Positions 1 through 64,000 of a DNA stretch of 64,000 nucleotides are shown here, one piece after another; position 1 is the stretch's first letter, and each line of letters begins with the position of its first letter. Below the pieces are notes generated by a model, which searched no databases, had not been told where the DNA came from, and was given only the letters and a program-made list of their open reading frames with translations. The DNA lies in the NCBI GenBank assembly GCA_027452065.1, contig DAIDHC010000010.1, positions 1 to 64,000 of the forward strand, given 5' to 3'. The position numbers and the translations under genes were made by a program. This DNA is from Bryobacterales bacterium. Its GTDB lineage: Bacteria > Acidobacteriota > Terriglobia > Bryobacterales > Bryobacteraceae.

Positions 1-1620
1 AATCAGTCCGCGCAGAGGATCGCGCTCGTTGTTATGCCAATATCCTTCGCGCGCCATCTCGCCCATGTCGCCCCACTTTGTCCCGGGCGTCGTCAGGTAA
101 TCGGTGCCCGGAGTGAAATAGCGAAAGTCTCCGTAATCGAACTTCGAATAGCACTTTTGAAGATCGATGTGACGATCGAACCAGCCGAAGTTCTCGTCGA
201 ACATTTCTTCGATTCTGGCGAATCGGCTCGGATCCCGGGGCGAGAGCGGTCCAACCACGCCGGTGGATGTCACATACTGCGGATCGAGCGTTGCGCGCAC
301 CGGCCGCAAGCTGTTGTCCCGGACCTTCTGTTCGAACAGAGGCGTCGCGGTCTGTCCCGCCCAAAGACCGAGAACGATGGTCTGGGTCATGGCCACTCCC
401 TGGCGCGCGTCAAGGCATCCATCCTCGGAGGCTACGAAAGCCGTGTAGGGGTGGGGCATCACCGGCCAGTAACGCGTCATCTGGTACGTCGTCGTTCCGA
501 AAGGGTCGTTGGGCAGCAGAGGTTTGGATTTCAGGTGCGCATTCGCATGTTCCGGCCATAGCCCGATGGCCAGACTACTGTCGCCGACGGAAATTTCATT
601 CGGATATCTTTCGTAGAACTCGGGAACCGAAACTCCCAACAACCGCGCCGCATTTGACATGTAGAGCCAACCCGGACAGCGCTCGCCGTTGGCGCCTCCG
701 CTGGCCAGATTCTGGACCCTTCCGTCGGGGTTCCGCGTGCGCGCCCAATAGCGATCGTAGTCTTCCTGAACAAGCCATACCGGCCAGTCCTTCAGGAACG
801 GGCCATCGTAGGTGCCGCGCTCGCATCCGAAGACGAGGTGCCCGGGCTCCCATGCGAACGGCAGCACGAAGCGAATGTCGCGCACCTTTTCCGAGCTATT
901 GCTCGTGGTGTTCATCCAGATGACGGAAAGAACCACCTCGGGCCGGCCGCGATAGACCGTGCAGCGGAGGATGAAATCGAAGAACTCCGCGTCGAAGTTC
1001 GAGCGAGTTCGCCCTTCGATGCGGACCGCTCCCCGGACGGGACCGCGTTCCTCAACGGTGACGCGGTGCGGTTTGGCAGCGGATGCCCGGAACACGCTGC
1101 CGCCGCGCTCGGTAATCAACAAATCCACCGGCGTGGCCCCCCGAATAACAGGAAAGTACGACCCGGAAGACGACGGCGCCGAGATCTCTTCCACCCACCC
1201 GTCGCGGTTCAGGCGAAGCTGGGCGGCGCCGCTGTCGAGGACGACGGACCCGGATTGTTCGGTCACCAGATCTCCGGCGGCCGGTCCATCTTCGCTGGCA
1301 AGCGAGTAATCGCCAGGTCCGGCCTCCGGGTCGAAAACAAGATGCAGCCAGCGGACCGAACTGTCCGGCCAGTGTGAGCTCGGGTGCATCTGCGCCAGCA
1401 CCGGAGCGCCGCGCGGAGAGAGAACCCGGAATTTCGCCGGCCAGCGCAGTTGCCCGCGGGCGAAGGGAATCGCCGTCTCGGCCGGAGACCCGGATGGTGC
1501 CGGACCCGCAGGAGCGGCGACATGAATTACGATGCGTCCTCCCGTCTGGCTCAACGCGGCACAGGGGACCGCCGCGGCCGTCTGGAGGAAGGACCTCCGC
1601 GAGAAGAGGCCGCCGCTCAT
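1..1620 (-). CDS. PcRGLX/YetA-like (exo-rhamnogalacturonan lyase family) protein, 3' end truncated by window edge
   Basis: Absent from the ORF track because it runs off the window. My translation from the ATG at 1620 is MSGGLFSRRSFLQTAAAVPCAALSQTGGRIVIHVAAPAGP..., with a Tat-like leader, and it is still in frame at position 1 (...EMAREGYWHNNERDPLRGLI). ATGA overlap with the upstream gene. Family assignment is from remembered sequence resemblance. Confidence 0.7.
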   Translation of the reverse strand, partial: MSGGLFSRRSFLQTAAAVPCAALSQTGGRIVIHVAAPAGPAPSGSPAETAIPFARGQLRWPAKFRVLSPRGAPVLAQMHPSSHWPDSSVRWLHLVFDPEAGPGDYSLASEDGPAAGDLVTEQSGSVVLDSGAAQLRLNRDGWVEEISAPSSSGSYFPVIRGATPVDLLITERGGSVFRASAAKPHRVTVEERGPVRGAVRIEGRTRSNFDAEFFDFILRCTVYRGRPEVVLSVIWMNTTSNSSEKVRDIRFVLPFAWEPGHLVFGCERGTYDGPFLKDWPVWLVQEDYDRYWARTRNPDGRVQNLASGGANGERCPGWLYMSNAARLLGVSVPEFYERYPNEISVGDSSLAIGLWPEHANAHLKSKPLLPNDPFGTTTYQMTRYWPVMPHPYTAFVASEDGCLDARQGVAMTQTIVLGLWAGQTATPLFEQKVRDNSLRPVRATLDPQYVTSTGVVGPLSPRDPSRFARIEEMFDENFGWFDRHIDLQKCYSKFDYGDFRYFTPGTDYLTTPGTKWGDMGEMAREGYWHNNERDPLRGLI

Positions 1621-3302
1621 GCACCACCCGCGGCGCGCAGAAGCCCGGCGAACTCGTCGGCCCGCACGATCTGGTATTCGTCTCCAAGACGCTTCACGAT
1701 GTTCTCGACCATGTCGAGGGAAGTCAGCCAGTTCGCGAGAAAGACGTTGAGAAAGGCGGGACGGTGCGACGGTGTGCGGCGGCGGATTTCAGAAACCATG
1801 AACGACTCGGCATCGCGCCTGGCCGAGGGCGTGAACGTAAATGGGCCTGGCGACCGGTTCACGGCGCGGAACACCGGCACTCCGCCGGCAACGGTTACTG
1901 TGTTCTCGTCCGTCGTGGTCCGGCTGCGGCCGTAATTCGCGAAGATCGCCGAACAGCCGGTGGTCGCGGCGAGGCTCTTCAGTCGCTCAGGCCGCATTTC
2001 GCTGTATGTCATCATCACCATGGCGTCGATTCGCTGCCGGTACAGCGCCGACTGTTCTAAATATTCCTTCCATATCCCGGATTGCCGGTCCTCGGCATAG
2101 TTTTCCGCATAGTTGTCTTCATGAATATAGCCGAGGCCGGTCAACGCGTTGACGAAGCAATCCCCAGGCCGGGCGTGGCGGTAGTAATAGTCGAGAATGT
2201 CGGGCATCCCATCGCTGGCGGTTGGCGATACCTGCCAGCCCATCGGCACCGTGCCGTGATGCGGGTCGTCAAACAACTTTCGGTAGTAATGGCGGTGGAA
2301 ATTCCAGCCATCGCCGTCGGAACGCACAAAGGCGATGTAGATCTTTCTACGGTCAAGCTGCGCCGCCGGATGAGTCTGGCGCAGCGCGGCTCGCGTTCCT
2401 GAATGCACCGAGAGGTTGCCTACGGCCGGCGAATATGCGTCGAATGCCGTGCAGGCAGCATACTTCGCGCATGCGCTTAACAGACGAACTCCCGGTGTTT
2501 CGCCGATTCCACCGGTCTTATCTCCGCTGGTGGGCCAGCCGAAGCACGGGATATTGGGCGGCCAGCGCATCAGAATATCCCGCGCGAACTCGAACTCCTC
2601 CTGCGAAGCGGCCTTCGGGTTGCGGGCCTCATCCTGCGGCCCGGAGATCCAAAGAATGGGAATTCGAAACTCGACCAGGTAATCCCGCAATGCGACCTCT
2701 TCCGGCGCGAGAATGGCAAACGCCTTCTGCGACAAACGGCTGCCCAGGTGCTGAAAGGCCCAGCGGTAAGCTTCGAGATCCTTCTTCCAGCCGAACTGGC
2801 GAAGGTCCATGCCGGAGTATGCCGAATCCGGCGTGCCTCCGAAGGGTAGTTGGAATTGATCGGCGATCGCCGGCGTTACGGCGATGCCGTCGTGCACCGC
2901 GGCCAGCATCGTGGCCACGTTGACGCTGGCGGGTACGGAGGGGTCCGTGATGAACATCTGTGTCGCGGCGGTGAGAAAGCGCTCGAACACCTGGCCGATC
3001 TCCAGCCATTCGACATGGTCCACGTCGCCGCGCTGGCCGAGCCAGTCGAGCCACAATTCGTCATAGCGGTCGTGAACCAGGTAGAGTCGCGGCTCACTTC
3101 GGTTTACGATGCCCTGCAGGCAAGTCAGGGCCAGGCGCAGGTCCCAGGACCAGGAAGTGAGGTCCCCGGAGCGGAACGCGGCCAGTGTGCGTGCGGGAGT
3201 TCGCGACTTCGGGCACACGTGGACGCCCTCGTTGTTGCCGGCCTTCACAAGCCCGGCTGCCAGAGCGGTCCCCGAGAGCGCGACGAATTCCCGGCGCGTC
3301 AC
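1617..3302 (-). CDS. GxGYxYP-domain-like secreted protein (putative glycoside-hydrolase-associated)
   Basis: 561 aa ORF with twin-arginine leader MTRREFVALSGTALAAG. Contains VRSDGDGWNFHRHYYRKLF and GLGYIHE, resembling GxGYxYP family motifs. GTG start. Confidence 0.65.
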   Translation of the reverse strand: MTRREFVALSGTALAAGLVKAGNNEGVHVCPKSRTPARTLAAFRSGDLTSWSWDLRLALTCLQGIVNRSEPRLYLVHDRYDELWLDWLGQRGDVDHVEWLEIGQVFERFLTAATQMFITDPSVPASVNVATMLAAVHDGIAVTPAIADQFQLPFGGTPDSAYSGMDLRQFGWKKDLEAYRWAFQHLGSRLSQKAFAILAPEEVALRDYLVEFRIPILWISGPQDEARNPKAASQEEFEFARDILMRWPPNIPCFGWPTSGDKTGGIGETPGVRLLSACAKYAACTAFDAYSPAVGNLSVHSGTRAALRQTHPAAQLDRRKIYIAFVRSDGDGWNFHRHYYRKLFDDPHHGTVPMGWQVSPTASDGMPDILDYYYRHARPGDCFVNALTGLGYIHEDNYAENYAEDRQSGIWKEYLEQSALYRQRIDAMVMMTYSEMRPERLKSLAATTGCSAIFANYGRSRTTTDENTVTVAGGVPVFRAVNRSPGPFTFTPSARRDAESFMVSEIRRRTPSHRPAFLNVFLANWLTSLDMVENIVKRLGDEYQIVRADEFAGLLRAAGGA

Positions 3303-4432
3303 CGGGCCTCTCCCGGCTTCAGGAACGTGATCGTCTTCTTCGAAACGCCGGACATGAAGAATCGGCCAGTGCGGCCAAGACGCTTGTCGGTCTCGCCATG
3401 CGCCAGTCCGATGGCTTGGGGATACCAGCCGTTGTCGCTCTTGGTCCGCGATACGCCGCTGCCCTTCATGACTTGCTGAATCGCCGCCCGATCAATAATC
3501 ATGTGCGGAGTGGACCAGTTGCGGGGATCCTCCAGAGATTGGGCGAAGCTGATGTAAATGCCATCGGTGTTCAGCCGCGAGTCGATAGCGTGGTTGAGCA
3601 GCATGACGTAAGCGCCAAGATGAGTATTGAAATGGACGCTCGGCCCCCAGAACATCTCCCCGTCGCCACGGTGAAAGTCGCGCCGGCTGGGAAAGATGGG
3701 CGATACGCGCCCGCCGAGCCCCGGCTCCTGCCATCGGCCTTCGAACCACTTGATGACCTTGCCGGAAGGATCGGTTCGATCGGCAAATGGTACGCGCGCG
3801 GCGAAGACGCCTTGCTGGGCAGGGTCGGAATCATAGCTGGTGGCAAAGAAATAAATATACTGTCTGCCTTCGTCGGGCAGAAAAACGAAGTCTCCCGTTC
3901 CACCGGCATCCCACGGACTGGCGGTGGTACATTTCACCGCGCACGGCTTGGCTTCGATCACAAAGCCCAAGTCCTCCCAGGTGGCGCCGTTATTGAACGA
4001 ACGCAGCCATCCGATGCGTGGCACGGTTGGCAGGTGCTGATTGGAAAAGCAGATCAGGTCGGGCTCATAATGGAAGGCGCCATAGAGGGAGTCGCCGGAG
4101 TCCTTCCAGGTGGCCTCGATCCACATGGAGAGCTGATCGTCAAAAGCGCCCAGCCCTGCGCGCGCGCCGCGCTTCAGGTGCAGGAGATCGGGGCCGGAGC
4201 TTCTCCAGGGGTGACTGTAGGAGTTAAAGACATAGACCGTGTCTCCATCCCAATGCACCGGACTATTCGAATCGCATTCGTGGTGGAATCCGCGCTCGGG
4301 CACCTCGACGCCGGGCATTTGAATTAAGGGTGCGTCTTCGAGAACCACCGTGGGAAGCGTCTTTCCGCTGTCGGCGGCCCAGAGATTCAGCCCTCCTCCC
4401 AACAATGCGCCGATCGCCTGACGCCGGTTCAA
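3299..4432 (-). CDS. beta-propeller glycosidase-like protein (paralog of next gene)
   Basis: 377 aa ORF MNRRQAIGALLGGG... with TTG start. Shares IQMPGVxVPER, DSNSPxHWDGDT, WDAGGTGDFVFLPD and MFWGPSxHxNTHLG with 4429..5652. Confidence 0.75.
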   Translation of the reverse strand: MNRRQAIGALLGGGLNLWAADSGKTLPTVVLEDAPLIQMPGVEVPERGFHHECDSNSPVHWDGDTVYVFNSYSHPWRSSGPDLLHLKRGARAGLGAFDDQLSMWIEATWKDSGDSLYGAFHYEPDLICFSNQHLPTVPRIGWLRSFNNGATWEDLGFVIEAKPCAVKCTTASPWDAGGTGDFVFLPDEGRQYIYFFATSYDSDPAQQGVFAARVPFADRTDPSGKVIKWFEGRWQEPGLGGRVSPIFPSRRDFHRGDGEMFWGPSVHFNTHLGAYVMLLNHAIDSRLNTDGIYISFAQSLEDPRNWSTPHMIIDRAAIQQVMKGSGVSRTKSDNGWYPQAIGLAHGETDKRLGRTGRFFMSGVSKKTITFLKPGEAR

Positions 4433-5652
4433 TGCCGCTCCTCCCCTGGCTTATAAAATGTGATTTCCAGGCGCGACATCCCGGTCATGAACACGCGGCA
4501 CGTCTGCCCGCACAGCTTATCCGTCTGGCCCTTCTCTGTGCCGATGATCTGCGGATACCATCCGCTTGAAATCGTGTCCGCGACCACGAGCCCGTTCTTG
4601 GAGGCGCGCAACTCTCCGTAGTACACGCCCGAGGGCACCACCATCATTCCGTCCTGGACGGTGCCCACGGCCGTGGCGTCCAGAATGGTCTTGCGGTCAA
4701 TCATCATCACCGGTTTCGACCAGCCTTGCGGGTTTCCGAGATCGGAGTTGAAAGAAAGGAAGATGCCGTCATTATTCAGTTTGGTGTCCACGGCATGGTT
4801 CAGGATCATGACGTAAAGTCCCAGGTGAGTGTTCCAGTGGATGGACGGGCCCCAGAACATCGAGCCGTCCTTGTGATGGTAGTTTCGCGTGGCCGGCATT
4901 ACAGGCGTGAGGTGGCCCCACAACCCGGGTTCTCGCCACTCGCCGTGATACCACTTCCAAACTTTCCCCGCGGGATTGTTTCTGTCGGCATAGCGCATTC
5001 GCGCGACAAAGATGCCCTGCTCGGCGAAGTCTGAGTCGTAACTGGTGCCGTAAAAGTAGAAGAAACGCTTGTCACGGTCTGGCAGGAAAACGAAGTCGCC
5101 GGTGCCTCCGGCATCCCAGGGGCTCTGTGTATCGCAGCGAATGGCGCAAGGGTTGGCGTCGATAACAAAGCCTAGATCGTCCCAAGTGGCTCCGTTGTCA
5201 TGAGATCGCAGCCAGCCGATCCGGGGCGCGGTCGGAAGGTGCCCGTTGGAGGAGCAGATGTCGTGCGGCTCGAAATGATAAGCGCCGTACAGGGTCCCGT
5301 CGTCGTCCCGCCAAGTCGCTTCGATCCAGAGCGGCATCCTGTCGTTCAGCTCGCCCAGTTTTGTGGACAATCGGTTCGACAGATGAGCGAGGTCCGGGCC
5401 CGAGGTTCGCCACGGGTGGGCATAGTTGTTGAACAGGTAAAGCGTGTCGCCGTCCCAGTGCATGGGACTGTTGGAATCCACCTCATGAAGCAGACTGCGC
5501 TCCGGCACCTGAACCCCGGGCATCTGCATCATCGGAACCTCGCGGATCCGAAACGTGGGCTGGTCACCGTGCTTCGGAGCAGGATCCGGCGGTGCGCCGC
5601 TGAGCGGGAGCGACGCCGCCGCCACGAAGAAGCACGCGAGCGAGAGCCTCAT
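4429..5652 (-). CDS. secreted beta-propeller glycosidase-like protein
   Basis: 407 aa ORF with signal peptide MRLSLACFFVAAASLPLSG. Clear paralog of 3299..4432. Confidence 0.75.
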   Translation of the reverse strand: MRLSLACFFVAAASLPLSGAPPDPAPKHGDQPTFRIREVPMMQMPGVQVPERSLLHEVDSNSPMHWDGDTLYLFNNYAHPWRTSGPDLAHLSNRLSTKLGELNDRMPLWIEATWRDDDGTLYGAYHFEPHDICSSNGHLPTAPRIGWLRSHDNGATWDDLGFVIDANPCAIRCDTQSPWDAGGTGDFVFLPDRDKRFFYFYGTSYDSDFAEQGIFVARMRYADRNNPAGKVWKWYHGEWREPGLWGHLTPVMPATRNYHHKDGSMFWGPSIHWNTHLGLYVMILNHAVDTKLNNDGIFLSFNSDLGNPQGWSKPVMMIDRKTILDATAVGTVQDGMMVVPSGVYYGELRASKNGLVVADTISSGWYPQIIGTEKGQTDKLCGQTCRVFMTGMSRLEITFYKPGEERH

Positions 5653-5653
5653 G

Positions 5654-8600
5654 TCAGAACGAGAACTTCAGAGCAAACTGCATCGCACGGGGATCGGTTT
5701 GAACATTGGTGATCATGCCAAACTGGCACCCGACGATGTGAGTGGCGTCAGTGGCGCCGTTCGCGTACGGAGGCAGACACCAGGTGTTATTCGGAACACC
5801 CAGATTCTGATGGTTCAGCGCGTTGAACAGATCCCACCGGAAGGTGATGTACCGCGACTCGGTGAAATGGAAATCCCGGGACAGCGATGCGTCCACGTTC
5901 CAGAATGCGGGCGTGCGGCCGGACGGTATTCGTAAGCCGACATTGCCGTATTGCCACCACTGGTTGACCGTGTTGTAGTCCAGCGGCGCCCCGCTCGGGG
6001 TCAGGCCGGTGGAGACTTCCTGCAAGATTGTCGGGTCATTGCCGAACGGCGCCGTGAAGGCGTTCGCGTTCCACCACTGGTTTTGCTGTTGTTGTTTGGT
6101 CTCGCTGCCCCGGCCGGCGGCCGGATTGCCGACGAGATTCGGGCGGCAGCTGATTCCATTGCAGGCGCCCGAGTTGAAGAACATCGGCACGCCGCTCTGG
6201 AAATTCCAGTTCTGAGAGATTTTCCAGCCGCCGAAGATAGCGGATGCAACGCGGCTGGTAGCGAACGCCTTTCCCTTGCCGAACGGAAGCTCGTAGGTGG
6301 AGGAAATATTGAGCACGTGAGGAATGTCGTCAGGCGCCTCGGCCGTATAGCCGTAGACGTTGTCCAGATTTTCCGGGCCCGTGTGAGTATAGCGATCGCC
6401 CGAAGCGCCGCCGGCGGCGCCAGGAACAACGGCGATGCGGCCTACGCCCTTGTTGCTGATGGTGGACGGCGACGGAGTGTTGGCGACCAGGGCTCCCAAA
6501 CCGGGACTGACCATGTTCTTGGAGTAGGTGTAGGAGGCGATGAAATTCAGTCCGTGCGAATACCGCTTCTCCACTCGAAGCTGCCCGGCGTTGTATCGAT
6601 TGAAGCCCTGCGGCATGAGCAGAGCCGCCACCGCGTAATACTGCGGGTACGATTCCAAAGCGTAGTAGCCGGGACAGAGAGAATTCCCATTGGCGGCCGT
6701 GGGGCAGCCATACAGCTGCGACAGCACCGGGTTGCCCTCAAAAGGCAGATTGATGTTGTTGCGCAGCGAGAGCTGAGTCGCCGTCGGCACGTAGTCCATG
6801 TTTTGCAACTCATTCCCATACAGATGCAGTCCATGGCTGCCGACATAGCCCGCGCTCACCACCATGTTCCCGGGTAGTTCGTGCTGTATAGAGAAGTTCC
6901 AGTTTTCTACATATGGATCTCTCGATCCCTTCACAAATGCATCGATGTAGGTGCCCAGCAACTGATTGTTGGTTTGGGCGTTCGTGGCGAGATTGGGTAT
7001 CGGCAGAGTGGGGGCGGGTTGTCCCAGGATAAAGCTGGGCTTCGTGTTGTAGGCATCGGTGATCGTTGCGCTCACCGGAACCGAAAAGCCCGGTGTGCTC
7101 TCGGCGCCGTTTCCCTGCCCGAACAGGGCGGACATGCTGTTGCTGTATACGATGCTGAAGCTGCCGCGGATCACGGTCTTCGACGTCGGCGCATAGGCGA
7201 ATCCAAACCGCGGGCCGAAATCGCCCAGGTTGGCCGGATAAAGATTCCGGCCGGGATGGTTAGGGGTTCCCATATAATCGAGCGCGCCCATCATGCCCGG
7301 CGCCGCCGGATTCATCTCGCTCGCGTTGAAGTTGGCAAGTGCGTTATGACGCTCGCTAATCCAGCCCGAGATGTCCCAACGCAGCCCGTAACTCAAAGTC
7401 AGGTTGCGGGTGACCCGAAAATCGTCCTGGCCATAAAAGCCCCAATCTGTGTTCGTCTGCCAGGGAGCATACTGCACACCGGAGCTGGGTTGTCCCTGGT
7501 CGACCCAGCCGAGCAGGAACGTAGCCAGCCCATTGCCGCCCAGACCGGTAACCGGATCGTTGGTCGAGCCGGTGTTAAAGCCGAGATTGTATCCATAGGC
7601 GGCCAAATTCCAGAGGCCGTTTCTGCGCCACGACGCCCCAAACTTCAGCGTGTGTTTTCCCAGAACCTTTGTGATGTTGTCCACCGCGGTCCATTCCTGC
7701 TGCCCCATGGACCCGTTCTGGAACTCCTGCGGGCCCCAGCAAAACGAGTCCACGCAGATGTCCGGCACCGACTGCAGTGGATCGTACAGCAGGAAGTTCA
7801 TGCCGGCGAGCTTCTGCTGCACCTCCTTGGTGGAGGTGACGCTGTCGGGATTAGGCTGAGCCTGCATCGCCTGGCGGCCGAACGACAATCTCCACTCATT
7901 GACCAGTGTCGGCGTCAGGGTGGATGTGAGGCCGACGATGGCGAGTTGATTGCGCGTATTGTAGGGCTGCGATCCCATGACGCCGGTGTTCGTCTGAGCC
8001 GTGGGGCCGTTCCACGGATAGCGGAAGTTGCCGTAGAAACTCGGATTGTATAGCCACGTCAGGAAGGCCGCTTCTTTTTCGTTAAAGCGGTGATCGATCT
8101 TTACGGACGCATTGTACGTAGTCAGGCTGCTTCCGACCGCGCCCATATAGTTGTTGCAGAGATTGCCGCAGCCGCCGGGCCCCTGCTGAAGCGGGTCGAG
8201 GAAATTCGGGTTCGGAATCGAGTTCAAGAAGTACTGGGCGAGGGGATTGATGCGGCTTGCCGGAATCACCGGCGTCAGAAAAGGCGTTCGATGCTGCTGT
8301 CCGTTCGCATCGGGCAGGGTCGTGGTGAACGGATCGTAAATGCAGTTGGTGATGCCGGCGGCCGGGTTGCAGGCCGCGGCATATCTCGGGTCGCCCGTGA
8401 AATTGCCTTGCCTCTCGGCAGGGAGGGGAACGGTAAGGAGGCGGTTTACGGTCTCGTGCAGCAGGGAAGTGTCGTCGGAGACGAAAAAGAACGTGCGGTT
8501 TTTGCCATTGTAAACATGCGGTATGACGACGGGGCCGCCGAGTGAGAAGCCGGGATCGTTCCAGTTTACGCGGGGATCAAGCATCGGGTTGCCGTTGGCA

Positions 8601-9454
8601 TCCCGGCGCGCGAAGGGATTCGTCGCGTTGAAGTACGAATTGCGATTGTATTCGTAGATGTCGCCGTGCACAGCGTTGGTTCCGGACTTCAGCACGACGT
8701 TGATCACGCCTCCACTCGTCTGCCCGTACTCGGCGGCGAGACCGTTACCGACGAGGCTGAATTCCGAAACCGCGTCGGGCGACGGATTGACGATGGCCGC
8801 TTCGGCGCCAACGGTGGCGTTCAGCGTGCCTTCCAGGAACCATGCGTTTGCCCCGGCCTGTGATCCGTTGACGCTAATGCTGGAGCCGACCAGGTGCAGA
8901 GGATCGGGGAAGCCCCCGAACTGGCTGTCGAATCCAAAATTGGCGCCTGATGGCCCGGCCGACTGGATCACGCCCGGGATCAGAGACACCAGCGTCTGAA
9001 TATCCCGGCCATTCAGCGGCAGGTCCTGAATGTAGCGCTGGTCAATGCTGGTAGTGAAATTCGACGACGTGTTTTCGACGAGCGGCGCTTCGGCGGTGAC
9101 CTGCACACTCTGGGTGCTCTCTCCGACACGCATCGCGGCATTGGCAATCGCTATCGTCCCTGCCGTCACCGTCACGCCGGAGATTTCCATAGCACTGAAT
9201 CCGGCAGCCTGGATGCTTACCGTGTAGTTGCCCGGCACCAGGTCGGTCACCAGGTAGAAGCCGACCGAATTGGTTTTGAGAGTGTTTTGAACGCCGGTGT
9301 CGACGTTCCGGACCGTGACCTGGGCGGCCGGAATGAAGGCGCCCTGCGGATCGGTCACTGTCCCCTGAAGCGTCCCGCGGTCCGGTGCCGCTGTTACGAG
9401 AGTCGAAATCATCAGCCATAGACTGCAGGAAAAAAAAGCGCGTTTGGAGTTCAC
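5654..9454 (-). CDS. TonB-dependent receptor, Oar-like, with N-terminal carboxypeptidase-regulatory-like domain
   Basis: 1266 aa ORF: signal peptide, GTLQGTVTDPQGAFIPAAQVTVRN domain, plug-like QDLPLNGRDIQTLVSLIPGV, C-terminal Phe (ALKFSF). GTG start preceded by GGAAGG. Confidence 0.92.
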   Translation of the reverse strand: MNSKRAFFSCSLWLMISTLVTAAPDRGTLQGTVTDPQGAFIPAAQVTVRNVDTGVQNTLKTNSVGFYLVTDLVPGNYTVSIQAAGFSAMEISGVTVTAGTIAIANAAMRVGESTQSVQVTAEAPLVENTSSNFTTSIDQRYIQDLPLNGRDIQTLVSLIPGVIQSAGPSGANFGFDSQFGGFPDPLHLVGSSISVNGSQAGANAWFLEGTLNATVGAEAAIVNPSPDAVSEFSLVGNGLAAEYGQTSGGVINVVLKSGTNAVHGDIYEYNRNSYFNATNPFARRDANGNPMLDPRVNWNDPGFSLGGPVVIPHVYNGKNRTFFFVSDDTSLLHETVNRLLTVPLPAERQGNFTGDPRYAAACNPAAGITNCIYDPFTTTLPDANGQQHRTPFLTPVIPASRINPLAQYFLNSIPNPNFLDPLQQGPGGCGNLCNNYMGAVGSSLTTYNASVKIDHRFNEKEAAFLTWLYNPSFYGNFRYPWNGPTAQTNTGVMGSQPYNTRNQLAIVGLTSTLTPTLVNEWRLSFGRQAMQAQPNPDSVTSTKEVQQKLAGMNFLLYDPLQSVPDICVDSFCWGPQEFQNGSMGQQEWTAVDNITKVLGKHTLKFGASWRRNGLWNLAAYGYNLGFNTGSTNDPVTGLGGNGLATFLLGWVDQGQPSSGVQYAPWQTNTDWGFYGQDDFRVTRNLTLSYGLRWDISGWISERHNALANFNASEMNPAAPGMMGALDYMGTPNHPGRNLYPANLGDFGPRFGFAYAPTSKTVIRGSFSIVYSNSMSALFGQGNGAESTPGFSVPVSATITDAYNTKPSFILGQPAPTLPIPNLATNAQTNNQLLGTYIDAFVKGSRDPYVENWNFSIQHELPGNMVVSAGYVGSHGLHLYGNELQNMDYVPTATQLSLRNNINLPFEGNPVLSQLYGCPTAANGNSLCPGYYALESYPQYYAVAALLMPQGFNRYNAGQLRVEKRYSHGLNFIASYTYSKNMVSPGLGALVANTPSPSTISNKGVGRIAVVPGAAGGASGDRYTHTGPENLDNVYGYTAEAPDDIPHVLNISSTYELPFGKGKAFATSRVASAIFGGWKISQNWNFQSGVPMFFNSGACNGISCRPNLVGNPAAGRGSETKQQQQNQWWNANAFTAPFGNDPTILQEVSTGLTPSGAPLDYNTVNQWWQYGNVGLRIPSGRTPAFWNVDASLSRDFHFTESRYITFRWDLFNALNHQNLGVPNNTWCLPPYANGATDATHIVGCQFGMITNVQTDPRAMQFALKFSF

Positions 9455-9487
9455 GTTTACCTTCCACGTCCGATCAAAGACTAGTCG

Positions 9488-9516
9488 ATTATAGGGAGGG
9501 AAGGGGGGGCTGTCAA
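9488..9516 (-). promoter_or_regulatory. sigma70-type promoter of TonB receptor gene
   Basis: Minus strand reads TTGACA (9511-9516), 17 nt spacer (9494-9510), TATAAT (9488-9493): both hexamers perfect consensus, 33 nt upstream of the GTG start. Confidence 0.8.
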
Positions 9517-9575
9517 GTGAATAGTTTCATGAACATCTTGCGACTCGTGAACCAAACACCGCCTGGCCACAGCGT

Positions 9576-10652
9576 TCACTGGCTAGCGGTGGAAGGAGGT
9601 CGAGTCGTCCCGCGCTTCGCAAGTGTCACCGGAACTACGACTTCCGGGATCCGCACGCCCGGGTTTTGCAATTTTTCGATCGCCATTTTCGCCAATTCCG
9701 AGCCGACCTGCGCCTTATTGATCCGTACGCTGGTCAGCGCGGGTGATTTGAACTGCGCCTCGTCGTTATCGCCGTAGCCGATCAGGCTGACATCGCGCGG
9801 TACCTCGAGGCCGTGTTTGCGAAGAGCGTCCCAGGCACCGAAAGCCATCTCGTCATAAGCCGCGAAGATAGCCGTAACCGGCTGTTTTTGCTCAAGGATA
9901 ACCTCAGCACAAGCGTAGCCGTTGCCGTACCAGTTGTCCGATAGGCTGACGGTCTGGCCTCTCGGCTCGAACCCCGCCTCGACCATCGCCCGGCTGTAGG
10001 CGGCGTAGCGCTGGCTGTACCAGGGCAGCGAGGTGTCGCCGATGAACCAGATGTGCTCGTGCCCGAGTGCAATCAGATATTTTGTAGCCTCGAGAGCCCC
10101 TGTCGTATCGTCCCAGCCGACGCGGTCGAATGGCGGCCGGTTGGCGGCGCCTACGTGATGATTGGAAAGTGTAACGAACGGAACCGACATCGATTCAAGC
10201 GCTTCGAGGAAGTTGTCGTAGTTGGTGCCAGCCAGAATCAGGCAGTCGGCCATCCCGTGGCTCCGCAGTACACCCGGAAGCTCGAGCGCGCCCGAAGGCG
10301 TCTCGCGCGAATAGTCATACTTGGTGAACATCACGAAGTATCCGGCCCGCGCGCAGTACTGCTCTACTCCCTGCAAGATGCCCGAGTGGAAGGGGTTCAG
10401 CAACCCGCGATTACTGAGAATGAAGGATAGGACGGGCGTGGAGTTCTGTACAAAGAGGCGGGCGCGGGCGTTCGGCCTATAATTCAATTCCCGGATCGCC
10501 GCTTCCACCCGCTCCTGGAGCTGTGGATCAACGTCAGGGAACTTATTGATAACGCGGGAGACCGTGCCGATAGAGACGCCTGCGGTCCTGGCGACATCCT
10601 TGATCGTGGTGATGGAATTCACCGAATCTGTCCGTTTGACTCGCCGAGCCAT
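9576..10652 (-). CDS. LacI-family transcriptional regulator
   Basis: 358 aa; TIKDVARTAGVSIGTVSRVINKFPDVDPQLQERVEAAIRELNYRPNARAR is a canonical LacI HTH plus hinge, followed by a periplasmic-binding-like domain. Confidence 0.95.
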   Translation of the reverse strand: MARRVKRTDSVNSITTIKDVARTAGVSIGTVSRVINKFPDVDPQLQERVEAAIRELNYRPNARARLFVQNSTPVLSFILSNRGLLNPFHSGILQGVEQYCARAGYFVMFTKYDYSRETPSGALELPGVLRSHGMADCLILAGTNYDNFLEALESMSVPFVTLSNHHVGAANRPPFDRVGWDDTTGALEATKYLIALGHEHIWFIGDTSLPWYSQRYAAYSRAMVEAGFEPRGQTVSLSDNWYGNGYACAEVILEQKQPVTAIFAAYDEMAFGAWDALRKHGLEVPRDVSLIGYGDNDEAQFKSPALTSVRINKAQVGSELAKMAIEKLQNPGVRIPEVVVPVTLAKRGTTRPPSTASQ

Positions 10653-10657
10653 GAAAC

Positions 10658-10663
10658 ATTATA
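10658..10663 (-). promoter_or_regulatory. -10 element of lacI-family gene, 5 nt from its ATG
   Basis: Minus strand reads TATAAT-gtttc-ATGGCTCGG. Confidence 0.6.
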
Positions 10664-10720
10664 CAGGTTTTGAAATCCGCTGCATCCGGATTTGTCTTCG
10701 CGAGCGCAGAATAAAAACGT

Positions 10721-10738
10721 ATTGACAGCGTTTTCAAT
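10721..10738. promoter_or_regulatory. candidate LacI-family operator overlapping the promoter of the catabolic operon
   Basis: ATTGACAGCGTTTTCAAT: 18 bp imperfect palindrome (7 of 9 pairs) in the lacI/SMP-30 intergenic region. Overlaps TTGACA (10722-10727), 17 nt spacer, TAGTAT (10745-10750). Confidence 0.65.
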
Positions 10739-10756
10739 CGCTGATAGTATGCTCCC

Positions 10757-11701
10757 TTGATGGTGAAACAGTTCATGATCGATTCCGCTCATTCTTCCCT
10801 CGGCCCCGCAACCCTCCTTACCGACTCCGGTGACCTTTGTGGCGAATGCCCTGTCTGGGACGCCACCAGCCAAAAGCTCTACTGGACCGACTGTGTCGGC
10901 TTGAAATTCCATTGCTTCGACTGGTCGAGCGGCGCCTATAGAACGCTTCGGTCAGGACTCGAAATCTACGGGTTCCGAATCAATCAGCACGGCGGGTTCG
11001 TTATCACCAACACCAGTGGCGTATGGCTTTGGGACGGAACGAACGAACCGCGGCTCGTCGCCAGCGAGGCCGAGGGTGCGCGTCTGCAATTGAACGACTG
11101 CTGCGCCGACAGCACCGGGAGGCTGATCACCGCTTCTTTCTATTACAATCCGGCGGGCGACTATGAGCTGGGCCGGCTGATCGGTGTCGATCCCACCGGG
11201 CGGGTGCGGGTGCTCGATGACGGATTCCATCTGGCAAACGGCATCGGCCTGTCGCCCGACGAACGGACTCTTTACGTAACCGACACGGTGGCGCGGCAAA
11301 TCCGCGCCTACGACTACGACGCGCCGACCGGTGCCGTCGCCCGGCGGCGCGTGCTTGTCGAGGTGCCGGACGATGAGGGGATCCCGGACGGATTAGCGGT
11401 TGATTCCGAAGGCTTCCTCTGGTCGGCTCAGTGGTATGGCGGATGCGTTGTTCGGTACGACCCGGATGGAAGCGTCGAGCGGCGGATTCCAGTGCCGGCC
11501 AAACAGACTTCGTCGGTCGCTTTCGGCGGCCCGGAGTTGAAGCATCTGCTCATTACCTCAGCCGCCCAGTCGGAAAAGCTCCCCGTCATGCCTCGGGGCT
11601 ACGACCCGGATTGCGGCCCGTTCGGCGGCGGAGTGTATCAGGCCGACGCGGGCATCGCGGGCCAGCTTCAACGTCCGGCCGCGATCCGGCTGCCGGCTTG
11701 A
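10757..11701 (+). CDS. SMP-30/gluconolactonase/LRE family protein
   Basis: GECPVWDATSQKLYWTDCVG, LSPDERTLYVTDT and PDGLAVDSEGFLWSAQW are typical SMP-30 motifs. Start may be TTG 10757 or ATG 10760/10775. Confidence 0.9.
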   Translation: MMVKQFMIDSAHSSLGPATLLTDSGDLCGECPVWDATSQKLYWTDCVGLKFHCFDWSSGAYRTLRSGLEIYGFRINQHGGFVITNTSGVWLWDGTNEPRLVASEAEGARLQLNDCCADSTGRLITASFYYNPAGDYELGRLIGVDPTGRVRVLDDGFHLANGIGLSPDERTLYVTDTVARQIRAYDYDAPTGAVARRRVLVEVPDDEGIPDGLAVDSEGFLWSAQWYGGCVVRYDPDGSVERRIPVPAKQTSSVAFGGPELKHLLITSAAQSEKLPVMPRGYDPDCGPFGGGVYQADAGIAGQLQRPAAIRLPA

Positions 11702-11738
11702 GTCGCACCGGATCGAACCGCACCGGAGCTAACTGCAA

Positions 11739-12878
11739 ATGACAAGCCCAATCGACTTCCGAAGCCAGGCTTCCGCGGCGGCAGACCGCCTGCTCGTTCA
11801 TCAATGGCGCCTTTGGTTCTGGGGAGATTCCATCGGCCTTGATGGCCTCCTCGATGCCACCGAGCTTACGGGCGACGGCAGATACCTCGGATTTGTCCAC
11901 GGACTGCTGAAGGGTTGGATCGCGCGCGAGCAGCACCGCAGCAAGTTCGACTACACGGCGCCCGGCGTGGCTTTGCTCCGCGCCTGGCAGCACACGGGCG
12001 ACCCTGCACTGCTGGCCGCCGCCCGCCGCCACGCCGATTATATGGCGGGATTCCGCCAAACCACCTCCGGCGCTTACATGCGCTATGAAGATGCTGCGAT
12101 CGAGCTGCCGCCGGAGCTTCCTCCTGACCACAAGGACTACGACGCGATCCGTCAACGACGGGCGGCGGAGAACGGAGGCCCTTGTGTCTTTGTCGACTGT
12201 GTTCATTTCGATGCGCCGTTCTTTGCGAAACTGTATGAGGTCACAAGGGAGCCTCAATATCGCGAACTCGCGTTGCACAACATACTGCCGCAGATCGAGC
12301 TGCTCTGGGACCGGGAGGAACATCTGTTCCATCACTTCTGGATGGAGCGAACCGGCCGGCCGAACGGCGTACTGTGGGGCCGGGGAAACGGTTGGGGTCT
12401 GCTGGGAGTCGTGCTCACGCTTGAATACCTCGGCGCCTCGGAAGAATCCGCCGCTCCCCTGCGGTCCGTGCTCATCGCGACGCTGGAACGGCTGGTCCAA
12501 CTCCAGCATGCGTCGGGAGCGTGGCATACGGTGCTGAATGATCCGGATTCCTACGTCGAGAGTTCCACCGCTGCCTTCTATGCCGACGTGATCGCACGGG
12601 CATTACGCCTCGGTCTGATCTCCGGCAGCCGTTATTCTGAAGTTCTGGAACAAGCGATGCACTTCGTACTTAAACGTGTTGATGACCGCGGCGTGTTCCA
12701 GGGTGTTTCCTACGAAACCTTCCCCAGTACACGCGCGCAGCATTATCGTGAGATGCCGCGAGGCGCGTCGGTTCCCTGGGGTCAGGGACCGCTGCTGTGC
12801 TGCCTCCGGTCGTATGCAGACCTGTATCTGCCATCGGGCAACTCCGGCGGCCGCAGGGAGACGCATGCCACCCAATGA
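11739..12878 (+). CDS. GH88/GH105-like unsaturated glycuronyl/rhamnogalacturonyl hydrolase
   Basis: HFDAPFFAKLYEVTRE, GVLWGRGNGWGLLGVVLTLEYL and GAWHTVLNDPDSYVESSTAAFYADVIARALRLG are typical of the GH88/105 fold. Confidence 0.85.
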   Translation: MTSPIDFRSQASAAADRLLVHQWRLWFWGDSIGLDGLLDATELTGDGRYLGFVHGLLKGWIAREQHRSKFDYTAPGVALLRAWQHTGDPALLAAARRHADYMAGFRQTTSGAYMRYEDAAIELPPELPPDHKDYDAIRQRRAAENGGPCVFVDCVHFDAPFFAKLYEVTREPQYRELALHNILPQIELLWDREEHLFHHFWMERTGRPNGVLWGRGNGWGLLGVVLTLEYLGASEESAAPLRSVLIATLERLVQLQHASGAWHTVLNDPDSYVESSTAAFYADVIARALRLGLISGSRYSEVLEQAMHFVLKRVDDRGVFQGVSYETFPSTRAQHYREMPRGASVPWGQGPLLCCLRSYADLYLPSGNSGGRRETHATQ

Positions 12879-13626
12879 TCGAGTCGCCATCGTTACCGGC
12901 GCGGCCAAAGGCATTGGCGAGGCGATCGCGACGCGCTTTCTCGAGGCGGGCTCGGCAGTCGCGGCCTTCGACATCGATTCGGCGGCGCTGAAGGCCGCCG
13001 TGGAGCGATTCCGCCAAAAGGGACGGGTGATTGCCATCGAAGGCGACGTTGCCCGCGAGGAAGACGTCTCCGCCGCGGTCCGGCGCACCGCCGATGAACT
13101 CGGCCGAATCGACGTGCTGGTCAACAACGCCGGCATTGAAGTCCCTGGACGCCTGCCGGACTATTCCAGTGCCGACTGGGACCGACAGATTGGGGTGAAT
13201 CTCAAGGGAGCCTTTCTGTTCGCCAAGCATGTCATTCCTCACCTGGCGGGACACGGCGGCGCGATCGTGAACATCTCCTCCGTGCATGCCTTCGTCTCCT
13301 ACCCCGGCAATGCCGCCTATGACGCTTCCAAAGCGGGCATGCTGGCCCTCACGCGTACCCTGGCGCTCGATCATGGCGCCGACGGTATTCGCGTCAATGC
13401 CATCTGCCCCGGCTATATCGACACGCCGATGATGGACGAGTGGCTGGCGACGCTCGAAGATCCGGACGCCGCGATGCGGCAGGTGCTCGCGGTTCATCCG
13501 CTCGGCAGAATTGGAAAGCCACGCGACATCGCGGACGCGGTGCTGTTTCTTGCCTCCGAGAGCGCCGCGTTCATTTCGGGCGCCTTCCTGGTGGTGGACG
13601 GCGCTATGACCACGTCGGGGCATTAA
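12865..13626 (+). CDS. SDR family oxidoreductase
   Basis: MPPNDRVAIVTGAAKGIGEAIATRF with NNAG, Y-x3-K (AAYDASKAG) and PGYIDTPM. ORF-track start 12676 is likely too early. Confidence 0.93.
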   Translation: MPPNDRVAIVTGAAKGIGEAIATRFLEAGSAVAAFDIDSAALKAAVERFRQKGRVIAIEGDVAREEDVSAAVRRTADELGRIDVLVNNAGIEVPGRLPDYSSADWDRQIGVNLKGAFLFAKHVIPHLAGHGGAIVNISSVHAFVSYPGNAAYDASKAGMLALTRTLALDHGADGIRVNAICPGYIDTPMMDEWLATLEDPDAAMRQVLAVHPLGRIGKPRDIADAVLFLASESAAFISGAFLVVDGAMTTSGH

Positions 13627-13644
13627 TCGGGCTATGGAGACCAT

Positions 13645-14820
13645 GTGAAGATCAACAGGATCGAGTGTCTGGAACTACGCTCTCCGCAGGCGAACGCAGC
13701 CGACTGCGACGGGGCAGTCGATACGGCCGTCATTCGAGTTTCCGCTGAGGACGGCACCTATGGCGTCGGCGAAACCGACGCACCGCCGAACGCGATCGCG
13801 GCGCTGCTGGAAACGCCCAGTGCGCACATCTGGAGCCGGAGCATTCGCGATCTGCTGCTCGGCGAAGACCCGCTTGACGTGGAGCGCCTTTGGGACAAAG
13901 TGTACGAGGGCACGATCTACCACGGGCGCCGCGGACTGGGCGTCATGCTTCTGTCGGCCATCGATATCGCTCTGCACGACCTCCGGGGCAAGCTTCTGAA
14001 CATGCCCGTCTACCGTCTTCTGGGCGGCAACGCGCGGCCCGCCGTAACCCCTTACGTCACACTCTTTCAAAGCATGCCCCAGGGCCGCTCCTGGGAGGAA
14101 ATGAAGCAATGCTCGCTGGCCCTGATGCACCAGGCGGTAGAAGCGGGATTCCAGGCGATGAAGATGGAAATGCTTTTCTACGATCTGGTGGACGACCGCG
14201 AGTTGGTCCGCTTCATCCACGAATGCCGCACCATCGCCGGCGACGACCGCGGTTTTATGATCGACGTCGGCTACCGCTGGAACAATTGGAATGACGCGCT
14301 GTGGGTGTTGCGCCGAATTGAAGAGGACAAGCTGTTCTTCGTCGAGACGCCTCTTCACACGGACGATCTCGACGGCCTTGCCCGGCTCTCCGAGGCGACC
14401 GCTACGCCGGTAGCAGCGGGCGAGTTCCTGCAGACGCGCCATGAATTCCGCGAGCTCATGGATCGCGGCGCCTGCGACGTCATCCAACCCGACATGGGGC
14501 GCGTCGGTGGTCTCACCGAAGCGATGCGTTGCGCGCGTATGGCCGCGGAACGCGGCGTCACTTGCGTGCCGCACGCCTGGAAGACCGGGCTCACGGTAGC
14601 CGCGACGCGCCACTTCGGGGCCGCCGCGCCAAGCTGCCCGTATACCGAGTTTTTTGCGCGCGACTTCTTCCCCTCCTATCTCCGTTCTCACCTCGCCGGG
14701 CCCGAACCCGTACTGCAGGCCGGCCGATGGGAACTGCCCTCCGGGCCGGGGCTGGGCGTTGAGATGGACGAAGACGTCGTGCAACGGTCGCTCGTCAAGC
14801 CACCGGTGGTGATTGAGTAG
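13645..14820 (+). CDS. mandelate racemase/muconate lactonizing enzyme family (sugar-acid dehydratase-like)
   Basis: LSAIDIALHDLRGKLLNMPVYRLLGG, GFQAMKMEM, MIDVGYRW, VETPL, AAGEF and VPHAWKTG: enolase-superfamily barrel with catalytic His. GTG start. Confidence 0.92.
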   Translation: MKINRIECLELRSPQANAADCDGAVDTAVIRVSAEDGTYGVGETDAPPNAIAALLETPSAHIWSRSIRDLLLGEDPLDVERLWDKVYEGTIYHGRRGLGVMLLSAIDIALHDLRGKLLNMPVYRLLGGNARPAVTPYVTLFQSMPQGRSWEEMKQCSLALMHQAVEAGFQAMKMEMLFYDLVDDRELVRFIHECRTIAGDDRGFMIDVGYRWNNWNDALWVLRRIEEDKLFFVETPLHTDDLDGLARLSEATATPVAAGEFLQTRHEFRELMDRGACDVIQPDMGRVGGLTEAMRCARMAAERGVTCVPHAWKTGLTVAATRHFGAAAPSCPYTEFFARDFFPSYLRSHLAGPEPVLQAGRWELPSGPGLGVEMDEDVVQRSLVKPPVVIE

Positions 14821-14826
14821 GCCGGT

Positions 14827-15885
14827 ATGAGCCAGGATTGTGTGTGCCGCGAGAACGAGATCAGTGGCTTTCGCGCGATCACCCTCGAGAACGAACTTAT
14901 CGCGGTCACCGTACTCCCCGACAAAGGGGCCGACATTTACTCCCTCGTCTCGAAGCCGCACAATCTGGATGTGCTGTGGAAGTCGCCCTGGGGCTTGACG
15001 CATGGGCCGGTGCCCGGTGCTGCCGCCTTCAGCGAAGCTGCATGGCTCGATCAGTACGAGGGCGGTTGGCAGGTGCTGTTTCCCAACGGAGGAGATGCCT
15101 GCGTCTATCGCGGCGCGCCGTTGAGTTTCCATGGCGAAGCTTCGGCCGCCCGGTGGACGTGCTCGCATCGATCGAGCGCGACCGAGGCGGCCATGGACTT
15201 GACTCTGACTCTTCGCCGAAGCCCTTTCACTATCTCGCGCACCTTATCGCTGCGGCGCGGCGAGCCGGTGCTCCACATTGAAGAATCAATTGCGAATCTC
15301 GGCCAGACTCCGCTCCACTATATGTGGGGACACCACCCGGCGTTCGGGCGGCCGTTTCTCGATGGCGCGCGCCTCCAGGTGCCCGCTCGCCGGTTTTTGG
15401 CGCATGACACTGAGATCTCGCCGGCGTGCCGCATCGGCGCGGGCGCTTCCGAACCCTGGCCTGTAGCGGTCGGAAAGAACGGAACCCCCGTCGACCTCAG
15501 CATCGTTCCCTCCGCCACCGAGCGCGTCACCGAATTCGGATACTTGTGCGACCTGGAAGCGGGCTGGTACGCGCTGGTGAACTCCGCGCGGAATCTCGCG
15601 TTCGGATTGGCGTGGCCGTTGGAAATCTTCCCGTTTCTATGGTTCTGGCAGGAGCTCGGCGGCAGCCTCGATTACCCCTGGTATGGCCGTTGTTCGGTGA
15701 TGGCGGTAGAGCCGGTCACCAGCATTCCGGGCGCCGGACTGGGGCGCGCCGTGGCGTCCGGAACCGCGCCGGTGTTGCGGCCCGGGGAAACACTTCGGGC
15801 GAAATTCGCCGCAATGTTCTTTGAGCCGGGAGACGTCGAATCCATCGATACCAGCGGCCGCGTCCGGATGAAAATGTCCTTATGA
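14827..15885 (+). CDS. aldose-1-epimerase-like (galactose mutarotase-like fold) protein
   Basis: LIAVTVLPDKGADIYSLVSKPHNLDVLWKSPWG and MWGHHPAFGRPFLDGARL. Confidence 0.8.
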   Translation: MSQDCVCRENEISGFRAITLENELIAVTVLPDKGADIYSLVSKPHNLDVLWKSPWGLTHGPVPGAAAFSEAAWLDQYEGGWQVLFPNGGDACVYRGAPLSFHGEASAARWTCSHRSSATEAAMDLTLTLRRSPFTISRTLSLRRGEPVLHIEESIANLGQTPLHYMWGHHPAFGRPFLDGARLQVPARRFLAHDTEISPACRIGAGASEPWPVAVGKNGTPVDLSIVPSATERVTEFGYLCDLEAGWYALVNSARNLAFGLAWPLEIFPFLWFWQELGGSLDYPWYGRCSVMAVEPVTSIPGAGLGRAVASGTAPVLRPGETLRAKFAAMFFEPGDVESIDTSGRVRMKMSL

Positions 15886-16691
15886 CCAACGACTCAACAA
15901 GTATGGGAACCGCGAATAGCGGGAATGCGCCCCGGTTCTTTGATCTGACCAACCACACCGTAATCGTCACCGGAGCGGCAGGCGCCATCGGAGCCGCCAT
16001 CTGCGCGCGCTGCGCAGCCGCGGGTGCTCACGTGGCAGTCGCCGATCTCGACTTCGACGCGGCCGGCTCAACCGCCGCCTCTCTCAACGAACAGATATCG
16101 GGACAGCTCTGCCGGCCGGTGCGCATGGACGTAACGGACCCGGAGTCCGTGGCGGAGGCCGTCCGTCAGGTGCGGGGATGGACCGGCAAGATCGAGGTGC
16201 TCGTCAACAACGCAGGCATCGCAGGCCCCGCGGCGCCCGTATGGGATCAAACGTATGAGAACTGGCGGCGCGTCCTGGCGATCAACCTCGACGGCGTCTT
16301 TCATTGCACTCGGGCGGTGATCGGATTGATGCGCGAGCGGAAGTACGGCCGTATCGTCAACATCGCCTCCATTGCGGGCAAAGAAGGCAACCCGAACATG
16401 ACTGCTTACTCGGCGAGCAAGGCCGGAGTTATCGGCTTCACCAAGTCCGTGGCGAAGGAAGTGGCGCAGCAGGGCATTTGCATCAACGCGGTAACTCCCG
16501 CCGTGGTGAAGACCAAGCTCCTGGAACAGCTCACCCCGGAACAGGTCACTTATATGACTGACCGGATTCCGATGCGCCGGACGGGTTTGCCGGAGGAAAT
16601 CGCCGCCGTCGTTCATTTTCTTTCCAGTCCGGACTGCTCTTTCGTCACCGGCCAGGTTTACGACGCCAGCGGCGGCCGCGCTACCTACTGA
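15882..16691 (+). CDS. SDR family oxidoreductase
   Basis: TVIVTGAAGAIGAAICARC, VLVNNAGIAGPA, TAYSASKAGVIGFTKSVAKEVA. Overlaps upstream gene by 4 nt. Confidence 0.93.
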   Translation: MTNDSTSMGTANSGNAPRFFDLTNHTVIVTGAAGAIGAAICARCAAAGAHVAVADLDFDAAGSTAASLNEQISGQLCRPVRMDVTDPESVAEAVRQVRGWTGKIEVLVNNAGIAGPAAPVWDQTYENWRRVLAINLDGVFHCTRAVIGLMRERKYGRIVNIASIAGKEGNPNMTAYSASKAGVIGFTKSVAKEVAQQGICINAVTPAVVKTKLLEQLTPEQVTYMTDRIPMRRTGLPEEIAAVVHFLSSPDCSFVTGQVYDASGGRATY

Positions 16692-16699
16692 GTCTGAGA

Positions 16700-18874
16700 A
16701 TGCGAAAAGCTCCAACGGAGGTGACGCGGCGAGAATTTGCACAGATGCTCGCCACAGCTTACTGCCTGAGCGGCGCGGCAGTGGCGCAGGGCGGCGACGG
16801 GACGCGCGTGTGGCGAATCGGCAACGCCGGTATCGAGCAAATCCTCCAGCTTCGATCCGGAAAGTTTTCCTGCACCTCGATCCGAAACGTGCGCGCAGAC
16901 CGCGAGTGGATCCATCCTTCCGTGCCTTCGCTGGAATTTCGTATTGATGGCGAAATGGACGGCAAGACGTTCCAGTTAACCGGCGAGGGGCCGTGGACTG
17001 TTCTTCGCGAAGGCAACAGTACAGCCGGAGCATGGCGGCAGCTCACCATCGAGTTGAAGAGCGGCGACCTGCCATTCCATGTCGTGCGCGATTATCTTGT
17101 TCACGAGCGCCTGCCGATTCTGCGGACGCGGACTTCGGTCATCAATGGTAGCCAGCGAAGTGCCATCCTGCATCGAGTGGATACGTTCCATCTTCGCGTC
17201 GCTCCGTCGGCCGAGCCGCTCGATCTGAAGTGGTTGAACGATTTCGGGCGTGCGATGCTCCCCGAACCCGGGAATCCTCTGCATCTTTGCTCGATCACGG
17301 AAAATGTGCGCCAAGTACTGCGCACGGGGCCATACTCGCCCGACTTTGGCTGGTTCAGTCTTGCGATGCCTGACACAACGGAAACGCTGATCGGCGGCTG
17401 GGAATGGTCCGGCCCGATGGTGGTTGCCTTCGGCGACCTTCAGGAACCCTGTCCGATTGAAGGCGGCCTCGACCCGGATGGTATGCGCGAACCGTTCGCG
17501 CCGGGCGCCCGGTTTCAAGCTCCGGTCGGATGGTATGGTTTTTCGGGGACGCTGGAGGAGCAGGCTGCGCTGAGTCATGAGCTCGTGCGGACTTCCCTTG
17601 GCCCACCGCTTCCGGCTCACGATTTTCCCTGGGTCGGCTATTGCACTTGGGCGTGCTCGCTCGATGAGAAGAGCCCCTATAACGAGCCCGGCACGCATCC
17701 CTGGTTCCCGACCGAGAGCAATTTGTTGTCCCAGGTGGACGCCGCCGCCCAGGTGGGCTGCGATCTGTACCTGTGGGATTACGGCTGGTTTCCGCGCGTC
17801 GGCGATTGGTGGTGCGACCCAAAACGTTTTCCCGACGGACCGCGAACCGTGTCCCGTTCGGTGAAGCAGCGCGGGATGAAACTCGGCCTTTGGTTCGGAT
17901 TCGGCAATGCGGACGGGCAGTCGCGCGTGGCTCGCGAACATCCCGATTGGCTTGCCACGTGGAACGGCAGTCCGCTGCCGGATAAGTTCTTCACGCGGAC
18001 CGGCGCATCGGTTTGGAAGACGCGCGTGCTCTGTCTCGGGCACCGGCCCGCGCGCGAGTGGGTGAAGCAACAACTGTCCCGAGTAATCGACGCGTTCGAG
18101 CTCGACTGGCTGAAGCACGATTTCGACCTCGTCACCATGTGTGATTCCACCTCCCACACGCACACCCCAGGAGACAGTCGAATCGCTTCCTGCGAGGGGT
18201 TCTACGAGATCATGGATTTCGTCCGGCAAAGGTACCCCAACCTTGTTTGTGAAAACTGGGCCAACAACAGCGGACTTCCTGATTACGGCGCGCTGCAGCG
18301 TCATCACGTCCAGTTGATCGGCGATACCTACGCCGCCTTTACGCTGCGGCAGATGTTCTACGGCCACTTGTTCGTGTTCCCTGCCGACCGGCAGCACCGG
18401 TACGTGCGCTTTGAGGACTCGTCGGGCGATTTGAAGACGATGCTGCGCAGCGGCCTGATGGGAGGGCCGTGCACAATCCTCAGCGACCCCAGGCAGCTCA
18501 AGCCGGAGCAGCGCCAGGTGCTCGCGGCCGAGGTCGATCGTTACAAGCACTGGAGGGGCTTATTCGCCACAGCCGAGGTACATTCGATTCTTGGCCGGCC
18601 CCATCCACGCACCTGGGATGCCACGCAGTTCCAGGATTCCGCTTCCGGGCGCGGTATCGTTTTCGCATTTCGCAACGGCACGCCCGAGGCCGCCCGGCCG
18701 CTGCGCCTCCGCGGACTGGACCCCGACGCCGACTATCGGGTGGAGATGGTGGAGGCAAATGAATCCCGCGTCATTCGAGGCAGCCAGATGCTCTCTGCCG
18801 GGCTGACGGTCCCGATTCCCCAAGCCAACCAATCCGAAATCGTCCTTCTCACAAGAACCGGGAGAAGCGCGTGA
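16700..18874 (+). CDS. GH36-like alpha-galactosidase, Tat-like leader
   Basis: VTRREFAQMLATAYCLSGAAVA leader; DLYLWDYGWFPRVGDWW, GMKLGLWFGFGNAD and LDWLKHDFDLVTMCDS (putative nucleophile Asp). Confidence 0.85.
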   Translation: MRKAPTEVTRREFAQMLATAYCLSGAAVAQGGDGTRVWRIGNAGIEQILQLRSGKFSCTSIRNVRADREWIHPSVPSLEFRIDGEMDGKTFQLTGEGPWTVLREGNSTAGAWRQLTIELKSGDLPFHVVRDYLVHERLPILRTRTSVINGSQRSAILHRVDTFHLRVAPSAEPLDLKWLNDFGRAMLPEPGNPLHLCSITENVRQVLRTGPYSPDFGWFSLAMPDTTETLIGGWEWSGPMVVAFGDLQEPCPIEGGLDPDGMREPFAPGARFQAPVGWYGFSGTLEEQAALSHELVRTSLGPPLPAHDFPWVGYCTWACSLDEKSPYNEPGTHPWFPTESNLLSQVDAAAQVGCDLYLWDYGWFPRVGDWWCDPKRFPDGPRTVSRSVKQRGMKLGLWFGFGNADGQSRVAREHPDWLATWNGSPLPDKFFTRTGASVWKTRVLCLGHRPAREWVKQQLSRVIDAFELDWLKHDFDLVTMCDSTSHTHTPGDSRIASCEGFYEIMDFVRQRYPNLVCENWANNSGLPDYGALQRHHVQLIGDTYAAFTLRQMFYGHLFVFPADRQHRYVRFEDSSGDLKTMLRSGLMGGPCTILSDPRQLKPEQRQVLAAEVDRYKHWRGLFATAEVHSILGRPHPRTWDATQFQDSASGRGIVFAFRNGTPEAARPLRLRGLDPDADYRVEMVEANESRVIRGSQMLSAGLTVPIPQANQSEIVLLTRTGRSA

Positions 18875-19854
18875 GCGCTGCCCCGCGGAGGCGCTTCACG
18901 ATGGCGGCGCTTGCTCTGGTCAATCTTCTCTGGGCGGCGCAGTACCCGGCGTATAAGATCGCCAGCACTTCCATGAGCGCGGCGACGATGAACTTCTGGA
19001 CGCTCGCGTTCGGAATCTTGTTCCTGGCGCCGTTCCTTCGCCGCCGGCACAACGCCCCGCGCGCCAACCCCGCCGGACCGTGGCAAAGAAGCGCCGTGCA
19101 GTTCACCCTGCTCGGAGTCTTTGGCATCGTGCCGCCATCGGTGATGCTGGCATGGGGCATCGCGCGCTCCACCGCGTCCGATGCCGCGATCCTGTCGCTT
19201 ACCATTCCCGTACTGATGACCGCCCTGGGCATCGTAATGCTCGGTGAACGGATCACCACGCTGCGCGTGGCGAGTCTCGCGATGGCGCTGGCAGGAACGC
19301 TGATCATCTCCCGGTCCGATCTCAGCGGAGAGCTGTTTCACTCCCGTCTCCTTGCGGGTAACGTGGTGATCTTCATCGCGGGCCTCGGCAGCGCCTTCTA
19401 CAATGTTTATGCCAAAGTTCTTCTCGAGCGGTTCAGCGAAATTGAGGTGCTGGTAGGAAGCTATGCCGTCGCCGCCGTTTGCTGCCTGGTCACGTCATTG
19501 ATTGGCGATACCCAGCCCTTTTATCGCGTCAACGCGTTCCCTGTTGCCGCGTGGCTATCGGTGGCCGTACTGGGATCGCTCACCTGGGGCGTTGCCATGA
19601 TGCTTTGGATGTGGGTGCTCAAGCGAATCGAGGCCGGCCAGGCGTCGGTCTCCATCTACCTGTTGTCCTTCTTTGGCGTTTTACTGTCGGCGCTCACCCT
19701 GCACGAAAAGATCGGGCTGGCTCAGGTTGCCGGCGGCGTTCTCGTCATCCTCGCGACGTACCTTACATCCGAATATGAAAATCGCAGATCCTCCCGGCGA
19801 GACGCTGTCCTGGCGGAAGGACTGCTCAATCGTCGGGAGCCTACGCAACCGTGA
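18871..19854 (+). CDS. EamA/DMT family transporter
   Basis: Ten-helix hydrophobic pattern: LALVNLLWAAQYPAYKIAS, MMLGERITTLRVASLAMALAGTLIIS-like repeats. Confidence 0.88.
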   Translation: MSAAPRRRFTMAALALVNLLWAAQYPAYKIASTSMSAATMNFWTLAFGILFLAPFLRRRHNAPRANPAGPWQRSAVQFTLLGVFGIVPPSVMLAWGIARSTASDAAILSLTIPVLMTALGIVMLGERITTLRVASLAMALAGTLIISRSDLSGELFHSRLLAGNVVIFIAGLGSAFYNVYAKVLLERFSEIEVLVGSYAVAAVCCLVTSLIGDTQPFYRVNAFPVAAWLSVAVLGSLTWGVAMMLWMWVLKRIEAGQASVSIYLLSFFGVLLSALTLHEKIGLAQVAGGVLVILATYLTSEYENRRSSRRDAVLAEGLLNRREPTQP

Positions 19855-19904
19855 TGGTCATTCGTGGAGTGCTCCGGGACAAACATGGGTATTGAGGTCC
19901 TTGT

Positions 19905-21290
19905 ATGATTGTCGATTCGCCCATATCTCCTCCTCCGGAAATTGAACGGCGGCAATTTCTGAAGCTCGCCGGTTCCGCCAGCGCTCTCGCTGCACGCTCC
20001 TATGCTCGGGTGATCGGAGCCAACGATCGTATCCGGGTTGCGCAACTCGGATGCGGCGGCCGAAGCGGCGGCCACGTGAACATGGTCCACGCGGCCGCCC
20101 GCCGAACGCCTGTGGAAACCGTCGCTGTCTGCGATATCTGGAGTCTGGCGCGCGAGCGGCGAGCGGCTCAAGTGAAGCAGTTGTCCGGCATGGCGCCGGC
20201 GATGTACAAGTACTCCGAGCAGATGCTCTCTCGTCACGACATTGACGGCGTGATGATCGCCACCGGCGATCATCAGCACGCCAAACTCTGCGTTGAAGTC
20301 GTGAATGCGGGCAAGGATTGCTACGTCGAAAAGCCGTTCGCGAATGTGCTCGATGAAGCCAAAGCCGCACGAGCTGCCGTCAAGAGTTCCGGGCAGGTCG
20401 TCCAGATGGGGACCCAACACCGCAGCCAGCCGTACCCTCTCGCCGTGCGCGACCTGATTCGCTCCGGCCGCATCGGTGAAGTGGTTCGCATCACCCAGGA
20501 GTGGAACGAAAACAAACGTCGCTGGCGGTACATCCCGGGCATCGATGACGGAAAACGGCCGCCGCTGCTCAGGCAGGAGGACACCGACTGGGAACGGTGG
20601 CTGCTGGGCAAGCCGCATCGTCCGTTCGACCCTCATGTCTACCTTGAATTCCGGCTCTATCGCGAGTATTCAGGCGGTATCTTCGATCAATGGCTGAGCC
20701 ACGCCTGCGATCTGGTTCACCTGTGGACCGATGAAACCTGCCCCGTCAGCGCCGTTGCTACCGGTGGCATTCTCACCTGGAAAGACGGACGCGAGAACCC
20801 CGACAATGCCACTGTCTCGTTGATGTATCCGAAGGGTTTTCTCTACACCTACTCCACGTCGTTCTCGAACAGCTACCGCAGCTACAGCCGTATTCAAGGC
20901 CGCCTCGGCACCATTGAAAACTACGGAGGCGAGGGTGCGTCACTGTTCATGGTCACCCGCGAGGGCGGACCTCATGAAGCCGATCCCGAAGAGAGCCTGG
21001 GTCCCCGCTACACGGCTCCGCCCGGAATGGGACCGGCGGCCGACGCGGCGGAAATCATTCACATCGACGGCGCGCCTAAGCCTGACTCCGTCGGACCGGA
21101 CGACGACGATGTGGACCACTTGATGAACTGGCTCGACGCGATGAGGGATCGCAAACAGCCCAATGCGAATGTCGATCACGGATTCTCCCACGCCATCGTC
21201 TGCATGATGGCCGCTCAATCCTACTGGTCCGGAAAGCGATTGTACTGGAATCCCCGGACGGAGACAATTGAGAGCCACGAGGCCACATAG
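19905..21290 (+). CDS. Gfo/Idh/MocA family oxidoreductase with Tat-like leader
   Basis: ERRQFLKLAGSASALAARS leader; RIRVAQLGCGGRSGGH, CYVEKPFANVLDEAKAA, GTQHRSQPY. Confidence 0.93.
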   Translation: MIVDSPISPPPEIERRQFLKLAGSASALAARSYARVIGANDRIRVAQLGCGGRSGGHVNMVHAAARRTPVETVAVCDIWSLARERRAAQVKQLSGMAPAMYKYSEQMLSRHDIDGVMIATGDHQHAKLCVEVVNAGKDCYVEKPFANVLDEAKAARAAVKSSGQVVQMGTQHRSQPYPLAVRDLIRSGRIGEVVRITQEWNENKRRWRYIPGIDDGKRPPLLRQEDTDWERWLLGKPHRPFDPHVYLEFRLYREYSGGIFDQWLSHACDLVHLWTDETCPVSAVATGGILTWKDGRENPDNATVSLMYPKGFLYTYSTSFSNSYRSYSRIQGRLGTIENYGGEGASLFMVTREGGPHEADPEESLGPRYTAPPGMGPAADAAEIIHIDGAPKPDSVGPDDDDVDHLMNWLDAMRDRKQPNANVDHGFSHAIVCMMAAQSYWSGKRLYWNPRTETIESHEAT

Positions 21291-21307
21291 GCCATCGCGG
21301 TCTCGCG

Positions 21308-22693
21308 CTATTGGGGAGGTCCGGACTTGATCACATGCATTCGATCGAATGCTTCCTGCGCCTGTTTCGGTTGGCCCATGGCGAGCAGCAGCCGGCCGAG
21401 ACGGTAATAAGGACTGGGGTCCATCGGAGCCAGTTCGATGGAGCGCGTCAAAGCCAGACGGGCCTGCTCGTTCTGGCCGGTGGCGAGGAAAACCTTGGCG
21501 CGCAGGTAGAACACTTGGGCGTCGGAGGGAGCGCTCTTTTCCGCCAGACTCAGTTCGTCGAGTACCTTCGCGTAGTCGGCAGGCTCCTGGTTGAGCATGG
21601 CGCTGGCGACGAGGACGTGGATGGATGGGTAGTCGGGCCTTCGGCGTTCCAGATCGCTGAGGATCTGGACCTCTCCGGCGTGATTGCCGGTTTTGCGGTA
21701 CGCATCGGCCAGACGAAGGTGAGCGTCGGAATCGTCGGGTGCCTGTTCCAGCAATTGCCTGAGAGCGGTAATGGCGGCCGGATAGCGCTCGACGCGTACG
21801 AGGTTGGAACCGAGCGGGAGCAGGAGCGCGGCCGATTGAGGAAACCTCCGCCGGGCTTGTTCCAGGACCGCGACAGCGTCGCCAAATTTCTGGAGTTTCT
21901 CGTACAGAAAGGCCAGAGCGAGATAGGAGTTCTCTTGCGAAGGGTCCAACTGGATGGCCTCCTGCAAGCGGGGAATCGCGGCTTCCGGATGGCCGGCGCT
22001 CTCTTCACTCAGGCCGGCGACGCCGGCTGCCGAAGCGCGTAACGAAGCGGGCAGTCCGGCTTGGCTGCCGATCCACAGCGCGTTGCGGATGGCATCGTCA
22101 TACGCGCCGACCGTGTTCTCGAGGACAGCAAGCTCGATGCTCGCCTGGGCGGAAGGATGGGGATCAGCCTGCTGGGCTCGGAGCGACTCGGCGAGGGCCA
22201 AGTCGAGAAGCTTGTTCTGAACGAGAAACTGCGCCAGCATGGCATGCAATTCACCATCGTGAGGGAATTGCGCGGCCAAGGCGCGTAGCGACGCCTTCAC
22301 GCCGTCGATGTCGCCCAGGGAAAAGCCCACCCGAACCAGCATCGCGAGCGGCAGAGGGTTGCCGGGCTCCCTCTGGCGGACGGCTTCGAAAGACTTGCGG
22401 GCCGAGAGGAAGTCGCCGGAGGCAGCCTGGGCGACGCCGAGGCTGTATAGAATGCGGGGATCCTGAGGCGCGAGACAGGCCGCCTCGCGAAGCTCTCCGG
22501 CGGCTTCGGCGAACCGATGCCCCTCCATGTCTGCCTGAGCGGCGCGTTCCAGTTGGCTGAGGCGCGACTGGACTTCGGCGGCACCGCCGGTCGGAATCGG
22601 CGGGCATGCCTGTGGCAGCGCGAACGCGGGCGCCGCCAGCAGAGCGATCTCAACGCACAGTGCAAGAAAGCGGCGCACACCAGTTGAGCTCAT
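21308..22693 (-). CDS. TPR-repeat protein with signal peptide
   Basis: 461 aa with repeated A-x3-A-L-x-P TPR-like units (LYSLGVAQAASGDFLSARKSFEAV; ENSYLALAFLYEKLQKFGDAVAVLEQA). Overlaps the upstream gene by 44 nt as called. Confidence 0.85.
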   Translation of the reverse strand: MSSTGVRRFLALCVEIALLAAPAFALPQACPPIPTGGAAEVQSRLSQLERAAQADMEGHRFAEAAGELREAACLAPQDPRILYSLGVAQAASGDFLSARKSFEAVRQREPGNPLPLAMLVRVGFSLGDIDGVKASLRALAAQFPHDGELHAMLAQFLVQNKLLDLALAESLRAQQADPHPSAQASIELAVLENTVGAYDDAIRNALWIGSQAGLPASLRASAAGVAGLSEESAGHPEAAIPRLQEAIQLDPSQENSYLALAFLYEKLQKFGDAVAVLEQARRRFPQSAALLLPLGSNLVRVERYPAAITALRQLLEQAPDDSDAHLRLADAYRKTGNHAGEVQILSDLERRRPDYPSIHVLVASAMLNQEPADYAKVLDELSLAEKSAPSDAQVFYLRAKVFLATGQNEQARLALTRSIELAPMDPSPYYRLGRLLLAMGQPKQAQEAFDRMHVIKSGPPQ

Positions 22694-23711
22694 AAATATC
22701 CTTCCGCGACTTGTCCCGCACGAGAGGCTGTTTATTGCCTTGCGAGTCGGAAGCGCGGCTCATGACTACATACTCGCCCGGCCCAGCCGGCCAAACGTAG
22801 CTCCATCGGACCCAGTTGAACGGACCGGGCGTGGTTTCCAGACGGGCGGCGTTCCACGTGGCTCCGCCGTCGACGGAGACCGATACCCGATTGACGGCGC
22901 CTGAGCCGGTCCAGGCGAATCCCCAGACAAGGTGCCGGCCGGCGGGCAGGCTGGCTTTATCGCCAGGCCATGCAACGACCGACTTGACCTGGAGTGTGGA
23001 GAGGCGCGCGACGGCCCGATCGCCGCCCGTTTGCGTGACGCGGTTGTAGACCAGATTCATTCCACTCTCATAAAACGGAGAGTGCCGGTCGTCGGGTCCA
23101 AGGGCGGTAATCCTGCGCAGCCATTTCACTGAGTTCATGGCATACCATCCGGGCACCAGCGCGCGCGCCGGAAAGCCGTTGCGCCGGGGCAGGAACAGAT
23201 CGTTGAGTTTGAACGCCACCATACTGGACGAATCGAGACACTTCTGCAGTGGAACGATCTGGGCGTAAGGAAGCTGTGGCGAGCGCTGGAGCAGGCGCCC
23301 CGAATCATAGCCTTCGAGGGCCAGGAAGGCCGCATCGTGTCCGATACCCGCCTGCTCCAGCAGAAAGGAAACGGGAACACCCTCCCATATTCCATTGGCC
23401 GCAGCCGAGCCGTTGGCGGCATTTCCGGAGCATTCGAGCACCGCCTCGACGCGCTTGGTGGGAAGTTCCAGAAGATCGCTAAAACCGATCCGATACGGAT
23501 TTTGGACGTGCCCGTCGATGGTGAGCTGCCAGGATTCGAGCGAAAGCGCCGGCGGGGGGAAGTGGTCCCGGACGAAGAACAGGTCCGGCGGAGTGATCGA
23601 GTGGGAAATGCCGCGGAGCGGGTAGGAGACGTTCTGGGGTTCATCGGCCCAAAGCGCCGGGGCAAGGTAGGCACCGGCGCTCGAGAGCAGAAGTAGTTCG
23701 CGGCGCGTCAC
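22650..23711 (-). CDS. molybdopterin-dependent oxidoreductase, sulfite-oxidase fold
   Basis: PPDLFFVRDHFPPP, VEAVLECSGNAANG (putative Mo-ligand Cys), LVPGWYAMNSVKWLRRI. Tat-like leader MTRRELLLLSS. Confidence 0.88.
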   Translation of the reverse strand: MTRRELLLLSSAGAYLAPALWADEPQNVSYPLRGISHSITPPDLFFVRDHFPPPALSLESWQLTIDGHVQNPYRIGFSDLLELPTKRVEAVLECSGNAANGSAAANGIWEGVPVSFLLEQAGIGHDAAFLALEGYDSGRLLQRSPQLPYAQIVPLQKCLDSSSMVAFKLNDLFLPRRNGFPARALVPGWYAMNSVKWLRRITALGPDDRHSPFYESGMNLVYNRVTQTGGDRAVARLSTLQVKSVVAWPGDKASLPAGRHLVWGFAWTGSGAVNRVSVSVDGGATWNAARLETTPGPFNWVRWSYVWPAGPGEYVVMSRASDSQGNKQPLVRDKSRKDIYELNWCAPLSCTVR

Positions 23712-23712
23712 C

Positions 23713-26700
23713 CTAAAAGATTAGCTTGAGCGCCATCTGCGTGATGCGTGGGTCGCGCGCCGTAGTGATCTGGCCAAACGTGCCGTCGGTGACCGTCGTA
23801 TCGGGGTTGTTCAACAACGCGTGGTTGAAAAAGTTGAAGAACTCGGCGCGATACTGCAGGTGATACCGTTCGCCGAAGGTGAACTCTTTGTGGATGGAGA
23901 AATCCACGTTGAACGTCCCCGGTCCCATCAGGATGTTGCGTCCGGCATTGCCGAAGCTGTTGAGCTGGGGCGTGGTGAACGCGCTGGTGTTGAACCATTG
24001 ATTGATCTTATTGTTCAGCGAGCCCTGGGTATAGGACGGATTGCCGATCAACTGAGCCTGGTCGTTGGAGACCTCGGGCAGAGAGAAGGAGTAGTCGCCT
24101 CCGGATGTGATGTTGAGCGGGAAGCCGCTCTGCCAGGTCCAGATGCCGGACGTCTCCCAGCCTCCGAGGAGCGCTTTCGCAATGCCTTGTTTCGGTGACG
24201 GAAGCTGATAAAGATAGCTCAGCACGAAGTGTTGCGGAACGTTGAAGTCGGAGACGCTCCGGTAGGCGTTCAAATCGTAAGGGTTGATGATATTGATGCC
24301 GCAGAGGTCGGTTTGATAGGAGACCTGATCGATGCTCTTGCTCCAGGTGTAGTTGGCGCTGAGGTTCAGCCCGTGTGAGAAGCGCTTCTCAACGGAAACC
24401 TGCAGAGCGTTGTAGCTGGAGTTGGCGCCGGAGGTGTCCTGAGTGATCTGTTGATACTGCTGGTACGGCCGGCGGGCGTTTTCGTTGTCGGCTGTGGCAG
24501 TGGCGCTCGGCAGCGGAGCGTTGACGTCGGTGTTGTAGGCCAGGTGCCGGCCGACGGATCCGACGTAAGCGACGCGGAAGAGGATATCGTTGGAAAGCTG
24601 GCGCTCGACGGTGAAGTTCCAGTTCATCACTCGCGCCGGTGTCCAGTTGTGCTGGTAGGAGACGGCGAGGCTGAGCGGATTGTCGAACGCGACGCTCGAC
24701 GGGGGGATCTGCGGCGCATACGCTCCCGGGAAGGGATTGTTCTGCCCCTGATAAGGGTTCATGAAGGGAACTTTGAAGAAGCTGTATTGGGGACTGAACG
24801 GCGCGCTGTCCACCATGTTGTTGAACGCCTCGACAAACGGCGGCTGATCGAACAGGCCGACTCCGCCGCGAATGGTCGTTTTCGATGTGCCGCCCGGATT
24901 GTAGGCAAAGCCGAGCCGGGGGCTGAATTCCATCCAACTCGCGGTAAAGCCGCCGCTCGGGCAGCCGCGGTCGCCGGCAAAAAGATATCCGCCGGGCGCG
25001 TTCGGGAAACGCGTGGACTGAAGCCCGGGCAGGAAGCACTCGGTGCGGCCTTCCGAATCGGTGTAAGGAATGAACGGATCCCACCGGAGCCCGAGGTTCA
25101 GCACGAGATTGGGGTTGACGCGATAATCGTCCTGAAAAAACAGACCGGCCATGTTGCCGCTGCGGTTGGCGAACTCGCCGCCGCCTTGAATGAAATGGTT
25201 GACGTCGCCGATCAGGAAGTCGGCGAAGGGATTTCCGCTGTTGGCGGTGCCGCTGAAGTTGAAGCTGCCGTTCTGGCGATAGGTGTTGCTCAACTGGACG
25301 TTCATGCGGACGAAATCGCCCCCGATGGCGATCTGGTGGGCGCCGACGACCCAGTGGAGGCTGTCGCTGAAATTGATGTTGCGGCGGTCGAACTCTCCCG
25401 GATGACCGGAACTGATACTGAAGTAGCCGGCGACGGAAAGCGCCAACTCTGGCGGCGTCGTGCTGGCGATCGGAATCCCGAGGCTGGAGAAGCCAAAGGG
25501 CGCGCCGCTCACGACCGTCCCGTTGTTCTGGTTGTAGGAGAAGATCGCGCTATTCAGCATGTTCGGACTGATGTTGTACGTGTCGCTGAGAGAGGCGCCC
25601 TGGTCAAAGAGGGCGAGACCGCGGCCGGCGGTGATCAGGTCCGTCGTTCCCAGCGTCGGATCCTTTCCGTAGCGCGAGTAGAAATAGCGGCCGTAAATGC
25701 GCTGCTTGCTCAAGTTGTAGTCGACGCGCGTGAGGAACTGGTTGTCGTGCTCGTTGATCGGCAAATTGTAGTGGATCACCTGGCTGGGGCCGGTCGGGAT
25801 CGGAATGAGAGACAGGATCTTGCTGCTGGCCGGCGTGATCTGGTCCGAAGGGATGATGTTGCCGGGGTATGGGGCGCCGGTGTAGGGATTGACCAGTTGC
25901 GTGCTGAGGGCTGAAAAATCGCCGCCGCGTTCGGCGGCCGTCGGCACCGTGGTCGAATTGCCGCCCGAGATGTCGCGCGACTGGGTTCCCTGGTAGGTGC
26001 CGAAGAAGAATAGCTTGTCCTTCACGATCGGCCCCCCCACGCTTCCTCCAAACTGGTTCCGCTTGAGCTGATCCGGCTGGTCGGCAAAGAAGTTGCGCGC
26101 GTTCAGATCGCCATTGCGGAGAAAGTCGAAAGCGGTGCCATGAAACTGGTTCGTGCCGGACTTGGTGACAACGTTGACGATGGCCCCGGCTCCTCGTCCG
26201 TATTCGGCGCTGTAGCTGTTGGACTGGACGCTGAATTCTTCCACCGCGTCCGGATTCGGAAACGGATTGTTGGTGTTGGTGTAGGGGTCCTGGTTGCTGC
26301 CGCCGTCCATGTTGTAGTTGATCATGTCGGCGCGGGCGCCGTTGGTGGAGATGGACTGCGACCCCGGATAATTGACCGACTGAACCGTATCACCGGAACC
26401 GTTGGCATTACCGGCATTGAGATCGTTGGTGCCCGGCGTCAACAGGATCAGCGCGGCCGCATTGCGTCCGTTCAAGGGGAGCTTGATGATATTTCGCTGG
26501 CTGACCACCTCGCTCAACGCCCCGGACCGTGTCTCAACCATCTGGGCGTTCGCTTCCACCGTAACCGATTGCGTGGTGCTGCCGATCTGAAGCGTGAGAG
26601 GCACCGTGGAATTCTGGTCCGCCCGAACTTCGATTCCTCGCTGTTCCAGGCGCTCAAAACCCGGCGCCTCCACCGAGACGCTATAGAAACCGACCGGCAG

Positions 26701-26916
26701 AAGCGGGAAGACGTAGGTGCCGTCGTTCCGGCTCACGGTCTCGCGGGTGAGGCCGGTGGCCAGGGCGGTGGCAGTAACTCTGGCGTTGGCTACCGGAGCG
26801 CCGCTCGGATCGAGGATGGCGCCCGCGATGGTTCCCGTTGGATCCGCCGCGTGAAGGAGCGTACAGAGCGCGAAAAAGGTGACGATGCTTTTGAAATCGA
26901 TGCGTTTAAGACCCAT
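23713..26916 (-). CDS. TonB-dependent receptor, Oar-like, with carboxypeptidase-regulatory-like domain
   Basis: 1067 aa; TGTIAGAILDPSGAPVANARVTATALATG domain, KLPLNGRNAAALILLTPGT, C-terminal Phe (ALKLIF). Confidence 0.92.
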   Translation of the reverse strand: MGLKRIDFKSIVTFFALCTLLHAADPTGTIAGAILDPSGAPVANARVTATALATGLTRETVSRNDGTYVFPLLPVGFYSVSVEAPGFERLEQRGIEVRADQNSTVPLTLQIGSTTQSVTVEANAQMVETRSGALSEVVSQRNIIKLPLNGRNAAALILLTPGTNDLNAGNANGSGDTVQSVNYPGSQSISTNGARADMINYNMDGGSNQDPYTNTNNPFPNPDAVEEFSVQSNSYSAEYGRGAGAIVNVVTKSGTNQFHGTAFDFLRNGDLNARNFFADQPDQLKRNQFGGSVGGPIVKDKLFFFGTYQGTQSRDISGGNSTTVPTAAERGGDFSALSTQLVNPYTGAPYPGNIIPSDQITPASSKILSLIPIPTGPSQVIHYNLPINEHDNQFLTRVDYNLSKQRIYGRYFYSRYGKDPTLGTTDLITAGRGLALFDQGASLSDTYNISPNMLNSAIFSYNQNNGTVVSGAPFGFSSLGIPIASTTPPELALSVAGYFSISSGHPGEFDRRNINFSDSLHWVVGAHQIAIGGDFVRMNVQLSNTYRQNGSFNFSGTANSGNPFADFLIGDVNHFIQGGGEFANRSGNMAGLFFQDDYRVNPNLVLNLGLRWDPFIPYTDSEGRTECFLPGLQSTRFPNAPGGYLFAGDRGCPSGGFTASWMEFSPRLGFAYNPGGTSKTTIRGGVGLFDQPPFVEAFNNMVDSAPFSPQYSFFKVPFMNPYQGQNNPFPGAYAPQIPPSSVAFDNPLSLAVSYQHNWTPARVMNWNFTVERQLSNDILFRVAYVGSVGRHLAYNTDVNAPLPSATATADNENARRPYQQYQQITQDTSGANSSYNALQVSVEKRFSHGLNLSANYTWSKSIDQVSYQTDLCGINIINPYDLNAYRSVSDFNVPQHFVLSYLYQLPSPKQGIAKALLGGWETSGIWTWQSGFPLNITSGGDYSFSLPEVSNDQAQLIGNPSYTQGSLNNKINQWFNTSAFTTPQLNSFGNAGRNILMGPGTFNVDFSIHKEFTFGERYHLQYRAEFFNFFNHALLNNPDTTVTDGTFGQITTARDPRITQMALKLIF

Positions 26917-27245
26917 GCAGAGCTCCCGAGTGAAAAGTGAACATCAGTTTGCCTGGACGGCGAGACATTGTCAAGGGTTTTGAGAGAACTTTCCCGGTTC
27001 CATGATATTTCTTTCCTGTCAGGCCGGAAATTCTACGACTTGAAGCCAGAAAATCGTCTCTGCGAGACCTGCCTTCCCTCGCCCAACAGCCTGCCCGGGA
27101 GTCGCAGTGAAATGCAACGCCCGTCAGCGGTTTTGATGATAAACTGCCCTGCGCCGCTCGGTCCTCCGAGTGCAAACAGTAACCGGAATCAATCTGGAAA
27201 ATTCTCGATTGTGAAAGGTTTCTTGACTCCGGGAAACAAACATGG

Positions 27246-29468
27246 TTGACTGCTAAAGGGATCACGTCACGAGTGCTGCGTCGCGCCAAACCGAATCCTG
27301 AAGGTGCTCAGTCGGCTCGCGGCCTCGCGACCCTGCTGACAAGGCGCCAGGCGTTCGTCCTGCCCGCCCTCGGGTATGCTCAGACTCGGTTCCCGGGCGT
27401 CGGCTATCGAAACTATCCGGCCTGTCTGCCCGCCTATCTGGCTGAACTTGCGGCCGCGGCGCGGGAAAAGCGCGACGGCCAACTCGCACGGCTGACTTCG
27501 AGGGAAGCAATCGCCCAAAGACAGTCCTGGGCCCGGAGGACGCTCATCGACCTCATCGGTGGACTTCCCGAGCGCACCGCGCTCAACGCCCGAACGCTCG
27601 GCTCGTTGGATCGGGAACAGTACCGCGTCGAAAAGGTCGTTTATGAGAGCCGCCCGGGCTTCCGCGTTTCGGCGAATCTTTACGTTCCCAAGCACGGACA
27701 CGCTCCGTACCCGGGCGTCTTGTTCCAGCTCGGACACGGTCTGAACGGAAAGGCCTACGCCAGCTATCAGGCGGCCTGCCAGGGCCTGGTGCAACTGGGA
27801 TTCGTGGTGTTGTCCTTCGATCCGATGGGCCAGGGCGAGAGAATCTACTACCCGGAACCGGATGGCCTGCACTCCCGGCTGCGCGATGCCGATCTGGAGC
27901 ACACGGTCCCAGGCCGCCAGATGGTTCTCGTCGGGACAACCTGCACGCAGTTTCAGTTGTGGGATGCGATCCGCAGTCTGGATTATCTGGCTGGGCACCC
28001 ACTGGTGAATCCGCGGCGGCTGGCCTCCGCCGGACAATCCGGAGGCGCGACTCTCACCATGTTGCTTGCCGCGGTGGAAGATCGGCTCCATTGCGCCGCC
28101 GAGTTCAGCGGCAACACCGAGAACGTGGCCTGTCCGGATTTCCTTCCGCCCGGAGCCGTCGATGACGCCGAGCAGAACCTGCTGGGTTCGGGACCAGCGG
28201 GCTTCGATCGCTGGGATCTGTTTTATCCTTTCGCTCCGAAACCAATGTTGATTTCGATCAGCGACAAGGACAGTTTCGGAACATATTCGCCGAATTACGT
28301 GAAGGATTCGTGGCGTGAGTACCAGCGTCTGGTGGCCGTCTACCGCGCCCTGGGCGCTGCCGGCAACCTGGCCTGGACGGAGACGCCGCTGCCACACGGG
28401 CTGTCCTATGACAGCCGCCTGCAGCTTTACAACTGGCTCCGCCTTCATCTGCTGGGTCAGACGGAGCCGATTCAGCAGGAGCCGCCCATCGTCCTCGAGG
28501 CCGAGGAACAACTCTTCGTCTCCGATAGCGGGAATCTGGTCCGGTCGTTCGGCGGCGAGACTCCGTTCACCTTGACACGAAAACTCGCCGTGGAGCGGAA
28601 AAGCCCGGCTCGTCCCGTTCCCCTGGAACAGCTATTGAAGCTCGATCGGCCGCGCCGCGAGCCGGCTTCCGTCCTGCGGCGCGTGAACTCAGCGGGCCAA
28701 ATCAGCATCGAGGCGCTCGACATTCCGTCGGCGCTCTCGGTCGGGTTGCCGGCGTGGTTATTTCGAGGCCCCGAATCGAGGCCGGACGCCCCCGTTGTTC
28801 TGGTTCTGAATCCGCGCGGCCGCAACGCGGCCTGGCATGAAGGGGAACTCTGTCAGGCGCTGGCCGGGCGCGGGTTCATCGTGTGCGCGGCCGACGTGAG
28901 AGGCATCGGAGATCTGACTCCGCAGGTCAGCCCGGGAGCCCCGGGATACGCGATCTCGCATGAACGGGAAGAAGACTACGCATGGTCGTCGCTGATTCTC
29001 GGGCGCCCTCTGGCGGGCCAGCGGGTGACGGACATTCTCGCCGTCGTCGGTGCGCTTCGGAAGATGACGGGCGCCTCGCGCCCTGTGGCCATCGCGGCCT
29101 TGGGTGCATTGACGGTGCCGGCGCTTTTTTCCGCCGCCGTCGATCCCTCCATTGCCTCGCTGTACCTGGCCGGCGGGTTGGCTTCGTTTCGCAGCGTGGT
29201 CGATGACATGGATTATGAGCACCCCTTCGCGAATTTTGTGCCGCGGCTTCTGGCTCATACCGACCTGCCGAAAATTGTAGAAGAGCTCGTCCCGCGCCGG
29301 GTTCTCATTGCCGGCCCCATAGACGGCCGGGGTGCGACAATAGCCGGGGAGAACGCCCGGGAAATCTACCGGGCGGCGCTGGCCCACGGGCACCTCATCA
29401 TCCACGAGACGGCCCGCTGGAGTGACCAGGCCTTGACGGATTGGCTGGCTCAACCAAAGCAGGCCTGA
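27246..29468 (+). CDS. double alpha/beta-hydrolase (acetyl-xylan-esterase-like)
   Basis: 740 aa; LSFDPMGQGERIYYPE, ASAGQSGGATLTMLL nucleophile elbow, PHGLSYDSR; second hydrolase-like half. TTG start uncertain, no clear RBS. Confidence 0.82.
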   Translation: MTAKGITSRVLRRAKPNPEGAQSARGLATLLTRRQAFVLPALGYAQTRFPGVGYRNYPACLPAYLAELAAAAREKRDGQLARLTSREAIAQRQSWARRTLIDLIGGLPERTALNARTLGSLDREQYRVEKVVYESRPGFRVSANLYVPKHGHAPYPGVLFQLGHGLNGKAYASYQAACQGLVQLGFVVLSFDPMGQGERIYYPEPDGLHSRLRDADLEHTVPGRQMVLVGTTCTQFQLWDAIRSLDYLAGHPLVNPRRLASAGQSGGATLTMLLAAVEDRLHCAAEFSGNTENVACPDFLPPGAVDDAEQNLLGSGPAGFDRWDLFYPFAPKPMLISISDKDSFGTYSPNYVKDSWREYQRLVAVYRALGAAGNLAWTETPLPHGLSYDSRLQLYNWLRLHLLGQTEPIQQEPPIVLEAEEQLFVSDSGNLVRSFGGETPFTLTRKLAVERKSPARPVPLEQLLKLDRPRREPASVLRRVNSAGQISIEALDIPSALSVGLPAWLFRGPESRPDAPVVLVLNPRGRNAAWHEGELCQALAGRGFIVCAADVRGIGDLTPQVSPGAPGYAISHEREEDYAWSSLILGRPLAGQRVTDILAVVGALRKMTGASRPVAIAALGALTVPALFSAAVDPSIASLYLAGGLASFRSVVDDMDYEHPFANFVPRLLAHTDLPKIVEELVPRRVLIAGPIDGRGATIAGENAREIYRAALAHGHLIIHETARWSDQALTDWLAQPKQA

Positions 29469-29485
29469 CAGGATTTTTATCTTAT

Positions 29486-30289
29486 ATGGACGACAACGGA
29501 AAAATGGAACACTACACGTATGGCAAAGCCTCCGTTCAGGTTTTTGCCAATGCCGATGCGCTGGGAGAGGCCGCGGCGAAAGAGGCGGCTCAAATCATTG
29601 CCGCCGCAATTGCCCGGAACGGACGGGCGAGGATCATTGTTGCCACCGGCAATTCCCAACTGGCTCTCGTCGGCGCCCTCGTGCGGCGGACCGATGTCGA
29701 CTGGAAATCGGTGGACTTGTTCCATATGGATGAGTACGTCGGAATTTCTCGGGATCATCCCTCCAGCTTTCGTTACTGGATCCGAACGCGGCTGGCCGAG
29801 AAGGTTCATCCGCGCCGTGTGCACTACATCGAGGGCGACGCCGCCGACGTCGAGGCGGAAATCGCACGCTACGCCGGCCTGCTCACCGCCGAGGCCAACG
29901 ATCTGGCGTTTGTGGGCTTTGGCGAGAACGGGCACATCGCCTTCAATGATCCGCCGGTCGCCGATTTTGAGGACCCGGCTATGGTGAAGCGAGTGACGCT
30001 CGACGAGGCCTGCCGCCGGCAGCAGGCCGGCGAAGGCCACTTCCCCACCATCGCCTCCGTTCCCCGCGAGGCGATCACGTTGACCTGCCCGGGACTGTTC
30101 CGCGCCGCCACCTGGGTATGCTCGGTGCCCGAGGCGCGAAAGGCCGAGGCGGTGTTCAATGCCCTGGAGGGACCAATCACCAGCGCTTGCCCGGCCTCGC
30201 TGGTTCGCCGCCACCCGCACGCTTCGGTTTATTTAGACACCGGATCGGCCGGGCTTTTGCCGGCGTTCGCTTCCGGTAAGGTGGGGTGA
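29486..30289 (+). CDS. glucosamine-6-phosphate deaminase-like (NagB/6PGL family)
   Basis: DLFHMDEYVGISRDHPSSFRYWI, LAFVGFGENGHIAFNDPP, FPTIASVPREAITLT. Confidence 0.88.
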   Translation: MDDNGKMEHYTYGKASVQVFANADALGEAAAKEAAQIIAAAIARNGRARIIVATGNSQLALVGALVRRTDVDWKSVDLFHMDEYVGISRDHPSSFRYWIRTRLAEKVHPRRVHYIEGDAADVEAEIARYAGLLTAEANDLAFVGFGENGHIAFNDPPVADFEDPAMVKRVTLDEACRRQQAGEGHFPTIASVPREAITLTCPGLFRAATWVCSVPEARKAEAVFNALEGPITSACPASLVRRHPHASVYLDTGSAGLLPAFASGKVG

Positions 30290-30296
30290 TGTTGCC

Positions 30297-31382
30297 ATGG
30301 CCGACAAGGTGAGAAAAAAGCCCTCCTTCCAGAACGTCGCCACGCTGGCGGGCGTCAGCATGGCCACCGTGTCGCGGGTGGCGCGCGGGCAGATGAACGT
30401 CGATCCCGCGATTCGCGCGCGCGTTCGCAAGGCGGCTGCCGAGTTGGGACTCAACCTGGAGGAGAGGCGGAAAGAAAAATCCACCATCATCGCCTTCATG
30501 CTGTCTAACCGCGACCTGCTCCACAGTTTTCAGGCGCGCGTTTTGCTCGGGGCCGAGGCATATTGCGCCTCTCAGAATCTCGAGCTCCTGTTCATGTCGC
30601 ACCGCTATTCCCCGACCGTGCCTCCCAACGAAATTCATCTTCCCCAGATCCTGAGCCAGCGGACGATCGTGCGGGCGGTGATTCTGGGCGGCACCAACTC
30701 GGCCAACATGCTGGCCGCGCTGCGCGAGCGGGAAATCCCCTTTGCCGTTCTCGGCAACAACGTGTTCGGCCAGTGGTCGCCTGCCGAATACGACGCTGTC
30801 TATTCCGACGACGTGCAGGGCGCTTTCGATCTCACCTCCCAGCTCATCGCCGACGGCCACCGCGATATCTGGTTTATCGGAGACACGGAGTTTCCCTGGT
30901 ACGCGCGTTGCGCGCAGGGCTATCGCGACCGGATGCTTCACTCCGGCCTTCAACCCCGCCTGAGCGAGCTTCATTCGCAGGACCGGGATCTTGGCTATCT
31001 GGCGATGCGGTCAATCCTCTCCCGGCGCGAGCCGGTCACGGCGGTCTTCGCCGGTTCCGACCAGATCGCACGGGGCGTTTACGAAGTGTTGCGGCAATCG
31101 GGACTCAGCGTGCCGGATGACATCTGCGTGGCCGGCTTCAACGACAGCGAGGCGATGCTGATGGACCCTCCGCTGACCAGCGTGGCCGAATTTCCGGAAG
31201 AGCTCGGAAGATATCTCGCCGAGTTTGTCTTCAAGCGCGTACGCGAGCCGGATCTGCCGCCCCAGCAGATCACCATCCCCACCAAAGTGATTGTTCGCGG
31301 ATCGACGCGCCTGGTCGCACCTCGCCTACAGGAGTCGGAGGGGCCGGGCGCCTCCGTTCGTACCGGAATCAATGAAAGTTGA
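30297..31382 (+). CDS. LacI-family transcriptional regulator (paralog of 9576..10652)
   Basis: SFQNVATLAGVSMATVSRVARGQMNVDPAIRARVRKAAAELG; shares HxxIWFIGDTxxPWY with the first LacI. Confidence 0.92.
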   Translation: MADKVRKKPSFQNVATLAGVSMATVSRVARGQMNVDPAIRARVRKAAAELGLNLEERRKEKSTIIAFMLSNRDLLHSFQARVLLGAEAYCASQNLELLFMSHRYSPTVPPNEIHLPQILSQRTIVRAVILGGTNSANMLAALREREIPFAVLGNNVFGQWSPAEYDAVYSDDVQGAFDLTSQLIADGHRDIWFIGDTEFPWYARCAQGYRDRMLHSGLQPRLSELHSQDRDLGYLAMRSILSRREPVTAVFAGSDQIARGVYEVLRQSGLSVPDDICVAGFNDSEAMLMDPPLTSVAEFPEELGRYLAEFVFKRVREPDLPPQQITIPTKVIVRGSTRLVAPRLQESEGPGASVRTGINES

Positions 31383-31424
31383 GCCGGCTGGATCCGGCGA
31401 TTATCAACCAGGAGAACGGTATTC

Positions 31425-32429
31425 ATGCACTCGATTTTTCTCAAAAACAGGATGGGGAATCTGGGGCGCCTTGCCGGCGCGGCTTGTCTGTGTTCGGCGC
31501 TCGGGGCCGGTCCGGTTCAATTGCATCGCGGCACGGACCGCATTGACGTATCGGTGGATGGGAAGCCCTTCACGACGTACATTTATGGCCCCGCGACCGC
31601 GAAGCCTTACCTGATGCCGCTGCGTACTGCGAGCGGCGTGATCGTCACCAGAAATTTCCCGATCGGCAACGACGCCTCTACCGAGAGCCCCAGGACACCC
31701 GGCTTCGAACCGCACCAGCGCCCGCTCTATTTCGCTCATGGAAACGTCGACGGCCTGGATTTCTGGGAAGAGCCGGTGTTCGACAAATACTACACTGACC
31801 ACGGACACCAGGCCTATGGCCTCATGGTGCTCGACAAAATCGAAGAGGTCAAGGAATCAGGAGACGCGGGAGTCATCCGGGCGCGGTTTCGCCTGGAGGA
31901 TCCGAGCGGCCGCACCATTGCCGAGGAGATTCAAAGTTATCGCTTCCAGGGGACGGCCGGCACTCGAATCGTCGACTGCGAGTTCACCATTCATGCCACC
32001 AACGGGCCGGTTGTTTTCGGAGACACGAAAGAGGGAACGTTCGGCATTCGCCTGGCGCCGGAATTGAGCGCGCCCCACGACCACATGACCAATTCCAACG
32101 GCGCGCAAGGGGAAAAGGCGATCTGGGGCAAACCGGCCAACTGGGTGAATTATTCCGGCACCATCGGCGGGAAGCCCTTGGGCATTGCCGTCTTCGACCA
32201 TCCAACGAGTTTTCACCACCCCACCACCTGGCATGCCCGCGCCTACGGATTGTTCGCCGCAAATCCGTTCGGACTTCGCGAATTCAGCAAAGACCCGAAC
32301 AAGGACGGAAGCTGGACGGTGCCCGAGGGCGAGTCGCTGAAGTTCCGCTACCGGGTCCTGATCTACGATGGCTCCTTTGACCCCTCGCGGATCGAAAAAG
32401 ATTACCAGCAATATGCCGCTACCAACTGA
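31425..32429 (+). CDS. PmoA-like (DUF6807) family protein
   Basis: RIDVSVDGKPFTTYIYGPATAKPYLMPLRTASGVIVTRNFP, HQRPLYFAHGNVDGLDFW, WARAYGLF-like C-terminus (WHARAYGLFAANPFG). Confidence 0.8.
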   Translation: MHSIFLKNRMGNLGRLAGAACLCSALGAGPVQLHRGTDRIDVSVDGKPFTTYIYGPATAKPYLMPLRTASGVIVTRNFPIGNDASTESPRTPGFEPHQRPLYFAHGNVDGLDFWEEPVFDKYYTDHGHQAYGLMVLDKIEEVKESGDAGVIRARFRLEDPSGRTIAEEIQSYRFQGTAGTRIVDCEFTIHATNGPVVFGDTKEGTFGIRLAPELSAPHDHMTNSNGAQGEKAIWGKPANWVNYSGTIGGKPLGIAVFDHPTSFHHPTTWHARAYGLFAANPFGLREFSKDPNKDGSWTVPEGESLKFRYRVLIYDGSFDPSRIEKDYQQYAATN

Positions 32430-33675
32430 GGTGTCCGCCCCGCCGGTCGCCTCGTTGCTGGTTCGCCGCCGATGGTGGATCGTCTGGACGCTGTTTGGCT
32501 CGACGCTGATCAACTATGTCAATCGCCAGACGCTGTCCGTGCTGGCGCCGGTCATTTCGAAGGACCTGCATCTGTCGCACAGCGCGCTGTCGCAGATTTT
32601 CGGTTCGTTTCAACTCTCCTACGGCATCACCTGGCTGTTGGGCGGCATGTTCCTCGACCTGGTCGGCACCCGATTCGGTCTCTCCTTCGCCGTGATCTGG
32701 TGGTCCCTCGTCAGCGGTTTGACCAGCTTCGTCAACTCCGCCGCTTCCTTCAGCGCGCTCCGATTTCTGCTCGGCATCGGCGAGGCGTTCAACTGGCCCG
32801 GCGCCAGCAAGGCCGTGGCTGAGTGTTTTCCTCCCCAGGAGCGTAGCCTTGCCGTGGCGATTTTTGACAGCGGATCAAGCGTGGGCGGTGCACTGGCCGC
32901 GCTCTGCATTCCCTTCATCTCCATCCGCTTCGGATGGCGGGCGGCGTTCGTGTTCTCCGGGTTGCTCGGCATTGTTTGGCTGGCCGTATGGCTTGCCGTA
33001 TACCCCCGTAACAGCGCCGCTGCCGCACGGCCCGAGGGATTTGTGCGGACCTACTTCCGCGGCTGGGGTCCGCTCTGCAAGCGACCCGAGACGTGGGCCA
33101 TCGTCATCGGACGTTCGTTAAGCGATCCGGTCTGGTGGTTCTACGTGTTCTGGCTGCCGCAGTATCTCAGCGACGCCCGCGGATTCAGCCTGAAGCAGAT
33201 CGCTTTCTTCGCCTGGATCCCTTTCATCGCCGCCGATCTGGGCAACTTCGCCGGCGGCCTGGGCTCCCGGGCGCTGGTGGCGAGAGGAATGCCGGTGTTG
33301 CGCGCCCGCAAGCTGGTCTGCGTAGCCAGCGCCATCCCCATGCTGTCGGCCATTCCCGCCTCGCTCGCCGCCACTCCCTTTGCTGCGCTGGCCCTCATTT
33401 GTGTCGCGTTATTCGGATTCGCCAGTTTCTCGACCATGGCGCTTACGCTGCCCTCGGATTTGTTTTCCCCCGACGTGGTCGCTTCGATCACCGGCCTGAG
33501 TGGTTTGGGAGCCGGTCTTGCGGGGACTGCGTTCACTCTCGTGGTCGGCCGGCTTGTGGACCGGTTCTCGTATACTCCGGCGTTCTTCGTGGCCGCTCTT
33601 TTGCCCGTGTTCGCGACGGCGGCGATCCTGTTTCTGATCCGCCCGGGAACCGAACCGGTCCCTTACACGGCGTAG
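32413..33675 (+). CDS. MFS transporter
   Basis: INYVNRQTLSVLAPVISKDL, SYGITWLLGGMFLDLVGTRFGLS; 12-TM-like pattern. ATG at 32413 overlaps the previous stop by 17 nt. Confidence 0.9.
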   Translation: MPLPTEVSAPPVASLLVRRRWWIVWTLFGSTLINYVNRQTLSVLAPVISKDLHLSHSALSQIFGSFQLSYGITWLLGGMFLDLVGTRFGLSFAVIWWSLVSGLTSFVNSAASFSALRFLLGIGEAFNWPGASKAVAECFPPQERSLAVAIFDSGSSVGGALAALCIPFISIRFGWRAAFVFSGLLGIVWLAVWLAVYPRNSAAAARPEGFVRTYFRGWGPLCKRPETWAIVIGRSLSDPVWWFYVFWLPQYLSDARGFSLKQIAFFAWIPFIAADLGNFAGGLGSRALVARGMPVLRARKLVCVASAIPMLSAIPASLAATPFAALALICVALFGFASFSTMALTLPSDLFSPDVVASITGLSGLGAGLAGTAFTLVVGRLVDRFSYTPAFFVAALLPVFATAAILFLIRPGTEPVPYTA

Positions 33676-33692
33676 ATGCTCTCCGGCTGAGC

Positions 33693-35840
33693 TCAGGCTG
33701 ACAATCGCGAAATCAATTCCTCTGCCGTCCAGCCCGGGCTTTCCAGAATGGACAGCGTGCCCGAGGCGTGCGCTGCCGCGTAAATGCCTTGGAGCTTACC
33801 GGCGGGCACCCGCTCACCCGCCCCGTCCACCGTTCCCGCCATAATCAGGCGGCGCGGAGCAAGGCTCGATGCGATTGCGGGCAGGTCAGTGTGCTTGAGC
33901 AGGTTGGGTACGAAGTTGGCGAACGGGTGATCGTAAATCTCGGTCTCCATCAGGTTTTGAAACGACACCAGACCTCCGGCCAGATACAGGCGCTCAATCT
34001 TCGGCTCGATCGCTGCCGCGAACAGCGCCGGCACGGTGAGCTTACCCGCGGCCGCGAGATACACGGGCCGGCCGGCGGTCACTGGATAGCGGCGCAGAGC
34101 GGCGACCAGCGCGAGGATGTCGACGGCGCGCTGCCCCGCCAGCGGTTTGCCCAGAATCAGAGAACCCCAGGCGAAGTTCTCTTCCTGCTGGTGCCATGCC
34201 GCGTACCCCGCCATGCCCGGGCTGAATTCGGGGGTCGAAACGCCCACGCCGCGGATGTCGGCGGCGCAGATGATGGGCGAATCCTCCGGCAGCACCTGAT
34301 CGACCTCGGGATGAAACCAGAGCCTGGTCGACTCGCTGTCGTCCAGCACGAGCAGCACCGGTTTGTCTCGCGCGGTCTTGTCGGGAACCAGCAGGAACGC
34401 GGGCACCGACACCTCGGGCGCCGAGGCAACTTCCAGAACCTCCACTCGAATGTTGCGGCATCGCGTTTCTCCGATCCGCCGGGCCGTGGCCTTCGCCGGC
34501 AACGAACTCAGTTTCAGTAGCGATTCGATGCGCGCCGGCTCGGAACGAGTCTTCCGCGCTTGAAGGAGCGAGAACGGCGTTTCGCTGCCCAGCGAGCGCA
34601 CCACGCTGCCGGATTCGGTTGCCCACAATGTTTGCTCCGGCTCCGGGCTGACCGGCGGCTCCGCCGTCACCGCCGGCGCACCTGGCTTCAACCACCGTGT
34701 GAACCAGTTGTAGAACAGAAGCCGGCTGTCGTAGGCGAGCGCGTGGGGAAGCGGCGTATCGGCCCAGGAAAGCCGCTCCGGATGACTCAGCCGCTGATAA
34801 ATGGCCTTGAGTTTCTGATATTCCTCCCAGCCGTTGCGAATGTATTGGGACGAGTAGGTGGCCAGAAAGTCCCGATCGCTCGGCAGGATCAGCATGGGTT
34901 TGGGCGCGAAGGGATAGAAAAGATCCCAGCGATCGAACCCCACCGGCCCGGAATCGACGAAGTTCTGCTCGGCGTCGTCGACGGCGCCGGGCGGCAGGAA
35001 TGGTGCGGCGGCAACGTTTTCCGCATTCCCCATACACACCGCCGCTGCCGAGAGCCGTTCGTCGGCCGCCGCCAGCAGCATTGTGAGGGTGCCGCCTCCC
35101 GAATGGCCGACGGAGGCGACTCGCTTGGCATCGACCACCGGCAGCGAAACGAGGTAATCGAGGCTGCGGATCGCGTCCCAAAGCTGAAACCGCGTGGCCG
35201 TTTCGCCGACAAGCAGGAGTTGCTTGCCCGGCGTGGTGTGCTCGGAATCCGGATCCGGCAGGCGGCTTTTCAATCCGGAAGAGTCGGGGTAGTTGATCCG
35301 CTCGCCTTGCCCCATCGGATCGAACGCCAGAACGACGAAGCCCAACTGCGCCAATCCCTGGCAGAAGCGTTGGTAACTGGTGTAGGCTTTGCCTTCCCAA
35401 TAATGTCCGCTCTGAAACAGGACTGCCGGAAACGGCCCACGCCCCGCCTGGGGGATGTATAAATTCGCGGAAACGAACATTTTGGGGCGGCTCTCGTATA
35501 GCACCCGATCCACCCGATAGTTGGATCGCTCAAAGCTCCCGGTTACGCGGGCGCCGAGCGGGCTATCATCGGGCTTGCCTCCGATGAGATTCCAAAGGGT
35601 TTTGCGAGCCCACGCCTGGCGCTCCCCGATCGCGGCCGGCGAGGTAAGCCGGGCAAGCGCTTCGGCCCGCTGCCGTGCCGCGGCCGCCGCAAGCCCGGAA
35701 AGGTAGTCGGGCAGGCAGCGGAAGTAGGGTCTAAACTGAGTTCCCGGGAAGGTGGACCTATCGCTCGCCTCCTGGGGCCTCGCCGCTGTGCCGGAGATCG
35801 CGCAGAGGAGCGCGGATTGGAATAATTCTCGACGTTTCAT
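33693..35840 (-). CDS. double alpha/beta-hydrolase (acetyl-xylan-esterase-like), paralog of 27246..29468
   Basis: 715 aa; VLAFDPMGQGERINYPD, VGHSGGGTLTMLL, PHALAYDSR; colinear with the 27246 ORF. Confidence 0.85.
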   Translation of the reverse strand: MKRRELFQSALLCAISGTAARPQEASDRSTFPGTQFRPYFRCLPDYLSGLAAAAARQRAEALARLTSPAAIGERQAWARKTLWNLIGGKPDDSPLGARVTGSFERSNYRVDRVLYESRPKMFVSANLYIPQAGRGPFPAVLFQSGHYWEGKAYTSYQRFCQGLAQLGFVVLAFDPMGQGERINYPDSSGLKSRLPDPDSEHTTPGKQLLLVGETATRFQLWDAIRSLDYLVSLPVVDAKRVASVGHSGGGTLTMLLAAADERLSAAAVCMGNAENVAAAPFLPPGAVDDAEQNFVDSGPVGFDRWDLFYPFAPKPMLILPSDRDFLATYSSQYIRNGWEEYQKLKAIYQRLSHPERLSWADTPLPHALAYDSRLLFYNWFTRWLKPGAPAVTAEPPVSPEPEQTLWATESGSVVRSLGSETPFSLLQARKTRSEPARIESLLKLSSLPAKATARRIGETRCRNIRVEVLEVASAPEVSVPAFLLVPDKTARDKPVLLVLDDSESTRLWFHPEVDQVLPEDSPIICAADIRGVGVSTPEFSPGMAGYAAWHQQEENFAWGSLILGKPLAGQRAVDILALVAALRRYPVTAGRPVYLAAAGKLTVPALFAAAIEPKIERLYLAGGLVSFQNLMETEIYDHPFANFVPNLLKHTDLPAIASSLAPRRLIMAGTVDGAGERVPAGKLQGIYAAAHASGTLSILESPGWTAEELISRLSA

Positions 35841-35876
35841 TTGGTTGAGGCCCGGACTAGAGGATTTTCATATGTA

Positions 35877-35897
35877 GTGAAACATGATCTGTTTCAC
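35877..35897. promoter_or_regulatory. 21 bp inverted repeat, candidate operator
   Basis: GTGAAACA-TGATC-TGTTTCAC: perfect 8 bp arms in a divergent intergenic region. Confidence 0.6.
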
Positions 35898-36074
35898 AGT
35901 GTCAAGAAATATTACTTGAAAGTGACTCATCTGATGCTAGCGGCGACTGATTACTTTCTTGACCTCGAATCCCGAATGTGATTCACTAGTTGAAATGCAG
36001 CGGCCGAAGCGGGCGAGGGAAAACCCCGCACACGGTCACGTCCAGAGGAGCGGGTCCGATCGGGAGGGGGTCTT

Positions 36075-37013
36075 GTGAGCACATCTCGCAGGGATGTCTT
36101 GAAAGGTCTGCCGCTGTTCGCCCTTTGCCCGGCCGTGACCGCCGCCCCGGACGCACCTCGCGCTCCCGCGGCTGATTTCCCGTCCGAGGTGACCGAGCGC
36201 CTCGCGGTTACATCGTGGCCTTTTCGAGCCCTCATCGACGCTCCGTCCAACCATTACTTCGACAAAACGAAGCCAGGCATGGACCTGAAGGAATTTCCGG
36301 CGATGGTGGCCCGGCGATTTGGCGTCCACAAGATCAATCCTTTGACCAGCCACTTCCGGTCGCTCGATCCGGCTTACGTGGATGCGTTCCGCCAGGCTGT
36401 CGAGAAAGCGGGCTCGTCGGTGGTGGACCTTGGCTTGGGCGGCGGCAACTTTTATGACGCTGACGAAACTAAACGGCGCGACGCCGTCGCGCGGGGCCGG
36501 CAGGGAATCGATATTGCGGTCGCCGTCGGCTCTCCCAGCGTACGGCAGCATGTTTCCGGGCCCCGAAATGCAACCCCCGACGTGACGCGCGCCGCGGAGA
36601 GCCTGGGCGAGCTCGCCGCCTATGGAGCCAAGCGAGGCGTCGTCGTGAACCTGGAGAACGACGATCCCGTCGCCGAAGACCCCTTCTTTCTGGTGAACGT
36701 CATCGAAAAGGTGAGCAGCCCGTTTCTGCGCGGCTTGCCGGATTTCGGGAACTCGTTGAATCACTATGATGCCGCTCGGAACGAGCAGGCGGTCGCCGCG
36801 ATGTTCCGGCACGTCTATAACATGTGTCACGTGAAGGATTCGGTCCAGTCCGCAAGCGGCGCCCGGGTCGAGGTCGACCTGCCGGCCATGTTTCGGATTG
36901 CGAAAGCGAGCATGTACAAGGGATATTTTTCGATGGAGTTTGATACGGCCGGAGGCGAGCCCTTTCGCGGTACCGAAAGGCTGCTCGAGTTGACGCGAAA
37001 GTATCTGGCCTGA
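36075..37013 (+). CDS. TIM-barrel sugar phosphate isomerase/epimerase-like protein with Tat-like leader
   Basis: STSRRDVLKGLPLFALCPAVTAA leader; AP-endonuclease-2-like pattern (VVNLENDDP, NMCHVKDS, GYFSMEFD). GTG start with GGGAGGGGG upstream. Confidence 0.8.
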   Translation: MSTSRRDVLKGLPLFALCPAVTAAPDAPRAPAADFPSEVTERLAVTSWPFRALIDAPSNHYFDKTKPGMDLKEFPAMVARRFGVHKINPLTSHFRSLDPAYVDAFRQAVEKAGSSVVDLGLGGGNFYDADETKRRDAVARGRQGIDIAVAVGSPSVRQHVSGPRNATPDVTRAAESLGELAAYGAKRGVVVNLENDDPVAEDPFFLVNVIEKVSSPFLRGLPDFGNSLNHYDAARNEQAVAAMFRHVYNMCHVKDSVQSASGARVEVDLPAMFRIAKASMYKGYFSMEFDTAGGEPFRGTERLLELTRKYLA

Positions 37014-37072
37014 AGAGCGCGAGCCGCGAAGCGGTTCGGCCGCGGTGAGAAGACGGAACAAGGAGAGTTGCG

Positions 37073-38488
37073 GTGAAAGAATCGGGAATGAATCGGCGTG
37101 ATTTTTTCGGGACCGCCAAAGGACTGGCCGCCATCGGCGGCATCGGTCTGCTGGCCGACGGGCAGCGTGTCAAAGGCGCCAATGAGCGCGTGCGAGTGGC
37201 CATCTGCGGCTTGCACGGCCGCGGCAAGGACCACCTGCACAATTTTTCGCAGATTCACAACGCCGAGATCGCCGCCATCTGCGACATCGACGAGAGCGTG
37301 ATCCGCGCGCGCTTGGCCGACTTCTCGCGCATGGGTCTTCCGAAACCGAAAACATATGCCGACGTGCGACTCCTGCTGGAGGACAAATCGATTGATGCGA
37401 TATCGATTGCCACCCCGAACCACTGGCACTCGTTGATGGCCATCTGGGCCTGTCAGGCGGGCAAGGACGTCTATGTCGAAAAGCCCTGCTCCCATAATCT
37501 GTGGGAGGGCAAGCAACTCGTAAAGGCCGCGGAGCGATATAACCGCGTCGTCCAGCACGGGACGCAGACGCGCTCTTCGACTTCGGTGCGCGAAGCGATC
37601 CAGAAAATCAAGGACGGCATGATCGGTGAGACGTACATGGCGCGAGGCATCTGCTACAAGTGGCGGGACACCATCGGCCGTGCCCCCGTCGAGGCCGTGC
37701 CGGCCGGCGTTAACTACGATCTATGGACGGGCCCGGCCCCGCTTCATGCGTTCACCAAAAACCGCTTTCACTACAATTGGCACTGGTTCTGGGCTTACGG
37801 CAACGGTGACCTCGGCAACCAGGGCATTCATCAGGTGGACGTCGCGCGCTGGGGTATGGGCCTGACCTTCCCCACCAAAGCCAGCGCGATCGGCGGACAT
37901 TTCATGTTCGATGACGATCAGGAGACGCCGAACAGCCTGAACTGCGCTTTCGAATTCGATCCGCCGGGACGCAAGCGCCGGATGATCACTTTCGAGGTGC
38001 GGCACTGGATCGCCAATCATGAAGCCGAGATCGGAACCCGGTATCTCGGCACTCCCGAAAAAGTCAGCCCTCCCGGCCAGCCGCGGCTCGGACCGCTGGC
38101 AGGCGCCCACAATAGTATTGGCGATATCTTCTATGGCTCGAACGGCTACCTGTCCACGGGCGATGAGGACGCCGACACCTACGCCGCCTGGATTGGCAGA
38201 GACCAGTCTCCAACCAAGCCGGTGAGCGGAGGAAGCGAGCGGGATCACTTCCAGAACTTCATCGATTGCGTCATCAGCCGGAACCGGGCGAATCTAAACG
38301 CGCCCGTTGAAGAGGGCCACATTTCGTGCGCCATGGTGCATCTGGCCAACGCCTCATACCGCCTGGGACGGACCATACACTTCAATCCGGAGACACAAGA
38401 GGCCATCGGCGACGAAGAAGCGAATAAGTTACTCGGCAACATTGACCGCGACTACCGCAAACCATATACCGTCCCGGAGAATATCTGA
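37073..38488 (+). CDS. Gfo/Idh/MocA family oxidoreductase with Tat-like leader
   Basis: MNRRDFFGTAKGLAAIGG leader; RVRVAICGLHGRGKDH, VYVEKPCSHNLWEGKQ, HGTQTRSS. Confidence 0.93.
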   Translation: MKESGMNRRDFFGTAKGLAAIGGIGLLADGQRVKGANERVRVAICGLHGRGKDHLHNFSQIHNAEIAAICDIDESVIRARLADFSRMGLPKPKTYADVRLLLEDKSIDAISIATPNHWHSLMAIWACQAGKDVYVEKPCSHNLWEGKQLVKAAERYNRVVQHGTQTRSSTSVREAIQKIKDGMIGETYMARGICYKWRDTIGRAPVEAVPAGVNYDLWTGPAPLHAFTKNRFHYNWHWFWAYGNGDLGNQGIHQVDVARWGMGLTFPTKASAIGGHFMFDDDQETPNSLNCAFEFDPPGRKRRMITFEVRHWIANHEAEIGTRYLGTPEKVSPPGQPRLGPLAGAHNSIGDIFYGSNGYLSTGDEDADTYAAWIGRDQSPTKPVSGGSERDHFQNFIDCVISRNRANLNAPVEEGHISCAMVHLANASYRLGRTIHFNPETQEAIGDEEANKLLGNIDRDYRKPYTVPENI

Positions 38489-38518
38489 GACGGTAAACAA
38501 ACCGAGCGGACGCGGGCA

Positions 38519-40969
38519 TTACTCCCAGCGCAGCGCCGTGAGAGGATCCACCTTCACCGCCCTGCGCGCCGGAACGTAGCAGGCGGTAAGAGCGGCCAGC
38601 GTCAACACCACTGGGGCGGCGATAAACGCCACCGGATCGCGTGCCGTCACGCCATAGAGCAGTCCGGCGAGCAGACGCGTCAGTACGAGCGCGCCCGCCG
38701 TGCCGGCCGCGATGCCGGCCGCGGCCATCACCAGTCCCCGAGCTACGACCATTCCCAGGATGCGCGACGGCGCCGCCCCCAGAGCCGCGCGGATACCGAA
38801 CTCGCGCGAGCGGCGGGCCACCGCATAGGACATCACTCCGTAAATGCCGATCGTGGCGAGCGCCAGCGCCAGCAGCCCAAACGCCGCAACCAGAGCCATC
38901 ATAAAGCGCTGGCTATGGATCGATCCGCCGGCCACTTGTGCCATCGAGCGCACATCGTACACCGGAAGCGAGCCTGCCGCCCGGTGAATCTCGCCCACTG
39001 CCTCGCGGCTCAGCGCCAACGGATCGCCGCCCGTCCGCGCCACCACCACCATGGGCAGGTAATGACTGACCAGCGCCGACACCGCGTCGTTGATCTGCGG
39101 CAGCGGAACAAAAGCGGAGGGCTCCGGCTCCGAGGCGAGGCTCTGCTCATGCAGGTCGTTGACGACGCCGACAATCTGACGCAGGCGGTCTGCCGCATCC
39201 GGGCCCACCATCGACCATGCGATCAGGATCTGCTTTCCGATCGGCTCCTGCCGGGGCAGATATTTGCGCACAAACGCCTCGTTGACCATCACAACGCCCG
39301 CACCCGCGGCGTTGTCTCGCACATCGAACGGGCGCCCGTTTTCGAGCCTCATGCCCATGGCCTCGAAAAAGCCCGGTGTCACGCCGAACCACTGCAGATT
39401 TCCCAGAAAACGCCGCTCCGGGTTCGGCTGCCCGGCGATGCTTTCGAGTGGAATGTTGAAGCCGCCCTCGAGCGGCAGATAGTTGGTAACCGCCGCGGTG
39501 CGCACGCCGGGCAGCCGGTTGAGGCGGTCCACGGCGCCGTCGGCGAAGCGGGCCACCTGCCCGGCCGTCTCATAGCCCGGTCCGGAGACGCTCACCTTCA
39601 TGGTCAGTACATGCCGGGTGTCGAAGCCAGGTTCCACCCGCCGCAGCTTCATGAAAGTTTCCCCCAGCAATGATGCCCCGATGAGCAGGACCAGGGAGAG
39701 GGCGAATTGCGTGGCGACAAGCACCTCACGGAGCCTGTGGCCGGCGCGGGAATCGCCTCCCCGCGCGCCGCCCTCGGCCAACGCCTCGTTCCCATCTCCG
39801 CCCGCGGCCTGCAGCGCCGGAACCAGCCCAAACAGAATCCCCGTGAGCATCGAGGCGGCCAGCGTGAACAGCAGCACGGGCCCGTTCAGCGACACGCGGT
39901 CCAGGTTCGCCACGTCCGGCGGATTCAGGCTAACCAGAGCGGCGATGGCGAAATGGGCGAGCGTAAGCCCGAGAAGCCCGCCCGCCAACGCCAGGCACAG
40001 ACTTTCCACGAGGAGTTGGCCCACCACCTGAGTCCGCGATGCGCCGACAGCCAGCCGGATCGCAATTTCGCGGCGGCGTCCGGCCACCCGCGCCAGCAGG
40101 AGATTGGCGACGTTGGCGCAGGCAATCAGCAGCACCAGGCCGACAGCGGCGGCCAAAACGAGCAGCGCTGGGCGCACGGCCGCCGTCGTCTCCTGTTGAT
40201 ACGGGAAGGCCCGTGCCGATTCCTTCGCGTCGCCGTGTTTCGGGTGCGCGGCCCGGTACTGGCGCGCCACCACCTCGAGGTCGGCCTGCGCCTGCTCCAT
40301 CGGGACTCCGTCAGGCAGGCGGCCCAGCACAAGAAAATTCTGCCCGCCGAACTCCGGGTCGTTCCTTACGTCGAGCGGCGTCCAGATATCGGTGGCAAGC
40401 GTGGGATCCAGGTTCGGCGGCGCCACGCCGGCAATCGTGTACGAGCGTGTCCCCAGCGTCAGCCCGCGTCCGAGAACGCCCGGCTCGCCGCCGAAGCGCC
40501 GCTGCCACAGTCCGTAGCCGAGGATGGCCAGAGGCGCCGCGGCGGTGTCCTCGCCCGGTTGGAAATCCCGGCCCAGCACCGGCGGCGTTCCGAGCAGACG
40601 AAAGAATCCCGCGGTGACGCCGCGCATCCGCACGCGCTGGGGCTCGGAGCCGCCCGCCAGGTTCTGCTCGCCGCCGCCGCCCACGATCGCGACGTCGCGC
40701 AGCGCGGTGATGTGCCGCTGCCAGAATAATGCACGCTCGCCGTCCGCGTTCGAGGCGCGGCCGGCGGCGAATACTGTCTCGATCTGCACCAGACGGTCCG
40801 GCTCGGGGTAGGGAAGTGGGCGCAGCAGCACCTCGTAGAGCAGGCTGAAGATCGCCGAAGTGGCGCCGATGCCCAGCGCCAGCGTTGCGACGGCGATCAG
40901 TGAGAATCCCGGCGAGCGTCCCAGCAGGCGGAGCGCGAAGCGAACGTTGCGGCCGGCAGTGGCGATCAT
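38519..40969 (-). CDS. ADOP-family (acidobacterial duplicated orphan permease) ABC transporter permease
   Basis: 816 aa; FALRLLGRSPGFSLIAVATLALGIGATSAIFSLLYEVLLRPLPYPEPDRLV, two FtsX/MacB-like halves; no ATPase next to it. Confidence 0.92.
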   Translation of the reverse strand: MIATAGRNVRFALRLLGRSPGFSLIAVATLALGIGATSAIFSLLYEVLLRPLPYPEPDRLVQIETVFAAGRASNADGERALFWQRHITALRDVAIVGGGGEQNLAGGSEPQRVRMRGVTAGFFRLLGTPPVLGRDFQPGEDTAAAPLAILGYGLWQRRFGGEPGVLGRGLTLGTRSYTIAGVAPPNLDPTLATDIWTPLDVRNDPEFGGQNFLVLGRLPDGVPMEQAQADLEVVARQYRAAHPKHGDAKESARAFPYQQETTAAVRPALLVLAAAVGLVLLIACANVANLLLARVAGRRREIAIRLAVGASRTQVVGQLLVESLCLALAGGLLGLTLAHFAIAALVSLNPPDVANLDRVSLNGPVLLFTLAASMLTGILFGLVPALQAAGGDGNEALAEGGARGGDSRAGHRLREVLVATQFALSLVLLIGASLLGETFMKLRRVEPGFDTRHVLTMKVSVSGPGYETAGQVARFADGAVDRLNRLPGVRTAAVTNYLPLEGGFNIPLESIAGQPNPERRFLGNLQWFGVTPGFFEAMGMRLENGRPFDVRDNAAGAGVVMVNEAFVRKYLPRQEPIGKQILIAWSMVGPDAADRLRQIVGVVNDLHEQSLASEPEPSAFVPLPQINDAVSALVSHYLPMVVVARTGGDPLALSREAVGEIHRAAGSLPVYDVRSMAQVAGGSIHSQRFMMALVAAFGLLALALATIGIYGVMSYAVARRSREFGIRAALGAAPSRILGMVVARGLVMAAAGIAAGTAGALVLTRLLAGLLYGVTARDPVAFIAAPVVLTLAALTACYVPARRAVKVDPLTALRWE

Positions 40970-41013
40970 AAACTTTCAGTACGCCGCAAGCCGCCGCCGG
41001 GTTCCCGCCGCAT

Positions 41014-42597
41014 TCAGGAGGCCAGGATCGCCCGCGCGGCGTTGTAGCCCGGCGCTCCCATGACGCCCCCGCCGGGATGCGCGCCGGAGCCGCAGAGGTA
41101 CAGCCCCCGCACCGGCGTACGATACCGGGCGCTGCCCGCTACCGGCCGCAGAACGAACATCTGGTCGACGCTCATCTCGCCGTGGAAAATGTTGCCGCCG
41201 GTAATGCCGAAGCGCTGTTCCAGATCGTACGGCGTCAGCACCTGACGGTGGACGATGCGGCTGGAAAAGCCGGGCGCGTATTCATCGATCAACGCGACGA
41301 CGCGATCGGCGAACGGCTCGCGAAGCTCCTCCCACGAAGCGCCCCGCAGAGTGTACGGCGCGTATTGAAGAAAGATCCCCATGATGTGCCGTCCCTCGGG
41401 CGCCAGCGCCGGGTCGTACATCGTAGGCAGCGTCATCTCGATCATCGGCGAGCGGGACGGCGCGCCGTACTTGGCGTCGTCCCAGGCGCGCTCCACGTAC
41501 TCGATCGACGGGCAGATGTGCATTGTGGCCCGGTGCTGCGGTCCCGGCGTTCCCGGCGTCGCGCGAAAGTCCGGCAGGCCGTCCAGCGCCAGATTGATCT
41601 TGCACGAAGTGCCCTCGCACCGGTAGCGGCGGATCGAGGCGGCGAACTCCGCGTCGAGATGGCGTTCTCCCACCAGACCCAGGAACGTCAGCTTCGGATC
41701 GACGTTGCTGGCGATCACCTGCGCCCGATACTCGTCGCCGCCCTTCAGCACCACCGACCGCGCGGCCCCGTTTTCTACGCGAATGCTCTCCACCTCGGCG
41801 CCGGTGCGAATTTCCGCGCCGTGGCTGCGGGCCGACGCGGCGATCGACTCCGCAATCGCTCCCATACCGCCCTTCACAAATCCCCACAGCCCACGCTTTC
41901 CCGCTACACCGCCCATCACGTGATGAAGCAGAATGTAGGCCGTGCCCGGCGACCTCGGCCCTCCGTTAGCTCCAATGACGCCGTCGGTCGCCAGCGTCAC
42001 CTTCACCTCGGGCGACTCAAACCACTGGTCGAGGAAATCGGAGGCGCTCATGGTGAAAATGTTCACCAGGCCCGTCATTTCCTTCCGTCCGAGCTTGCGC
42101 AGCCGCCCCGCCAGTTTGAGATAGTCCAGCAGGTCCCCGACGCCGGAAGGAGGAAACTCGGGAGGTATCGTCAACAGCAGGCTCTCCACCACTTCGGCCA
42201 GACGCTCGAGATGGGCCTCGTAGGCCGGAAATACTTCGGCGTCGCGGCGGGAGAACTTTGCCAGCTCGGCAAGCGTTTTCTGGCCGTCCTGCCACATGAA
42301 GAGATGCCGGTCGTCGGGAAACACCGAATAAAACGCCGGATCTTTCGCATCCACCCGGTAGCCGAATCGCTCCAGCTCCAGTTCGCGAATGATCCGCTCC
42401 TGCATCAGGCTGCAGAGGTAGGCCGCCGTCGATACGCGGTAGCCGGGCCAAAGCTCCTCGGTCACCGAGCACCCGCCCAGCAGTTCCCGGCGTTCGAGCA
42501 CCAGCACCTTCCGTCCGGCCCGCGCCAGGTAAGCCGCGGTCACCAGTCCGTTGTGTCCGCCGCCGATGATAATTACGTCGAATCGGTTAGTGTTCAA
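41014..42597 (-). CDS. NAD(P)/FAD-dependent oxidoreductase, phytoene-desaturase-like
   Basis: DVIIIGGGHNGLVTAAYLARAGRKVLVLERRELLGG Rossmann motif; C-term LYLCGSGAHPGGGVMGAPGYNAARAIL. TTG start. Confidence 0.92.
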   Translation of the reverse strand: MNTNRFDVIIIGGGHNGLVTAAYLARAGRKVLVLERRELLGGCSVTEELWPGYRVSTAAYLCSLMQERIIRELELERFGYRVDAKDPAFYSVFPDDRHLFMWQDGQKTLAELAKFSRRDAEVFPAYEAHLERLAEVVESLLLTIPPEFPPSGVGDLLDYLKLAGRLRKLGRKEMTGLVNIFTMSASDFLDQWFESPEVKVTLATDGVIGANGGPRSPGTAYILLHHVMGGVAGKRGLWGFVKGGMGAIAESIAASARSHGAEIRTGAEVESIRVENGAARSVVLKGGDEYRAQVIASNVDPKLTFLGLVGERHLDAEFAASIRRYRCEGTSCKINLALDGLPDFRATPGTPGPQHRATMHICPSIEYVERAWDDAKYGAPSRSPMIEMTLPTMYDPALAPEGRHIMGIFLQYAPYTLRGASWEELREPFADRVVALIDEYAPGFSSRIVHRQVLTPYDLEQRFGITGGNIFHGEMSVDQMFVLRPVAGSARYRTPVRGLYLCGSGAHPGGGVMGAPGYNAARAILAS

Positions 42598-42622
42598 TCC
42601 AGCATTGTAGCCCTACGGCCCC

Positions 42623-43732
42623 TCATTCGCGCAGTCCGGCCCCCGCGGCCACCGCTGCGCCGACGAAGGAGTCCGCGCAGCCGTAATACAGAAACCAGCG
42701 GTCATGAAACAATACCAGGCCTTCGGTGAACGTAGTGCCCGCCGCGTATTGCCCGCTGCGCTCGAACGGCTCCGACGGTTGGAAGAAGGGCTGCTCCAGC
42801 CGGTCCAGGAGCCGCTCCGGATGGTCCGCCGCGAACAGCGCCTGACCGGCGGCGTAGGCGCCCGCCGCCAGTGCGCGATCCCCATTCGCCGCGTTCTTAC
42901 CGTTGTAAACGAGCACGATTCCCTTCGACGTGAGGATCGCGGGAGGTCCGACCTCGGGGAAGTCGCTGTCAAAATGCCCGGTCCGCGGACCGAGCACATC
43001 TACCAGCGCGCCGTGGCTGTCCTCCAACGGCTGCCACGCGGCCAGGTCCGCGGAACTCGCCAGATGGATGTGCCCTTCGCCCCAATACATCCAATAACGC
43101 CCCCGAATTTTCGCCGCCACCAGCCGGTTTCCCGCCACCCGCGTCACAATGCCGGCCGATTTGTACGCGAGGTTTGAATACTTTCCCCCAGCCGCCGTCC
43201 CGAACAGAGGCCCGTGTTTGGTCCAATGCACAAGATCCCTCGACGTCGCCGATGCCGCTCGCCAGATCGTACCGTTCCATTGCGTGTATGTAAGGACGTA
43301 GCCGCCGTCCTCTGTCTCCACCAGCCTCGGGTCCTCGCACCCGCCAGGCCATTCGCGAGACTTCTGATCGTCCTCGGCGGGACCGAACACCGGCGCCGGC
43401 CGCCGTTCAAAGTGCATGCCGTCGGTGCTCTCGGCCAAACCCAGCCGCGAGGTGTGGCTGCCGAGTTGCTTCGAGCCGCTGTCGTCCTCGGCGCGATAAA
43501 GAACGTAGATCCGTCCGTTCCTCACCACCGCGGCCGGGTTAAAGGTGTGCAGCGCCTCCCAGTGGACCGGAGAGCGGCGAACCGGGCATTCGAATACCGA
43601 GTCGCGCTTGGGAACGATCACCGGATTCACACCCGCCGGCCGGGCGAACGGCCCGAGTGCCCAATCGGGCGATGCGCCCCGGCACGGCGCCAGCGCCACC
43701 AGCGCCGCCGCGGCCCAGATGCCCGTCCTCAT
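42623..43732 (-). CDS. GH130-like glycosidase/phosphorylase
   Basis: HTFNPAAVVRNGRIYVLYRAEDDSG, LGLAESTDGMHFERRPAPVF, GGCEDPRLVETEDGGYVLTYTQWNG. Confidence 0.85.
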   Translation of the reverse strand: MRTGIWAAAALVALAPCRGASPDWALGPFARPAGVNPVIVPKRDSVFECPVRRSPVHWEALHTFNPAAVVRNGRIYVLYRAEDDSGSKQLGSHTSRLGLAESTDGMHFERRPAPVFGPAEDDQKSREWPGGCEDPRLVETEDGGYVLTYTQWNGTIWRAASATSRDLVHWTKHGPLFGTAAGGKYSNLAYKSAGIVTRVAGNRLVAAKIRGRYWMYWGEGHIHLASSADLAAWQPLEDSHGALVDVLGPRTGHFDSDFPEVGPPAILTSKGIVLVYNGKNAANGDRALAAGAYAAGQALFAADHPERLLDRLEQPFFQPSEPFERSGQYAAGTTFTEGLVLFHDRWFLYYGCADSFVGAAVAAGAGLRE

Positions 43733-45909
43733 CGCCGTCCGGCCGTATCGGGCGACTCGAACACCACCACGCCCAGCGGAGGCAGGTTCAGCACAATGCT
43801 ATGATCCCGCCCGTGCTGCGGCACCGCTTCGGAGGCCGCGACACCGCCATTGCCCACATTGGAGCCGCCGAACGCCGCCGCGTCGGAGTTGAAAATCTCC
43901 CGCCACATCCCTGCATCCGGCACCCCGACGCGGTAGCCCTGCCGCACCACCGGCGTGAAGTTGCAGCAGAACAGCAGCGCCGGATGCCCGTGTCTCGGCC
44001 GCCGCAGAAATGCGATGATCGAGCTCTCCATGTCCCGGAAATCCACCCACTCGAAGCCCGACCAGTGATAGTCCACCTCCCACATCGCCGGGTGTTTCCG
44101 GTACAGGTGGTTCAATTCGGCGACGAAATGCTGCAGCTTCTTGTGCAGGTCGTGCTCGAGCAGATCCCAGCGTACGCTGCCCTCGCTGTTCCACTCCGCC
44201 CACTGTCCCACTTCGGCGCCCATGAACAGCAGCTTCTTACCCGGGTGCCCGAACATGAATGTCATAAACGCACGCACGTTGGCGAACTTCTGCCAGCCGT
44301 CCCCTGGCATCTTGTCGATCAGCGACCTCTTCCCGTGCACCACCTCGTCGTGCGATACCGGCAGCAGGAAATTCTCCGAAAACGCATACAACAGGCTGAA
44401 CGTGATGTCGTTGTGATGGTATTTGCGATACACGGAATCGATGGAAAAGTACTTCAGCATGTCGTGCATCCATCCCATGTTCCATTTCATCGTGAAGCCC
44501 AGCCCGTTCAGATAAACCGGCTTGGAGACGCCCGGAAACGCCGTCGATTCCTCGGCGATCGTTACCACGCCCGGCTCCTTGTGCGCCAGTTCGTTCATCT
44601 TGCGCAGAACGTCGATCGCCTCCAGGTTCTCGTTGCCGCCGTACTGATTGGGAACCCACTCGCCCTCCTCGCGCGAGTAGTCCAGATAAATCATCGACGC
44701 TACCGCGTCCACCCTCAGCCCGTCGATGTGATAGTGCTTCAGCCAGAACAAAGCGTTCGAAATCAGGAACGCCCGCACCTCGTTTCGCCCGTAGTTGAAG
44801 ATCAGCGTGCCCCAGTCGCGATGTTCGCCCTTGCGCGGATCGGCGTGCTCGTACAGTGCCGTCCCGTCGAAGTACGCCAGCCCGTGCGAATCTTTGGGAA
44901 AATGCCCCGGCACCCAGTCCACGATTACTCCCAGCCCGGCCTGATGGCAGCGATCGACGAAATACTTGAAATCCTCCGGGGGCCCGAAGCGCGCCGTTGG
45001 CGTATAGTATCCGGTCACCTGATAGCCCCACGACCCGGAATAAGGATGCTCCGCCACCGGCATCAACTCCAGGTGCGTGAATCCCAGCCGCACGGCGTAG
45101 GGCACCAGCGTTGCCGCCAGCTCCCGGTAGCTGAGCGGCCGGTTCCCGGGCCCCCGGATCCACGAGCCCAGATGAACCTCATACACCGAGAACGGCTCAT
45201 CCAGATAATTTTTGTGCCCGCGGTGCTCCATCCACTCCCCGTCATGCCACTCGTAGGCGTCAAACCGCGCCACGATGGATGCCGTCCTGGGCGGAAGCTC
45301 GGAGGCGAAGGCGTAAGGATCGGCCTTCAAAACCTCGTATCCGGCGATCCGGGATTTGACCGCATATTTATAGGTCGCTCCTTCGCCCACCGAAGGCAGG
45401 AAGATCTCCCATACGCCGCCGTCTCGCGCCCGCATCGGATGGCGCCGCTGATCCCAGCCGTTGAAATCGCCCACCACCGACACCACCAGCGCGTTCGGCG
45501 CCCAGACCGCGAAACGTACCCCCTTCACGCCCTCCACCTCGACGCAATGCGCTCCCAGCGTTCGGTAGCTCTCGAAGTTCGTGCCTTCGCCGTGGAGATG
45601 CAGGTCGAAGCTTGTGAGCACCGGAGGGAAGCGGTAAGGATCGTGGATCGATTCCACTGCGCCGTCCGACAGCCGCGTCCGAAGCAGATACCGGCCCGGC
45701 ACCTCCGGCATCCGGGCGGCATACACGCCCGCCCCATCCAGCTTGATCATCGGCGTCAACTTGCCCCCGTCGCTCACCCACGCCTCCGCGGCCTGGGGTA
45801 GGAACGCCCGCACCTCCCAGTCGCCGTCCGCGCGCTGGTGCTGCCCGAGAACGCCAAAGGCGTCCGAGCAGTATCCATGGACCACTGAGTCGAGTTCTTG
45901 CCCGGTCAT
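43729..45909 (-). CDS. glgB: 1,4-alpha-glucan branching enzyme
   Basis: FAVWAPNALVVSVVGDFNGWDQRRHPM, HLGSWIRG, YHIDGLRVDAVASMIYLDYSREEGEW, SHDEVVHGKRSL. ATG 45909 preferred over 45951. Confidence 0.95.
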   Translation of the reverse strand: MTGQELDSVVHGYCSDAFGVLGQHQRADGDWEVRAFLPQAAEAWVSDGGKLTPMIKLDGAGVYAARMPEVPGRYLLRTRLSDGAVESIHDPYRFPPVLTSFDLHLHGEGTNFESYRTLGAHCVEVEGVKGVRFAVWAPNALVVSVVGDFNGWDQRRHPMRARDGGVWEIFLPSVGEGATYKYAVKSRIAGYEVLKADPYAFASELPPRTASIVARFDAYEWHDGEWMEHRGHKNYLDEPFSVYEVHLGSWIRGPGNRPLSYRELAATLVPYAVRLGFTHLELMPVAEHPYSGSWGYQVTGYYTPTARFGPPEDFKYFVDRCHQAGLGVIVDWVPGHFPKDSHGLAYFDGTALYEHADPRKGEHRDWGTLIFNYGRNEVRAFLISNALFWLKHYHIDGLRVDAVASMIYLDYSREEGEWVPNQYGGNENLEAIDVLRKMNELAHKEPGVVTIAEESTAFPGVSKPVYLNGLGFTMKWNMGWMHDMLKYFSIDSVYRKYHHNDITFSLLYAFSENFLLPVSHDEVVHGKRSLIDKMPGDGWQKFANVRAFMTFMFGHPGKKLLFMGAEVGQWAEWNSEGSVRWDLLEHDLHKKLQHFVAELNHLYRKHPAMWEVDYHWSGFEWVDFRDMESSIIAFLRRPRHGHPALLFCCNFTPVVRQGYRVGVPDAGMWREIFNSDAAAFGGSNVGNGGVAASEAVPQHGRDHSIVLNLPPLGVVVFESPDTAGRR

Positions 45910-45915
45910 CGCAGC

Positions 45916-45922
45916 TATTATG
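45916..45922. promoter_or_regulatory. overlapping divergent -10 elements (glgB / adenosine deaminase)
   Basis: TATTATG: plus-strand TATTAT (45916-45921) lies 7 nt from ATG 45929; minus-strand CATAAT (45917-45922) lies 7 nt from ATG 45909. Confidence 0.5.
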
Positions 45923-46861
45923 GCAAGAATGGACTTCCGGCAAATGCCCAAAGCCGAGCTTCACCTTCACCTCGAAGGTTCCGTGCAGGCAGCGACCCTG
46001 ATCGAGCTCGACCCTTCGCTCGATCCGGACCAGATCGCCGCCCACACCGCTTACACCGACTTTGCCGGTTTTCTGAAGGCCTATGTGTGGGTCAATCGCC
46101 TTTTGCGAAGCCCGGAACACTATGCCCTGGCTGCGCGCCGGCTCTTTGAGTCGCTCCAGGCTCAGGGTGTCGTCTACGCCGAAGTGACGCTGTCGGCCGG
46201 CGTTGTTCTCTGGAAGGGCCAGGACCTGGAGGCCGTCTACAACGCCCTGTACCGGGAGACGCTGCGAGCGCCGTTCCCCGTCCACTGGATCCTCGACGCC
46301 GTCCGCCAGTTCGGCCCCGAAGCCGCGGTGCCCGTGGTCGAGTTCGCCGCCGCCCATCGCGGCCGCGGCGTCATCGGATTTGGAATCGGCGGCGATGAAG
46401 TCCGCGGCCCGGCGCGGGATTTCGCCGGCATTTTCGATCGCGCCCGCAAGGCCGGCCTGCGCCTCACCTGTCACGCCGGGGAGACCGATGGCCCGGAGTC
46501 AGTCGCCGCCGCCCTCGACATCGGCGCCGAGCGCATCGGCCACGGCATCGCTGCCGCCACCGACCCGGCCCTTTCGCGCCGCCTCCGCGAGCTCGACGTC
46601 CCCCTCGAAGTCTGCCTCTCCAGCAATCTCCGCACCGGCGTCGTGCCTTCGCTCGATGCTCACCCCCTCCGCCGCCTCTTCGACAGCGGCGTCGCCATCG
46701 TTCTCAATACCGACGACCCGGCTTTGTTCGATTGCTCGCTCGAATCCGAATACGCCCTCGCCGCTTCGCGTTTTGGCTTCGCCGAGTCCGAGCTTCGCCA
46801 TCTGGCCGAAAACAGCCTTCGCTATGCCTTCGCCCCCCGCGGCGCGCTCAGCTCTTCCTGA
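45920..46861 (+). CDS. add: adenosine deaminase family protein
   Basis: [61 protein letters not shown]. Start at 45920 or 45929. Confidence 0.92.
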
Positions 46862-47516
46862 CCTGCTCGCTCTCCGATGGCGCCGGCGCCACCTCGCGCA
46901 GCCGGTCTTCCAGCTTCTCCACCCTCCGCATCAGATCCTCGATCAGTTGCCCCTCCGGATCCGGCAGCCGCCCGTGATCCAGGTCGTCTCCCGGCTCGGC
47001 AGCGCGGCTTCTCACCACCCGTCCCGGCACGCCCACGACAGTGCAATGATCCGGCACCGAGCGGATCACCACCGAACCCGCGCCCACGCGAACGTGGTCC
47101 CCAATCGTGATGTTTCCCAGAATCTTCGCTCCCGTCCCCACTACGACATTGTTGCCCAGCGTCGGATGGCGCTTGCCCCGTTCGTGTCCGGTGCCTCCCA
47201 ACGTCACGCCCTGGTAAAGCAGCACGTCGTCCCCGATCTCTGCCGTTTCGCCGATCACGATCCCCATCCCATGATCGATGAACAGCCTCCGCCCCACCTG
47301 CGCGCCCGGATGGATCTCGATGCCCGTCAGCGCCCGCGAAATCTGAGACAGCAGGCGCGCCGTGAAATAAAGACGCCGCTTGTACAGCCAGTGAGCCGCC
47401 CGGTGAAACAGCACCGCATGAAAGCCCGGGTAGCAAAAAACCACTTCCAGCACCGACTTGGCCGCCGGATCGGCGTGAAATACCGTCTCGATCTGCTCCC
47501 TGAAAGCGCGCAACAT
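46848..47516 (-). CDS. cysE: serine O-acetyltransferase
   Basis: [70 protein letters not shown]: left-handed beta-helix hexapeptides. ATG 47516 preceded by GGAGG. Confidence 0.95.
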
Positions 47517-47594
47517 AATGATTTCCTCCATTATCGCGCGCCCGCCCGCGCCCCGTCTTTTTGCCGCCGCCCGCATCGGCACCCGACCGCCCGG

Positions 47595-47600
47595 TATAAT
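47595..47600 (+). promoter_or_regulatory. -10 element 9 nt upstream of lipoprotein ATG
   Basis: TATAAT-cttggattc-ATG. Confidence 0.5.
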
Positions 47601-47609
47601 CTTGGATTC

Positions 47610-48041
47610 ATGCGGCAAACTTTTGGATTCCTGCTCGTCGCCATCCTCCTCACCGGCTGTTCGTCCTCCTCCGACGCGCCAAAGCCCAAAGCGAACACCG
47701 CTCTGGTCACCGCCTCCAATCCCAATAACCCCGTTGCCAAGTTCATTGAGCTCGTCGGCTTCCGCATCGCCGAGAAGGGCCCCGGCAAGCTCGCCATCAC
47801 CTTCGGTGTCGTCAACCACTCCGATGCTGACATCGGCGATCTCGGCCTCAATGTAAATATCCGCACCACGGCCTCGAAGCCCGATGACCCGCCTTTGTTC
47901 TCCTTCGCCGCCAAAGTCCCCTCGATCGGCCCCAACGAGCTTAAGGACGTCACCGTCGAGACTTCGACCAAGCTCCGCGTCTATGAGGTCCCGGACTGGC
48001 AATTCCTCAAGGCCGATTTCTCCGTCACCTCGCCTCAATAA
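47610..48041 (+). CDS. small lipoprotein
   Basis: 143 aa [26 protein letters not shown]: lipobox LTGC. Hidden in the track inside the spurious ORF 46203..48041. Confidence 0.82.
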
Positions 48042-48280
48042 GCCGGCTCCTGCCTCCGGCACTCCACGCGGCCAGTGTTTTCTGGCGGCGCGGGCCGTTC
48101 GATGTTGTTATCCTGAAGTCTGGTAGGGGGCTGTCGCTCGCCGATTCCCGTGGTCTGCCGGTTCAGTCATGGTTCTGTGTGTCTCAATCCTGTGGCGAAA
48201 AGAAACTGCAATTGCGCGCCCCGGTTCCTGAATTAATGAGGTTTCCGATGTGGCACTCCAACTGCACATTCGCGCCACCA

Positions 48281-48319
48281 GGAGAAACACTCTCCCGGCC
48301 GCCAGGCCCGCGCGGCCGG
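48281..48319 (+). other. two adjacent hairpins in the 5' region of the TIGR03437-like gene
   Basis: GGAGA-aacac-TCTCC, then CCGGCCGC-caggcccgc-GCGGCCGG (8 bp perfect stem); they share base 48295. Confidence 0.45.
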
Positions 48320-48417
48320 CTCGCCCCACATTCGCACATCGGACGTCGGCAACCGCGCCGCCGCCGCGAATGTATCCGGGGAACAGCTCGCACATTTTTG
48401 AGGAGATATTGATTTTT

Positions 48418-50166
48418 ATGAACTTCAGAGCTTTGCTGCTGGGCACGGTCCTGGCTCTCGGAAGCACCGCCGCGCTCAGCGCCGCGCCCCAATTGCGCCT
48501 CACCTCATCGGCTCTCGGACCGTACGTCGTCGCCGCGGGCTCCAATCTCAATAATGGTCAGGCCGTCGTCGTCAACGCCGCCAACATCGGCTCCGGTTCC
48601 CTCAGTCTTCAGGTCTCCTCCTCGGTCACCTGGCTGTCGGCCACCGTCGGCGCCGCTCAATCCTGCACCGTTTTCAAAACCTGCTACCCCATCAGCATCA
48701 CCGGCCAGACTTCTTCGCTCGCCGCCGGAACATACACCGGCCTCATCACCGTCAACGACCCCAACGCCGTCGACGCGCCACAGTCCATCAGCGTCACCGT
48801 GCAGGTCGGCTCAGACGTGCCGAGTTCGCTCCAGTTCTATCTCGCCCCCGGCGGCACGGCGACCTCCTCGTTCACCACGTCGAGCGCCGTCACCGCCACC
48901 TCCTCCGCCTCCTGGCTTTCGGTCGGGCTGCAAGGTACGGGAACGTACAACTTCGCTGTTCCCTACAAAGTCACCGCCACCGCCGCCTCCAACATGGCGG
49001 CGAACACATATAACGGCACATTTACCCTGGCCGGCTCTAAGCTCGCCGATGACAATAAGACGGTCAACGTCACTCTCCAGGTCACATCTTCGCCCATCGC
49101 CCAGCCCAGCGCTTCCGAGATCGATCTGAAACTTGCCGCCAACAGCATCAAGCAGACCGTGCCGGTGAGCATCGCGAACTCCGGCATGGGCACGCTCACC
49201 GTCAGCAGTGCCACCGCCACAGCCGCCAGCAACGGAACCTGGCTCACCGCCACCAACAACGGAAATGTCGTTTCCGTCGTCGCTGACCCCACCAATCTTT
49301 CGCCCGGCCCCTACACCGGCACGGTGACGGTGAAATCGAATGCCGTCAATTCCGTCACCATCTCCGTCAACCTCACTGTCGTCGCCCAAAGCGCGCCGCT
49401 GGCCAACTTCCAGGGTGTCGTCAACAATGCCACGTTCGTGCCCGGCGAAAAGGTCGCCCCCGGCGATATCATCGCTATCTTCGGCGAACAGTTCCTTTAC
49501 AGCGACAGCCCGCTCTACGCCTCGGCCACTCCGCTGCCGACCAGCCTCGGCGGCTCTTCCGCCACCCAGGTGCTGGTCAACGGCCAGCCCGCCCCGCTCT
49601 ACTTTGCCAGCTACAACCAGATCGATTTCCAGATGCCCTACGAGACCCAGGCCGGTCAGGCCGTGATCCAGGTCGTCCGCGCAGGCCAGACCGGCAATAG
49701 CATCGCGGTCGAGGTTGCAAAAAATCAGCCGCGCATTCTCCCCTTCGCCTACGGCAACTACGGCATCATCCAGAACGCCACCCAATCGGGCTTCGCGGTT
49801 TCTCAGGCCGCGGCCACCGCTCTCGGCCTTCCGGTCGCCCATCCGGCCAAGGCGGGCACCGATTATCTCACCATCTACGCTATCGGCCTCGGCCCCACAT
49901 CGCCCGCCGCGGTCACCGGCGCTGCCGCCTCCGGGACAGTCCTCTCCCATGTTTCTCTTGCCACCAGCGTCGTCTTCTCCGCCAACAATCCTTTCGCCAC
50001 CTCCGTCACGGCAACGCCCAGCTTCGCCGGGCTCGCGCCCAACTTCGTCGGACTCTACCAGGTGAACGTCCAGGTCCCCGCCAACTCGCCCAAAGGCGAC
50101 AGCGTGCCCCTGTATCTGGTGAACGGCGGCGTCCTCAGCAACATCGTCAACATCGCCGTCCAGTGA
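48418..50166 (+). CDS. secreted protein with BACON-like repeats and TIGR03437 (Solibacter-type) C-terminal domain
   Basis: MNFRALLLGTVLALGSTAALSAA signal; C-terminal NNATFVPGEKVAPGDIIAIFGEQF...VLVNGQPAPLYFASYNQIDFQMPYET...NVQVPANSPKGDSVPLYLVNGG. AGGAG at 48401. Confidence 0.85.
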   Translation: MNFRALLLGTVLALGSTAALSAAPQLRLTSSALGPYVVAAGSNLNNGQAVVVNAANIGSGSLSLQVSSSVTWLSATVGAAQSCTVFKTCYPISITGQTSSLAAGTYTGLITVNDPNAVDAPQSISVTVQVGSDVPSSLQFYLAPGGTATSSFTTSSAVTATSSASWLSVGLQGTGTYNFAVPYKVTATAASNMAANTYNGTFTLAGSKLADDNKTVNVTLQVTSSPIAQPSASEIDLKLAANSIKQTVPVSIANSGMGTLTVSSATATAASNGTWLTATNNGNVVSVVADPTNLSPGPYTGTVTVKSNAVNSVTISVNLTVVAQSAPLANFQGVVNNATFVPGEKVAPGDIIAIFGEQFLYSDSPLYASATPLPTSLGGSSATQVLVNGQPAPLYFASYNQIDFQMPYETQAGQAVIQVVRAGQTGNSIAVEVAKNQPRILPFAYGNYGIIQNATQSGFAVSQAAATALGLPVAHPAKAGTDYLTIYAIGLGPTSPAAVTGAAASGTVLSHVSLATSVVFSANNPFATSVTATPSFAGLAPNFVGLYQVNVQVPANSPKGDSVPLYLVNGGVLSNIVNIAVQ

Positions 50167-51332
50167 CCCAGCGTCTTTACTACGACGACAGCTACCTGCG
50201 CCGGTTCGAGGCTCGTGTCCTCGGCACGAGTCCCGACCGCCGCCTGGTTTACCTCGACCGCACGGCCTTCTACCCCACGTCCGGCGGCCAGCCGCACGAC
50301 CTCGGAACCCTCGCCTCACAACCCGTCCTCGACGTCTCCGATGAGGACGGCGGCATCGCCCATCAACTCGAAACCCCGCTGCCCGAAGGCGCCGAATCCG
50401 GCCCCGTCGCCGGCCTGCTGGACTGGACCCGCCGCTTCGATCACATGCAGCAGCACACCGGCCAGCATCTGCTTTCCGCCGTTTTTCTTCGTGATCTCGG
50501 CGCCGAAACCGTTAGCTTCCATCTGGGCGCCGAATCCAGCACCATCGATCTCGCCGCTCCCCTGCCCGACGCGGCATCGCTGGTCCGCCTCGAGCGCGCC
50601 GCCAACGCCATTGTCTTCGAGAACCGGCCCGTCGCCGTCACCTACGCCGACTCCTCCGAGCCGCTCAACCTCCGCAAGCCTTCGGCCCGCGCCGGCGCCA
50701 TCCGCATCGTCGAAATCGACTCACTCGATCGCAGCGCCTGCGGCGGCACCCACGTCAAGGCAACCGGCGAAATCGGACCCATTCTTCTCCGCAAGATCGA
50801 AAAGATCCGCAACAACGTTCGCGTCGAATTCCTCTGTGGCTTCCGCGCCGTCGACGCCGCCCGCCGCGATTTCGACGAGCTATCCTCTGTCGCCCGCTTC
50901 TTCTCCGCTCCCCGCGAGCAGGTCCTCGCCTTGGCCGAAGCCCAGCGCGCCCGCCTCGAAGACGCCGAGAAAACGCGCCGCCGCCTCGGCGCTGAGCTGG
51001 CCACTCTCCAAGGCCTCCGCGCCTACGACGAAACTCCGCCCGATCCCTCCGGCCTTCGCTGCCGTGTCGTCCGCCTCGGTTCGCTCAACGACGAAGTCCG
51101 CGCGGAAGCACAGAGCTTCACCAGCCGCCCCGGGGCGTGGTTTCTCGCCCTCGGCTCCCGCCCGCCCGCCGTTCTTCTGGCTGTCTCCGCCGACGTTCCT
51201 TCCGCCGGTCCCCGCCTGCAGTCTGTCCTGTCCGGCTTGGGCGGCCGCGGCGGCGGCAGCGCCCGCCTGGCCCAGGGCAGCCTCCCCAACGAGTCTCTTC
51301 TCGCCGAAGCCGAGCGTCTCCTGCTACCCTGA
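50163..51332 (+). CDS. alanyl-tRNA editing protein (AlaX-L-like, with DHHA1-like C-terminus)
   Basis: FYPTSGGQPHDLG, HMQQHTGQHLLSA (HxxxH), SACGGTHVKATGEIGPI (CxxxH). GTGA overlap with upstream stop. Confidence 0.93.
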   Translation: MTQRLYYDDSYLRRFEARVLGTSPDRRLVYLDRTAFYPTSGGQPHDLGTLASQPVLDVSDEDGGIAHQLETPLPEGAESGPVAGLLDWTRRFDHMQQHTGQHLLSAVFLRDLGAETVSFHLGAESSTIDLAAPLPDAASLVRLERAANAIVFENRPVAVTYADSSEPLNLRKPSARAGAIRIVEIDSLDRSACGGTHVKATGEIGPILLRKIEKIRNNVRVEFLCGFRAVDAARRDFDELSSVARFFSAPREQVLALAEAQRARLEDAEKTRRRLGAELATLQGLRAYDETPPDPSGLRCRVVRLGSLNDEVRAEAQSFTSRPGAWFLALGSRPPAVLLAVSADVPSAGPRLQSVLSGLGGRGGGSARLAQGSLPNESLLAEAERLLLP

Positions 51333-51343
51333 TTGGGAACCAG

Positions 51344-54250
51344 ATGCCGCACGGCTCCCGACGCGCTTTCTGCGCCCAGGTTGGACTCGGTCTCACGCTC
51401 TCGCGCCGCCTCGGCGCTGCGCCACCTCCAATAATTACGCTCGACTCCGTCCGTTCCGCCCCGCCGCGCCTTTCCGCCTCCAACGCCTCCGCGCTCAAGC
51501 TCACCCGCCCCTGGAACGGCAATCTCTGCCGCCCCACTCTCACCAACACCGGCACCACTCCGGTCCGCGTCCGCGAGGTGGTTCTCTTCTCCATCGAACA
51601 TGCCCTGCCTCCGGAGACCGGCCTCTACGGCGAGAGCTTCCAGATGCTGTCCCAAACGTCGGGCACGCTCGGCCGCCCGATTGATCTCGGCATGTCCGAG
51701 CGCCGCCACTACCGCATTCCCCAACCGGACGACGCCCTCGCGCTCACCGGCCTGCTCGCTCTTTCCCCTCCTTCCCATCCCGTCGCTGCCCTGGCCTTCA
51801 CCTCCTGCCGCCGTTTCGCCGGCCGCTTCTACCTCCGTCCCGGCTCCGTCGAGGTCGTCATCGACACCGAGAACCTGTCGATCAATCCCGGCGAAACCTG
51901 GCCTCTCGAAGAATTTTCCTTTTTCGACGGCCCATCCCTTTCCGCCCTCCTCGACCGTCTCGCCGCGCGCATCGTCGAAAATCATCCCACGAAGCTTTTT
52001 CCGTCCCCGCCCGCCGGCTGGTGCTCCTGGTATTGCTTCGGTCCCCGCGTCACCGCCCGCGAGGTGCGCGAAAATCTCGACGCCATCGCCGCCCACATGC
52101 CCTCCCTGCGTTACGTCCAACTCGATGACGGCTACCAGCGCGCCATGGGAGACTGGCTCGAAACCGGCGACGCTTTCGGCGGCGGCATCCTCAGCCTCCT
52201 TCAGGACATTCGCCGCCGCGGCTTCGAGCCCGCCATCTGGGTCGCACCCTTCATCGCCGAGGCCGGCTCCCATCTGTTCCAGAATCATCCCGACTGGTTT
52301 GTCCGCGACGACGCCGGCCGCCCGCTCTCCTCCGATCGTGTCAGCTTCGGCGGCTGGCGCCGCGGCCCCTGGTACAGCCTCGACGGCACCCACCCCGAAG
52401 CCCGCCTCCACATCGAGTCCGTCTTCCGCACGATGCGCCGCGACTGGGGCTGCACCTACTTCAAGCTCGACGCCAATTTCTGGGGAGCCATTCACGGCGG
52501 CCGCTTCCACGACCCCAACGCCACCCGTATCCAGGCCTACCGCCTCGGCATGGAGGCCGTCCGCCGCGGCGCCGGCGACGCCTTCCTGCTCGGCTGCAAC
52601 CACCCCATCTGGGCGTCCTTCGGCCTCATTGACGGCTCTCGCTCCTCCAACGACATCTCGCGAGAATGGCAGGCCATCCGCTCGGTCGCCCGCCAAGCCC
52701 TCGCCCGCAACTGGCAGAATGGCCGCCTCTGGTGGAACGATCCCGACGCCGTCGTTCTCACGGGCGCCCTCACCGGGGACGAAATTCGCTTCCACGCTAC
52801 CGCGGTCTACGCCTCCGGCGGCCTCATCCTCTCCGGTGACGACCTCTCCCAGCTCAGCGCCGGGCGCTTCGCCATGCTTGCCAAGCTCCTCCCGCCCGCT
52901 GCCCATGCCGCCGCCTTCGACGATCTCTCGCTCCGTTCTGGTTTCGTGGATCTCCCGGGAACCCGCATGGCTTGCCTGTTCAACTGGGATGATGCCCCCT
53001 CGCCGGCCACCATCCGCCTCGAACGTCCCGCCGAAATCTCCGACTTCTGGACCGGCCAGTCCCTCGGCCGCCACCAAGGCGAATTCAACGTCGGCGAGAT
53101 GCCGCCCCGCTCCGCGCGCCTCCTGGCCTGCCGCGCTCCCGCCCTCGCCTTCGATGTTGCCGCCTTCGATCGGCGCCGCGTTCTCGATGCCGCCGCCCGC
53201 TTTCTCGCCGACCCACCGGTCACCATCACCGCCGCCACCTCGTCGCGCAGCGCCGGCGGGCGCCACGATTTCTTCTCCGAGGGCGATTACTGGTGGCCCG
53301 ATCCCGCCGGCCCCCAGGCGCCCTATGTCCGCCGCGACGGTTTGTCCAATCCGGCTAATTTCAATAGCCATCGCGAATTCCTCATGCGTTTCAGCGTCCG
53401 TATGCCGGCCCTCGCCGCCGCCTGGAAACTCACTTCCGATCTCCGCTACGCCCGCCATGCCGCCGCCCATGCCCGTGCCTGGTTTCTCGCTCCCGAAACG
53501 CGCATGAATCCCAGCCTCGAATTTGCCCAGGCCATTCACGGCCGCGTCACCGGCCGCGGCACCGGCATCATCGACACTATTCACCTGGTCGAGGTTGTTC
53601 AGGCGCTCCGCGTCATCGAGCCCTCCGGCGCTCTCTCGCCGGAAGAAATGCGTGGCATCCGCATCTGGTTTACCGATTACCTCAACTGGCTGACAAGCTC
53701 TCCCCACGGCATCGAAGAACGCGAGGCGAAGAACAACCACGCCTCATGCTGGGTGATGCAGGCCGCCTGTTTCGCCCGCTTCACAGGTAATGACACCGTT
53801 ACCGGCTACTGCGCAGACCGCTTCCGCACCGTCCTTCTGCCCAACCAGATGGCCCCCGGCGGCAGCTTCCCGCTCGAGCTCCGCCGCACCAAACCCTATG
53901 GCTATTCGCTGTTCAACCTCGAAGCCCTGGCCGCCGTCTGCCGCATTCTTTCTATTCCGGGCGATTCGCTGTGGGAGTTTCAGTTGTACGACGGCCGCTC
54001 GCTCCGCCGCGGCGTCGAATACATGCTCCCCTTCATCTCCGACAAGCGCCGCTGGCCTCTGCAGCCCGATGTAATGTATTTCGACGACTGGCCCATGCGC
54101 CAGTCCAGCCTTCTGTTCGCCGCCGAAGCTTACGGCGACCGAAGCTATCTCGATGTCTGGAAGAAGCTGCCCGCCGATTCGAGCGTCAACGAGGTCACTC
54201 GCAATTTCTTCCTCCGTCAGCCCGTCCTCTGGGAAGGCGAATGGTCGTAG
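51344..54250 (+). CDS. GH36-like alpha-galactosidase fused to alginate-lyase-like (PF05426/PL38-type) domain
   Basis: One 968 aa frame. N-half: GWCSWYCFGPRVTAREVRENLDAIAAHMPSLRYVQLDDGYQ, CTYFKLDANFWG, DGSRSSNDISREW. C-half: GDYWWPDPAGPQAPYVRRDGLSNP, EAKNNHASCWVMQAACFARFTG, GGSFPLELRRTKPYGYSLFNLEAL. Confidence 0.82.
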   Translation: MPHGSRRAFCAQVGLGLTLSRRLGAAPPPIITLDSVRSAPPRLSASNASALKLTRPWNGNLCRPTLTNTGTTPVRVREVVLFSIEHALPPETGLYGESFQMLSQTSGTLGRPIDLGMSERRHYRIPQPDDALALTGLLALSPPSHPVAALAFTSCRRFAGRFYLRPGSVEVVIDTENLSINPGETWPLEEFSFFDGPSLSALLDRLAARIVENHPTKLFPSPPAGWCSWYCFGPRVTAREVRENLDAIAAHMPSLRYVQLDDGYQRAMGDWLETGDAFGGGILSLLQDIRRRGFEPAIWVAPFIAEAGSHLFQNHPDWFVRDDAGRPLSSDRVSFGGWRRGPWYSLDGTHPEARLHIESVFRTMRRDWGCTYFKLDANFWGAIHGGRFHDPNATRIQAYRLGMEAVRRGAGDAFLLGCNHPIWASFGLIDGSRSSNDISREWQAIRSVARQALARNWQNGRLWWNDPDAVVLTGALTGDEIRFHATAVYASGGLILSGDDLSQLSAGRFAMLAKLLPPAAHAAAFDDLSLRSGFVDLPGTRMACLFNWDDAPSPATIRLERPAEISDFWTGQSLGRHQGEFNVGEMPPRSARLLACRAPALAFDVAAFDRRRVLDAAARFLADPPVTITAATSSRSAGGRHDFFSEGDYWWPDPAGPQAPYVRRDGLSNPANFNSHREFLMRFSVRMPALAAAWKLTSDLRYARHAAAHARAWFLAPETRMNPSLEFAQAIHGRVTGRGTGIIDTIHLVEVVQALRVIEPSGALSPEEMRGIRIWFTDYLNWLTSSPHGIEEREAKNNHASCWVMQAACFARFTGNDTVTGYCADRFRTVLLPNQMAPGGSFPLELRRTKPYGYSLFNLEALAAVCRILSIPGDSLWEFQLYDGRSLRRGVEYMLPFISDKRRWPLQPDVMYFDDWPMRQSSLLFAAEAYGDRSYLDVWKKLPADSSVNEVTRNFFLRQPVLWEGEWS

Positions 54251-54278
54251 CTATCGCGCCCCGGCCACCAGTGTGCTC

Positions 54279-55091
54279 TCACACAAATTCCTCGTAGCGC
54301 TGCCGTACCCGGGCCGCAGTTTCCACCGGCGGCGCGTTCCAGATCGATTCGTTGAAAATCTCCACCTCGATCGCTCCGTCGTAGCCCGCCGCTTCCACTG
54401 CTTGGCGGATTCTCCGCAGCTCGATGCACCCGTCCCCCATCATGCCCCGGCCCATCAGTATGTCCGGCAGCGGTACGATCCAGTCCGACACATGGAACCC
54501 CACGATACGGCCCCGGGCCCGCTCGATCTCCGCGTAAAGCTCCGGATCCCACCAAACATGGTACGCGTCGATCACTACCCCGACCTCGTCGCCGAATTGC
54601 CGGGCAATGCCGTTCGCCTCACCCAGGGTCACAATCACGGATCGGTCTGCCGCAAACATCGGATGCAGCGGTTCGATTCCCAGCTTTACCCCCAGCCGCT
54701 TCGCCTCCGGCGCCAGCTCTGCAATTGCATCCTCCACCATTCGCCGCGCCCCGTCCAGATCCCGGTCCGGCGCCGCCCCGCATACCAACACCAATACTCC
54801 CGCGCCCAGCCCCGCCGCCTGCTCCAGCGCCACCAGGTTATCGGCAATCCGCTCCCGCCGTTCCTCCGCCGTCGCCGCCGGAAACAACCCGCCCCGGCAG
54901 AGGCTCGATACCCGCAGCCCCGCCTCGCGGATCAGCCGCGCGTCCCTCCGTACGTCGCCCGCCGCCAGCTTGTGCCGCCACGGTGCAATCCATCCGATGC
55001 CCGCGGCATTGCACGCCTCCACCGCCTGCTGGAGCGTCGCGTGCCCCGACGTGATCTGGTTAAAGCTCAGCTTCGCTAAGCCGGCCTCCAT
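54279..55091 (-). CDS. sugar phosphate isomerase/epimerase-like TIM barrel
   Basis: MEAGLAKLSFNQITSGHATLQQAVEACNAAGIGWIAPWRHKL..., LGIEPLHPMFAADRSVIV, VVIDAYHVWWDPEL, AIEVEIFNES. Start/stop overlap (TGATG) with upstream gene. Confidence 0.88.
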   Translation of the reverse strand: MEAGLAKLSFNQITSGHATLQQAVEACNAAGIGWIAPWRHKLAAGDVRRDARLIREAGLRVSSLCRGGLFPAATAEERRERIADNLVALEQAAGLGAGVLVLVCGAAPDRDLDGARRMVEDAIAELAPEAKRLGVKLGIEPLHPMFAADRSVIVTLGEANGIARQFGDEVGVVIDAYHVWWDPELYAEIERARGRIVGFHVSDWIVPLPDILMGRGMMGDGCIELRRIRQAVEAAGYDGAIEVEIFNESIWNAPPVETAARVRQRYEEFV

Positions 55092-56248
55092 CAATCGATG
55101 CCTCCCAGCGCCAGCACGTACTTCATCCGCTGCGCCGCCATCTCCGCATCCCGGATCAGCCCCGCGCCATCCGCCAGCACGAACAGGTCGGCCAGATGCG
55201 GCAGCGACCGCCATCCCTCCTGCGCCCCCAGCATCCGGAAATGTCTCTGGTGCCCGTTCAGGTATGCCAGAAACACCACGCCCGTCTTGTAAGCGTAAGT
55301 CGGCGCCTGGAAAATGTGCCGCGACAGTGGGATCGTCGGTTTCAACAATTCCCTGTATCGCTCGCTGTCGCCCCCATCGAGCGCCCGCAGCGCCGCCGCC
55401 GCCACCGGCGCGATCGCGTCGAAGATCCCCAGCAGCGCGTCGCTGTGCCCACGCTCGTCGCCCAGAATCAGCTCATCGTAATGAAAGTCGTCGCCGGTGT
55501 ACATCCTCACCCCGGCCGGCAGTCTCCGCCGCATCTCAATCTCCCGCCCCTTGTCGAGCAGCGAGATCTTGATCCCGTCCACCTTGGCTCTGTTCTCGGT
55601 GATGATCCCCAGACACACATCCATCGCCAGCGCCGGATCCCGGCTCCCCCAGTAGCCGCCCAGCAGCGGATCGAACATTTCTCCCAGCCAGTGCAGGATC
55701 GCCGGCCGCCGCAGTTCTCCCAGCACCGTCCCGTAAATCCGCGCGTAATCCTCCGGCCCCCGCGCGCACGCCGCCAGCGCCCGGCTCGCCATCACGATCG
55801 CCTGCGCCCCCAGCGAATCGGCGAATTCGCACTGTTCCCGGTACGCCGCCAGTACCTGCTCCAGGTTCGCTCCCGCCGGCGCTGCAAGCTGGTCCGTTCC
55901 CACGCCGTAGGCGATTCGCCCGCCTCCGCTCTCGGCCACCGACCGCCGCATCAGCTCCCGCGCCTGCTCATAGCTCAGCCCCCCGCCGCGCTGCGCCGTG
56001 TCCATCGCCTCGGCTATCGCAAATCCCTGCTTCCACAGGTACCGCCGGTAGGCCAGCGTCGCATCCCAGTCGATCGCCGCTCCGCACAACGGATCTCCCG
56101 CCGCCAATGGATCCACCACCACGTGCGCCGCTGCGAACGCAACCCGGCTGGTGAACGGCGCCGGAGCCGTCTCCCATCCCCGGTTCTCCCTCATCCGGTA
56201 CTCTTTCACCCGGCCTCCACCCACCGGCAGCGTCACCGAAATCGCCAC
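55091..56248 (-). CDS. dihydrodipicolinate-synthase-like / DUF993 family protein
   Basis: VAFAAAHVVVDPLAAGDP, SLGAQAIVMASRALA, KVDGIKISLLDKGREIEMRRRLPAGVRMYTGDDFHYDELILGD (Schiff-base Lys candidate in KISLLD). GTG start at 56248. Confidence 0.8.
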   Translation of the reverse strand: MAISVTLPVGGGRVKEYRMRENRGWETAPAPFTSRVAFAAAHVVVDPLAAGDPLCGAAIDWDATLAYRRYLWKQGFAIAEAMDTAQRGGGLSYEQARELMRRSVAESGGGRIAYGVGTDQLAAPAGANLEQVLAAYREQCEFADSLGAQAIVMASRALAACARGPEDYARIYGTVLGELRRPAILHWLGEMFDPLLGGYWGSRDPALAMDVCLGIITENRAKVDGIKISLLDKGREIEMRRRLPAGVRMYTGDDFHYDELILGDERGHSDALLGIFDAIAPVAAAALRALDGGDSERYRELLKPTIPLSRHIFQAPTYAYKTGVVFLAYLNGHQRHFRMLGAQEGWRSLPHLADLFVLADGAGLIRDAEMAAQRMKYVLALGGID

Positions 56249-56252
56249 GTCC

Positions 56253-57401
56253 TTATACCTCCGCCAGCCGCGGCACGTCCACCCATTGCCGCTTCTGCCA
56301 CGACTCGTAGGCCAGTTCAGCCAGTTGCACTCCCTTGGCCGCCTCCACGAATCCATGCGGAAACGCCGCATCCTCGGCCACGTGCCGCAGAAACATCTCC
56401 CACTGCGTCTTGAACGCGTTGTCAAACACCATGTTGTCCGGCACGTCTTCCCACCCGTCCCGGTACTTCAGCGCTGAGGGCACGTCCGGGTTCCACACCG
56501 GCTTGGGAGTGAAGCTCCGATGCTGCACTTTGCAATCGCGCAGGCCCGCCACCGCGCTCCCCTCCGTCCCGTCCACCTGGATCGTCAGCAGATCGTCCCG
56601 GTACACCCGGAAAGCCCACGATGCGTTCAGTTGCACCAACACGCCGCTGGCCAGTTCAAACATTCCGTATGAGCTGTCATCGGCCGTGCAGGGGTACTTC
56701 ACGCCCCGCTCGTCCACACGCTCTGGAATGTGGATCGCCCCGTGGCACAGCAGCGACTTCACACGTCCGAACAGCCCCTCCAGTACATACTGCCAGTGCG
56801 CGTACATGTCCAGAATCATCCCTCCGCCGGCCTCTTTGCGGTAGTTCCACGACGGCCGCTGTGCCGGCTGCCAGTCCCCCTCGAATACCCAGTATCCGAA
56901 CTCGCCCCGCACCGAAAGGATCCGCCCGAAGAATCCTCCCTCCACCAGCCGCTTCAGCTTCCGCATGCCCGGCAGAAACAGTTTGTCCTGCACAATGCCG
57001 TTCTTTCGTCCCCGTTCCCGCGCCAGCCGCGCCAGCTCCAGACACGCTTCGATGCTCGTCGCCAGCGGCTTCTCGCAGTAAACGTGCTTGCCGCTCTCGA
57101 GCGCCGACTTCACGTCCGGGAATCGCCGCGCCGTCGCCTGCGCGTCGAAATATACCGGATACTCCTCCGACGCCAGACACTCCTCCAGGCTCGTGCTCCA
57201 TCGCGCCACCCCGTGTTCGGCCGCCAGCCGCTTCAGCTTCTCCTCGCTCCGCCCCACAAGAATCAACTCCGGCATCACCCTCTCGCCGCCGCTCAGCTCC
57301 ACCCCGCCCTCGCGCCGGATCGCCAGCAGCGACCGCACCAGGTGCTGGTGCGTGCCCATCCTCCCCGTCACTCCGTTCACGATGATCCCGATGTTTTTCA
57401 T
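56253..57401 (-). CDS. Gfo/Idh/MocA family oxidoreductase (no export leader)
   Basis: MKNIGIIVNGVTGRMGTHQHLVRSLLAI, KHVYCEKPLATSIEACLE, GGGMILDMYAHWQYVLEGLFG. ATGA overlap with upstream gene. Confidence 0.92.
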   Translation of the reverse strand: MKNIGIIVNGVTGRMGTHQHLVRSLLAIRREGGVELSGGERVMPELILVGRSEEKLKRLAAEHGVARWSTSLEECLASEEYPVYFDAQATARRFPDVKSALESGKHVYCEKPLATSIEACLELARLARERGRKNGIVQDKLFLPGMRKLKRLVEGGFFGRILSVRGEFGYWVFEGDWQPAQRPSWNYRKEAGGGMILDMYAHWQYVLEGLFGRVKSLLCHGAIHIPERVDERGVKYPCTADDSSYGMFELASGVLVQLNASWAFRVYRDDLLTIQVDGTEGSAVAGLRDCKVQHRSFTPKPVWNPDVPSALKYRDGWEDVPDNMVFDNAFKTQWEMFLRHVAEDAAFPHGFVEAAKGVQLAELAYESWQKRQWVDVPRLAEV

Positions 57402-58564
57402 GTCCGGCCTCCCATCATAGCTTCCGCGAGCGCCCGCCCACCCGCCATCAAGGCATCGTTCGGATAGTGATGGTCCACGTTCTCCGGCGTGATTAACTGG
57501 TGCTTCACGAACACCGCCGGCGGCACCGGCCTTCGGTTCAACAAATCCATGGCCACGCGCACCAGGTCGCGCCCGTAGCGCTCCGGAAAATAACCTACCG
57601 ATCCGATCAGCCTCGTGCCCGGCTCCCTCAGCTCCATCCGCGCTTCCGGCGACGCGTTGTGCCCGACAATCGCGCAGTTCGCCGTTCGCCCCGTTTCCTG
57701 AAACGCCCGCAGGGCCCCCAGCGCGCTCGCGTCGTTGATCGCGCACACCAGGTACTGCCCCATCCGCCCGCCCCGCAGAAATTTCCTCACCGCCTCCAGG
57801 CTCGCTCCCAATTGCCCGTTCCCGTCCAGCCGCGTCACCGGCCGCTCGTCAATGTCCGGCAGCGCTTCCTTCATCCCCACCAGCATCCCCGTCAGCCGCA
57901 TCCTCGGCAAACTCCCCGCCCGCGGCAGCTCCAGGAACACCACCTCGTCCACCTTTCCCTGCCAGTGCTGCTTCGCCCATCGCCCCAGATGCCGCCCGCC
58001 CAGCAGCCCCGCTCCGTAATTATTCGCCCCGTAATATGTCGCCCCGGGATGCGGAATGTCGATCGCGATCAGCGGTATGTTCGCCTCCCGGTATTTGGCC
58101 GCGATGATCGGCGCCACGGTCTCATCCGTCTGGAACTCGATCACCAGGTCCACCTTCTCCCGGATCAGCAGATCGGCGTTCCGCTGCGCAATCCGCGCGT
58201 TGTAGCGGTTGTCCACCGTGATCACTTCAATCCCCTCGGCCCGTGCCGCCGCCAGCAGGCTCTCCGATACCCCGCGCGAAAAATCGTCGTCCGCCCCCTG
58301 CGCCGCATACCCCAGCCGGTGCCGCTTCTGCCTCACCGGCCTCACGCACGAGCGGTACTGGTTCTCCCCCACCTTCTCCACCATCCCGCACTTCTCCAGC
58401 GTGTACAGCAGCCGGAACGACATCCCCTTCGTCAATCCCGACCGCGCCGCCACGTCCCGCAGCCGCAGCGTCTCCCCCGCCGTTTGAAATGCCGCCAGCA
58501 ATTGCGACGCATGCACCAGGCTCTTCACCAGGTATGGATCCCGCGTTGCTCCCGAATTCCCCAT
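57398..58564 (-). CDS. chimeric regulator: IclR-type HTH fused to sugar-binding periplasmic-binding-protein domain
   Basis: N-term YLVKSLVHASQLLAAFQTAGETLRLRDVAARSGLTKGMSFRLLYTLEKCGMVEKVGENQYR (IclR wHTH); C-term VITVDNRYNARIAQRNADLLIREKVDLVIEFQTDE...IDIPHPGATYYGANNYGAGLLGGRHLG (PBP1-like). Confidence 0.83.
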   Translation of the reverse strand: MGNSGATRDPYLVKSLVHASQLLAAFQTAGETLRLRDVAARSGLTKGMSFRLLYTLEKCGMVEKVGENQYRSCVRPVRQKRHRLGYAAQGADDDFSRGVSESLLAAARAEGIEVITVDNRYNARIAQRNADLLIREKVDLVIEFQTDETVAPIIAAKYREANIPLIAIDIPHPGATYYGANNYGAGLLGGRHLGRWAKQHWQGKVDEVVFLELPRAGSLPRMRLTGMLVGMKEALPDIDERPVTRLDGNGQLGASLEAVRKFLRGGRMGQYLVCAINDASALGALRAFQETGRTANCAIVGHNASPEARMELREPGTRLIGSVGYFPERYGRDLVRVAMDLLNRRPVPPAVFVKHQLITPENVDHHYPNDALMAGGRALAEAMMGGRT

Positions 58565-58852
58565 ATCAGCTCCACGTGGTGCCGGACAATTTTCTTACGA
58601 TGCACAATACCACACCGCCGCCCCGAATCCGTTCCGCTTCTCGAAACAAGGCCCCCGCCGCCGCCCTCCCGGAGCCGGGCTCCCGCTCGCCGCAGCCCCC
58701 GCCAAACGGTCGCCACTCAGCCATCTGCGTCCCGCCCCGCCGCCAACGCCTCATTTCGCAGCCTGAAACGCCGTGCCCCCCGCGCGCCCGGCTTGAGCTA
58801 TGAGCTGCCCGCCGCTATGCTGGTGATCGGATTCCTGTTCGCCGGAGACAGC

Positions 58853-60043
58853 ATGCGCGCCTCTCAATTCGATTCCATCCTCGCCACGCTCGACCGCTTC
58901 CGCATCGAAATCCCCTCCTGGGGCTTCGCCAACACCGGAACCCGCTTTGGCAAATTTGTCCAGCCTGCCGCCGCTTCCACCATCGCCGAAAAGCTCGCCG
59001 ACGCCGGCTTCGTCCACTCACTCACCGGCTGCTGCCCCACCGTCGCCCTCCACGTCCAGTGGGATTTTCCCCGCGGCATCGAGAGCGCCCCCGAAGTCGC
59101 CGGCCTCGCCGCCGCCCACGGCATTGCCCCCGGCTCCATTAATCCCAATCTTTTTCAGGACCAGATTTACAAGTACGGCTCCTTCGGCAATCCCGACCCC
59201 TCCGTCCGCGCCGCCGCCGCCCAACACGTCGCCGAAAGCATCGATATCGCCTCCCGCCTCGGCAGCCGCGACATTTCCCTCTGGTTCGCCGACGGCTCCA
59301 ACTACCCCGGCACCGCGAACATCCGCCATCGCCGCCGCTGGTTTCAGGAAGGCCTCGCCGCAGCCCATCGCCTCCTCAGCCCCTCCCAGCGCCTCCTCGT
59401 CGAGTACAAACCCTTCGAGCCCGCCTTCTATCACACCGATATCGCCGACTGGGGCATGGCCTTCCTCCTTGCCCGCGAGGCCGGCCCGCAAGCCCGCGTC
59501 CTCGTCGACACCGGCCACCACTACGCAGCCCAGAATATCGAGCAAATCGTCGCCTGGCTCCTCGATCACGGCATGCTCGGCGGTTTCCATTTCAATGACC
59601 GCCGCTATGCCGACGACGATCTCACTCTCGGTTCCATCGATCCCTATCAGCTCTTCCGCGTCTTCCACGAAATTCTCCTCTTCGAGTGGGAGCGTGGCGA
59701 GCAGGCCGGAATCGCCTTCATGATCGACCAGAGCCACAACCTCAAGGGCAAAATCGAAGCCATGATCCAGAGCGTCGTCACCGCTCAGGAGCTCATCTGC
59801 AAAGCCGCCCTTGTCGATCACGCCGCCCTCTCCGCCTTCCAGCTCTCCTGCGACCTCGTTCCAGCCGAGTCCTGCCTCCAGGACGCCTTCTCCACCGACG
59901 TCCGCCCCGTCATCGCCGAATGGCGCCGCGTCCGCGGCCTCCCCGAAAATCCCCTCGACGCCTTCCGCCACAGTGGCTACCTCGAGCGCATCACCGCCGA
60001 ACGCTCCGCCCACAGCAACGCCGGCGTCTCCTCCTATGCCTGA
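58853..60043 (+). CDS. rhaI: L-rhamnose isomerase (RhaI type)
   Basis: LDRFRIEIPSWGFANTGTRFGKF, DISLWFADGSNYPG, EYKPFEPAFYHTDIADWG, VDTGHHYAAQNIEQIVAWLL, GGFHFNDRRYADDDLTLGSIDPYQLFRVFHEI. Long ORF-track N-extension rejected. Confidence 0.92.
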   Translation: MRASQFDSILATLDRFRIEIPSWGFANTGTRFGKFVQPAAASTIAEKLADAGFVHSLTGCCPTVALHVQWDFPRGIESAPEVAGLAAAHGIAPGSINPNLFQDQIYKYGSFGNPDPSVRAAAAQHVAESIDIASRLGSRDISLWFADGSNYPGTANIRHRRRWFQEGLAAAHRLLSPSQRLLVEYKPFEPAFYHTDIADWGMAFLLAREAGPQARVLVDTGHHYAAQNIEQIVAWLLDHGMLGGFHFNDRRYADDDLTLGSIDPYQLFRVFHEILLFEWERGEQAGIAFMIDQSHNLKGKIEAMIQSVVTAQELICKAALVDHAALSAFQLSCDLVPAESCLQDAFSTDVRPVIAEWRRVRGLPENPLDAFRHSGYLERITAERSAHSNAGVSSYA

Positions 60044-60063
60044 CCCGGCCCGCTGACCCGCTC

Positions 60064-60402
60064 ATGGAACGCGTCTGCTTCCTTCTCCGTCTCCGTCCCG
60101 AGCGTCTCGATGAGTACAAGCGCCGCCACCAGGCCGTCTGGCCCGAAATGCTCGACGCCCTCCGTCGCGCCGGCTGGTGCAACTACTCTCTCTTCCTTCA
60201 TCCCGACGGCCTCCTGATCGGTTACTTCGAAACGCCCGACCTCGCCCGCGCCCGCGCCGCCATGGACAGCGAGGACGTCAATGCCCGCTGGCAGCGCGAA
60301 ATGTCCCCCTTCTTCGTTCCGCTCTCCAGTCCTCCCGACCACGCTTTCCTTCGCCTCGAAGAAATCTTCCATCTCGACGGCGCCGCTCTCCCGTCTCCAT
60401 GA
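60064..60402 (+). CDS. rhaM: L-rhamnose mutarotase
   Basis: 112 aa MERVCFLLRLRPERLDEYKRRHQAVWPEMLDALRRAGWCNYSLFLHPDGLLIGYFET: RhaM/YiiL signature. Confidence 0.94.
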   Translation: MERVCFLLRLRPERLDEYKRRHQAVWPEMLDALRRAGWCNYSLFLHPDGLLIGYFETPDLARARAAMDSEDVNARWQREMSPFFVPLSSPPDHAFLRLEEIFHLDGAALPSP

Positions 60403-63095
60403 CCGTCCGCCTCGCCGCCGTCCCCCTCGCCCTCCTCGCCTCCCTTCTCGCGGCCCCTCCGCCCGCCCCGCCCGCCGCCGTTCCGCTGTCCTTCACTGAG
60501 CTCCACCGCGCCTTCGCCCACCCTCCCGGCTCCTCCCGCATCATGATGCGCTGGTGGTGGTTCGGTCCCGCCGTCACCCGTGACGAGCTCCATCGCGAGC
60601 TGTCCGCCATGAAATCCGGCGGCATCGGCGGCGTCGAGGTCCAGCCCGTCTATCCCCTCGACCTCGACGACCCGGCGCGCGGCTTCTCCAATCTCCCCTA
60701 TCTCTCTCCCGCCTTCCTCGACGTCCTCCGCTTTGCCTCTCAGGACGCTTCCGCCCTCGGCCTCCGCCTCGATCTCACGCTCGCCAGCGGCTGGCCCTAC
60801 GGCGGCCCCTCGGTCCCGGTCACCGAAGCCGCCGGCCGCCTGCGCCTCGAACAGGTGCCCGTCCCCTCCGGCGTCTCTTCGATTCCCGCTCCCGCGCTCT
60901 CCACCGGCGAGAAACTCCTCGCCGTCTTCCTCGATGACGGCCCCTCTCTGCCCGCCTCCGCCGTCGTCTCCGGCCGTCTCGCTGTCGCGCCCGACCCCGC
61001 GCGCTCCCGCCTCGCCCTTTTCTTCATCTCCAGCCGCACCGGCATGATGGTCAAGCGCGCCGCCGCCGGTGCCGAAGGCTTCGTCGTCGATCACTACGAT
61101 GCCGCCGCCGTCCGCCACTACCTCGCCGCCGTCGCCGGCACCCTCGCCCGATCGTTCGGCCCGCATCCCCCTTACGCTGTCTTTAGCGACAGCCTCGAGG
61201 TGATGGCCTCCGACTGGACGCCCGACCTGCTCGACCAGTTCCGCCGCCGCCGCGGCTACGATCTCACGCCCCTTCTGCCCGCCCTCGCCCTCGGCCGCGA
61301 TCCCCGTTCCGCCGCCGTTCGCCACGACTGGGGTCAGACGCTCACCGAGCTGGCCAACGAAAACTACCTCGTCCCTGTGGAGCATTGGGCCCGCGCCCAC
61401 GGCGTCCTGTTCCGCTCCCAGACCTACGGCGATCCTCCCGTCGCCCTTTCAAGCAACGCCCTCGTCGATCTGCCCGAAGGCGAAGGCTTCCGCTGGCGCG
61501 AGTTCTGCGAATCCCGCTGGGCCGCCTCCGCCGCCCACCTCTACGGCCGCCCCGTCGTCAGTTCGGAAACCTGGACCTGGCTCCACTCCCCGGCCTACCG
61601 CGCCACTCCTCTCGACATGAAGGCCGAGGCCGACCGCCACTTCCTCCAGGGCATCAACCAGCTCGTCGGCCACGGCTGGCCCTACTCTCCGCCCTCGGCC
61701 CCGGAGCCCGGTTGGGCCTTTTACGCCGCCGCCGCTTTCTCTTCCCACAACCCCTGGTGGTTCGTCATGCCCGACGTCGCCGCCTACCTCCAGCGCCTCA
61801 GCTTCCTCCTCCGCCAGGGCGCCCCGGTCATCGACGTCGCCCTCTTCCTGCCGACCGACGACGCCTGGGCCCGCTTCAGTCCCGGCCCCGTCTCTCTCAA
61901 CCGCTCCTTCGCCTCCTTGCTCGACCCTCATGTCATCCCCTCCATCCTCGACGCCGGCTACGGCCTCGATTTCATCGACAACGATGCGCTGCTCAACACC
62001 GCCGCCCGCTATCCGGTCCTCGTACTGCCCAACATCGAGCGCATCCCCGTCCCCGTCTACCGCCGCATCGAGTCCCTCGTGCGCTCCGGTGTTCACCTCG
62101 TCTTCACCCGCCGGGCTCCCTCGCTCGCCCCCGGTCTCCCGGACGCCGAATCCCAAACGGCCGAAATCCGCGCCATCTCCGGCCGCCTCCTCGCCAGCCC
62201 CAACGTCCGCCTCGTCCCGGAAGAAGGCGCCGCCCTCGCCGAGGCTCTTCATTCCTTCGTTCCTCCCGACCTCATCGTCCAGCCCGCCGCGCCCGCCCTC
62301 GGCTTCGTCCACCGCAAGCTCCCCTCCGCCGACATCTATTTCCTCGCCAACACCTCCAACCAACCCGCGAACATCCGCGCCTCCTTCCGCTCCGCCGGCC
62401 CGGCCGCGCAATGGTGGGACCCTTTCACCGGCGTCTCCACTCCCGCGGACCCCGCCGCTCCCATCACCCTCGCCCCCTACGAGTCCCGCGTCCTTGTCTT
62501 CTCCTCCGCCCTTCCTTCCGCGCAGCCCCCCACCTCTCCGCCCGGCCTCGCTTCGCTTGAGCTCGACCTCTCCACCGGCTGGCGCGCCACCTTCCCCGAT
62601 CTCCATCGCTCTCTCACCCTGTCCACCCTCCATTCCTGGACCGACGATGAAGCCCTACGCTATTTCTCCGGCCGCGCCATCTACGAGAAGTCCGTCACCG
62701 TCCCCGCGTCCTTCCTCCGCCCCGGCGCACCCGTCCGCCTCGACTTCGGCCCCGGCATCCCCGTTCCCGACCCCGGCGGCAACGCCCCCGGCATGCGCGC
62801 CCTGCTCGAAAGTCCGGTCCGCGAAGCCGCCCGCGTCTCCATCAATGGATCCCCCGCCGGCGCCGTCTGGCACTCGCCCTACTCGCTCGCCATCGCCCCC
62901 CTCCTCCGCCCCGGCTCCAACACCATCCAAATCGAAGTCGGCAATCTCGCCATCAACGCCCTCGCCGGCCGCGCCCTCCCCGACTACCGCCTCCTGAAGC
63001 GCCGCTACGGCGACCGCTTCTCCCCCCAAGGCCTCGCAAACATCGCCCCCCTCCCCTCCGGCCTCCTCGGCCCCGTGAGACTCGTCTCTCCCTGA
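60399..63095 (+). CDS. GH106-like alpha-L-rhamnosidase
   Basis: SRIMMRWWWFGPAVTRDELHRELSAMKSGGIGGVEVQPVYPL, GLRLDLTLASGWPYGGPSVP, LPDYRLLKRRYG; signal peptide; ATGA overlap with rhaM. Confidence 0.88.
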   Translation: MTVRLAAVPLALLASLLAAPPPAPPAAVPLSFTELHRAFAHPPGSSRIMMRWWWFGPAVTRDELHRELSAMKSGGIGGVEVQPVYPLDLDDPARGFSNLPYLSPAFLDVLRFASQDASALGLRLDLTLASGWPYGGPSVPVTEAAGRLRLEQVPVPSGVSSIPAPALSTGEKLLAVFLDDGPSLPASAVVSGRLAVAPDPARSRLALFFISSRTGMMVKRAAAGAEGFVVDHYDAAAVRHYLAAVAGTLARSFGPHPPYAVFSDSLEVMASDWTPDLLDQFRRRRGYDLTPLLPALALGRDPRSAAVRHDWGQTLTELANENYLVPVEHWARAHGVLFRSQTYGDPPVALSSNALVDLPEGEGFRWREFCESRWAASAAHLYGRPVVSSETWTWLHSPAYRATPLDMKAEADRHFLQGINQLVGHGWPYSPPSAPEPGWAFYAAAAFSSHNPWWFVMPDVAAYLQRLSFLLRQGAPVIDVALFLPTDDAWARFSPGPVSLNRSFASLLDPHVIPSILDAGYGLDFIDNDALLNTAARYPVLVLPNIERIPVPVYRRIESLVRSGVHLVFTRRAPSLAPGLPDAESQTAEIRAISGRLLASPNVRLVPEEGAALAEALHSFVPPDLIVQPAAPALGFVHRKLPSADIYFLANTSNQPANIRASFRSAGPAAQWWDPFTGVSTPADPAAPITLAPYESRVLVFSSALPSAQPPTSPPGLASLELDLSTGWRATFPDLHRSLTLSTLHSWTDDEALRYFSGRAIYEKSVTVPASFLRPGAPVRLDFGPGIPVPDPGGNAPGMRALLESPVREAARVSINGSPAGAVWHSPYSLAIAPLLRPGSNTIQIEVGNLAINALAGRALPDYRLLKRRYGDRFSPQGLANIAPLPSGLLGPVRLVSP

Positions 63096-63127
63096 CCCGG
63101 CCCATCCCCGCGCACACGTTTCACTAG

Positions 63128-63373
63128 TGCGCCAGCCTTCGCACGCTGCGCCACACGCACGGGCCGCACCTTCTCGCCGCCGGTCTGCCACTGACCGACG
63201 TCGGCAAGTCCCTCGGGCACACCAACCCGGATGTGACGGCGACCGTCTACGCTCACGCAATGCCGTGCCATGACGATCTCGCCGCCGACGCGTGGGACAG
63301 GTTTCAAAATGCAGCGCGTGCGCCCATCATCGTGAAGTCGCCAAACCGGGGGCAGGCGAGGAAGACGGCTTAG
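63128..63373 (+). pseudogene. C-terminal remnant of a tyrosine recombinase/phage integrase
   Basis: Open frame after TAG at 63125-63127: CASLRTLRHTHGPHLLAAGLPLTDVGKSLGHTNPDVTATVYAHAMPCHDDL... ending TAG 63371-63373. Matches the integrase LRHTHxxxLLAAG...LGHxxxxxTxxVYAH C-terminal core. No start codon, N-terminus missing. Confidence 0.82.
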
Positions 63374-63421
63374 GACCCGGTCCGGTTTACGATTCAGTCG
63401 ATTTGTGGACCTTGGGTTTGC

Positions 63422-63447
63422 AAAAAAACCGATTTCTCAAACCGGTT
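63422..63447 (-). terminator. possible intrinsic terminator of fic gene
   Basis: Minus strand AACCG-gtttgagaaat-CGGTT followed by a T-run; overlaps the stop codon. Confidence 0.4.
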
Positions 63448-64000
63448 GCGATGGAGCGAGTGAATAGCTCGTGCTGCGACCCCCCTCGGGGTTCTGAACC
63501 AGGACGCGGTGCTCGACCAGAGCGAGGATGTCCCGATAAGCGGTGTCCTGCGAGCATTTGGCGAGAGTGGCGTATTTTGATGTGGTGAGCTTGCCTTCGA
63601 ACCCGTCGAGCAGCCGGTTGACGGCCAGCCGTTGCCGCGAGTTGAGATGCACATCTTGGATACGGTCCCAGAAACGCGCTTTCTCAAGCACGGTGCCTAG
63701 TGTTACCTGTGCGCCGTCGATGGCGCGGCCGAGACATCGTAGAAACCACTCCATCCACGGCGTGATGTCCATCGTGCCTTTCTGCGTGCGTTCCAGAATG
63801 TCGTAATAGTCGTTGCGCTCCTGCCGGATCTGCGCCGACATGCTGTAAAACCGTTGCGGGCTGTGCTCCGAGCGCGCGAGGGCCATGTCCGTGATGGCGC
63901 GGGCAATGCGCCCGTTGCCGTCATCGAAAGGGTGAATGGTGACGAACCAGAGATGCGCGAGCCCTGCTTTCAGCACCGGGTCAATCTGGTCTTTTCCTTC
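63437..64000 (-). CDS. Fic/DOC family protein, 5' end truncated by window edge
   Basis: HPFDDGNGRIARAI Fic motif. The frame stays open to 64000 (EGKDQIDPVLKAGLAHLWFVTIHPF), so the real start is outside. C-terminal winged-helix-like tail. Confidence 0.9.
   Translation of the reverse strand, partial: EGKDQIDPVLKAGLAHLWFVTIHPFDDGNGRIARAITDMALARSEHSPQRFYSMSAQIRQERNDYYDILERTQKGTMDITPWMEWFLRCLGRAIDGAQVTLGTVLEKARFWDRIQDVHLNSRQRLAVNRLLDGFEGKLTTSKYATLAKCSQDTAYRDILALVEHRVLVQNPEGGRSTSYSLAPSQPV

Follow-up and report, generated by a model that had tools for sequence, protein, structure and literature searches.

The locus at 54279..63095 of the 64-kb stretch of DNA analysed here (the window) raises the question of how L-rhamnose is degraded beyond L-rhamnulose in its genus, a group of soil acidobacteria. 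Two divergent gene sets are present: RhaI, RhaM and a GH106 rhamnosidase on the plus strand, and a coupled four-gene operon on the minus strand. This arrangement, proposed in a preliminary description, was confirmed by translation and profile searches, from which the following gene identities and coordinates were obtained.

54279..55091, minus strand: TIM, xylose-isomerase-like TIM barrel, predicted metal-dependent keto-sugar isomerase/epimerase (PF01261, 125 bits)
55091..56248, minus strand: DUF993 protein, predicted class I (Schiff-base) aldolase with a DHDPS-like fold (PF06187, 572 bits)
56253..57401, minus strand: GFO, Gfo/Idh/MocA oxidoreductase (PF01408/PF22725)
57398..58564, minus strand: REG, IclR-type HTH plus periplasmic-binding-protein-like sugar domain, predicted L-rhamnose regulator (PF09339 and PF13407, Peripla_BP_4)
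58565..58852, no strand: REG/RhaI divergent intergenic region with predicted REG operators (seven orthologous spacers aligned)
58630..58648, no strand: O2, CGTTCCGCTTCTCGAAACA, which may be a second copy of the operator (block conserved across the seven aligned spacers; weaker than O1)
58754..58768, no strand: predicted operator O1, TTTCGCAGCCTGAAA (degenerate TTTYGCANTGCRAAA with 3 mismatches; aligned column block)
about 58853..60043, plus strand: RhaI, L-rhamnose isomerase (TIGR02635, 488 bits over 375 positions)
60064..60402, plus strand: RhaM, L-rhamnose mutarotase (PF05336, 103 bits; TIGR02625, 57 bits)
60399..63095, plus strand: GH106 alpha-L-rhamnosidase (PF17132, 256 bits)

The RhaI match to TIGR02635 is full length and scores below the curated cut-off of 531 bits; an in-frame ATG at 58817 provides an alternative start. 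In the minus operon, REG and GFO overlap by 4 bp, GFO and DUF993 are separated by 4 bp, and DUF993 and TIM overlap by 1 bp. Only 20 bp separate rhaI from rhaM, at the site that RhaD occupies in canonical relatives. As had been described, genes for rhamnulose kinase (rhaB) and rhamnulose-1-phosphate aldolase (rhaD) are absent from the 64-kb window. RhaT, too, is absent from its rha locus. The window also encodes many other glycoside hydrolases.

A predicted rhamnose regulator and its operator

In related genomes, REG orthologues (69-74% identity) are encoded divergently to RhaI-RhaD-RhaM-RhaT (G430 and G426, with RhaT confirmed), to RhaB-RhaD (G563; partial in G566) and to RhaI (G569). In the tree, the REG proteins of the genus form a clade (95/90) within a 100/100 clade that holds these rha-linked orthologues. 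The palindrome TTTYGCANTGCRAAA is common to all seven aligned REG/RhaI spacers: it is exact in G528, G529, G530 and G569, carries one mismatch in G430 and G426, and is degenerate in the window, where O1 by itself is not significant. The same site also precedes RhaD in G553 and a GH106-like gene in G426, and in G563 it lies between RhaB and REG. As a genome-wide regulon finder the palindrome was rejected, since one-mismatch counts were barely above those of a reversed-pattern control; therefore, only sites adjoining rha genes were used. Based on adjacency to rha genes and the operator shared by several genomes, REG is predicted to regulate the L-rhamnose genes in response to rhamnose or rhamnulose, probably by binding the palindrome. 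The proposed tie between the minus operon and the rhamnose regulon is upheld by these orthologues, which face canonical rha operons, and by the shared palindrome. The known regulators RhaR, RhaS and RhmR belong to the AraC, DeoR and LacI families (PMC3870299). Like them, REG is a divergent gene with predicted control over rha genes, and its site is palindromic as in the LacI types; unlike them, it has an IclR-type HTH. Neither the IclR family nor Acidobacteria are mentioned in that survey, from which REG and its operator appear to be absent as a rhamnose-regulator type (PMC3870299).

Probable loss of the canonical aldolase and retention of a RhaB-like kinase

The divergent REG-GFO-DUF993-TIM / RhaI layout is found again in each of the genus's three other genomes (G528, G529 and G530; split across two contigs in G529). 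This recurrence is far above chance, with the four genomes, including that of the window (G000), representing in effect two lineages. In each, the GFO-DUF993-TIM module lies immediately behind REG with 4-bp overlaps, and the coding genes of the locus are under purifying selection (dN/dS of 0.06-0.37). The canonical aldolase, RhaD or RhaEW, has probably been lost in this genus. It is absent from all four assemblies (TIGR02632 at 1e-120, a threshold at which RhaD is detected in 61 of 257 genomes of the order), and no match above the TIGR02632 cut-off is present in G000. In G430 and G426, RhaD sits between RhaI and RhaM; in G000 and at locus L025, rhaI directly adjoins rhaM, which leaves no space for it.

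The preliminary description suggested that both RhaB and RhaD may be replaced. The missing aldolase stands, but a RhaB-like gene accompanies RhaI and DUF993 in all four genomes, and replacement of the kinase is therefore doubtful. In G000 this gene lies elsewhere, on contig C74, and its product matches TIGR02627 end to end with 433 bits, below the cut-off of 528; a kinase of the same type is the sole RhaB in G430 and G426. With the RhaB-like kinase retained, a phosphorylated route with another aldolase becomes possible. The canonical phosphorylated gene set comprises RhaI-RhaB-RhaD/RhaEW-RhaM-RhaT (PMC3870299). The window's genome shares with it (as in G430 and G426) RhaI, RhaM, an orthologous regulator, the operator and a RhaB-like kinase, although the latter is encoded outside the locus; it differs in lacking RhaD/RhaEW, in carrying GFO-DUF993-TIM behind the regulator and in having no RhaT in the locus.

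The enzymes of the module and their occurrence elsewhere

The DUF993 protein matches PF06187 over its full length (gathering score 24), and its AF2 model has a pLDDT of 93. By Foldseek, the closest structure is 4DNH (1e-46), which is SMc04132 from Sinorhizobium meliloti, followed by DHDPS enzymes at 6e-10 with a probability of 1.00, among them 3NA8 (TM-score of 0.82 by target). An hhalign comparison with a single E. coli DapA sequence (matched full length to 1DHP) gave a probability of 0.2, a weak test with a one-sequence template; because it was negative, the relation to DHDPS was assessed by fold comparison. The DHDPS / N-acetylneuraminate lyase superfamily consists of class I aldolases. The DUF993 protein shares its fold, the strand-6 lysine and a G-D-D after strand 7, whereas identity is only 10-18%, GTTGE is replaced by AMDTA and the YNxP tyrosine by ILHW, and extra N- and C-terminal segments are present. 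The lysine, K227, is invariant in 44 sequences and lies on strand 6 (residues 223-229) in a position that corresponds by topology to that of the DHDPS lysine. After strand 2, the sequence reads AEAMDT: the G-T-T-G-E motif for the substrate carboxylate (pyruvate) is absent, and E-A-M-D-T, invariant in the same 44 sequences, stands in its place, which argues against a pyruvate-type substrate. The modelled fold agrees with the earlier assignment of this protein as aldolase-like and suggests aldol chemistry; in the literature searched, no demonstration of aldol activity for any DUF993 protein was found. GFO is assigned to the Gfo/Idh/MocA family by its Pfam domains, the lysine K111 of EKP and the catalytic motif D198xxxH202, with these residues invariant in 34 relatives; its best PDB match is 3OQB (E of 1e-155). 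TIM (AF2 pLDDT of 96.5) is assigned as xylose-isomerase-like by its Pfam match and a predicted E-D-H-E metal site, in which E140, D175 and E244 are invariant and H200 is at least 90% conserved in 38 relatives. Its Foldseek matches are 7VPF, SMc04130 (3QC0/3JU2) and IolI.

DUF993 occurs at 587 or more genome loci across several phyla, most often as part of a conserved trio with the oxidoreductase and the isomerase. Of 80 loci retrieved, rhaI is present at two, both from the window's genus, and the other 78 lie away from rha genes; ten of the 80 (e.g. L061, L063, L065, L083, L090, L095 and L096), at which DUF993 was missed or broken by simple gene calling, were omitted from the count of gene adjacency. 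The cassette usually lies away from rha genes, an outcome named beforehand as counting against the proposed pathway. Neighbours elsewhere include TRAP, TTT or ABC transporters (also of the CUT type), aldehyde dehydrogenase, D-2-hydroxyacid dehydrogenase and glycerate kinase. Across the order, DUF993 is not associated with RhaI (Fisher p = 0.29). A role as general RhaD substitute was rejected: among genomes with rhaI and without rhaD, DUF993 is present in 6 of 78 and lacking in 72, and four genomes with DUF993 have RhaD. Some of the rhaI-positive, rhaD-negative genomes encode a two-domain class II aldolase instead.

In S. meliloti, SMc04130, SMc04132 and SMc04133 belong to the same families as the window module (TIM, DUF993 and putative oxidoreductase), and structural alignment gives identities to the window proteins of 58% for 4DNH and 47% for 3QC0. 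These genes have no rhamnose link; the S. meliloti cassettes inspected lie beside TetR, ABC transporter and further Gfo genes, or beside acyl-CoA dehydrogenase and ETF. Although this species carries the cassette, its rhamnose mutations have been mapped to the canonical rha operons, rhaD among them (PMC9025865), which counts against a role of the module in rhamnose breakdown. In the literature searched, no paper naming DUF993 or PF06187 was found, nor anything on the function of SMc04130-04135, 4DNH, 3OQB or the 7VPF isomerase; 4DNH and 3OQB are not mentioned, and the sole record of SMc04132 and SMc04133 is their listing in a PhaR expression table.

Proposed route and alternatives

Because RhaD is missing and three enzymes lie directly behind a rhamnose regulator, the module may represent an unrecognised completion of rhamnose breakdown. 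In the reading that we favour, with a probability of roughly 0.4, the locus is an L-rhamnose/rhamnoside regulon under a type of regulator found with canonical rhamnose operons in relatives, and the module, predicted to lie on the regulator's own transcript, supplies the lost lower or cleavage step(s) for a rhamnose-derived ketose. GH106 would cut rhamnosides to release L-rhamnose, RhaM would anomerise it, and RhaI would isomerise it to L-rhamnulose. The ketose might then remain free, be converted to the 1-phosphate by the RhaB-like kinase encoded elsewhere, or be oxidised by GFO and shuffled by TIM, and the DUF993 protein would cleave it through a Schiff base on K227 to yield two C3 units. The action of the module on carbon from rhamnose, the order of the steps and the aldol chemistry are inferred. 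The stricter version, in which DUF993 is a class I aldolase for a non-pyruvate ketose and GFO, TIM and DUF993 together form a lower route from L-rhamnulose (oxidation, isomerisation, retro-aldol cleavage) that replaces RhaD, is rather unlikely. The non-canonical lower pathway first proposed is sustained in part: the regulon wiring, the absence of RhaD and the DUF993 fold speak for it, and the retained kinase, the usual location of the cassette and the frequent absence of RhaD from genomes of the order without DUF993 speak against it.

The non-phosphorylated LRA pathway employs a dehydrogenase, a lactonase, a dehydratase and a KDR aldolase. Like the proposed route, it combines oxidation with aldol cleavage without a kinase, but it starts from the aldose rather than rhamnulose, and genes for rhamnose dehydrogenase, lactonase, rhamnonate dehydratase and aldolase are absent from the rha locus. 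A lactonase/SDR/enolase set elsewhere in the window (10.7-16.7 kb) was rejected as an LRA pathway: it has its own LacI gene, its dehydratase scores only 141 bits as an L-rhamnonate dehydratase against a cut-off of 393, and the closest solved relatives are unassigned racemase/dehydratase proteins.

A credible, if less probable, alternative keeps the module within the rhamnoside regulon and assigns it a compound co-released with rhamnose as its substrate. This could be a sugar, a sugar acid or a cyclitol derived from polymers or glycosides that contain rhamnose; rhamnose itself would be degraded by RhaI, the RhaB-like kinase and an as yet unrecognised aldolase. The transporters (TRAP, TTT, CUT-type ABC), dehydrogenases and glycerate kinase beside the cassette elsewhere suggest a substrate of its own, and the kinase kept in all four genomes and the other glycoside hydrolases of the window fit this view. 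It leaves unexplained, however, why RhaD was lost in the very genus that has the module behind REG, and the operon contains no second transporter or hydrolase for another substrate.

It is decidedly unlikely that the canonical phosphorylated route is completed by a class II aldolase encoded elsewhere, with the cassette a passenger or only loosely coupled. Class II aldolases are present in each genus genome, and a 309-aa type (contig C110 in G000, where it adjoins a DeoR regulator and a sugar ABC transporter) is common to G000, G528 and G530, with a fragment in G529. This type was nevertheless rejected as the rhamnose aldolase: it is present as well in G426, a genome with RhaEW, no REG operator was found near it or the other class II aldolases of the genus, and no rhamnulose-1-phosphate aldolase model matched it above cut-off. 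In G624, which lacks rhaD, a two-domain class II aldolase accompanies RhaM divergently from REG, but no aldolase of this type was found in the genus. A second candidate, on contig C158, was dismissed as RhaD because its match is weak and partial, it lies beside a radical SAM gene, and it is absent from the other genus genomes searched; the class II aldolases that remain are not RhaD-like. A passenger cassette is further disfavoured by the retained coupling and low dN/dS. Very improbable, finally, is an ordinary pathway whose rhaD is hidden by incomplete assemblies (completeness is 90% for G000, with 240 contigs, and 92-94% for the others) beside an unrelated cassette, as four separate assemblies all lack the gene, the contiguous rhaI and rhaM of G000 and L025 leave no room for it, and RhaEW is reported always within rha loci (PMC3870299).

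For the DUF993 family, the link to REG, together with the probable loss of RhaD/RhaEW, provides a first concrete substrate hypothesis, and each of the three protein types has a crystal structure (4DNH, 3JU2/3QC0 and 3OQB). If true, the stricter version of the route, from L-rhamnulose by oxidation, isomerisation and retro-aldol cleavage, would add a third way of rhamnose degradation and give this large, unstudied family its first function.

Layout and regulation of the rhamnose locus

The gene anatomy and positions proposed for 54279-63095 in the preliminary description were confirmed. The locus has the order TIM-DUF993-GFO-REG <> RhaI-RhaM-GH106, with a gap of 20 bp between rhaI and rhaM.

Genes of the minus and plus units
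54279-55091, minus strand: TIM, xylose-isomerase-like TIM barrel (minus unit)
55091-56248, minus strand: DUF993, DHDPS-like-fold protein, PF06187 (minus unit)
56253-57401, minus strand: GFO, Gfo/Idh/MocA oxidoreductase (minus unit)
57398-58564, minus strand: REG, regulator with an IclR-type helix-turn-helix and PF13407
58853-60043, plus strand: RhaI, isomerase (plus unit)
60064-60402, plus strand: RhaM, mutarotase (plus unit)
60399-63095, plus strand: GH106 (plus unit)

Because REG, GFO, DUF993 and TIM are separated by overlaps or gaps of only a few bases, they are likely expressed as a single, translationally coupled transcript. Directly downstream of the end of this operon, a 968-aa protein (51344-54250, plus strand) combines a GH36/melibiase-like part (PF02065) with an alginate-lyase-like part (PF05426). 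Elsewhere in the window, at 9576-19854, a LacI-type regulator is divergent to genes for an SMP-30 lactonase, GH88, an SDR, an enolase-superfamily dehydratase, a DUF4432 epimerase, a second SDR, a GH36-like glycosidase and an EamA transporter; this cluster resembles a distinct oxidative sugar pathway.

In REG, the helix-turn-helix is joined to a sugar-binding domain that resembles periplasmic binding proteins; in sequence searches, this domain groups with those of the ribose type and similar ones. Across the 257 genomes of the order, the positions of REG relatives were compared with those of RhaI, RhaD (aldolase) and RhaB (kinase). In five genomes that lack DUF993, orthologues with 69-74% identity are divergent to rha genes: RhaI-RhaD-RhaM-RhaT in G430 and G426 (the transporter RhaT identified via PF06379 and NF010024), RhaB-RhaD in G563, RhaB and a partial RhaD in G566, and RhaI in G569. 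Three further relatives within the same identity range (G553, G603, G431) have no rhaI alongside. At about 60% identity, relatives lie near RhaI, RhaM and RhaT, and in G624 such a relative is transcribed divergently from a two-domain class II aldolase and RhaM. In the REG tree, the four sequences from the window's genus group together (95/90) as sister to the canonical set, inside a 100/100 clade. Alignment of seven REG/RhaI spacers revealed one strongly conserved palindrome, TTTYGCANTGCRAAA, which is exact in G528, G529, G530 and G569, has one mismatch in G430 and G426, and is degenerate in the window (58754-58768). This predicted operator also precedes RhaD in G553, a GH106-like gene in G426 and several TonB receptors, and in G563 it lies between RhaB and REG; as genome-wide counts were barely above the reversed control, only sites near rha genes were counted as evidence. 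Taken together, the rha-divergent orthologues, the tree and the shared palindrome argue strongly that REG is a rhamnose regulator, which puts the minus operon in the rhamnose regulon and partly supports the proposed reading of the locus. REG appears to fall outside the AraC, DeoR and LacI types of a published survey of rhamnose regulators (PMC3870299).

A TonB receptor and the two next genes (21308-26916, minus strand) seem to recur in G553 (L245:8933-18001; receptor 74%) next to an orthologue of REG whose operator is exact, which suggests a role in rhamnoside uptake. A REG-operator-like site, conserved in G528 and G530, lies in a divergent SDR/TonB-receptor spacer (L283:4471-5682 and L284:4602-5781), and this pair is a possible further regulon member.

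Rhamnulose kinase and aldolase in the window's genus

The window is nearly the whole of a 67-kb contig from a 5.3-Mb assembly of 240 contigs that is 90% complete. Elsewhere in this assembly, contig C74 carries a RhaB-like kinase that matches TIGR02627 end to end (433 bits, under the 528-bit cut-off). The kinase gene adjoins a zinc alcohol dehydrogenase gene (pair at L020:4663-7106), and several genomes show this coupled pair away from rha loci (L020, L256, L257, L259, L260). RhaD/RhaEW was not found in the genome: the TIGR02632 search returned only dehydrogenase-half matches and one weak class II aldolase, and neither of the genome's two class II aldolases (C110, C158) reached the cut-off of any rhamnulose-1-phosphate aldolase model. 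DUF993, RhaI and a RhaB-like gene are present in all four genomes of the genus and RhaD, at 1e-120, in none, a sample of two lineages rather than four given that G528, G529 and G530 are mutually close. Thus, of the proposal that both RhaB and RhaD are replaced, the absence of the canonical aldolase holds, but replacement of the retained kinase is unlikely.

In G529, the REG/module/rha locus is split over two contigs. Between G528 and G530, dN/dS is low (REG 0.07, GFO 0.14, DUF993 0.14, TIM 0.37, RhaI 0.06), and the GFO-DUF993-TIM module is therefore maintained. The other class II aldolases present in the genus have no REG operator in their vicinity, so that DUF993 is the sole aldolase-like protein identified within the rha locus.

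Predicted chemistry of the module

The AlphaFold2 model of DUF993 (pLDDT 93) matches 4DNH (1e-46), followed by dihydrodipicolinate synthase (DHDPS)-family enzymes (from 6e-10, probability 1.00). DHDPS has its Schiff-base lysine on the sixth strand and a GDD motif after the seventh; GTTGE after the second strand holds the substrate carboxylate, and a YNxP segment lies on strand 5. Eight barrel strands can be counted in DUF993, with Lys227, invariant in 44 relatives, on the sixth (223-229) and Gly252-Asp253-Asp254 after the seventh, in the positions of the DHDPS lysine (an equivalence based on topology) and GDD. In contrast, DUF993 has an invariant E-A-M-D-T in place of GTTGE and reads ILHW at the YNxP segment. 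Profile alignment against a single DapA sequence as template was negative. From the model and these motifs, we infer that DUF993 is a class I aldolase or lyase whose carbonyl substrate lacks a pyruvate-type carboxylate. The nearest matches of TIM are 7VPF, SMc04130 and IolI, and it keeps the metal site Glu140-Asp175-His200-Glu244; GFO, closest to 3OQB, keeps the EKP lysine and the DxxxH pair. Each of the three proteins looks catalytically competent.

Because the kinase is kept, DUF993 could equally well cleave rhamnulose-1-phosphate or belong to a route that is non-phosphorylated throughout. That GFO and TIM are present speaks for the non-phosphorylated route or for a partner sugar.

The cassette beyond the genus and loss of RhaD

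A scan of 85,462 genomes gave at least 587 DUF993 relatives, of which the best 80 were fetched with flanks of up to 10 kb. GFO, DUF993 and TIM lie side by side in the same order in 57 of the 70 well-called loci among these 80. The hosts belong to Bacillota, Chloroflexota, Alpha-, Beta- and Gammaproteobacteria, Actinomycetota and Acidobacteriota. The regulators vary (AraC-, TetR- and LacI-like, as judged from the sequences and from plasmid annotation), as do the transporters (TRAP, tripartite tricarboxylate, ABC), and aldehyde dehydrogenase, 2-hydroxyacid dehydrogenase and glycerate kinase are recurrent neighbors. Annotated plasmids show matching contexts and a second one, in which acyl-CoA dehydrogenase, SDR and ETF genes accompany DUF993 (often with TIM) in place of GFO. 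Among the plasmids L215, L217, L218 and L220, this second context occurs in Sinorhizobium and Rhizobium and, without ETF, in Janthinobacterium; one DUF993 relative lies in a Streptomyces polyketide cluster. Given the acyl-CoA dehydrogenase/ETF and polyketide contexts, DUF993 proteins may not all share one role. One Acidobacteriota genus (L112-L125, L141) has a divergent DUF993 branch that scores about 270 bits, with 38% identity in L141; in the single locus inspected, neither GFO nor TIM lies alongside.

The neighborhood comparison gave no general association of DUF993 with rhamnose genes: by similarity to those of the window, rha genes occur in only 2 of the 80 best loci (L025, L030), both from assemblies of the window's own Bryobacterales genus and on the contigs of G528 and G530. 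By gene context, the cassette is therefore an independent unit that is not usually paired with rhamnose. Sinorhizobium meliloti has the cassette (SMc04130, SMc04132 and the putative oxidoreductase SMc04133), yet its rhamnose-negative Tn5 mutants map to canonical rha operons (PMC9025865).

Across the order, DUF993 and RhaI show no association (Fisher p = 0.29). RhaD is absent from 78 of 129 rhaI-positive genomes, and DUF993 occurs in only six of these 78; some rhaD-negative genomes (G624, G613, G601) have a two-domain class II aldolase. One such protein (L253:13328-14620, 430 aa) is a candidate new rhamnulose-1-phosphate aldolase: its gene and that of RhaM are divergent from a REG orthologue, the genome lacks RhaEW, and relatives of the protein occur in G601 and G613. 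Since few rhaD-negative genomes have DUF993 and some have the two-domain aldolase, loss of RhaD is met in more than one way within the order, and DUF993 could be one of these ways, in the window's genus only.
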